Shown piece by piece: positions 1 through 32,811 of a stretch of DNA of 32,811 bases. The DNA comes from an uncultured Bermanella sp. (GTDB lineage Bacteria; Pseudomonadota; Gammaproteobacteria; Pseudomonadales; Oceanobacteraceae), in contig CAJXRF010000062.1 in the NCBI GenBank assembly GCA_913058575.1, positions 1 through 32,811 of the forward strand, given 5' to 3'. Within the stretch, counting starts at the first letter, position 1. Each line of letters starts with the position of its first letter. The notes under the pieces are model-generated. The model was not told the origin of the DNA and searched no databases. It saw nothing but the letters and a program-made list of their open reading frames with translations. The translations under genes and the position numbers were made by a program.

Positions 1-768
1 ACCGCATTTGATGGCCGTGGCAATGCCTATACGACTGTGTTTATCGACAGCCAGGTGGTGAAGTGGGACATCAAAAAAGCCATACAGGCTTATGAAGGAA
101 AAAAAGTAAATTATATTACTCAAAAACTCGACGTCATGTATCAGCCTGGTCACAACCACACCACCATGGGTGAAACCCGTGATGCCGATGGTAAATGGTT
201 GGTGTCTTTATGCAAATTCTCTAAAGACCGTTTTTTAAATACCGGCCCATTAAAATCTGAGAACGATCAATTAATTGATATCTCAGGAGACACCATGAAG
301 TTGGTTCACGATGGCCCAACCTTCGCTGAACCTCATGATTGCATGATGGTTCATCGCTCTAAGGTCAAACCGTTGAAAATTTGGAAACGTGATGATCCGT
401 TTTTTGCCAATACGGTTAAAAAAGCAAAAGCCCATGGCGTCACATTAGAAACCGATAACAAAGTCATTCGCGAAGGCAATAAGGTGTTTGTATACATGAC
501 TTCTGTGGCTCCTGTATTTGGCATGGATAAGTTCAATGTGAAGGTAGGAGATGAGGTGACCGTGACGGTGACCAACCTAGACATGATTGAAGATGTGACG
601 CACGGGTTCTGCATTGCCGATCATGGTGCACAAATGGAAATTGGTCCACAAGCCACCGCATCGGTGACCTTTATGGCCAATAAACCGGGCGTGTACTGGT
701 ACTACTGCAATTGGTTCTGCCATGCACTGCACATGGAAATGCGCGGGCGTATGTTGGTAGAGGCTTAA
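1..768 (+). CDS. nosZ: Nitrous-oxide reductase, C-terminal part (5' end outside window)
   Basis: Periplasmic enzyme that reduces N2O to N2, the last step of denitrification. The reading frame is open from base 1, so the gene begins before the window and 255 residues are visible. A GTG at 37 is internal, not a start. In visible-part numbering, H51 (in GHNHT) and H112 (in EPHDC) sit at the spacing expected for two CuZ ligands. The C-terminal cupredoxin domain carries the whole CuA set: H201, C236, W238, C240, H244 and M247. These spacings match the P. stutzeri enzyme exactly. nosD follows after 43 bases, so this is the head of a nos maturation operon. Identity is certain; the signal peptide and the rest of the beta-propeller are not visible. 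Confidence 0.97.
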
Positions 769-811
769 TACTTAATTGCATTAAGCGAATTTAGATTTAG
801 CAGGAGAATAT

Positions 812-2155
812 ATGTTCAAGGGCCACTTACTAAGTGTGTTATTGCTAATGATGTTTTGCCAAACTGGTTTGGCAAAAGCATGGCTAATTGAATCTCAAGA
901 AGATGTCAGTGCGGTTTTTAGAAGCGCACAAAATTTGGATTCTATTACCATTAAGCAAGGCCACTATCATGGCCCTTGGCATATAACCAAAACCCTGACT
1001 TTAAATGCTGAACCCGGTGCGGTATTGGATGGGAAAGGACTAAGCCATGCTCTGCAAATTAGTGCAGATAATGTAGAGATTAATAACCTTAGCATCGTTA
1101 ATTGGGGAGATGACATTGGTCAACTTCACAGCGGTGTATTCGTTCATAAAACAGCAAAAAATGTATCGCTGAACGCCTTAAGCTTAAAAGGCGCGGCTTT
1201 TGGAATTTGGGTAGACGCGTCCCCTAATATCACCATTAAAAATTGTAAAATTGAAGGGGATTTATCCATTCGCTCTCAAGACAGAGGCAATGGCATTCAC
1301 CTTTTTAATGTCAGTCACGCCCTAGTTGAAAAAAATGAAGTTTGGCATAGCCGTGACGGAATTTATATTGATACCAGCAATAACAACCAGTTAATTTCAA
1401 ACTACTTACACGATTTACGATACGGCGTTCACTACATGTACAGTCATCACAATCAACTCTCTAAAAATATTACAGAACGCACCCGCACAGGCTACGCACT
1501 CATGCAAAGTCATCACCTAGATGTGCAAAATAACTCAAGCATTAACGACTTTAATTACGGCATATTAATGAACTACATCACTTACAGTGACATTAGCCAC
1601 AATCAAGTGAGTCATGTTCGCCAAGGCCGCAATCCCAATACCAACATGGCAGTGGGAGATACCATCGCAGGCGCCGATGGTAAGGCCGTTTTTGTTTATA
1701 ATTCCGTATTCAATACCTTGTCATTTAATCAATTCTCAACCAGTGATTTGGCGATTCATTTAACAGGTGGATCCACAGACAATAAGATATTTGCCAACGC
1801 TTTTGTGGGTAATCGGAATCAAGTGAAGTATGTTTCTAATCGCGCCCAAGAATGGTCATTCGAGGGGCAAGGTAATTACTGGAGTGATTACTTGGGTTGG
1901 GATGTAAACGATGATGGCTTAGGGGATAGCCAATACGCCCCCAATAACGCCATCGATCAATTACTGTGGAAATACCCCAGCGCACGCTTGTTATTTAATA
2001 GCCCTGGAATATTGTTACTGCGCTGGGTGGAAAATCAGTTTCCTGTATTTAAAAAGCCCGGCATTACCGACAGTTTCCCCATGATGGCTCAGCCCATCAA
2101 TTTAAAGAACAACGTGTGTCGTTCAGTTAAGAAGGTCGCTATTCATGGTAGTTGA
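812..2155 (+). CDS. nosD: NosD, periplasmic copper-centre maturation protein
   Basis: NosD is a periplasmic right-handed beta-helix protein that works with the NosFY transporter to assemble the CuZ centre of NosZ. The 447-residue product starts with a clear signal peptide (hydrophobic LLSVLLLMMF, likely cleaved after GLAKA). Its body is built of repeated PbH1/CASH-type strands, seen as recurring N-x-I and 'H.L.V..N' patterns between about residues 90 and 330. The ATG is preceded by CAGGAG at good spacing. The 3' end overlaps nosF by 11 bases, implying translational coupling. The length is normal for the family. Confidence 0.95.
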   Translation: MFKGHLLSVLLLMMFCQTGLAKAWLIESQEDVSAVFRSAQNLDSITIKQGHYHGPWHITKTLTLNAEPGAVLDGKGLSHALQISADNVEINNLSIVNWGDDIGQLHSGVFVHKTAKNVSLNALSLKGAAFGIWVDASPNITIKNCKIEGDLSIRSQDRGNGIHLFNVSHALVEKNEVWHSRDGIYIDTSNNNQLISNYLHDLRYGVHYMYSHHNQLSKNITERTRTGYALMQSHHLDVQNNSSINDFNYGILMNYITYSDISHNQVSHVRQGRNPNTNMAVGDTIAGADGKAVFVYNSVFNTLSFNQFSTSDLAIHLTGGSTDNKIFANAFVGNRNQVKYVSNRAQEWSFEGQGNYWSDYLGWDVNDDGLGDSQYAPNNAIDQLLWKYPSARLLFNSPGILLLRWVENQFPVFKKPGITDSFPMMAQPINLKNNVCRSVKKVAIHGS

Positions 2156-3050
2156 ACTAGAAAATGTACAAATGCATTTTAATAATCAGGTACACGCCCT
2201 TAATGATTTAAGTTTGTCATTAACACAAGGTAAGGTACTGGGTTTATTTGGTCACAATGGTGCGGGAAAAACCACCACCATAAAATTAATTCTTGGCCTG
2301 CTCTGCCCCACTTCAGGAAGCGTTAAGGTCATGGGACAAAACCCGGCCATTCATTCTCAAATAAAATCAGATATTGGCTTCTTACCAGAGAACGTGCAGT
2401 TTTATGAACAACTTACCGGCCGTGAAGTATTACATTATTTTGCAAAACTTAAGGGGCATGCCCTAGGTCATGCTGATAGTTTGTTAGAGCAATTTCAATT
2501 AGAACATGCCGCCAATCGCCCCGTTAAAACCTACAGTAAAGGCATGCGCCAACGCTTAGGCTTAGCCCAAGCCATGCTAGGTGAGCCTAAACTTTTGTTG
2601 CTAGACGAGCCCACGGTTGGGTTAGACCCCATGGCCACCAGACAATTTTATGAGCACGTAGACTATTTACAAAAACAAGGGTGCACGCTGATTATTTGTT
2701 CACACGTATTGCCTGGCATTGAAAGTTTTATTGATCAGGCACTGATCATGAACAAAGGGCACGCGGTGGTTCAAGGCAGTGTTCATGATTTAAATATGGA
2801 TGCCCAGTTACCTGTGCACATTGAAGTACAAGCAGATCAATTACCTGAAAAGATTGAAGGTGAATTAAGTCGCCATCAAATTAATAATCTATGGCGTATC
2901 GAGGTAAACCCACAACTACAAGTACCTGCCATGCAACAACTCAGTCAACTCAAAGGCTTGCAGAAGCTGTTAGCAAAAGCCCCGAGCCTAGACGATTTGT
3001 ATCATCACTATATGTCCAGTCATGACTCTTTAGGGGGTTACTCTGTATGA
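2145..3050 (+). CDS. nosF: NosF, ABC transporter ATPase for NosZ maturation
   Basis: Cytoplasmic ATPase subunit that pairs with the membrane protein NosY and serves NosD in CuZ biogenesis; the transported substrate is thought to be a sulfur species. The 301-residue protein has Walker A GHNGAGKT at residues 36-43, the signature YSKGMRQR at 130-137, Walker B ending in D154-E155, and an H-loop in CSHVLP. The C-terminal 90 residues form the family's accessory region. It overlaps nosD by 11 bases and nosY by 4 (ATGA), so translation is probably coupled along the operon. Confidence 0.95.
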   Translation: MVVELENVQMHFNNQVHALNDLSLSLTQGKVLGLFGHNGAGKTTTIKLILGLLCPTSGSVKVMGQNPAIHSQIKSDIGFLPENVQFYEQLTGREVLHYFAKLKGHALGHADSLLEQFQLEHAANRPVKTYSKGMRQRLGLAQAMLGEPKLLLLDEPTVGLDPMATRQFYEHVDYLQKQGCTLIICSHVLPGIESFIDQALIMNKGHAVVQGSVHDLNMDAQLPVHIEVQADQLPEKIEGELSRHQINNLWRIEVNPQLQVPAMQQLSQLKGLQKLLAKAPSLDDLYHHYMSSHDSLGGYSV

Positions 3051-3889
3051 CTTCAAGTATTCATTACCCACCTATTTTGATTATTGCCCAAAAAGAATGG
3101 ATGGATGGCCGCAGAAATCGCTGGTTACAATCCATCACAATTTTATTATTTTTACTGGCTCTGGGCATTGCCTATTTAGGGGGTGCCGTGGCTGGTCAAA
3201 TTGGTTTTACCAGTTTAAGCAATACCGTCATTAGCTTAGCCAGCCTTGCGGTTTTGGTTATGCCATTGATCGCCTTACTGCTAAGTTATGATGCTATTGT
3301 CGGCGAGGAAGAAAGTGGCACCCTATTGTTATTAAGTGCTTATCCCATCTCGCGCTTTCAATTATTTATGGGTAAGTGGTTAGGGCACTGTGCGGTATTA
3401 GGCAGCAGTATCGTGGTTGGTTTTGGCTGCGCGGCACTGGTATTAGCTTTCACCACAAAGGTGCCGGCTTTTGATTTATTTACCGCGTTTGGCATTTTCA
3501 TATGCTCTGCGTTATTGCTGGGCATGAGCTTTATTGCCATTGGCATGTGGGTGAGCAACGTCAGTCGTAGCCGTGCCCAAGCAGCCGGTATCGCGTTACT
3601 CATTTGGTTTTTAGCGGCCGTGTTATTTGATTTACTGGTATTGGCCATATTGGTCATGACCCAAGGGCATTTAGAAAGTAATTTTTTAGCCGGGTTATTG
3701 CTGGCAAACCCCACTGATATTTTCCGCATGATTAATTTTTCCATGTTCAGTGATATGCAGCAACACACCGGCCTCATGGATTTACAACAAGACATGGATT
3801 TTGGCTTATATCAATTATTAATAATGGCCATTGGCTGGGTGGTATTGCCATTGGTACTGGCTTTTTACAGTTTTAAAAGGAGGGTTTGA
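3047..3889 (+). CDS. nosY: NosY, ABC-2 type membrane permease
   Basis: Inner-membrane partner of NosF in the NosDFY machinery. The 280-residue protein has about six hydrophobic segments: near residues 30-50, 57-80, 110-135, 143-168, 178-205 and 255-275. It also has the ABC-2 feature of an acidic cytoplasmic loop (DAIVGEEESGT) after the second helix, where NosF is expected to dock. The start overlaps the nosF stop (ATGA), with a GGGGG ribosome-binding stretch in the end of nosF. Position between nosF and nosL confirms the assignment. Confidence 0.94.
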   Translation: MTSSIHYPPILIIAQKEWMDGRRNRWLQSITILLFLLALGIAYLGGAVAGQIGFTSLSNTVISLASLAVLVMPLIALLLSYDAIVGEEESGTLLLLSAYPISRFQLFMGKWLGHCAVLGSSIVVGFGCAALVLAFTTKVPAFDLFTAFGIFICSALLLGMSFIAIGMWVSNVSRSRAQAAGIALLIWFLAAVLFDLLVLAILVMTQGHLESNFLAGLLLANPTDIFRMINFSMFSDMQQHTGLMDLQQDMDFGLYQLLIMAIGWVVLPLVLAFYSFKRRV

Positions 3890-3891
3890 TC

Positions 3892-4365
3892 ATGGCTAAA
3901 GCAATAATTAAAAACATATTAACGATACTTTTTTGCACGCTAATAGCTGCTTGCGCCATGGAAGAAGCAGAAGTTTTACAAGCCACCATGATAGACAGTG
4001 GTGACGAATGCCAAGTATGTGGCATGTTGATTAACCGCTTACCTGGGCCAAAGGGGCAAGCCATTTTTGATCATCAACATGTTAAGTTCTGCTCTACCCG
4101 TGACATGGTGTCGTTTTACAATGATGAAGAAAACACCCACAGAGTGTCGCAATTATTTGTTCACGACATGGCCAATAATGATTGGCAACAACCTAACCCT
4201 TCTCACTTTATTGACGGAGGCAAAGCTTGGTATGTTGATGGGTCAAGTAAAACGGGAGGCATGGGCCCCACCTTCGCCAGTTTTTTACACGAGGAGGACG
4301 CTAAGAAATTCGCTAAAGAGTTTGGTGGCAAGGTAAAAACGCTCTCTCAATTAAGCCAGCCTTAA
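3892..4365 (+). CDS. nosL: NosL, lipoprotein copper chaperone
   Basis: NosL is an outer-membrane-anchored lipoprotein that binds Cu(I) and delivers it to apo-NosZ. I place the start at ATG 3892 (157 residues). A strong GGAGG (3879-3883) lies 8 bases upstream, whereas the in-frame TTG at 3886 is only 2 bases from it. The lipobox ends in IAAC with lipidated C21, followed by the family motif C40-QV-C43-G-M45. The neighbouring nosY stop is 2 bases before the start. The last codons and the stop lie inside a perfect hairpin (4341-4375) that serves as a terminator on the opposite strand. Confidence 0.94.
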   Translation: MAKAIIKNILTILFCTLIAACAMEEAEVLQATMIDSGDECQVCGMLINRLPGPKGQAIFDHQHVKFCSTRDMVSFYNDEENTHRVSQLFVHDMANNDWQQPNPSHFIDGGKAWYVDGSSKTGGMGPTFASFLHEEDAKKFAKEFGGKVKTLSQLSQP

Positions 4366-4375
4366 TTGAGAGAGC
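4335..4375 (-). terminator. Rho-independent terminator of the 4412-4738 gene, embedded in nosL
   Basis: A perfect 15-bp stem (4341-4355 with 4361-4375, 5-base loop) is followed on the minus strand by G and then five T (4339-4335). On the plus strand no T-run follows, so the intrinsic terminator works for leftward transcription. It overlaps the final codons and stop of nosL. It may still protect the 3' end of the nos mRNA. Confidence 0.72.
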
Positions 4376-4411
4376 GGTGCCTATTATTCATAAATATACA
4401 ATTCAAGGCCG

Positions 4412-4738
4412 CTAACAAGCGCAGCGCATGGCCTTTGCAGGAGAAGCGGTACGATAAGCCACTATGGGAAATGCTTGCTCGTCTTGGGCTCGTTTAAAAT
4501 CTAATTCTGACTCACACTTTCTAAAGCGGCTATCAAACATGATCACTTGCGATACCGCTACGCCTAACCCCTTGTATATGTACTTAGAGTCGCTCACCCA
4601 CTCACTGTAACTGGTAAATCGAAATAACTCAGCCCCAATGGGGTACAGTAATTTTGACATGCGCATATTTTGGCATAGATGGATATTACTGTAGATCCAC
4701 TTCTTTAAAGCATGAAATTTTGAAGGTGTCATATTCAT
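4412..4738 (-). CDS. Hypothetical protein, 108 aa
   Basis: I do not recognise this family. The product is 108 residues, soluble and rich in aromatic and basic residues, with no signal peptide or membrane segment. It has four cysteines and ends in CAC. The start could be ATG 4738 or ATG 4732; the upstream AAGAAAA is a weak ribosome-binding site. Support for a real gene comes from the dedicated minus-strand terminator downstream (4335-4375) and a terminator upstream (4797-4839) that isolates it from aceF, so it would be monocistronic. It could instead be a chance frame. Confidence 0.5.
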   Translation of the reverse strand: MNMTPSKFHALKKWIYSNIHLCQNMRMSKLLYPIGAELFRFTSYSEWVSDSKYIYKGLGVAVSQVIMFDSRFRKCESELDFKRAQDEQAFPIVAYRTASPAKAMRCAC

Positions 4739-4796
4739 ATTTTTCTTATTATTTAGTTACTATTTATTGGGACTATTTTAGTAAGCTTCAAGTTTT

Positions 4797-4839
4797 AAAA
4801 ACAAGCTAAAACGTTTTCAAAACGGTTTGGCTTGTTTTT
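4797..4839 (-). terminator. Terminator downstream of aceEF
   Basis: A nearly perfect 43-base palindrome centred on 4818, with only a few G-T pairs or mismatches. It starts with five A and ends with five T, so it could act in both directions. It lies about 90 bases beyond the aceF stop and just ahead of the small minus-strand gene, whose promoter must lie between 4738 and 4797. Confidence 0.7.
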
Positions 4840-4928
4840 AATCTTATTTGCCAGCCTAGTATTAGCGCATCCAATGAGCATTGGCCTTCCCTATATAAGG
4901 TAGAGCCTTGGCAGTGCAAAAAGTTCTA

Positions 4929-6593
4929 TTAGAGTAATAAGTGGCGAATATCTTTTAATAATCCAGCCAAATACGCCATGAATCGTGCCGCTTCGGCCCC
5001 ATCAATGACTCTGTGATCATAGGTCAATGCCATGGGCAGCATTAACCTGGGCACAAAGCCCTTACCAGTTTGATCGTAAACTGGCTGCAAACTGGCACGG
5101 CTTAGCCCCAATATGGCCACCTCAGGGGCATTAACGATAGGGGTAAACTGCGTACCGCCAATGCCCCCAAGGCTTGAAATACTAAAGCCTCCCCCTTGCA
5201 GGGCATCCATTGGCAGCTTTTTATCACGGGCTTGTTTGGCAAGAGTTGTTATTTGCTGAGCAATTTCCAATAGGTTTTTTTGATCGGCCCCTTTTATCAC
5301 CGGCACCATAAGGCCCTGTGGCGTTTCTACGGCAACGCCCACATTCATGTACTTTTTAATGATTAAGTGTTTACCATCTGCATCTAAAGAGCTGTTGAAT
5401 TGCGGGAATTTTTGCAGGGCATGCACCACCGCCTTCACCACAAATGCCAACATGGTCATCTTGCCTTCAATCTGAGTGGGCAATATTTCACGTCGGTAGT
5501 GCTCAAGCTCAGTGATGTCGCTTTGCTCGAAATGAGTAACCATAGGAACATGGCGCCAACTGCTGCTCATATTTCGAGCGGTGGCTTGTTTAATGCGATT
5601 TAACGGCTGACTTTGCACTTCCCCAAATTGACTAAAGTCTATGGCAGGCAAACTAAATTGTTCATGGCTGGGCGGCGCAGGCTTATTTAGATTGTCCTTC
5701 ACATAAGACTTAATATCGTCTTTGCATATTCGCCCTTTAGGCGCTGTTCCTTTTACCTTTTGTAATAACACCCCCATTTCCCTAGCCAAACGACGTACCG
5801 CTGGGCCAGCGTATACCCTTTCGCTTTCTGAAGTATCGGCCGCTTCGTTAGATTTCAAAGGATTTGGGGCTGGGCTTTGTGCAAGTTTTATAGCCGACTC
5901 AGTCGGCTTTTCCATTGCCTGCTCACTAGGGCTATTGGCTTGCCCAAATGTATCCGCTGAAATGACTTTTTCTTGCAACAAATCAGGCACGTCAACGGTA
6001 CCCATTAATGTGCCACCGGTTATTTCATCACCCTCTTTTATTAACCAGGTTGTTAATACACCAGAGAATTCTGCCGGAATATCCATAGTGGTTTTATCTG
6101 ACTCTAGCACCATGAGGGTTTGATCTTTTTCAATTTCATCCCCTACCTTCACATTCACTTCAATTACCGACACCGCATCTACCGTACCAATATCAGGCAC
6201 CCGTAATGACTGGCATATAATAGAATCTATGGTTACTCCCTGTGTTGATTTTTCGTCTGCCATCATAGTTTGTGCTGTCGATTCTTGAATCGCTTGTTGA
6301 GATGGGCTAGGGGCTTCAGGGATTGTTTCAGTGCTATATAACACTTGCGCTTTTGGTTCCATTAAAACACTTAACATGGGTGAGCCACTACTGACCTTGT
6401 CACCAACGTTTACCAGTAATTCTTTAATTTTTCCTGAAAAAGTGGCTGGAATGTCCATGGTGGTTTTATCTGACTCCAACACCATCATGGTTTGGTCTGT
6501 TTCCACCAGCTCGCCCACCACCACATTCACTTCAATGACTTCCACATCATCCGTGCTACCCAAGTCTGGGATAAAAATAGTTTCCACACTCAT
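4929..6593 (-). CDS. aceF: Pyruvate dehydrogenase E2, dihydrolipoamide acetyltransferase
   Basis: E2 core of the pyruvate dehydrogenase complex; it transfers the acetyl group from E1 to CoA. The ATG at 6593 (554 residues, MSVETIF...) is the real start because GGAG sits just upstream; the longer frame would run into aceE. Two lipoyl domains carry the DKTTMDIPA motif, with lipoylated K43 and K167. They are joined by Ala/Pro/Ser-rich linkers to a peripheral-subunit-binding domain (about 261-298). A catalytic domain follows, ending in DHRVIDG with H527 and D531. It follows aceE after 10 bases, so they form one operon. No E3 (lpd) gene is visible. Confidence 0.96.
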   Translation of the reverse strand: MSVETIFIPDLGSTDDVEVIEVNVVVGELVETDQTMMVLESDKTTMDIPATFSGKIKELLVNVGDKVSSGSPMLSVLMEPKAQVLYSTETIPEAPSPSQQAIQESTAQTMMADEKSTQGVTIDSIICQSLRVPDIGTVDAVSVIEVNVKVGDEIEKDQTLMVLESDKTTMDIPAEFSGVLTTWLIKEGDEITGGTLMGTVDVPDLLQEKVISADTFGQANSPSEQAMEKPTESAIKLAQSPAPNPLKSNEAADTSESERVYAGPAVRRLAREMGVLLQKVKGTAPKGRICKDDIKSYVKDNLNKPAPPSHEQFSLPAIDFSQFGEVQSQPLNRIKQATARNMSSSWRHVPMVTHFEQSDITELEHYRREILPTQIEGKMTMLAFVVKAVVHALQKFPQFNSSLDADGKHLIIKKYMNVGVAVETPQGLMVPVIKGADQKNLLEIAQQITTLAKQARDKKLPMDALQGGGFSISSLGGIGGTQFTPIVNAPEVAILGLSRASLQPVYDQTGKGFVPRLMLPMALTYDHRVIDGAEAARFMAYLAGLLKDIRHLLL

Positions 6594-6603
6594 AAGCAAC
6601 TCC

Positions 6604-9330
6604 TTAGCGCTGTACTGGGTCAAGTTGATCGGCATCAATGGCAAACATCTCAATGGCCTTTGCCACCACGGATTGTTCTATATGCCCTAGATCGGCAAGC
6701 GCTTTTAAAGCTGCCACACACACAAAATAACGATCCACTTCAAAAAAATGCCTTAACTTATTACGGGTGTCACTGCGTCCAAAGCCATCAGTACCTAATA
6801 CCCGGTAACATTTTCCGGGTAAAAACTCTCGCACTTGATCGCCATAGCTTTTCATGTAATCGGTGGCGGCGATAATAGGCCCTTGAGTATTGGCCAAACA
6901 AGATTCCACATAACTGGTTTTAGCCACTTCCATGGGGTGCAACATATTCCAACGTTGAGTGCTTAAACCTTGCTTACGTAATTCATTGAAGCTGGTCACA
7001 CTCCAAATATCACAACTAACATTAAATTCCTTGGTTAAAATAATGGCTGCTGCCTGCACTTCTCTTAAAATGGCGCCAGAGCCCAACAGCTGAACGTGCA
7101 ACATGGGGGATTTATTTTTATCCGCTTCGTCTGATTTTTTTAATAGGTACATACCACGAATAATGTCTTTTTCAATATTGCTGGGCTTGGCTGGCTGAAC
7201 ATAATTTTCATTCATGGCAGTAATGTAATAGAAAATATTTTCTTGATTGCTAATCATACGCCTTAAGCCATCTTGAATGATCACCGCCATTTCATAACCA
7301 AATGCAGGGTCATAACACACACAGTTTGGAATGGTGCCTGCTAAAATATGGCTATGACCATCTTGATGCTGCAAACCTTCACCGTTTAACGTGGTACGTC
7401 CAGCTGTTGCGCCAATTAAAAAGCCCCGCGCTTGAGCATCACCAGCGGCCCAAGATAAATCCCCCACACGTTGAAAACCAAACATGGAGTAAAAAGTATA
7501 AAAAGGAATAAGAGTACAATTATTGTTACTGTAAGAAGTGGCCGCCGCTAACCAAGCTGAAAAAGCCCCAGCTTCATTAATACCCTCTTCTAGCATGCGC
7601 CCTTTTTTATCCTCCCGATAAAACATCACCTGCTCCGAGTCCATAGGCGTGTATTTTTGGCCCTGCGAGGAGTAAATTCCCAGCTGGCGAAACATACCTT
7701 CCATACCAAAGGTACGGGCTTCATCTGGAATGATGGGCACCACTCGCTCGCCAATCTCTTTATCCTTGGTCAATAGCGTTAATAAGCGCACAAACGCCAT
7801 GGTGGTGGATATTTCGCGCTTGCCTGATCCTTTTAAAACTGAATCAAACAAAGACAAAGGCGGCACATTCAACACTTCGCCTTTTTCCCTTCTCTGCGGT
7901 AAAAAACCTCCCAGTTTTTTACGCTGCTCTAGCATGTATTTCATTTCAGGGCTGTCACTACTGGGCCGATAAAAAGGCACAGTTTCCAGTTCTTTATCTG
8001 ATAGGGGTATGTCAAAGCGATCACGAAAGCGTTTTAAACTTTCCACATCTAATTTCTTAACGCTGTGAGTGGTATTTTGCGCTTCACCTGCGCTGCCTAT
8101 ACCGTAGCCCTTAACGGTATGTGCCAGAATAACCGTGGGTTGGTTTTTATGATTGGCCGCCTCTGCATAGGCGGCATACACTTTATAGGGGTCATGACCA
8201 CCACGATTTAATCGATAAATATCATCATCTGATAAATCTTCCACTAACTTTAACAACTCAGGGCTGGTGCCAAAAAAGTGTTTACGGGTGTAAGCGCCGC
8301 CTTTTACTTTGTAATTTTGAAATTCTCCATCTACCACTTCATTCATGCGCTTTTGCAATAGGCCTTGCGTATCTTTGGCTAATATAGAATCCCAATGGCG
8401 CCCCCAAATTACCTTAATAACATTCCAGCCAGCACCACGAAACTGGCCCTCTAGTTCTTGAATGATTTTCCCGTTACCCCGTACCGGGCCATCTAGACGC
8501 TGCAAATTGCAATTTACCACAAACAACAAATTATCCAGTTGCTCACGGCCCGCTAAAGAAATGGCTCCTAGGGTTTCTGGCTCGTCTGTTTCACCATCCC
8601 CTAAAAATGCCCACACTTTTCTTTGACCGCGAGTAACAAGCCCACGTTTATCTAAATAATTCATTACATGGGCTTGGTAAATGGCCTGAATTGGGCCTAG
8701 TCCCATGGAAACCGTGGGGAATTGCCAGTAGTCAGGCATGAGCCAAGGGTGCGGGTAAGAAGACAGCCCCTTGCCATCCACTTCTTGACGAAAATTATTT
8801 AACTGGTTTTCATTAAGGCGCCCTTCTAAAAAAGAGCGGGCATATATGCCAGGTGAAATGTGCCCTTGGTAATAAATTAAATCCCCTAACGGGTTGTCTT
8901 GCATGGCTTCATTGGGTGCGCGAAAAAAATAATTAAAGCCCACATCGTACAAGGTAGCACTGGAAGAAAAACTGGAAATATGTCCGCCTAAATCCCCTTC
9001 TTTTGCATTGGCACGCATCACCATGGCTAACGCGTTCCAGCGAATTAAAGAGCGAATTCTGCGCTCCATAAATAAGTTCCCGGGCATGCGGCGCTCTTTA
9101 TTAGCCGGAATACTGTTTCGAAATGCTGTCACATAGGCATAAGGTAAAGGAGCCGAGTTATGGCTGGCACGAGCTGCCAGTTGTTCAATAAGTTGCGCTG
9201 CTCGCTCTCCCCCTTGTTCTTTAATAATATAGTCAATGGCTTCTAGCCATTCTTGGTCTTCAAATGTTTGATCGTCTAGGGAGGCTGGTAACTTTTCTAC
9301 AACATTGGCTTGTGATGATTGATCCATCAT
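6604..9330 (-). CDS. aceE: Pyruvate dehydrogenase E1, homodimeric type
   Basis: Thiamine-diphosphate enzyme that decarboxylates pyruvate and acetylates E2. Its 908 residues match the gammaproteobacterial AceE size. The ThDP/Mg2+ motif runs from GDG (244-246) to NCN (273-275). RAPNEAMQDNPLGD and the C-terminal DGFGRSDTR stretch are also typical. Two adjacent ATG codons are possible. AGGA lies 3 bases before the first (9330) and 6 before the second (9327), so the second may be used. aceF follows closely, and aspA lies 110 bases upstream with no convincing terminator between, so read-through from aspA is possible. Confidence 0.96.
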   Translation of the reverse strand: MMDQSSQANVVEKLPASLDDQTFEDQEWLEAIDYIIKEQGGERAAQLIEQLAARASHNSAPLPYAYVTAFRNSIPANKERRMPGNLFMERRIRSLIRWNALAMVMRANAKEGDLGGHISSFSSSATLYDVGFNYFFRAPNEAMQDNPLGDLIYYQGHISPGIYARSFLEGRLNENQLNNFRQEVDGKGLSSYPHPWLMPDYWQFPTVSMGLGPIQAIYQAHVMNYLDKRGLVTRGQRKVWAFLGDGETDEPETLGAISLAGREQLDNLLFVVNCNLQRLDGPVRGNGKIIQELEGQFRGAGWNVIKVIWGRHWDSILAKDTQGLLQKRMNEVVDGEFQNYKVKGGAYTRKHFFGTSPELLKLVEDLSDDDIYRLNRGGHDPYKVYAAYAEAANHKNQPTVILAHTVKGYGIGSAGEAQNTTHSVKKLDVESLKRFRDRFDIPLSDKELETVPFYRPSSDSPEMKYMLEQRKKLGGFLPQRREKGEVLNVPPLSLFDSVLKGSGKREISTTMAFVRLLTLLTKDKEIGERVVPIIPDEARTFGMEGMFRQLGIYSSQGQKYTPMDSEQVMFYREDKKGRMLEEGINEAGAFSAWLAAATSYSNNNCTLIPFYTFYSMFGFQRVGDLSWAAGDAQARGFLIGATAGRTTLNGEGLQHQDGHSHILAGTIPNCVCYDPAFGYEMAVIIQDGLRRMISNQENIFYYITAMNENYVQPAKPSNIEKDIIRGMYLLKKSDEADKNKSPMLHVQLLGSGAILREVQAAAIILTKEFNVSCDIWSVTSFNELRKQGLSTQRWNMLHPMEVAKTSYVESCLANTQGPIIAATDYMKSYGDQVREFLPGKCYRVLGTDGFGRSDTRNKLRHFFEVDRYFVCVAALKALADLGHIEQSVVAKAIEMFAIDADQLDPVQR

Positions 9331-9440
9331 TTTTCCTGTTTATTATTTTTAGTAGGTAAAGAAGGGATGCACCGCCTTTTGTTTAAAAAACGGTGTGGTA
9401 GATATTTGGAGGCGCTAAACCAACGGCCTCCTTAGAATCA

Positions 9441-10847
9441 TTAGCCTAAAGAGCGCACCATATTTTCAGGCTTTAATACTTCATCTAATTGTTCATCGGT
9501 CATTAAGGATTCTGCCCGAACCAAATCAATGACATTTTGATTGGTGGCTAAAGCATGTTTAGCAATACGTGATGCATTTTCATACCCGATATAAGGGTTA
9601 ATAGCAGTAATGACCCCTATGCTGTTGTTAACCATTTTTCGACAATGTTCAACATTGGCAGTAATGCCTTCAATGCAACAGGTTTCCAACATGGTCATGG
9701 CTTTGGTTAGATACTCTATGGAATCCAATACGCAATAGGTAATCAGTGGCTCCATGGCATTAAGCTGCAATTGTCCAGCTTCTGCTGCCATGGTGATGGA
9801 TAAATCGTGACCGATTACTCGATAAGCCACTTGGGACACGGCTTCAGGAATCACAGGGTTAACTTTACCGGGCATAATTGAGCTACCAGGTTGGCGCTCG
9901 GGTAAATTTATTTCATTAGGGCCGGCATAAGGGCCCATGCTGAGCAAACGTAAGTCATTACAAATTTTTGAAAGTTTTATGGCTAAGCGTTTCATCATGC
10001 TGGAAAACAGCACAAATGCCCCCATGTCAGAAGACGCTTCAATTAAGTCACTTGCTTGAACAAACGGGTAGCCGCTAATATTGGCTAGATGATTGGTGGC
10101 CAATTCTCCAAAGGTACTGTGAGCATTTAAGCCTGTGCCTACTGCGGTGCCTCCTAGATTTACTTCGGTTAGTAATTGAGACAATTCGCTGAGCCGATCT
10201 ATGTCTTCACTTAGCGTGCTGGCGAAAGCTTTAAATTCCTGTCCCAATGTCATGGGCACCGCATCTTGTAATTGAGTACGGGCCATCTTGATCACAGATG
10301 AGAACTCTTCGCCCTTTACCATAAAGGCATTTCTTAACGAGGTTAATGCATCCACCATTTTGTGATGGCTTTGTAATATGGCTAAACGCACTGCCGTTGG
10401 ATAAGCATCGTTGGTAGATTGAGAACGGTTTAAATCATCGTTGGGATGCATGTACTGGTATTCACCAGGCACGTGACCTAAGTGCTTTAAACACAAATTG
10501 GCAATCACTTCGTTGGCGTTCATATTGGTGGAAGTGCCTGCTCCACCCTGAATCATTTCCACTACAAAGGCATGGTGATGCTTGCCTTCAATTATTTCAT
10601 CTGTCACACATATTATGGCGTTCAGTTTTTCCTTTGATAACAACTCTAAATCTGAATTGGCAACAGCACAGGCCTGCTTTACATAAGCCAGCGCCTGAAC
10701 CAGTTCAGGGAAGTTTGAAAGGGGCTCACCCCCTAAGTCAAAATTAATGAGTGCTCGCTGAGTTTGAATGCCATACAACGCATCTTTTGGCACAAGGGCT
10801 GTGCCCAGCAAATCTTTTTCTTCACGAAATTCATTGGTATTGTTCAT
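9441..10847 (-). CDS. aspA: Aspartate ammonia-lyase (aspartase)
   Basis: Converts L-aspartate to fumarate and ammonia. The 468-residue product has the fumarase/aspartase signature GSSIMPGKVN at 321-330, containing the catalytic serine loop, and the substrate-binding stretches GGAGTSTNMN (101-110) and STNDAYPTA (144-152). The N-terminus (EKDLLGTALVP.DALYGIQTQRA) is typical of aspartase rather than fumarase C. AAGAGAT precedes the ATG. A sigma-54 promoter lies about 40 bases upstream, with regulator-site-like elements further out. With the racemase, transporter and NtrC-type system upstream, it forms an aspartate-use module. Confidence 0.94.
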   Translation of the reverse strand: MNNTNEFREEKDLLGTALVPKDALYGIQTQRALINFDLGGEPLSNFPELVQALAYVKQACAVANSDLELLSKEKLNAIICVTDEIIEGKHHHAFVVEMIQGGAGTSTNMNANEVIANLCLKHLGHVPGEYQYMHPNDDLNRSQSTNDAYPTAVRLAILQSHHKMVDALTSLRNAFMVKGEEFSSVIKMARTQLQDAVPMTLGQEFKAFASTLSEDIDRLSELSQLLTEVNLGGTAVGTGLNAHSTFGELATNHLANISGYPFVQASDLIEASSDMGAFVLFSSMMKRLAIKLSKICNDLRLLSMGPYAGPNEINLPERQPGSSIMPGKVNPVIPEAVSQVAYRVIGHDLSITMAAEAGQLQLNAMEPLITYCVLDSIEYLTKAMTMLETCCIEGITANVEHCRKMVNNSIGVITAINPYIGYENASRIAKHALATNQNVIDLVRAESLMTDEQLDEVLKPENMVRSLG

Positions 10848-10887
10848 AAGATCTCTTCTTTTTTATTATTGGCTTAATCTCTTAAGA

Positions 10888-10902
10888 GCAAAACATCGGC
10901 CA
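10888..10902 (-). promoter_or_regulatory. Sigma-54 (-24/-12) promoter of aspA
   Basis: Read on the minus strand this is TGGCCGATGTTTTGC: GG at -24, exactly 10 bases, then GC at -12, with the TGGC and TTGC extensions of the RpoN consensus. Transcription would start near 10876, giving a leader of about 29 bases. An NtrC-family activator is encoded next door. Exact spacing and context make this convincing by eye. Confidence 0.75.
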
Positions 10903-10968
10903 ACTTATCAAATACTCGAAAAGTCCTATATTTACAGGGTAAATTGGGTATATTTTTAAATAACCCCC

Positions 10969-10984
10969 TCTAAAAGGTTATAAC
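10969..10984. promoter_or_regulatory. Proximal activator-site candidate upstream of aspA
   Basis: TCTAAAAGGTTATAAC, ending in the self-complementary GTTATAAC. Its centre is about 76 bp upstream of the -24 box. A matching sequence (TCTAAAGGTTATAAT on the opposite strand) lies about 75 bp upstream of the symporter's -24 box. Part of a gene-free stretch (10848-11273) that otherwise holds the promoter and the distal palindrome. Confidence 0.5.
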
Positions 10985-11200
10985 TTTGGTGATAAAAAAT
11001 AATCACTAATAAATTTTAATATACCGACTTTAATTGAAAAACCGACTTATCATCGGTAATAAGTAATAAAGAAATTAGCATTCATAAGTTAATGGTGAAA
11101 ACAACGGATATTAAGTACTTTTAGAGCGTGAACTTTCAGTTTTTAGTAGATTTTTGACAGGTGCTAAAATAAAAAAGGCCGGTGTTCATTTTTATAATCC

Positions 11201-11240
11201 CCCCTATAACTAGAACAAAGGTTATAGGGGTTTAAACATT
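11201..11240. promoter_or_regulatory. Distal palindrome, candidate enhancer for the NtrC-type regulator
   Basis: Perfect 10-bp arms CCCCTATAAC (11201-11210) and GTTATAGGGG (11221-11230) with a 10-base spacer, followed by TTTAAA. The same CTATAAC...GTTATAGGnGTTTAAA arrangement recurs upstream of the symporter at 18167-18210. No T-run follows on either strand, so it is a poor terminator. It lies about 315 bp upstream of the aspA -24 box. Confidence 0.5.
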
Positions 11241-11247
11241 AACCATT

Positions 11248-11291
11248 AAAAAAAGTAACAGGAAGATGACGTCTTATAAGACGTCATCTTC
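11248..11291 (-). terminator. Terminator of the sensor kinase/response regulator operon
   Basis: A perfect 30-base palindrome (11262-11291; half-arm GAAGATGACGTCTTA) contains the last codons and stop of the response regulator gene. On the minus strand it is followed after 7 bases by seven T (11254-11248). The gap before the T-run is longer than ideal. Confidence 0.62.
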
Positions 11292-12704
11292 TTGAGCAGA
11301 TTTTTTTAAACGCTTGCTTAGTGCTGGTTGAGAAATCCCCAATAGTCGCGCTGCCGTAGACTGGTTACCATGAGCACGCTTCATGGACTCTTTAATTAAT
11401 AAAGTGGAGATTTCTTTTAGGGTAGGCAATGGCTGATCACTGATGAAAATTTCCCGTTCACCATCCATAAGTGACGCATCAGGTAAAGAGCTTTCCTGTC
11501 CATCCATGGCTTGTTTAAACACCGACATAGACAAGGTACGAGACTGATGTACACTTAATGCATCATAAGCCATGGCCCTAAGTTCGCGAATGTTCCCGGG
11601 AAAAGAATAGTTACCTAACAACACGGCCAATTCCCGTGGCACATTAGGCTTAACTTTTCCTAGTTCTTTGGCAGCCGCTTCTAAAAAGAAATCTAATAAT
11701 AAAGCCACATCCCCTTTGCGTTGTCTTAATGGTGGGATGTCTACGTGGTGTACTTTCAATCGGTAATAAAGATCGTTACGAAAATCACCAGCACGCTGTT
11801 TCTTATTTAAGTCCTGATGCGTGGCGGCAATAATACGCGCCTGAATGCGCTTGGGTTTATCACTGCCTATGGGGTAATACTCCCCTTCTTGTAATAACCG
11901 CAACAATTTCACTTGGGAAGCAATATTTAAATCGCCAATTTCATCTAGAAATAACGTTCCTGCCCCTGCTTGTTCAATCATGCCGGCGCGTTGGCTGTCG
12001 GCACCTGTGAACGCGCCACGCTTATGACCAAACAAAGTATCGGCAAATAAGTGATCGTCTAACCCTGCTACGTTCACACAGACTAATTCTCCCCCTCGCC
12101 CGCTGGAGTCATGAATAGCCTTGGCGATTAATTCCTTTCCCACTCCGCTTTCACCGGTAATTAAAATTGGCTGTTTGCTGCGTGAAACGGATAAAATATA
12201 TTGGAAGATAGATCGCATGCGGGCATCGTTGGTAACGATATGAGAAAAGGCATCTTGGTCGGGGGATGTATTTTCAAGCATGTACTGACGCAGGGATTGG
12301 TTTTCAATATTCAATTCTTGAAAGCGCACTACCCGTTTAATGCCACCCATTAAGCGCTCGGGCTCATCGGTTTTAACATAATAATCATACGCGCCACTTT
12401 TAATGCATTGCACCGCACGCTCTATTTGGCCAATGCCACTGATAATAATCACGGCAATATGAGGATGGCATTCTACAATTTTTTCAAGCAAGGCCTCACC
12501 AGATAAATGGGGCATATTTAAATCCAATAACACCACTGCAAATTGGCCTGTGGCCAATTCATCCATTACCAAGCGGCTGTCGGTACACTGCTTAATGTTG
12601 TCAATGCCCGCATAGCGTTCTAATGAAAAACTTAAACTGCGCAAAAAAACTTCTTCGTCATCCACCATTAATATTTTAAATGAGGGGTATAAGGTATTAG
12701 TCAT
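11274..12704 (-). CDS. Sigma-54-dependent NtrC-family response regulator
   Basis: Transcription activator that remodels RNA polymerase-sigma-54. The 476-residue protein has a receiver domain (about 10-125) with acidic D15-D16, phosphorylation site D61 in LLDLNMP and conserved K111. The AAA+ domain has Walker A GESGVGKE (184-191), the sigma-54 contact loop GAFTGA (230-235) and Walker B LFLDEIGD (251-258). A Fis-type helix-turn-helix (STAARLLGISQPALSKRLKK) lies at the C-terminus. It overlaps the kinase gene by 4 bases. Sigma-54 promoters before aspA and the symporter are the obvious targets. It resembles acidic-amino-acid regulators such as AauR in role, which is an inference from context. Confidence 0.93.
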   Translation of the reverse strand: MTNTLYPSFKILMVDDEEVFLRSLSFSLERYAGIDNIKQCTDSRLVMDELATGQFAVVLLDLNMPHLSGEALLEKIVECHPHIAVIIISGIGQIERAVQCIKSGAYDYYVKTDEPERLMGGIKRVVRFQELNIENQSLRQYMLENTSPDQDAFSHIVTNDARMRSIFQYILSVSRSKQPILITGESGVGKELIAKAIHDSSGRGGELVCVNVAGLDDHLFADTLFGHKRGAFTGADSQRAGMIEQAGAGTLFLDEIGDLNIASQVKLLRLLQEGEYYPIGSDKPKRIQARIIAATHQDLNKKQRAGDFRNDLYYRLKVHHVDIPPLRQRKGDVALLLDFFLEAAAKELGKVKPNVPRELAVLLGNYSFPGNIRELRAMAYDALSVHQSRTLSMSVFKQAMDGQESSLPDASLMDGEREIFISDQPLPTLKEISTLLIKESMKRAHGNQSTAARLLGISQPALSKRLKKSAQEDDVL

Positions 12705-14425
12705 AGTTGAAGCCCTTTATCAACAGCAGGCATAGATAATGTCACTGTGGTGCCTACCCCGGGTTTTGATGTGAAATGCATTAGGCCATCATGATCGCGC
12801 ACGATACCAGCTGACACCGACAAACCTAATCCGGTGCCACCTTCTTGGCGATTGGTGGTAAAAAATGGGTCTGTTAATTTTGCCATGTTTTCCTCACTAA
12901 TGCCGCACCCTTGATCGGTAATTTGTAAACTCACTCGGCGCGAATATTTATCATAATGTGTGGAAATCCGAATGGTGCTTTCAGTGCCCTGACTGGCCTG
13001 AATGGCATTTAAAATTAGGTTCACAATGACTTGTTCAATGCGTTGCGCATGACCCATAATTTTAGGTAAATTCGCTTCAAAGTCATTCACAAATTCAATG
13101 GACGTTTTATTAATGGTATTAACCGTTAGCCTGCAAGCGGTTTCGCATAGCTCATTTACATCTAGGCATTCCATTGAATGCTTGTCATCACCACTTTGGC
13201 TGGAAAAATGCTTTAGGTCGGCCACGATGCCTTTAATACGTTTTGTACTGTCGTCCATATCTTGCAGTATACTGCTCAAAGTATCGCGCATTTTAGGATA
13301 AGGCATGCCCATTAATTCAAGACCGCCTTTTTGTTGGTATTCTTCATCCAGTATTTCTCGTATTTCATCAAAGGCTTCCAATACCACAGGAAAGTTTAAC
13401 GTGAGAATTCCGCAAGGATTATTAATTTCATGGGCCACACCTGAAACCAATATCCCCAGTGACGCCATTTTATCCACCTGCATTAATTGCTTTTGACGCT
13501 CTTGCAAATCTTGGGTGCGCTCTTCCACTTTTTTTCTTAAAGAGCGATTCCAAATACCCACCGTAGCAATGATAAACAACATGAGCACCGACACCACTGC
13601 ACCGCTTAAACCAAGGGTTTTCCATGGGAAACCCGCTTCAAGTGTGCCAAACCATTTTTGATATATTTGTTGCTGACGGCCGGTATTTTTTAAGATGGCC
13701 AGCCCTTGTGCAAACTGCGCCAATAAATCCTCTTCACCTTTTCGTACTGCATAACCGTATCGCTGAGCTAAAAACGGCTGCATGACCGTTCGAATATTAG
13801 TGAGTTTCAGTTCGCGGCTTAAATACAGGCCAGGCAAATTAGCCACGGCGGCATAATCGTGTTTTAAAGTGGCCAGTAAGCGCAGGGCATCGGCATGGGT
13901 ATCCACTAAAATGAGCGTCACATTCAAATCTAAAATCTTTAATTTGTCATGCATGATGCCGCCACGCTGTACGATCACCTCTTTGCCGGTCAATTCATTT
14001 AAGGATTCAATATTAGGGCTTAGGGGGTGGGCAAATAAAGATTGATGAACAAGCGCATGGGAAGGCGAGAAATCAAAGATTTGTTTACGAGGCTCAGACA
14101 CAGACATGCCCTGAAGAACATCCAACTCACCGGTGAGCACAGCTTTGCGCATATCGCTCCACAGGCCTAATTGAATGTCCACCTGAATACCCATCACTTC
14201 GGCAATGGCTTGGGTAAGTTCTACGTTATAACCGGTGGCTACACCTGCTTCATCGAGGAATTCGTAAGGAGGGTAATTGTGATCGCCCCCTACCCGAATC
14301 ACACCATGGTGGGCATGATGAATCACCACACTGTCTGCGGCCAACGCTTTTATGGGAAGCCCATGCACTAAGACAAGCAATAACCCTGTCAAACACTTCC
14401 ATCTGGCTAATTTCACACCCATCAC
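12701..14425 (-). CDS. Sensor histidine kinase with periplasmic amino-acid-binding domain
   Basis: Membrane sensor of the two-component system, 574 residues. A signal peptide or anchor (LTGLLLVLVHGLPIKALA) is followed by an SBP_bac_3 solute-binding domain (about 42-262, with YPPYEF and GYNVEL typical of polar amino acid binders). Next come a transmembrane helix (about 271-291), a short coiled coil, a HisKA domain with H332 in AHEINNP, and an ATPase domain: N473, DQGCGIS 504-510, GGTGLGLS 529-536. GTG 14425 is followed directly by ATG 14422; either could start, with AAGG close upstream. No PAS domain is seen, so ligand binding in the periplasm is the likely signal. Aspartate or glutamate is my guess from the neighbours. 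Confidence 0.92.
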   Translation of the reverse strand: MMGVKLARWKCLTGLLLVLVHGLPIKALAADSVVIHHAHHGVIRVGGDHNYPPYEFLDEAGVATGYNVELTQAIAEVMGIQVDIQLGLWSDMRKAVLTGELDVLQGMSVSEPRKQIFDFSPSHALVHQSLFAHPLSPNIESLNELTGKEVIVQRGGIMHDKLKILDLNVTLILVDTHADALRLLATLKHDYAAVANLPGLYLSRELKLTNIRTVMQPFLAQRYGYAVRKGEEDLLAQFAQGLAILKNTGRQQQIYQKWFGTLEAGFPWKTLGLSGAVVSVLMLFIIATVGIWNRSLRKKVEERTQDLQERQKQLMQVDKMASLGILVSGVAHEINNPCGILTLNFPVVLEAFDEIREILDEEYQQKGGLELMGMPYPKMRDTLSSILQDMDDSTKRIKGIVADLKHFSSQSGDDKHSMECLDVNELCETACRLTVNTINKTSIEFVNDFEANLPKIMGHAQRIEQVIVNLILNAIQASQGTESTIRISTHYDKYSRRVSLQITDQGCGISEENMAKLTDPFFTTNRQEGGTGLGLSVSAGIVRDHDGLMHFTSKPGVGTTVTLSMPAVDKGLQL

Positions 14426-14525
14426 CCTTATTATTATTGGCTAAATATCCCTAGCGATGATTAAACACGCTTTAAACTGGGTTATTTAATTCATTGAGTT
14501 TAGCAGTGAAGCTTGCTTGGTGAAA

Positions 14526-15293
14526 TCACATAGCGCCTAAAGATTGCAGCACTGGGCTGCGATTTGCAGCGCGTACCATGGCCTGCGCCAAAACCTTAGT
14601 GGCATCAATGACAATACTGGTTTCTAGTTGCTCTTCGGTAATGGCCAATGGAATTTCCGTGCAACCTAAAATAATGGCTTGAGCACCTTTGCGGGACAAA
14701 AACCGCGACGCCAACAATAAATCATTACGAGCACGTACCTGCACCGGACTTGAGTGGGACTTAATACCGTAATCTTTATCATAAATGGCGGGGCTCACAA
14801 ACAAAGACTGTATGTCTTCAGGTGGTTGAATTACATGTATGCCATAACGATTCATGACCTGCGTATAAACTTGGGAGTTAACCGTACCGACTGTGCCTAA
14901 TACACCCACTTGAGTCACTTGTGGGTATTGCTGGACCATTAATTTGGCCACTTCTTCAATTAAATGCACCAATTCCACATGTTCGGGAATGTCTCTTAAT
15001 ACTTGATCTAAAATCAAAGGAGCATGAGCGGTATTGCAAGGAATGCCCACCACACTTGACCCTAAATCAGACAACTGATTAATAATTCTGGCAATGCTGG
15101 TGGCAGGGTTTTGCGATATTTCCCCCGACAGAAATTGACTGCGATCTACCGTTAAATGCGGTGCAGATAACATGGCCACGGGCAAATGTTCCTGATCGCA
15201 ACTGGCATCGGTGGCATCGTATATTTTTCTAATTAAATCGATAGCAGCATAACTGCCCATACCACCGACTACACCTATTTGTTTATCTTTCAT
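14526..15293 (-). CDS. Aspartate/glutamate racemase family protein
   Basis: PLP-independent racemase of the Asp/Glu racemase superfamily, 255 residues. Both catalytic cysteines are present: C86 in GIPCNTAHA and C211 in LGCTEIPL. The N-terminal GVVGGMGS is typical of aspartate racemases rather than MurI. It lies between the porin and the sensor kinase, 100 bases before the latter, and would feed L-aspartate to the aspartase. A GAAGG lies 7 bases before the ATG. Family is secure. Preference for aspartate is inferred from residues and neighbours; it could accept glutamate or another acidic amino acid. Confidence 0.88.
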   Translation of the reverse strand: MKDKQIGVVGGMGSYAAIDLIRKIYDATDASCDQEHLPVAMLSAPHLTVDRSQFLSGEISQNPATSIARIINQLSDLGSSVVGIPCNTAHAPLILDQVLRDIPEHVELVHLIEEVAKLMVQQYPQVTQVGVLGTVGTVNSQVYTQVMNRYGIHVIQPPEDIQSLFVSPAIYDKDYGIKSHSSPVQVRARNDLLLASRFLSRKGAQAIILGCTEIPLAITEEQLETSIVIDATKVLAQAMVRAANRSPVLQSLGAM

Positions 15294-15362
15294 AATGAAA
15301 CCTTCATGGGTTTAACATTGATCCCATATTCATACAAAGCATTGAGGATAAAACTGATTTGT

Positions 15363-15391
15363 AAAAAAGTCCTCCAATCATAGATTGGAGG
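15363..15391 (-). terminator. Terminator of the porin gene
   Basis: Perfect 9-bp stem CCTCCAATC/GATTGGAGG with a 3-base loop, followed on the minus strand by AC and six T. It is 24 bases beyond the porin stop and separates the porin transcript from the racemase gene. Confidence 0.85.
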
Positions 15392-15414
15392 CAAAAGGGC
15401 ACAACTAAAACGGT

Positions 15415-16485
15415 TTAAAATTTCACATCTAGGTTCACCTGGTAACGCATCATGGTTTTGGCACTGCCATCGTCCTGAAGCGAAGCCACCACTGAATCGT
15501 CTAAGGTTTCAGAATAAAACAAACGCGGGGTAATGCTGACTTTGGAATCCAGCTTATATTTAAGCTGCGCCATACCGCCTTCAAAGTTTTCTAGCGCATG
15601 CATGTCAGTTTGAGTAAATTCGCCGTTAGCCAAAGTCCCTAACTGCCCTACTCGCCAATAGCTTAAGTTTCCTGTTAATTGACCACCAAGCTGATAACCG
15701 AAGCCAGCAATTAACGCCTCGCCTTGGCTTTCGTAGCTGGTGCTGGCATCTTCGTTGGTCACGTTGGCATCTAGCGTGAAACTGGCTTTGCCCATTTTTG
15801 CTTTCGCAGTAAGGGTGGTCATGGCGCTGGATTCCAAATCACCTAAACGATCAGAGGTATCGTCATCCAGTGCAATGTGACCTAGACCTAAGGTGACATC
15901 TCCAAAACCGTACACCACTTGTAAATGGTTCCAAGCCAGATCGCTGTTACCATTGCGCGATTCGTCAATAATAAAGTGTGCACTGTTAATGGTGACAGGG
16001 CCTGCTGTAAATGTTGCCGCCCCCCCTTCTAGAGTTTGAGTGTCCTCTAAATATAATTCGGTGGTGCGAAAATAATTAGCCGGAACTTTACCACCATCAA
16101 TTCTTAAATTTTCAATACCTGTGTAGCTCACATAAGCTTGGTCGTAACCAAAATCGGCTGAATTGTCAGACCCTAACGTGTCGTGAGAGCTATCATTGTT
16201 AGAGGCATTATTACGCAGGCGAAACTTCACACTGATGTCATCATTTACTTGAACTTTAGCACCGATACGTAACCGAATACGGGCACGATCACTGTCGCTT
16301 TGATAATTCACATTGTAATCTTCACCACGCAGACGAAAATCCCCAAAGACGGTGACTTTATCTTCAAGGCTAATAGCCGCTTGACTGCCCATAGAAGCGC
16401 TGAGTATGGCGATGCTTAATGGTGCAATTAAAAATACTTTGTTCATTTTTTTCATACCAACGGTGTTAGTTTTTATAATTCCCAC
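15415..16485 (-). CDS. Putative outer-membrane porin
   Basis: Predicted beta-barrel porin, 356 residues. A signal peptide (VFLIAPLSIAILSASMGSQA) is followed by alternating amphipathic strands. The chain ends in a C-terminal phenylalanine (LDVKF), the usual signal for barrel assembly. FGDFRLRGEDYN and RARIRLRIGA near the N-terminus are typical of the uncharacterised 'putative porin' family. The GTG at 16485 has GGAG 5 bases upstream. ATG 16455 (MKKMNKV) would give a more usual signal peptide but has a weaker site. It follows the symporter gene after 155 bases without a terminator, so the two are probably co-transcribed. Passage of acidic amino acids is an inference. Confidence 0.82.
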   Translation of the reverse strand: MGIIKTNTVGMKKMNKVFLIAPLSIAILSASMGSQAAISLEDKVTVFGDFRLRGEDYNVNYQSDSDRARIRLRIGAKVQVNDDISVKFRLRNNASNNDSSHDTLGSDNSADFGYDQAYVSYTGIENLRIDGGKVPANYFRTTELYLEDTQTLEGGAATFTAGPVTINSAHFIIDESRNGNSDLAWNHLQVVYGFGDVTLGLGHIALDDDTSDRLGDLESSAMTTLTAKAKMGKASFTLDANVTNEDASTSYESQGEALIAGFGYQLGGQLTGNLSYWRVGQLGTLANGEFTQTDMHALENFEGGMAQLKYKLDSKVSITPRLFYSETLDDSVVASLQDDGSAKTMMRYQVNLDVKF

Positions 16486-16640
16486 GGTAACTCCAATTTT
16501 TTAAGTGACTTATACGTCTTATTTTTCCATCACAATGTAATGTCTGTCTTCCTGAATAGACATGTAACACTTTCTACTTTCCAGGCGCTGACCAATACAT
16601 AAATGCAAAAGTCAGTCTGAAAATTAATTTCTATTGATGT

Positions 16641-17909
16641 TTAAGCGTTAGCTTTAGAGGGTGCAAGATCACTGGCAATTGACTCAACGCCGTTATAAAC
16701 GGATTCGTTCAATTCATTTTCACTTTTACCAATTAACACCGACACCATGAGGTCTCCTGACACATTCACGGTAGTGCGAGCCATATCCAAGATACGATCA
16801 ATACCTGCAATAATGGCTAGACCTTCCATGGGTAGGCCAACTGTGCTGAGTACCAAGGACAACATAATTAAACCAGCACCCGGAACACCTGCTGTACCAA
16901 TTGATGCAAGCGTTGCCGTTAACACGATGGTGACGTAATCGGCGCTAGAAAGATCAACACCAAAAGCCTGAGCAATAAATAGTGCACAAACACCTTGGTA
17001 AAGAGCAGTACCATCCATATTAATGGTGGCACCAAGAGGTAGGGTAAAACTTGAAATTCCGCGAGATACACCCATTTTTTCATGGGCACAACGCATACTT
17101 ACTGGCAATGTGCCTGAGCTACTGGTGGTGGTAAACGCCACCATTTGTGCATCCGTAATGCCTTTGAAGTAACGCACAGGGTTAAGCTTCGCCACAATCC
17201 CCACTAAACCACCGCACACAAACAACACGTGAAGAATGCAACCGATGTACACAGCAGCAATCACTTTTGCTAAAGGCAACAAAATATCCAAGCCGTACTT
17301 ACCGGCCACCCAAGCAGATAAAGCAAATACACCAATGGGCGCAAAGCTCATCACTATTTCGGTTAGCTTATACATGGCTTCAGCAAAACTTTCGAAAACC
17401 CGCACCACAGGCTTTCCTTTTTCACCAATAAGGGTTAACGCGATGCCTAACCCCAAGGCAAAAACGATAATTTGCAAAATATTTCCAGCCGCCAATGCCC
17501 CTACAGGGTTTTTAGGCACCATGGCTAATACGGTATCCACTAAAGAAGGTGCGTCTTTTGCCACCACTTCAGATGTCGCCACCATATTTAAACCAGCACC
17601 AGGTTCAAGAATTGTCCCGATGCCTAAACCGATGGAAATGGCCACTGCCGTGGTGAACATATAAATAGCAATGGTTTTAAAACCAATTCGGCCCATTTTT
17701 TTGGTGTCTTGCATGGAAGTCACGCCCACCACTAACGAACAAAAAACTAGCGGAACGATGAGCATTTTAATGGCATTGATAAATAATGTGCCAAGAGGTT
17801 TTATGTATTCAGCATCGGCACCCAGAAAAGCACCCACACCCACACCTAAAATCAACCCTATTAAGATTTTTTTCCATAACGCAATATTTGAAAGAAAAGA
17901 TTTACTCAT
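16641..17909 (-). CDS. Dicarboxylate/amino acid:cation symporter, glutamate/aspartate type
   Basis: Inner-membrane DAACS (SDF) family transporter, 422 residues. Visible hallmarks are the hairpin-1 serine motif TTSSSGTLP, NMDGTA in TM7 and DRILDMARTTVNVSGD in TM8. In the archaeal homologue GltPh, the TM8 Asp and Arg bind the amino group and side-chain carboxylate of aspartate. Both are present here (D375 and R378), favouring an acidic amino acid over a plain C4-dicarboxylate. AGAGG precedes the ATG. A sigma-54 promoter and upstream elements shared with aspA lie ahead of it. The porin gene follows. Confidence 0.92.
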   Translation of the reverse strand: MSKSFLSNIALWKKILIGLILGVGVGAFLGADAEYIKPLGTLFINAIKMLIVPLVFCSLVVGVTSMQDTKKMGRIGFKTIAIYMFTTAVAISIGLGIGTILEPGAGLNMVATSEVVAKDAPSLVDTVLAMVPKNPVGALAAGNILQIIVFALGLGIALTLIGEKGKPVVRVFESFAEAMYKLTEIVMSFAPIGVFALSAWVAGKYGLDILLPLAKVIAAVYIGCILHVLFVCGGLVGIVAKLNPVRYFKGITDAQMVAFTTTSSSGTLPVSMRCAHEKMGVSRGISSFTLPLGATINMDGTALYQGVCALFIAQAFGVDLSSADYVTIVLTATLASIGTAGVPGAGLIMLSLVLSTVGLPMEGLAIIAGIDRILDMARTTVNVSGDLMVSVLIGKSENELNESVYNGVESIASDLAPSKANA

Positions 17910-17994
17910 GATTACTGCCTCTCGTTCTTATTTTTTTAGTGTCGTTAGCATCCATACACTCAACGTAAGCTGCGCATACTTAATAAGTGATAGA

Positions 17995-18009
17995 GCAAGG
18001 ACTATTCCA
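17995..18009 (-). promoter_or_regulatory. Sigma-54 promoter of the symporter gene
   Basis: Minus-strand TGGAATAGTCCTTGC: GG, exactly 10 bases, then GC, with the TTGC of the -12 element. The expected start is near 17984, giving a leader of about 75 bases. The match at the outer -24 positions (AAT instead of CAC) is weaker than at aspA. Confidence 0.66.
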
Positions 18010-18075
18010 ATCTACCCAAACGCTTGAATGACGGGGGTTCCAGGGAATTTAAACGAAAAAAAATGCTAAGATAAA

Positions 18076-18090
18076 ATTATAACCTTTAGA
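18076..18090. promoter_or_regulatory. Proximal activator-site candidate upstream of the symporter
   Basis: ATTATAACCTTTAGA, the reverse complement of TCTAAAGGTTATAAT. It matches the aspA proximal site (one indel and one substitution) and sits at nearly the same distance (about 75 bp) from the -24 box, in inverted orientation. Confidence 0.5.
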
Positions 18091-18166
18091 ATATAAAGAG
18101 GAGAAACTCACGGTGAAAGCTACAAAACATGGGCATTTCGCCCATAAACAGCCGCGAATCAAATAG

Positions 18167-18210
18167 CTATAACTAAAGTTATGAGCATACAAAAGTTATA
18201 GGTGTTTAAA
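18167..18210. promoter_or_regulatory. Distal activator-site candidate upstream of the symporter
   Basis: CTATAAC (18167-18173) and GTTATAG (18195-18201) form an inverted pair with a 21-base spacer, followed by GTGTTTAAA. A further inner dyad ATAACT-AA-AGTTAT lies inside. The spacer is 11 bases longer than at the aspA distal site, about one helical turn. The rest of the gene-free stretch 17910-18635 holds the sigma-54 promoter, the proximal site, a small dyad (18320-18335) and the operator at 18520. Confidence 0.5.
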
Positions 18211-18519
18211 ATGTTGAAGATGGACCCATTTATTGCCTAGTGTCATTAGGTAAAAGCAGGCTGCAATACAAAATACGGGTCATATTCAACAAGGCAGGCG
18301 ACTATGTTTACCAAAAACTTATACTGTAAAGTATAGATCGAATGCCTAACTATTTATTGCATCATTTTTTAATAGATGCTCACACTTTACAGTCATACTT
18401 TTTAGCAAAAAAATTATTTATCACATAAATTTTATTATCAGAACTCGCAATTAACATCATTATTGTTTTTTATAAACACAACACTATTCCATTCCAAAAA
18501 TCCCTTACCTCCTCAGCAA

Positions 18520-18533
18520 TACAACACGTTGTA
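18520..18533. promoter_or_regulatory. Operator of the TRCAACnnGTTGYA family, upstream of the SCP2 gene
   Basis: TACAACACGTTGTA, with perfect 6-bp arms and a 2-bp centre, 102 bases before the SCP2 gene start. One of seven copies between here and 31.5 kb. Confidence 0.72.
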
Positions 18534-18635
18534 ATATACGAATGTAAAGGCTAATATGCCACTAGAAATACACTGCATTAATTGAGTTTATTTTCTAATT
18601 ATAATAAATAAGTTAACCAAAATACCGGAGGGTAT

Positions 18636-18989
18636 ATGAAGTTTAAAATCGTGTTATGGGTATTAGGTCGGATAATGGCGAGGGCCGAGAAAACTAACCC
18701 CGCTTTTAAAGACAAATTAAAGAATCAAGATATTACAATGGAAATTAAAAGTCATGACGGTGCCGCACGGCACTTCATATTTAAGGAGCAAACGGTTAGA
18801 AGCTATCCGGGGCCTGCCCACCAACCCAATCTAAGTCTAAATTTCAAAAACTCTCACATTGGTTTTAATGCTTTCACTTCCAAGGATAAAAAGAAAGCCA
18901 TGATGAACTGCATTAAGGAGAAAAACATCGACATAGAAGGTAATACAAGTACCCTGATTTGGTTTCAAAGTCTCGCCAAATTAATCTAA
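18636..18989 (+). CDS. SCP2 sterol-carrier-like lipid-binding protein
   Basis: Small soluble protein of 117 residues that looks like a single SCP2-type domain. It has an N-terminal helix (VLGRIMARAEKTNPAFKDKL), a strand pair around ITMEIKSHDGAARHFIF, the SCP2-like pattern PNLSLNF about 30 residues later, and a final amphipathic helix (LIWFQSLAKLI). Such domains bind acyl chains, sterols or other hydrophobic ligands. GGAGGG is ideally placed before the ATG. An operator lies 102 bases upstream and a strong terminator directly follows, so it is a single-gene unit. A decayed second copy exists at 22247. Family assignment is by pattern only; the ligand is unknown. Confidence 0.75.
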   Translation: MKFKIVLWVLGRIMARAEKTNPAFKDKLKNQDITMEIKSHDGAARHFIFKEQTVRSYPGPAHQPNLSLNFKNSHIGFNAFTSKDKKKAMMNCIKEKNIDIEGNTSTLIWFQSLAKLI

Positions 18990-19004
18990 TTTACATTTTC
19001 GGTT

Positions 19005-19041
19005 AATAACAAAAGCATCACCGCTTTTGTTATTGTTTTTT
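19005..19041 (+). terminator. Terminator of the SCP2 gene
   Basis: Perfect 12-bp stem AATAACAAAAGC/GCTTTTGTTATT with a 6-base loop, followed by G and six T, 16 bases beyond the SCP2 stop. Confidence 0.87.
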
Positions 19042-19130
19042 ATTTCCTTATTTAAAGAAGTTTTATTCACCTTTAATCATAAGTGCTTATTCCCAGCGCC
19101 TCTATCAGACATACTTAAGGACACCTCTAT

Positions 19131-19161
19131 GAATAGCTTGCGCCTTTGGCGCAAGCTATTC
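19131..19161 (-). terminator. Strong hairpin at the end of the flavin monooxygenase gene
   Basis: Perfect 14-bp stem GAATAGCTTGCGCC/GGCGCAAGCTATTC with a 3-base loop, 2 bases past the monooxygenase stop. No T-run follows on the minus strand (ATAGAGG), so it may be a stability hairpin or an atypical terminator. On the plus strand CTTTT follows. Confidence 0.5.
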
Positions 19162-19163
19162 TT

Positions 19164-20900
19164 TTATAACCCCAAAATACTTTTCATGGCTATCAGTAAA
19201 TCTAAGTTAGGGTTTTTACTTTTTTTATCACAGCGCCAAGCTACGAATCTATCTGGGCGCACTAACACACAACCATCGTCACCCACTTCCCGCCGTTTAG
19301 CCCAATGACCCAGCACATCACAATACTGGTCTTGCCCCATGCCCACTTTCACCACCTTTAAATTAATGGGTAATTCCTTTCTAACGACATTAACAGCCTG
19401 AATCCAATCATCACCACCAGCACCCACTATAAGTGTGAAGCTATCATAAGAGACTAAATCTAGGGTGGAAGTATATTGCGTACCTGACTGTAACCAAACA
19501 TGGGGAATATGCGCACCCGGATGAGTCGTTTGTTGATAATGCAATGCAGGGTCTTCTGCGTATTTTGGAAAGGGTTGACCATCATTCATTACCGCTGTTG
19601 ATTGATAGCGCTGACCTAACTCAAACCCCAGCGCATTGAATTGATGGTTCATTAATTCCATGGCTTCCATCATTTCTCCCCGTCTTTGGCTACCTAATTC
19701 ACTGCCCCCTAATAATTCTTCTAAAATCGCTTCTCCTTCGGCCTTCGTTTGGCCTGGCTCTAAACCTAGCGCCCCAAGAAAAGGGAACACCTCCACTATG
19801 TTGCGATTGGCCCTGTCCACCATGGCTCGCCCCACGGGTTGGCGTTCATCATTATATGAATTAAGCAATGATTCATCGGCTTGGCCTTTCAATACCAAGG
19901 CCAGTTTCCAAACTAGATTATAGGCATCTTGAATAGAGGTATTACTGCCTAATCCCCCGGCAGGTGGGTGACGATGAGCGGCGTCTCCTGCGATAAAGGC
20001 ACGACCGTTACGATATTGGTTCGCCCACACGTGATTTATACTCCAGTCACTGATCTTCTTAATCTTCACTTCAATACTAGGATCGCCAATGGCCATGCGT
20101 ATTCGTTCCATTACACTTTCTTCGGTAATTTCCCCTTTTAACTGATCATCCAGTGCAAAAATAGTGCTCCATTCATTCCAAGGCTCAACACACGTCCAGA
20201 TACTTAAAATATCTTTACTGCCAGGTGTTAACACAAAGAAAAGAGCCCCTGATCGGTGCTGAGTATATTGACTAAGGTCCGCTTCAATCCAAACCGTAAT
20301 CGCATCACCCAGCCCATGCTTGCCCTGAAAATCAAACTCAAATTGACTGCCAACCAATGTCTTGGCGCCGTCGCACCCAATCACATATTTAGCGCGAACT
20401 TGGTAAGTTTCACCGGTTTTGCGTTGCCGAATAGTCGCCGTTACCCCCTTCTCATCTTGTTTTATTTCAATTGCTTCATGATTAAAGCGAATATCAGCGC
20501 CAAACCCTTTGGCAGCCTCTAACATAATCGGCTCAAGGGTATGCTGAGCTATATTACACATGGCACTAGGACTTGAATCTTTATATTCTCCTTTGCGGTC
20601 ATGTCCTTCTCCCCATGTCATCATTCGGGCAAACTCTTTACCAGAAAATGAAGTAGCAAAAACTTGATTCCCCATCAGTTCTTGAGGTAATGCTCGGGCT
20701 TTAATTTTATCTTCTATACCCAGGTCTCGTAATATTTCCATCGCTCGCATGTTAGTCACATGAGCACGAGGCGCATTGGCGGTTCCACCAAATTTAGTCA
20801 CCGTGATAGAGGGAATAGCCGAGCGTGCCAGTAATGCAGCCGCTGTTAATCCTGCCGGACCGGCTCCCACCACTAATACATCTGTATTGATTACTTTCAT
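19164..20900 (-). CDS. FAD-dependent aromatic-ring monooxygenase, TfdB/PheA-like
   Basis: Class A flavoprotein monooxygenase of 578 residues, expected to hydroxylate a phenolic or similar ring with NAD(P)H and O2. The ATG at 20900 (MKVINTDVLVV) has GAGG 5 bases upstream; the earlier in-frame ATG at 20918 has none. The dinucleotide fold GAGPAG lies at about residues 12-17. The DG motif is in VIGCDGAKTLVG and the GD motif in FIAGDAAHRHPPAGG. The C-terminal thioredoxin-like domain has the LDLV..DSFTLIVG stretch usual in 2,4-dichlorophenol and phenol hydroxylases. Two operators lie 52 and 83 bases upstream. The substrate is not predictable. Confidence 0.88.
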   Translation of the reverse strand: MKVINTDVLVVGAGPAGLTAAALLARSAIPSITVTKFGGTANAPRAHVTNMRAMEILRDLGIEDKIKARALPQELMGNQVFATSFSGKEFARMMTWGEGHDRKGEYKDSSPSAMCNIAQHTLEPIMLEAAKGFGADIRFNHEAIEIKQDEKGVTATIRQRKTGETYQVRAKYVIGCDGAKTLVGSQFEFDFQGKHGLGDAITVWIEADLSQYTQHRSGALFFVLTPGSKDILSIWTCVEPWNEWSTIFALDDQLKGEITEESVMERIRMAIGDPSIEVKIKKISDWSINHVWANQYRNGRAFIAGDAAHRHPPAGGLGSNTSIQDAYNLVWKLALVLKGQADESLLNSYNDERQPVGRAMVDRANRNIVEVFPFLGALGLEPGQTKAEGEAILEELLGGSELGSQRRGEMMEAMELMNHQFNALGFELGQRYQSTAVMNDGQPFPKYAEDPALHYQQTTHPGAHIPHVWLQSGTQYTSTLDLVSYDSFTLIVGAGGDDWIQAVNVVRKELPINLKVVKVGMGQDQYCDVLGHWAKRREVGDDGCVLVRPDRFVAWRCDKKSKNPNLDLLIAMKSILGL

Positions 20901-20952
20901 ACTCGCCTCGTCGCACATTTAGGTTACTCGCTTATATTTTAACTTACACTAT

Positions 20953-20966
20953 TACAACGCGTTGCA
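20953..20966. promoter_or_regulatory. Operator copy nearest the flavin monooxygenase gene
   Basis: TACAACGCGTTGCA, 52 bases before the monooxygenase start. Its centre is 31 bp from the next copy, close to three helical turns, so two repressor dimers could bind the same face. Confidence 0.72.
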
Positions 20967-20983
20967 ATCAAATTACACAATAT

Positions 20984-20997
20984 TGCAACCTGTTGCA
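20984..20997. promoter_or_regulatory. Second operator before the flavin monooxygenase gene
   Basis: TGCAACCTGTTGCA, extended to perfect 9-bp arms TATTGCAAC and GTTGCAATA around a 2-bp centre (20982-21000 region). It has the longest perfect dyad of the seven copies. Confidence 0.75.
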
Positions 20998-21069
20998 ATA
21001 TCCTAAGTAGTTTATTGAAAATTAAGCGAGAGAATTCGCCGGACAAAGAAAATCATCACAAGGAATAAT

Positions 21070-21133
21070 AATGAGGCCCCTGAAAGTTCAGAGTCAATTT
21101 TAAAAATCAATGACTCTTTAATGGGGCCGCATT
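21070..21133. other. Large two-tier inverted repeat, function unknown
   Basis: Outer arms AATGaGGCCCC (21070-21080) and GGGGCCgCATT (21123-21133) pair at 10 of 11 positions. Inner arms AGAGTCA (21090-21096) and TGACTCT (21111-21117) pair perfectly. The AT-rich centre could pair further. It lies between the monooxygenase promoter and the end of the broken TetR gene. It could be a terminator for the TetR transcript, a small structured RNA or a short mobile-element remnant. Confidence 0.5.
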
Positions 21134-21176
21134 TGTAAAAAATGGGAAAAGGGAAAGGGAAAACAAGCGCTATTGA

Positions 21177-21830
21177 CTACAGTTTTTTTAAACTCATAAA
21201 GAGGTTTTCATGAGTTTCTGATAATATACGAGCACTTTTTTCAGTACTAAAGGGCAGCATAGACACACAGCAACCATACAAACTATTTGAAATAGCAACC
21301 GATAAGGAAATATTTAAGCCCGCCCACATGCCTAAATTTCCCAGAAAACCCACCACCAAATGTTCTGTAAACGTGGCTGGGCATAAACTAACCACTAATT
21401 CGTCGTTTTCAATGGCTCGCTTAATGATGGAATAAATAAAACCCCTAGCCTGCACAATAGCGGCTTTTCGAGTTTCTGAGTCATCTGAGCTCATTACCTC
21501 ACGATAAATACTCTGTAAAAAGTCATGATTTTAACTTATGTCTTCACCAACCTGCCCAATACAATCCAGTAAGTTTCGCACTGCTAAATCAGACTCTACA
21601 ATATTTACCATAAGAAATGCGTGACCTATGGATTCTTCAAGCAACTCCACAAGTACAGCTGCTTTAGAGGAAAATAGGTTATAAGGGGTTCGAGAGCTAA
21701 TACCCGCTTCAGCCGCAATATTTCGCATAGTAAGTTTAACTACGCCATCATTTAGAATTATTTTCTTACTCGCAGTTAAAATCTTCCTTCTATTTTCATC
21801 TTGCTGCCTTTCCTTATAAGTTAAGATAAT
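21177..21830 (-). pseudogene. TetR-family regulator, broken by a nonsense codon
   Basis: One continuous frame encodes a TetR-like protein of about 217 codons. The N-terminus (KERQQDENRRKILTASKKI) leads into the helix-turn-helix (LTMRNIAAEAGISSRTPYNLFSSKAAVL) and then an all-helical ligand domain ending in FMSLKKL. A TAA at 21531-21533 interrupts it in frame after VGEDIS; reading resumes as NHDFLQSIYREVMSS with no shift. No ATG/GTG/TTG precedes the helix-turn-helix. AGGAG at about 21834 is followed by ATT ATC where a start is expected, suggesting start loss as well. Internal ATG 21728 lies inside the DNA-binding domain. A sequencing error is possible for one lesion, less so for two. Confidence 0.8.
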
Positions 21831-21931
21831 AAACTCCTAATTAACCATAAACTAAAGTCGAGCATTAAAGTGTCCTTCTATCAGCTAATAACCAGAATTA
21901 TTCAGGGAATATATTTTTGTGAAAAAGCCAA

Positions 21932-21970
21932 AATTAATCCATCATAAAAGCTACCATCTAATTGAACATT
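21932..21970 (-). pseudogene. Remnant of an SDR C-terminus
   Basis: The minus strand reads NVQLDGSFYDGLI, against NVQLDGGSYDGLI at the very end of the SDR gene at 24882-25658. Bases ACCATCTAATTGAACATT are identical between the two. It is a 13-codon scar of a second SDR gene, next to the decayed duplicate segment. Confidence 0.65.
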
Positions 21971-22141
21971 CCACCCATAAATAACAGCGCAGGAAACCTG
22001 CTACAATTAAAGTCATGGGCGTACAAAAATCATGAGTGCTTGAAATATTAAAGAAGAACCAGTTTGTTGTTTAACTTCATTAAGTAAGTTCAAGTCGCTA
22101 GCTAATGACTAGATACGTAAAACACCTACCACAAGCAAGAT

Positions 22142-22155
22142 TGCAACGCGTTAAA
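22142..22155. promoter_or_regulatory. Decayed operator copy before the SCP2 pseudogene
   Basis: TGCAACGCGTTAAA keeps TnnAACnnGTTnnA, but the right arm has lost the GTTGYA match. It occupies the same place relative to the SCP2 pseudogene as the intact operator does at 18520. Confidence 0.5.
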
Positions 22156-22246
22156 CATAAAGACTAATATATCATTTGAAATGCACTGCAATTACAAAGT
22201 TAACTCACTAATTAAAACAAATATTACAAAAAATACCGAAGAGCAT

Positions 22247-22425
22247 GTAAAATTTGAAATTATGTTCTTAATTTTGGATCGATTTATGAAGAGAGCTAAT
22301 AAAACCAACCCGACCTTCAAAGACAAATTAATAAATCAAGACATTACAATGAAAATAAAATTCCATGATAAACTGAATTAAAGAGAGGGCTATCGAAATT
22401 AAAGACAATACAGCGTAATGACTTG
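22247..22425 (+). pseudogene. Decayed duplicate of the SCP2 gene
   Basis: The product FEIMFLILDRFMKRANKTNPTFKD and onward closely matches the N-terminus of the SCP2 protein at 18636. The start ATG has become GTA (22247-22249) and the ribosome site GGAGGG has become GAAGAG. After CATGA (22364-22368) the sequence jumps to the equivalent of 18899 onward. In the intact gene CATGA occurs at 18753 and 18899, so a 146-bp deletion between these 5-base repeats, which also shifts the frame, explains it. Homology to the 3' part (AAATTAAAGACAATACA) continues past the stop. Confidence 0.85.
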
Positions 22426-22574
22426 CTTTAGCAATAAAAGCTCTCCTAGTTTTGTTACAGCATCATCTCTTGTAAATAGGTTTTATTTTTCCTTAATTAT
22501 ATTCTCATAATTATTAACTCTCATGCCTGACTTCCTTTATCAGAGATCATCAAGGCATTAACAATTTTTTATAC

Positions 22575-22740
22575 CTTAAAATTAATTTTCAATGCAATAA
22601 GTAAATCTGACTTACTCTTTTATTGCTGCATCATGCTATAAATCGATCTGAGGCGTACTAGTGCACAACCGCCTTATTACAGCGGCGATTAAATTCATAG
22701 CTAAGCAAGTGATCACAAAACGTGTTGCTATCGGCACTAT
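22575..22740 (-). pseudogene. Remnant of the 3' end of a second flavin monooxygenase gene
   Basis: On the minus strand, fragments FCDHLLSYEFNRR, GGCALVR and KSKSDLLIALK appear in the order and spacing of YCDVLGHWAKRR, DGCVLVR and KSKNPNLDLLIAMK in the intact enzyme's C-terminus (19164-19330). Stops and frameshifts interrupt it. It lies in the same relation to the SCP2 pseudogene as the intact pair, so both come from one duplicated segment. Together with the SDR remnant and SCP2 pseudogene this accounts for most of the otherwise gene-free stretch 21831-22807. Confidence 0.78.
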
Positions 22741-22807
22741 CAATATTAAAAGATTAATTATTTGTAGTGCCTTATATAATATTATTTATAATACCAAGCT
22801 TAATCGT

Positions 22808-24637
22808 CTAGTAACGATACTCTCCCCTTTCAATTTTTTCCTGTATGCTTTCTGTTAGCTTTACGTAACCATCACTTTTAGGAAGCCGGACATAAACAGA
22901 ATTTTGATTTCGTTGTAAATCAAACCCTTGCTCTTTTAAAGGCGCTTTTAAATGCTTAAATGTCTGAGTGAGTTCAACTTGCTTATTAATGCTTAAAAAA
23001 ACTGGAATAGCATAGTCAGGCATATTTTCTTGTAATTTGTTTAACAGCCCCTTAAAATCGAGCGTATTCTCCGCCACGCTTATTCCAATAGAAGCCATAC
23101 CTGCGCGGCCTTCCGTATTAGGAATTTCCACCCCATAAACAATGGCTTCACGAATTTCCTTCATTTCTTCTAATAACATTTCTACTTCAGTGGTGGATAC
23201 ATTCTCTCCCTTCCATCTAAACGTATCTCCGGTACGGTCTATGAACTGTGCATGACGATAGCCCATATTGCGCATTATATCTCCCGAATTAAACCACTTA
23301 TCTCCTTTTTCAAATACATTTTCTAGAATAGTAGAGCGAGTTTTAGCTGCATCCGTATAACCATGAAACGGATTTTCATCTGTGATACAACCAATTAGCA
23401 ATCCTACCTCACCTTTAGGCACTTTCACTAACTGGCCTTTTTCATTTTTAAGTGGTGAGTCCGTTTCTTTATCGTACTTAACAATGGCATATGGCAAAGG
23501 GCACATACCGACTGTTTGATCAAAATTTAACAGATTCGTAAAACCGATATTACCTTCACTTGAGCCGTAAAACTCCATAACTTTTTTTATGTTAAATCGA
23601 TTTTTAAATTTTTTCCATATACTAGGACGCAACCCATTTCCAACAATAATACGCACCTTATGATCACGCTCATTTTCTCTCATAGGCTGCTCTACCAAAT
23701 AACGGCATAACTCTCCAACATACCCAAACGATGTTGCACCATAGGCCTTAATATCTTTCCAAAAATTCGTCACACTAAATTTTCTAGTTAGAATTAATGT
23801 GGCATTACCAGCAATAACCGAGCTTAAACATCCCCCTAATGCAGTGGCATGGTAAAAAGGCAATGGTACGTACATTCGATCATTTTTTTTAAGCCTAACC
23901 GCTGTTATCCCAAAAGCACCATATATTTTCATAAATCGTCCGTGATTAAACACTACAGCTTTTGGCAACCCAGTGGTTCCGGATGTATATAGATAAAAAC
24001 AAGGGTCATCCCTAAAAATATTTTTAGTATTCAGGGGATTAACTTTACTGTGCGTCGAAATTTCTTGAGACAAATTCTGCCAGCCTCGCGGTGCTTCATA
24101 GGAAATTTTTAAGGTATCAAGGTCAGCTAAATATAAATGATTTACATCTTCTATGTGCGTATTATGACGCACATCATCATAGTTGCTAATGCACTCTTCA
24201 CCGGCAATTATTAATTTTGGATTAACTAAATTAACACTGTGTGTCAGTACCCTGCCTTTTTGGGAAGTATTCAACATAGCACTAACCGCACCTATTTTTG
24301 CGCAAGCATAAACTGTAGCCAATAATTCTGGACGATTTTCAATTAGTACTGCAACACAGTCCCCTTTCTTTATACCTTTAGCTGATAAGAAGTGTGCTAT
24401 CTGATTACTCCACTGATTTAACGCTTTGTACTGAATGGATCGATCTTGATACAGGATGGCAATTCCCTGTGGGTTCTTTTTAACCGCTTCTTCAAAACAC
24501 AGGCCTAATCCCACCATTTTTTTCTTATCAGTATTATTGGTAATGCGCATTCCCTTTAAGATATGAGGAATATGCCCAATAATTGTAGGAAGTTTTTTAA
24601 TAATTTGCGTAGCACTGATAACGTCAGCTTCACTCAT
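22808..24637 (-). CDS. FATP/FadD6-like long-chain or bulky-acid acyl-CoA synthetase
   Basis: AMP-forming acyl-CoA ligase of 609 residues that activates a carboxylic acid to its CoA thioester. The P-loop motif YLYTSGTTGLPKAV lies at about 210-223, YGSSEGN in the middle, and the FATP-type motif DRTGDTFRWKGENVSTTEVE near 480. These separate it from short-chain ligases and place it with the very-long-chain/FATP (SLC27-like) group, some members of which use bile acids or branched acids. AGGA lies before the ATG. The SDR gene is 244 bases upstream on the same strand. I see no operator directly before it, so it may be read from the SDR promoter. Confidence 0.88.
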   Translation of the reverse strand: MSEADVISATQIIKKLPTIIGHIPHILKGMRITNNTDKKKMVGLGLCFEEAVKKNPQGIAILYQDRSIQYKALNQWSNQIAHFLSAKGIKKGDCVAVLIENRPELLATVYACAKIGAVSAMLNTSQKGRVLTHSVNLVNPKLIIAGEECISNYDDVRHNTHIEDVNHLYLADLDTLKISYEAPRGWQNLSQEISTHSKVNPLNTKNIFRDDPCFYLYTSGTTGLPKAVVFNHGRFMKIYGAFGITAVRLKKNDRMYVPLPFYHATALGGCLSSVIAGNATLILTRKFSVTNFWKDIKAYGATSFGYVGELCRYLVEQPMRENERDHKVRIIVGNGLRPSIWKKFKNRFNIKKVMEFYGSSEGNIGFTNLLNFDQTVGMCPLPYAIVKYDKETDSPLKNEKGQLVKVPKGEVGLLIGCITDENPFHGYTDAAKTRSTILENVFEKGDKWFNSGDIMRNMGYRHAQFIDRTGDTFRWKGENVSTTEVEMLLEEMKEIREAIVYGVEIPNTEGRAGMASIGISVAENTLDFKGLLNKLQENMPDYAIPVFLSINKQVELTQTFKHLKAPLKEQGFDLQRNQNSVYVRLPKSDGYVKLTESIQEKIERGEYRY

Positions 24638-24692
24638 AATTGATCCTTTTAATCACACAATTTCAACTCACAAGTATGGCCAGTGAGTTAAT

Positions 24693-24741
24693 GCCCAAGA
24701 ATTTTCGGTTTTAGTTTTACTTTACATAAATATTCTTGGGC
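24693..24741. repeat. Inverted repeat between the SDR and acyl-CoA synthetase genes
   Basis: Perfect 10-bp arms GCCCAAGAAT (24693-24702) and ATTCTTGGGC (24732-24741) with a 29-base AT-rich loop. The long loop and lack of a T-run argue against a terminator. It could be an mRNA processing or protein-binding site. Confidence 0.45.
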
Positions 24742-24881
24742 AACTACTTAACTTAATTTCGGCCGCACCTATGGATTAATTGAAGTCACAATTACCCAGA
24801 TGGCCTTGCGTTACATGAAGAGATAGGGGAATGAATTAAATATACAAAAACAGACATTTTCCCGTTATAGACTTGACATAA

Positions 24882-25658
24882 TTAAATGAGGCCATCGTAT
24901 GAGCCACCATCTAATTGAACATTTTGACCTGACATATAACTTGCTTGCTGGCTACAAAGAAATGCGCAGGTATCACCAAATTCTTTTGGCACTCCCATTC
25001 GTCCTGCGGTGATGCGAGACACCAGTTTTTTACGGGCATCATCATAACTCACCTTAGTAAAACGCATAATTAATTCAGCATTTTTCTGCTGGCGTCCGGT
25101 ATCAAACATTTCAGGCAAGATGTTATTGATAGTGACATTACTCATAACGGCTTCTTTAGATACCGCTTTACAAAGAGCCGTTACCGCGGTGCGTGTGGCG
25201 CTGGAGACACACATAATGGGCGATGGCGATTTCACCATGGCTGAGGTGATATTAATAATGCGTCCAAACTTACGTTTTCTCATGCCGGACAAAACGGATT
25301 GAATCATAAAGATAGGCGCCATCATGTTAGCCGCGATGGCATCATCCCAATCCTGTTGAGTGCTCTGCATAAACCCCACTGGGTTAGGACCTGCATTATT
25401 GTTTATTAGAATGTCTGGTTCAGGACAAACTTCAAGGAGTGACTTACGGCCAGCCTCTGTGGACACGTCTGCCTGAATAATGGTGACTTGCCCACCTGCA
25501 TCGCTAATTTCTTTCGCTGTGGCTTGCAAGGTTTCCAAGGTGCGGCCATTTATAAATACATGAACCCCTTCTTGACTCAAAGAAATAGCGCAAGCTTTTC
25601 CCAAACCTTCACTTGATGCGCATACCAGCGCTTTTTTTCCTGAAATTCCTAAATCCAT
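24882..25658 (-). CDS. Short-chain dehydrogenase/reductase family protein with atypical active site
   Basis: SDR-fold protein of 258 residues. The N-terminal cofactor motif is CASSEGLGKA (13-22), NNNAG lies at 86-90, N111 corresponds to the catalytic-tetrad Asn and S139 to the catalytic Ser. At the position of the YxxxK pair it has S152-SAT-R156, so both the Tyr and Lys are replaced. The same SxxxR pattern is known to me from a divergent SDR branch annotated as FabG-like. Whether it is a reductase, a dehydrogenase or something else is open. GAGG lies before the ATG. It is transcribed divergently from the hydrolase gene, sharing an operator 140 bases upstream. Confidence 0.85.
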   Translation of the reverse strand: MDLGISGKKALVCASSEGLGKACAISLSQEGVHVFINGRTLETLQATAKEISDAGGQVTIIQADVSTEAGRKSLLEVCPEPDILINNNAGPNPVGFMQSTQQDWDDAIAANMMAPIFMIQSVLSGMRKRKFGRIINITSAMVKSPSPIMCVSSATRTAVTALCKAVSKEAVMSNVTINNILPEMFDTGRQQKNAELIMRFTKVSYDDARKKLVSRITAGRMGVPKEFGDTCAFLCSQQASYMSGQNVQLDGGSYDGLI

Positions 25659-25797
25659 ATTTACCTCACTGCCTGAATATTCATAAACATTTACAGTGGC
25701 TATTATAAAAACACCATAAATACCGATATGGCTGGCACTGTTTTTTAGTAGCCATCAAGCCAACCTTTCGGCCACCATAAATCAACAACCTAAATTA

Positions 25798-25811
25798 TGC
25801 AACATGTTGTA
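25798..25811. promoter_or_regulatory. Operator in the divergent SDR/hydrolase promoter region
   Basis: TGCAACATGTTGTA lies 140 bases from the SDR start and 56 bases from the hydrolase start, so one site could control both directions. Confidence 0.72.
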
Positions 25812-25866
25812 ATTAAAATTCATCCTGTATATGCTCATAAATAGTTAACCAGAAGGAGTTAGTATC

Positions 25867-26853
25867 ATGGGTATTTCGGTCATTCGTTTTCAAAGGTCTC
25901 AACATTCACAACCTCAGTGGGGGTTACTGGAAGACGAGCTGGTTCATGAACTGCCTTGGCAAGAGCAAGAGTTAAGCGAAGTCATAAATAGGTTAGCCCC
26001 TCCTTTTAGTTACTTACGCCAATTGACCACCAATACAGGGCTATCACTTAGTCAAGTAACCGTGTTAAGCCCCCTCACCTCCAATTCACAGTTACTTTGT
26101 CAGGGACTCAATTACGCTGATCATGCAGCGGAAGCTGGCGCAAAAAAGCGCACACCTAATAATTCAGAAAATTCATTATTTTTAAAATCCAGTGCCTCGC
26201 TAACAGGCGCCTATTCAGACGTAGTCAGACCAAGCGAGTGTCGGTTATTGGATTATGAAATTGAACTAGGACTGGTGATTAAGAAAAACATAGATAAGGC
26301 GGTTACCATAAACCAAAAGCAGCTTGCAGAATATGTAGCTGGTTTTATTATTTGTAACGATGTATCAGCCCGCGATGTTCAATTGGGTGCCCCTGCCATG
26401 CAATGGTTCCAAGGAAAAAGCTATCGAAGCTTTTGCCCAGCTGGACCCATTCTGTATATTTTAGATGAAAACGAAATAGAACAACTTCCTCAATTACAAC
26501 TAAGACTATGGGTAAACGGTAAACTACGTCAAAACGGCATCACATCACAACTCATTCATAAGCCTCACCACACCCTGCAACACATTTCTAGATTCAGCAA
26601 TATGAAAGCGGGTGATTGCTTATTAACAGGCACTCCTGGTGGCGTTGCTTTAGAAATGAATTTAAAAACCGGTATTTCGATATTGCTAAATATGAGTAAG
26701 GACGCCAAACGTAAGGAAAAATTTACCAAGGCACAAATTTTAAACACCCAATATTTACAAGATGGCGATGTCATTGAAGCTCAAATCAGCAGTCAAGATG
26801 GCAGTATTCACCTGGGAAAACAAAAGAATATTGTCGTGCCTGAACTGGCGTAA
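25867..26853 (+). CDS. Fumarylacetoacetate hydrolase (FAH) family protein
   Basis: Metal-dependent C-C hydrolase or isomerase/decarboxylase of the FAH fold, 328 residues. The metal ligands sit in LLDYEIELGLVI (ExE pattern, about 126-137) together with the Asp in NDVSARDVQ. GKSYRSFCPAGP supplies the conserved lysine and TGTPGGVA the C-terminal signature. Such enzymes act on ring-cleavage products (fumarylpyruvate, acylpyruvates, hydroxymuconate derivatives). GAAGGAG precedes the ATG. The GST gene follows after 33 bases, and a FAH plus GST pair is typical of gentisate or homogentisate-type lower pathways. No ring-cleavage dioxygenase is visible in this window. Confidence 0.88.
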   Translation: MGISVIRFQRSQHSQPQWGLLEDELVHELPWQEQELSEVINRLAPPFSYLRQLTTNTGLSLSQVTVLSPLTSNSQLLCQGLNYADHAAEAGAKKRTPNNSENSLFLKSSASLTGAYSDVVRPSECRLLDYEIELGLVIKKNIDKAVTINQKQLAEYVAGFIICNDVSARDVQLGAPAMQWFQGKSYRSFCPAGPILYILDENEIEQLPQLQLRLWVNGKLRQNGITSQLIHKPHHTLQHISRFSNMKAGDCLLTGTPGGVALEMNLKTGISILLNMSKDAKRKEKFTKAQILNTQYLQDGDVIEAQISSQDGSIHLGKQKNIVVPELA

Positions 26854-26886
26854 TTAAGATTTTCATTCACTATAGGAGTCATCATC

Positions 26887-27753
26887 ATGTTGGTCGAAAA
26901 CGAAAACATAGCCACCGAATGTGTAAAATATTGGCAAGGATTACATTTATTATACTTCCCGTTATCATCCTGCTCTCAAAAAGTTCGAATTCTTTTAAAA
27001 GAAAAAGAAATTGATTTTACTTCTCACATAATTGACCTTAAAAAAGGCGAGCAAACTACACCTTGGTTTTTAGGTATTAACGCCCGCGGCGTTGTGCCAG
27101 TATTGGTTGATAATGGCCAGGTGCATATCGAGAGCAATGACATTCTTTACCACCTTGATAAAAACCACCCATCAAGTAAACCTTCGCTAATGCCCAGCAC
27201 TGCCCCCGAAAAAGCGCTGGCTAACATCATTCTTAAAATGGAAGACAACATGCACGATCACATGCGGGTGATTACCATGAAATATTTAGCCCCAAACAAA
27301 ATGATGCGTAAATCAGACCAGCAATTAAAAAACTACAGTGAAAATGGCGTGATCAATGATTACCGTAATAAGCAAATCAATTGGTGGCGAGACTTTTCGA
27401 AAAAAGGCATCACCAATGAACAACTTAAGAGTGCCATATTAGCCTTTAATCAATCGCTCTCATGGTTAGACAACCATTTAAGGGGTCATGATTTTTTACT
27501 TGGAAAAAGTATTTCCATTGTTGATATATCTTGGTTCATTACCTTGCACCGCTTGAGTCTAGCGGGTTTTCCATTGCATCTTCATCCACATTTAAAATGC
27601 TATTATCAATCCTTACTAAAGCGCCCTCATTTTAGAAAAGAAGTTTCAGCAGGATCATGGCCGTTGCGAATTTCTGCTTGGATTTTTCGTCAAGGTAAAC
27701 GTTTAACAAGTCCTTCTTTAACCTATTCCCATAGGCTTTTAATAACCAATTAA
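26887..27753 (+). CDS. Glutathione S-transferase family protein
   Basis: GST of 288 residues, longer than the usual 200-230. A thioredoxin-fold N-domain (about 18-95) carries SSCSQKVRILL with the probable catalytic Ser/Cys pair. NARGVVPVL contains the cis-proline and IESNDILYHL the glutathione gamma-glutamyl contact (ES). A helical C-domain follows, with an insertion near 130-165. AGGAG precedes the ATG. Next to the FAH-family gene it may isomerise a maleyl- to a fumaryl-type intermediate or handle an epoxide or quinone; this is inference. Confidence 0.8.
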   Translation: MLVENENIATECVKYWQGLHLLYFPLSSCSQKVRILLKEKEIDFTSHIIDLKKGEQTTPWFLGINARGVVPVLVDNGQVHIESNDILYHLDKNHPSSKPSLMPSTAPEKALANIILKMEDNMHDHMRVITMKYLAPNKMMRKSDQQLKNYSENGVINDYRNKQINWWRDFSKKGITNEQLKSAILAFNQSLSWLDNHLRGHDFLLGKSISIVDISWFITLHRLSLAGFPLHLHPHLKCYYQSLLKRPHFRKEVSAGSWPLRISAWIFRQGKRLTSPSLTYSHRLLITN

Positions 27754-27815
27754 TATTAAACCCACCTGTTTTACGCTATGCCTATAAAAATCTCGAAACA
27801 ACCAAATATAATAAG

Positions 27816-27829
27816 TACAACACGTTGTA
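27816..27829. promoter_or_regulatory. Operator upstream of the DUF1302 gene
   Basis: TACAACACGTTGTA, 114 bases before the DUF1302 start and identical to the copy before the SCP2 gene. A 10-bp hairpin (27870-27879 with 27884-27893, TGGTTTTCAG/CTGAAAACCA) lies between it and the start. Confidence 0.72.
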
Positions 27830-27893
27830 ATTTACATCTTTTAAAGATACGCTTCACCTGGTAAAGCGCTGGTTTTCAGTACACTGAAAACCA

Positions 27894-27921
27894 CAAAAAA
27901 CAAAAAACAAAAAACAAAAAA
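27894..27921. repeat. Tandem heptamer repeat (CAAAAAA x4) in the DUF1302 leader
   Basis: Four perfect direct copies of CAAAAAA immediately follow the hairpin and end 22 bases before the ATG at 27944. Such slippage-prone tracts can vary in copy number and alter leader length. Confidence 0.75.
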
Positions 27922-27943
27922 ATAACAATAAATGAGGGGAAAT

Positions 27944-29932
27944 ATGAATTCATTAAAAACACACCCAAATCTTGGCAAAAAAAAATGCCTAGCGGTCATA
28001 CTTCCACTTGCCATGGCCGCTCAAGCTCAGGGATTTGAATTTTTCATGGGTGAGATTGAAGGCAATCTTGATAGCCAATTATCTATGGGGTCTAGCTGGC
28101 GACTTGAACCACAAGACACCAGGCTCACACAGGGAATTACAGGAACCAGCGTTTTATCAGAAAATCAAAATGATGGCGATTTGAATTATGAAAAAAATGA
28201 TATTTTTTCAAACGTAGTTAAAGGCAGTCACGAATTACAAGTAAAATACCAACACTACGGAGCCTTAGTACGAGGTAAATATTGGTACGATGAAGCATTG
28301 GAAAATAACGATGACTTAGATGATAGCGACTACCATGACTTAGCCAAATTTTCAGGAGCCGAAATACTGGATGCCTTTGTTTACGGTGAGTTTGATGTAT
28401 TAAATATGCCCGTGGACATTCGTTTGGGCAAACAAGTAGTAAGTTGGGGGGAATCAACATTTATTCGCGGCGGCATCAATCAAATCAATCCCGTTGATAT
28501 TTCATCTTTTCGCCGCCCCGGCGCTGAAATTAAAGAGGGTTTAATTCCGGTTAACATGGCCTTCGCAAGCGTTGGCATTTCAGACAACTTAAGCTATGAA
28601 ACATTTTATCAATTGGATTTTCAAGAAACCGTCACCGAAGGCTGTGGCACATTTTTTTCAACCAACGATTTTCAGCCCGACGGCTGTAATACCATATCCA
28701 GCCCAGTGGGTGATATTTCTCGTCATGTCGATGGTAATCGCAGGCCCGATAGCGATGGTCAATTTGGGGTGGCCATGCGTTATTTTTCAGAGACACTGGA
28801 TACTGAGTTTGCCTTTTATGCCATGAATATTCACAGTCGATCACCGTTAATAAGTGGCGAAAAATCCGTCTTTGATGAATATGCTTTCTTAACCTCGGGC
28901 TCTCCTGTTTTAAATGCCATGCGTAATGAACTCACTTCTGGAGACGCAGCTGATTCATCCAACTACGATCAATTAGTCGCTGCTAATGATGCCTATATTG
29001 CCGCCAACACCGCAGCCCTCATGAACCCAACAGATGCCACCGCTGCTGCCACTGCACAAGCCACGCAAGCGGCCACCGCCGAAGCACGACAAGCTTTAGC
29101 AGAAGTTAATGTGGGCTTGTTAAGCATATTATCTACCAACAGTGGTGCTGCTATTGGTGCTACACCTCAAACTTATTACATCGAATACCCTGAAGACCAA
29201 CAAATTGCCGGAATCAGTTTTGCTACCACAGTCGGTAGTATTGCACTCTCTGGTGAAGTGACTCATAAGTTAGATATGCCACTACAAATCAATTCTGAGA
29301 CCCTATTAGCTGCCTCTGTACAAGCAGATGGCACATATGCCTATGTTTACGATGCCATGGGAGGCGCAGCTAACCAAGTAGCGGCAAATGACGCTGCACG
29401 CGGCGCTGTTTATGACGCTTACGGCTCTCTGGGCATAGACATTTTGGACACCCAAGACGGAGCAGGTACCACTGGTTATCGAACGTTTGACGTGAGCCAA
29501 GCACAATTTACGGTCGTTAAGCTTATTGACCAAGTACTCGGCGCCAGCCAGATCTCCATTGTCGGTGAAATGGGTTACACCTACATACACAACTTTAAAG
29601 GGGACATTCCTTTTTCAGGTGATGAGTTTTTAAATGATGTGGTCACAGAATCTTCATGGGGTTATCGCACCCGCATCTTAGCTAAATACAACGATGCTTT
29701 TGCAGGGGTAAATCTGTCTCCTGAGTTGGCATGGAGCGAAGACGTAGACGGCGTTTCGCCCGCTCCTGGTGGTAGCTTTATCGAAGGCCAGCAGGTTTTC
29801 AGCGTTAGCCTAAATGCCGAGTACCAAAACACGTACACCTCTTCTATTGCCTACACCCAGTATTCAGGGGGCACCACCAACACGTTAAGCGATCGTGATT
29901 TCGCCTCTTTCATGCTTGGCATGCAATTCTAA
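27944..29932 (+). CDS. DUF1302 family outer-membrane barrel-like protein
   Basis: Exported protein of 662 residues. The ATG at 27944 has GAGGGG 5 bases upstream; the earlier ATG at 27932 overlaps that site. The signal peptide is basic (KKK) then hydrophobic (AVILPLAMAAQAQG). The mature start FEFFMGEIEGNLDSQLSMGSSWR, the RLGKQVVSWGES..IRGGINQINPVD region and the FRRPGAE stretch are typical of DUF1302. The chain ends in LGMQF, as expected for a barrel. An Ala/Thr-rich low-complexity stretch (about 340-385) lies in the middle. DUF1302 and DUF1329 genes commonly occur together in clusters for hydrophobic substrates; uptake is suspected but unproven. Confidence 0.86.
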   Translation: MNSLKTHPNLGKKKCLAVILPLAMAAQAQGFEFFMGEIEGNLDSQLSMGSSWRLEPQDTRLTQGITGTSVLSENQNDGDLNYEKNDIFSNVVKGSHELQVKYQHYGALVRGKYWYDEALENNDDLDDSDYHDLAKFSGAEILDAFVYGEFDVLNMPVDIRLGKQVVSWGESTFIRGGINQINPVDISSFRRPGAEIKEGLIPVNMAFASVGISDNLSYETFYQLDFQETVTEGCGTFFSTNDFQPDGCNTISSPVGDISRHVDGNRRPDSDGQFGVAMRYFSETLDTEFAFYAMNIHSRSPLISGEKSVFDEYAFLTSGSPVLNAMRNELTSGDAADSSNYDQLVAANDAYIAANTAALMNPTDATAAATAQATQAATAEARQALAEVNVGLLSILSTNSGAAIGATPQTYYIEYPEDQQIAGISFATTVGSIALSGEVTHKLDMPLQINSETLLAASVQADGTYAYVYDAMGGAANQVAANDAARGAVYDAYGSLGIDILDTQDGAGTTGYRTFDVSQAQFTVVKLIDQVLGASQISIVGEMGYTYIHNFKGDIPFSGDEFLNDVVTESSWGYRTRILAKYNDAFAGVNLSPELAWSEDVDGVSPAPGGSFIEGQQVFSVSLNAEYQNTYTSSIAYTQYSGGTTNTLSDRDFASFMLGMQF

Positions 29933-29994
29933 CTAAATCCTAAATAAATATAAAAAAAGTGATCGCCTGCAACAAAGGCGATCAAGGAGAAAAA

Positions 29995-31332
29995 ATGAAA
30001 AAAAATATACTCAGCCTCGTCACTTTAACGCTTTTGGCACAAGGGGTTCATGCAAAAGTTAGCACGCAGCAAGCGCAACAATTAGGCAAAAATTTAACGG
30101 CCATTGGCGCGCAAATAAGCGCCAATGATAGTGGCACCATCCCCGCTTATACCGGCGGTTTAGCCCATGACGTGAACACGGATCCTTATATTAATATTTA
30201 TGCCCATGAAGCGCCGCTTTTCACTATTACCAAAGCGAACCTTGAACAATATAAAAATAACTTAACCCCAGGTCAGATAGCCATGTTTGAACGCTATCCT
30301 GATACCTACAAAATGCCGATCCATGTCACACATCGCAGTGCCAGCGTACCGACAGCCATCAAAGAAAAAGCCAAGAAAAATGCCATTTCCGCAGATCTGT
30401 TGGCCAATGGAAATGGCTTAACTAACTTTGACGAAAGCATCCCCTTTGCCATCCCTCAAAATGGCCTAGAAATCATTTGGAATCACATTACTCGATTCAG
30501 GGGGGGAAGCTCTCAACTAAACCGCGCCACTATCCCAGTACAAAGAGATGGCAGTTTCACCCCCATTAAAGTCAGTGCCAATTACAGCCCACCTCAGTAT
30601 TTAAGTGATGGTTATCATGCACAAGATGATAAAAATATTTTATTTTATTATTCGTCACACATTAAATCCCCTGCCCGATTAACAGGCAATGTGCTGCTGG
30701 TACATGAAACCATTGATCAAATAAGTGAGCCCCGTAAAGCATGGCAATACAATGCAGGCCAACGCCGCGTGCGACGCGCGCCACAGATAGCTTATGACTC
30801 CCCTAATACCGAAGGCATGCGCACATCAGATCAAGTGGATATGTTTAATGGTGCGCCAGATCGATATAACTGGAAATTAGTCGGTAAAAAGGAAATATAC
30901 ATTCCTTACAACGCCTATAAAATAATTGATAAAGATTCTAAATATGAAGACATTATTGGCCCAGGCCACATTAACCAAAGTTACACCCGTTACGAATTAC
31001 ATCGCGTATGGCATGTAGAGGCCACGCTTAAAGAAGGGGCTCGACACATTTACGGAAAACGTGTTTTGTATTTAGATGAAGACAGCTGGCAAATTTCCGT
31101 GGCCGATCATTATGATCACCGCGGGCAGTTATGGCGTGTATCTGAAGGACACACCATGCAGTTTATTAATGCCAATACGCCATGGTATAGCGCCATTACC
31201 AACTACGACCTACAATCGGGGCGATATATGGCCGAACTCAATAGTGAAGAACGTCATGCTTTCAAATTCAATCAAACACTAAAGCGCAATGACTTTACCA
31301 CTGCTGCCATTCGCAGAAGCGGTAAACGTTAA
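29995..31332 (+). CDS. DUF1329 family exported protein
   Basis: Exported protein of 445 residues. The ATG at 29995 follows AAGGAG; the in-frame GTG at 29959 would precede the signal peptide with an implausible leader. The signal peptide is KKNILSLVTLTLLAQGVHA. The mature part shows DUF1329 marks: GNLTAIGA-like KNLTAIGAQ, an IPAYTGG motif, QYNAGQRRVRRAPQ, and WHVEATLKEGARHIYGKR near the end. The fold is thought to be LolA-like, and it probably partners the DUF1302 protein, whose gene ends 62 bases upstream. A terminator follows at 31376. Confidence 0.86.
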   Translation: MKKNILSLVTLTLLAQGVHAKVSTQQAQQLGKNLTAIGAQISANDSGTIPAYTGGLAHDVNTDPYINIYAHEAPLFTITKANLEQYKNNLTPGQIAMFERYPDTYKMPIHVTHRSASVPTAIKEKAKKNAISADLLANGNGLTNFDESIPFAIPQNGLEIIWNHITRFRGGSSQLNRATIPVQRDGSFTPIKVSANYSPPQYLSDGYHAQDDKNILFYYSSHIKSPARLTGNVLLVHETIDQISEPRKAWQYNAGQRRVRRAPQIAYDSPNTEGMRTSDQVDMFNGAPDRYNWKLVGKKEIYIPYNAYKIIDKDSKYEDIIGPGHINQSYTRYELHRVWHVEATLKEGARHIYGKRVLYLDEDSWQISVADHYDHRGQLWRVSEGHTMQFINANTPWYSAITNYDLQSGRYMAELNSEERHAFKFNQTLKRNDFTTAAIRRSGKR

Positions 31333-31375
31333 TAAGCAGCCTACAGATAAACGTACTTTTTACACTTAAAAAACT

Positions 31376-31407
31376 AAGCCCTAACCATTGATTTGCAGGG
31401 CTTTTTT
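31376..31407 (+). terminator. Terminator of the DUF1302-DUF1329 unit
   Basis: 7-bp stem AAGCCCT/AGGGCTT with a 14-base loop, followed by a T-run to 31407 (six T in total after the C). It is 43 bases past the DUF1329 stop. Confidence 0.75.
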
Positions 31408-31475
31408 AGGTCCCCCTTTCCGATTGAACTAATTCTTTCCAAAATTTTTATTTTAACTTTTCTTTAAAATTAAAA

Positions 31476-31489
31476 TGCAACGCGTTGTA
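31476..31489. promoter_or_regulatory. Operator upstream of the small membrane protein gene
   Basis: TGCAACGCGTTGTA, 94 bases before the ATG. A -10-like GATAATATT (about 31505-31513) lies just downstream. Confidence 0.72.
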
Positions 31490-31583
31490 ATTATATATTT
31501 ATCAGGATAATATTATTTCCAACCTTGATAAATACTAGGCTCATAAACCTACCACCATAAAATTCAATAATAATGGAGAACAC

Positions 31584-32054
31584 ATGGAAATTTTATTCGA
31601 GCAAAATATGCTTCCTCGCATTCTAATGACGATTACCGCCATTGGACTGGCCTTTGGCCCTGCCATTGCTGATTTTAATAAAACTCACGCCACCAATCCT
31701 TTATGGCCGCCTCACGCACGCTTCCATGTGGTTTGGCAAGTAATCACAAACAGTGCCCTCTCATTATTCATGCTGTACCTGTTATGGACACCGTTGATTG
31801 AGCAATACGATTTACAACTAAAACTGGTGGCCATTGTTCAATTTACAATCTTGGTTCCGGTTTACATCACGATTGCCTGCATGGGACTATTTGGTGGCGC
31901 ACTAAAAGACGTGAATGGTTTAAGACCATTTGTTTTTAATATTGGTGGACGTATTTGGGAAGTCGATACCAATGCCTTTAATTTCACCCTTACCATCGCG
32001 GTAGTGAGCATTGCAGTCATCACGATTCAATCATCAGTCGTTTTAGCGGTTTAG
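31584..32054 (+). CDS. Small four-helix membrane protein, unknown function
   Basis: 156 residues with four predicted membrane helices, near 10-28, 50-68, 82-104 and 132-153. An acidic/aromatic loop DFNKTHATNPLWPPHARFHVV follows the first helix and holds two conserved-looking histidines. I cannot name the family with confidence. GGAG precedes the ATG. An operator lies 94 bases upstream, and the second flavin monooxygenase gene starts 31 bases downstream, so the two are probably one operon. It could be an accessory membrane component of that pathway. Confidence 0.8.
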   Translation: MEILFEQNMLPRILMTITAIGLAFGPAIADFNKTHATNPLWPPHARFHVVWQVITNSALSLFMLYLLWTPLIEQYDLQLKLVAIVQFTILVPVYITIACMGLFGGALKDVNGLRPFVFNIGGRIWEVDTNAFNFTLTIAVVSIAVITIQSSVVLAV

Positions 32055-32085
32055 ATTTAAACCTTTATTAAAAACAGGAAGCAAT

Positions 32086-32811
32086 ATGACTAATTTAATA
32101 AAAACAAATGTGTTGATTGTGGGCAATGGCCCATCTGGCATGACCACCGCTTTAACCTTAGCTAAATTTGGCATCGCCTGTACGATCATTGAACGCCGCC
32201 CATCTTTATATATGGAGCCGAGAGCCCACGCTCTGAATTCAAGAACACTGGAAATTTTCTCAGCCCTTGGAATTCAAGTAGACGAATTCAAAATACTGGC
32301 CACCCCCACAAAAGAAAGTAATTGGGTGCGCTGGGTAGATAAACTCAATGGCAGCGAATATGGAAAACTGCCTTATGAAAGAATGACAGATGAAGGTGAC
32401 TTACCTAGCCCCTTCCCTTTATTTAATATTTCACAGCCAAATTGTGAACGGGTTTTACAAAAATACGTAGACCAAGAAAGTTTGATTACCACACTTCGTC
32501 CTTATAATTGGGTATCTTGCGAACAAATAGAAGAAGGCGTTATATCAATAGTCAAAAATGAACAAGGCATAGAGCAGAAATTTTTAAGCCGGTATTTAGT
32601 GGGTGCTGATGGGGCAAACAGCCCAGTGAGGCGTTCACAAGATATCGCGATGCAGGGCATGGGAATAGTACAAGAATTTAAAATGATTCATTTTAAAGCC
32701 GATTTAACCAGCATCGTCAAAGACAAACCCGCTATTCTTTATTGGTTAATGTCACAAGATTGTATGGGTACTTTAATTGCCTATGACATTCGTGATAACT
32801 GGGTATTCATG
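32086..32811 (+). CDS. Second FAD-dependent monooxygenase, N-terminal part (3' end outside window)
   Basis: The frame is open from ATG 32086 to the last base (242 codons), so the gene runs off the window. The product has the FAD fold motif GNGPSG (about residues 12-17), a basic stretch IERRPS.YMEPRAHALNSRTLEIF typical of MhpA/PheA-like hydroxylases, and the DG motif YLVGADGANSPVRR near 170-180. It is clearly related to, but distinct from, the monooxygenase at 19164-20900. AGGAAG precedes the ATG. It is probably co-transcribed with the small membrane protein gene under the operator at 31476. Confidence 0.9.
   Translation, partial: MTNLIKTNVLIVGNGPSGMTTALTLAKFGIACTIIERRPSLYMEPRAHALNSRTLEIFSALGIQVDEFKILATPTKESNWVRWVDKLNGSEYGKLPYERMTDEGDLPSPFPLFNISQPNCERVLQKYVDQESLITTLRPYNWVSCEQIEEGVISIVKNEQGIEQKFLSRYLVGADGANSPVRRSQDIAMQGMGIVQEFKMIHFKADLTSIVKDKPAILYWLMSQDCMGTLIAYDIRDNWVFM

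Follow-up and report, generated by a model that had tools for sequence, protein, structure and literature searches.

Gene content of the cluster

The window analysed here is a complete contig of 32,811 bases from the genome of an uncultured Bermanella sp., and in its latter part catabolic genes are interspersed with copies of a palindrome, TRCAACnnGTTGYA (Table 1). Its last 55 bases are identical to the first 55 of a second contig, C30 (an exact overlap), whose first reading frame continues the second FAD monooxygenase; the genes that follow on C30 include one for an intact regulator of the TetR family.

Table 1. Genes and putative operators of the cluster, in window coordinates unless prefixed with C30.
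Feature	Position	Strand	Remarks
Putative operator 1, TACAACACGTTGTA	18520..18533		102 bp before 117-aa gene (18636)
117-aa protein gene	18636..18989	+	behind operator 1; earlier label SCP2
FAD-dependent phenol-type hydroxylase (hydroxylase 1)	19164..20918	-	sequence match to solved structures
Putative operator 2a, TACAACGCGTTGCA	20953..20966		34 bp before hydroxylase start
Putative operator 2b, TGCAACCTGTTGCA	20984..20997		tandem with 2a, 31 bp start to start
Broken TetR gene	21180..21797	-	TetR_N domain, one in-frame stop
Decayed duplicate of parts of 18134-19216	21967..22621	+	four blastn blocks, 71-73% identical
Decayed operator, TGCAACGCGTTAAA	22142..22155		between duplicated blocks
Long-chain acyl-CoA synthetase	22808..24637	-	PRK08279, over its cut-off; behind SDR gene
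Short-chain dehydrogenase (SDR)	24882..25658	-	50% identical homologue near relative TetR in locus L095
Putative operator 3, TGCAACATGTTGTA	25798..25811		between divergent SDR and FAA hydrolase genes
Fumarylacetoacetate-hydrolase-family enzyme (FAA hydrolase)	25867..26853	+	followed by GST gene
GST-family protein	26887..27753	+	maleylacetoacetate-isomerase model, under its cut-off; homologue (49% identical) in locus L094
Putative operator 4, TACAACACGTTGTA	27816..27829		102 bp before DUF1302 gene
DUF1302 protein	27932..29932	+
DUF1329 protein	29959..31332	+	after DUF1302 gene
Putative operator 5, TGCAACGCGTTGTA	31476..31489		94 bp before DUF6640 gene
DUF6640 membrane protein	31584..32054	+	48% identical homologue in locus L095
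Second FAD monooxygenase	32086..32811	+	cut by contig end; continues on C30
SCP2-like gene	C30:1007-1390		after second monooxygenase
Intact TetR, 220 aa	C30:1519-2181		second gene after second monooxygenase; TetR_N E 8.6e-10, over cut-off
Aldolase-like gene	C30:2200-2862		PF00596, E 3.9e-8; after intact TetR
LysR-like gene	C30:3418-4350	other strand	named by eye

The nearest solved relatives of hydroxylase 1 are 2,4-dichlorophenol 6-monooxygenase and 2-hydroxybiphenyl 3-monooxygenase. Outside its own genome the closest hydroxylase among 369 genomes of the class is 43% identical (genome G332), and its cluster contains a LigB-type dioxygenase, an aldehyde dehydrogenase and another TetR. The cluster also has the acyl-CoA synthetase and the SDR, but phenol hydroxylases are the closest kin of hydroxylase 1, and the targets of the cluster look aromatic rather than sterol. 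The window genes scanned include no recognisable ring-cleavage dioxygenase, and none was spotted by eye along the first 16 kb of C30. The label SCP2 that an earlier note on this DNA had given to the 117-aa protein found no confirmation: searches with the protein against Pfam (E 0.1 or better) and the PDB (E up to 10) gave no match, and its fold model (pLDDT 39.7) is unusable.

Distribution of the palindrome

The strict motif occurs in six exact copies in the window, compared with a mean of 0.02 and a largest count of 1 in 100 dinucleotide shuffles of the same sequence. The earlier note had listed seven coordinates, and all are right: six belong to the exact copies and the seventh, at 22142, to a copy with two mismatches that the note had already called decayed. 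It had also placed the copies upstream of catabolic genes, and indeed all six exact sites lie in intergenic DNA before genes of the cluster, though only 13.3% of the window is intergenic. Nor is there an exact copy in the first 18 kb, as the note had observed; three matches with two mismatches do fall there, and are included in a total of 10 such matches for which the shuffles give a mean of 5.77. A weight matrix built from the six sites scores them at 21.7-27.3 bits, the copy at 22142 at 13.3 and the next-best place at 11.0. Seven of the 12 site arms read TACA rather than TGCA. The symmetry continues in part into the next two bases on each side (outer AT), and on visual inspection the flanking sequences show no resemblance to one another beyond about two bases.

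When the whole genome (5,719,961 bases in 186 contigs) was scanned, every exact copy proved to lie in this cluster, the six in the window being the only ones. With up to one mismatch allowed there are 38 matches genome-wide, 32 of them outside the window, against 66 for a reversed-pattern control; as the motif is thus rarer than its control, nothing points to additional sites outside, and the regulon seems confined to the cluster. The looser pattern of the mycobacterial regulator KstR, TnnAACnnGTTnnA, is likewise not enriched over the genome (157 matches, control 300) and is enriched in the window, with seven matches against a mean of 0.98 and a largest count of 6. In a scan of 55 genomes with the extended 18-bp motif at up to one mismatch, 10 of the 54 other genomes had one or two matches and none had more; the two matches inspected (loci L039 and L041) lie inside unrelated reading frames.

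The copy at 22142, with its two mismatches to the strict motif, yet fits TnnAACnnGTTnnA. It lies in a segment that partly repeats the surroundings of operator 1, for blastn pairs 18134-18253 with 21967-22087, 18545-18757 with 22158-22368, 18888-18947 with 22353-22412 and 19162-19216 with 22567-22621, in collinear order. Since these blocks flank position 22142, the decayed operator sits between duplicated blocks, approximately in the place of operator 1 and beside a ruined copy of the gene.

Intact and broken TetR genes

Two TetR genes accompany the cluster. The mid-cluster gene is broken by its stop codon in a frame that is otherwise uninterrupted, and no ATG, GTG or TTG stands in frame before its helix-turn-helix; its TetR_N match (E 2.0e-7) is nonetheless over the cut-off. 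It is about 30-31% identical to the intact C30 protein, and another TetR of the genome, on contig C10, is a paralogue at 26% identity with one two-mismatch site nearby and no homologous cluster around it by eye. Among 369 genomes of the class the intact protein is matched at E 1e-12 in one, its own. The broken one is matched in 131 of 293 genomes of the order at E 0.001, in most over the DNA-binding domain alone, its best match outside its own genome being in G247 (8.9e-20).

In a tree of 83 rows the C30, broken and C10 TetRs form one clade of 14 rows with their 11 nearest relatives (L092-L102; support 97/98), though the placing of these three is unsure because of their long branches and unusual letter make-up. 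The fold was modelled on the relative from NOR5-3 as a stand-in for the C30 protein: the model (pLDDT 93.4, ten helices) has the all-helical TetR fold with a C-terminal ligand domain, and the 50 PDB fold matches listed for it are TetR-type regulators.

The gap before the intact gene (C30:1300-1530) lacks TnnAACnnGTTnnA even when one mismatch is allowed, so the C30 TetR has no operator in a promoter of its own.

Candidate operators before related TetR genes

With one genome per species scanned, 161 relatives of the C30 TetR came to light, of which the best 80 were kept. TPYNLF in the recognition helix is common to them largely by construction, because both query patterns take in the helix-turn-helix region. 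In the 150 bp upstream of the TetR start, TnnAACnnGTTnnA with up to one mismatch is found at 47 of the 80 loci (62 sites in 12 kb), whereas the reversed pattern gives 3 sites at 3 loci in the same zones; the other 33 relatives have no site there. Elsewhere in these loci (1.39 Mb) the pattern gives 331 matches and its reverse 384. Measured over a common 200 bp, the count is again 47 of 80 (control 3), and it reaches 11 of 11 in the nearest relatives (control 1), whereas among other TetRs it is 1 of 29 for the genome under study (reversed 4) and 5 of 24 for the order (reversed 2). Exact TnnAACnnGTTnnA within 200 bp precedes 24-25 of the 80 relatives (reversed 2), 0 of the 29 and 0 of the 24. The 29 are the loci obtained for 30 of the genome's 42 TetR_N matches, less C30; the 24 (L057-L080) came from the search with the broken TetR. 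The earlier note had suggested looking for a TetR gene with the motif in its own promoter: such genes exist among the relatives, in the looser form, and the C30 gene is not one of them.

None of the 80 relative loci has an exact copy of the strict motif, and the outer bases differ, being TRCAAC here and TATAAC or TGACAC in the nearest relatives; conservation is therefore limited to the looser operator. Directly before the TetR gene, TTGACACRYGTTATAA occurs once each in nine loci at up to three mismatches (exactly in L093-L098 and L100-L101, with one mismatch in L102); these are NOR5-3 and eight alphaproteobacterial loci, the close Erythrobacteraceae/Sphingorhabdus loci not being independent of one another. 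Each of the nine has one site, and none at other promoters of its cluster. The scored site of L102 adjoins the start codon and is probably a chance match; the true operator there is likely to be TTGACACGCATTATAA, a candidate that departs from TnnAACnnGTTnnA at two places. In the class that overlaps a -35 element (TTGACAC...), the left arm could be partly promoter-derived. Tandem pairs of the TATAAC/TACAAC type are found in L092 (30 bp apart) and L099 (32 bp), like the 31-bp pair of the present cluster.

Homologues of the cluster genes also lie near two of the nearest related TetR genes. Within 6.5 kb of the regulator, L095 has, besides its DUF6640 and SDR homologues, those of the second monooxygenase (38%), FAA hydrolase (33%) and GST (28%); L094 has, besides its GST homologue, those of DUF6640 (36%) and FAA hydrolase (26%). 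In L092 the TetR has a DAPG-hydrolase-like gene and an FAD_binding_4 gene nearby. Regulator clade, operator type and, in the inspected cases, catabolic neighbours thus occur together. In the open-licence literature searched, we recognised no account of this TetR clade with its operator.

A probable local regulon and its alternatives

We hypothesize that the six palindromes are putative operators of one TetR-family repressor whose control, judged by exact copies, is limited to this cluster, and we put the probability of this reading at roughly 80%. A catabolic regulon under a TetR, as the earlier note had proposed, is well supported at the level of sequence by sites exclusive to the cluster, an intact TetR gene in the continuing operon and the looser operator of the relatives. 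The regulator would most likely be the intact TetR of C30, in the predicted operon downstream of the 31476 operator. A dimer bound to each AAC-nn-GTT core would block the promoter, acting as a repressor rather than an activator; a compound of the pathway would serve as inducer by binding TetR and releasing it from the DNA, and the divergent operons would come on together, the pathway probably being switched as a single local unit. With about three helical turns between them, the two tandem sites in front of hydroxylase 1 may be bound jointly and cooperatively. As the gap before its own gene lacks a site, the C30 TetR would be autoregulated by way of the 31476 operator and the operon downstream of it, from which it would be made. 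The mid-cluster TetR, another member of the clade, has died, and a duplicate operator and gene nearby have decayed.

The broken gene raises the question of whether the sites belonged to that regulator, in which case the operators would be relics and the cluster unregulated or constitutive. It adjoins the tandem operators, it is of the same clade, and the operator and gene copies near it have decayed too. We nevertheless think this unlikely: the continuing operon carries an undamaged TetR of that clade, and six operators have stayed exact whereas a seventh, next to the dead duplicate, has decayed, a difference which suggests that the six remain under selection. There is even less to be said for a mobile repeat or a chance cluster: part of the region is indeed duplicated, but the dissimilar flanks, the shuffles, the intergenic position of all six sites and the want of any exact copy elsewhere in the genome refute it for practical purposes.

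Regulators of other descent have also been considered. LacI-type operators are similar even palindromes; their usual centre is CG, however, and that of the present sites is variable. Among other families, BoxR and BzdR bind TGCA repeats (PMC6449761), and the LysR-like gene downstream would offer a regulator at hand. Most arms of the sites, however, do not read TGCA, LysR sites are given as T-N11-A (PMC6449761), and a LacI, a BoxR-type XRE or a LysR protein would leave the operator type before the TetRs of this clade unexplained; we regard binding by any of them as very improbable. No better placed is the proposal of a sterol regulon whose sites are governed by a true orthologue of KstR. The two share the same operator core, and when nine clade members are combined into a profile, KstR chains come among its six best PDB sequences at about 5e-9 (third, at 4.7e-9), with a longer match (positions 6-142 or 6-144 of 215) than that of the top hit (7-93). 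On the other hand, 5gpa (4.3e-9) and 3whb (1.2e-8) score alike, TetR DNA-binding domains being similar in general, and the KstR match is weakly aligned past that domain. With a single sequence as query, KstR stands behind others (E 0.0027, residues 8-62). The recognition stretch is VAVGTLYRYF in KstR and VSSRTPYNLF here, KstR ranks 45th among the fold matches of the NOR5-3 model with a TM-score of 0.53, and no exact TnnAACnnGTTnnA lies near any of the 29 other TetRs tested in the genome. Orthology with KstR was dropped because other TetRs score alike, the recognition helix differs and the fold rank is low.

The evidence thus favours a real, local TetR-controlled regulon, a new one of a familiar type, with binding as its prediction. 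More speculative, and in our estimate possible rather than probable, is a wider proposal: that a little-described TetR subfamily with a TPYNLF helix and a KstR-like AAC-nn-GTT operator, reached by convergence or distant descent, runs catabolic clusters in alpha- and gammaproteobacteria, and that a take-over of regulators happened here, in which the central paralogue died, as did an operator copy and a gene copy nearby, while the distal paralogue kept the six operators. The broken paralogue beside a decaying operator makes such a replacement testable. For the local regulon, a regulator and operator pair can be proposed for a TetR clade, and the sites predict which genes form one pathway, taking in two families of unknown function (DUF1302 and DUF1329) and an uncharacterised membrane protein, DUF6640. 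Given a known inducer, the six operators and their TetR would be candidates for an inducible promoter or biosensor.

Comparison with known regulators

In protein likeness the clade compares with FadR-type TetR repressors, which are its best or near-best PDB profile matches (5gpa and 3whb), mainly in the DNA-binding domain. In the search output 3whb is named 'fatty acid metabolism regulator' and 5gpa a TetR/AcrR regulator, which we take to be a Bacillus FadR. Thermus thermophilus FadR (3anp) has the highest query TM-score, 0.69, among the 50 fold matches listed, and the cluster here does include an acyl-CoA synthetase.

In regulatory layout the cluster resembles that of EdcR, the TetR-family repressor that controls oestradiol catabolism in Caenibius tardaugens; EdcR too acts locally on a catabolic cluster, several of whose promoters carry a palindrome (PMC8700777). 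That comparison is with the described operator, TnnCnnTACnAnTnGTAnnGnnA, which is unlike the palindrome here (PMC8700777). In gene content there is a parallel with betaproteobacterial phenol catabolism, for in the AphS/AphT regulons genes for DUF1302 and PF07044 (DUF1329) are predicted to be co-regulated with it (PMC6449761), and both occur in the present cluster. The motifs given there, AAATmTCGAkATTT for AphS/BphS and T-N11-A for the LysR-type AphT, are unlike the palindrome here (PMC6449761).

The nearest parallel in the operator is KstR (Rv3574/MSMEG_6042), the mycobacterial TetR repressor of cholesterol and lipid catabolism (PMC1995591), to whose operator the earlier note had likened the palindrome; the likeness stands for the operator core (PMC1995591) and finds no confirmation in the protein. 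Common to both are the TetR family and a 14-bp operator with the core TnnAACnnGTTnnA, present in many copies before catabolic genes (PMC1995591). They differ in the outer bases, which in KstR's own promoter read TAGAAC where those here read TRCAAC; in that promoter site itself, which the C30 TetR lacks in its gap; and in spread, as the KstR motif recurs in two genomes at 16 and 31 further positions (PMC1995591) and the motif here belongs to a single cluster. The targets of KstR are those of cholesterol and lipid catabolism, whereas the present ones look aromatic. The regulator would work in the manner of KstR and is not filed as KstR.

Genes and junctions of the contig

Beyond the catabolic cluster, the contig carries the terminal part of a nos operon and a gene set that resembles a unit for taking up amino acids or dicarboxylates (see table). 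Its last 55 bases are exactly shared with the start of C30, the contig that continues it and bears the intact TetR; the second monooxygenase gene is split by an assembly break at this junction. A further patch is in decay, with a broken TetR gene and a ruined duplicate of the region of operator 1 (the motif copy at 18520).

Further features of the contig
Feature	Position	Strand	Content
nos (nitrous-oxide reductase) operon, terminal part	37-4365		NosZ C-terminal part, NosD, ABC ATPase, permease, NosL
Gene set	11274-17909	minus	dicarboxylate symporter, porin, Asp/Glu racemase-like enzyme, histidine kinase with solute-binding domain, sigma-54 response regulator
Patch in decay	21180-22621
Overlap with C30 (L081) 1-55	32757-32811

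Probable operator sites in relatives

Tandem AAC-nn-GTT sites upstream of relatives of the C30 TetR are spaced by 21-23 bp at five loci (L126, L134, L135, L105 and L153), about two helical turns, whereas in L092, L099 and the window the spacing is 30-32 bp, about three turns; spacings of 35 bp (L109 and L111) and 13 bp (L112-L114 and L118) are found as well. On another contig of the window's own genome, two one-mismatch copies of TRCAACnnGTTGYA are separated by 64 bp (C34:36860 and C34:36924). The L110 contig, titled as a Klebsiella pneumoniae MAG, has a G+C content of 63% and may be misnamed.

Exact copies of TnnAACnnGTTnnA also occur near relative TetRs, upstream of other genes (L123, L128, L129, L149, L115 and L130), and the starts of some of the products behind them resemble, as judged by eye, crotonase, Rieske oxygenase and acyl-CoA dehydrogenase. 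Such sites suggest that the regulons of this TetR clade may be wider.
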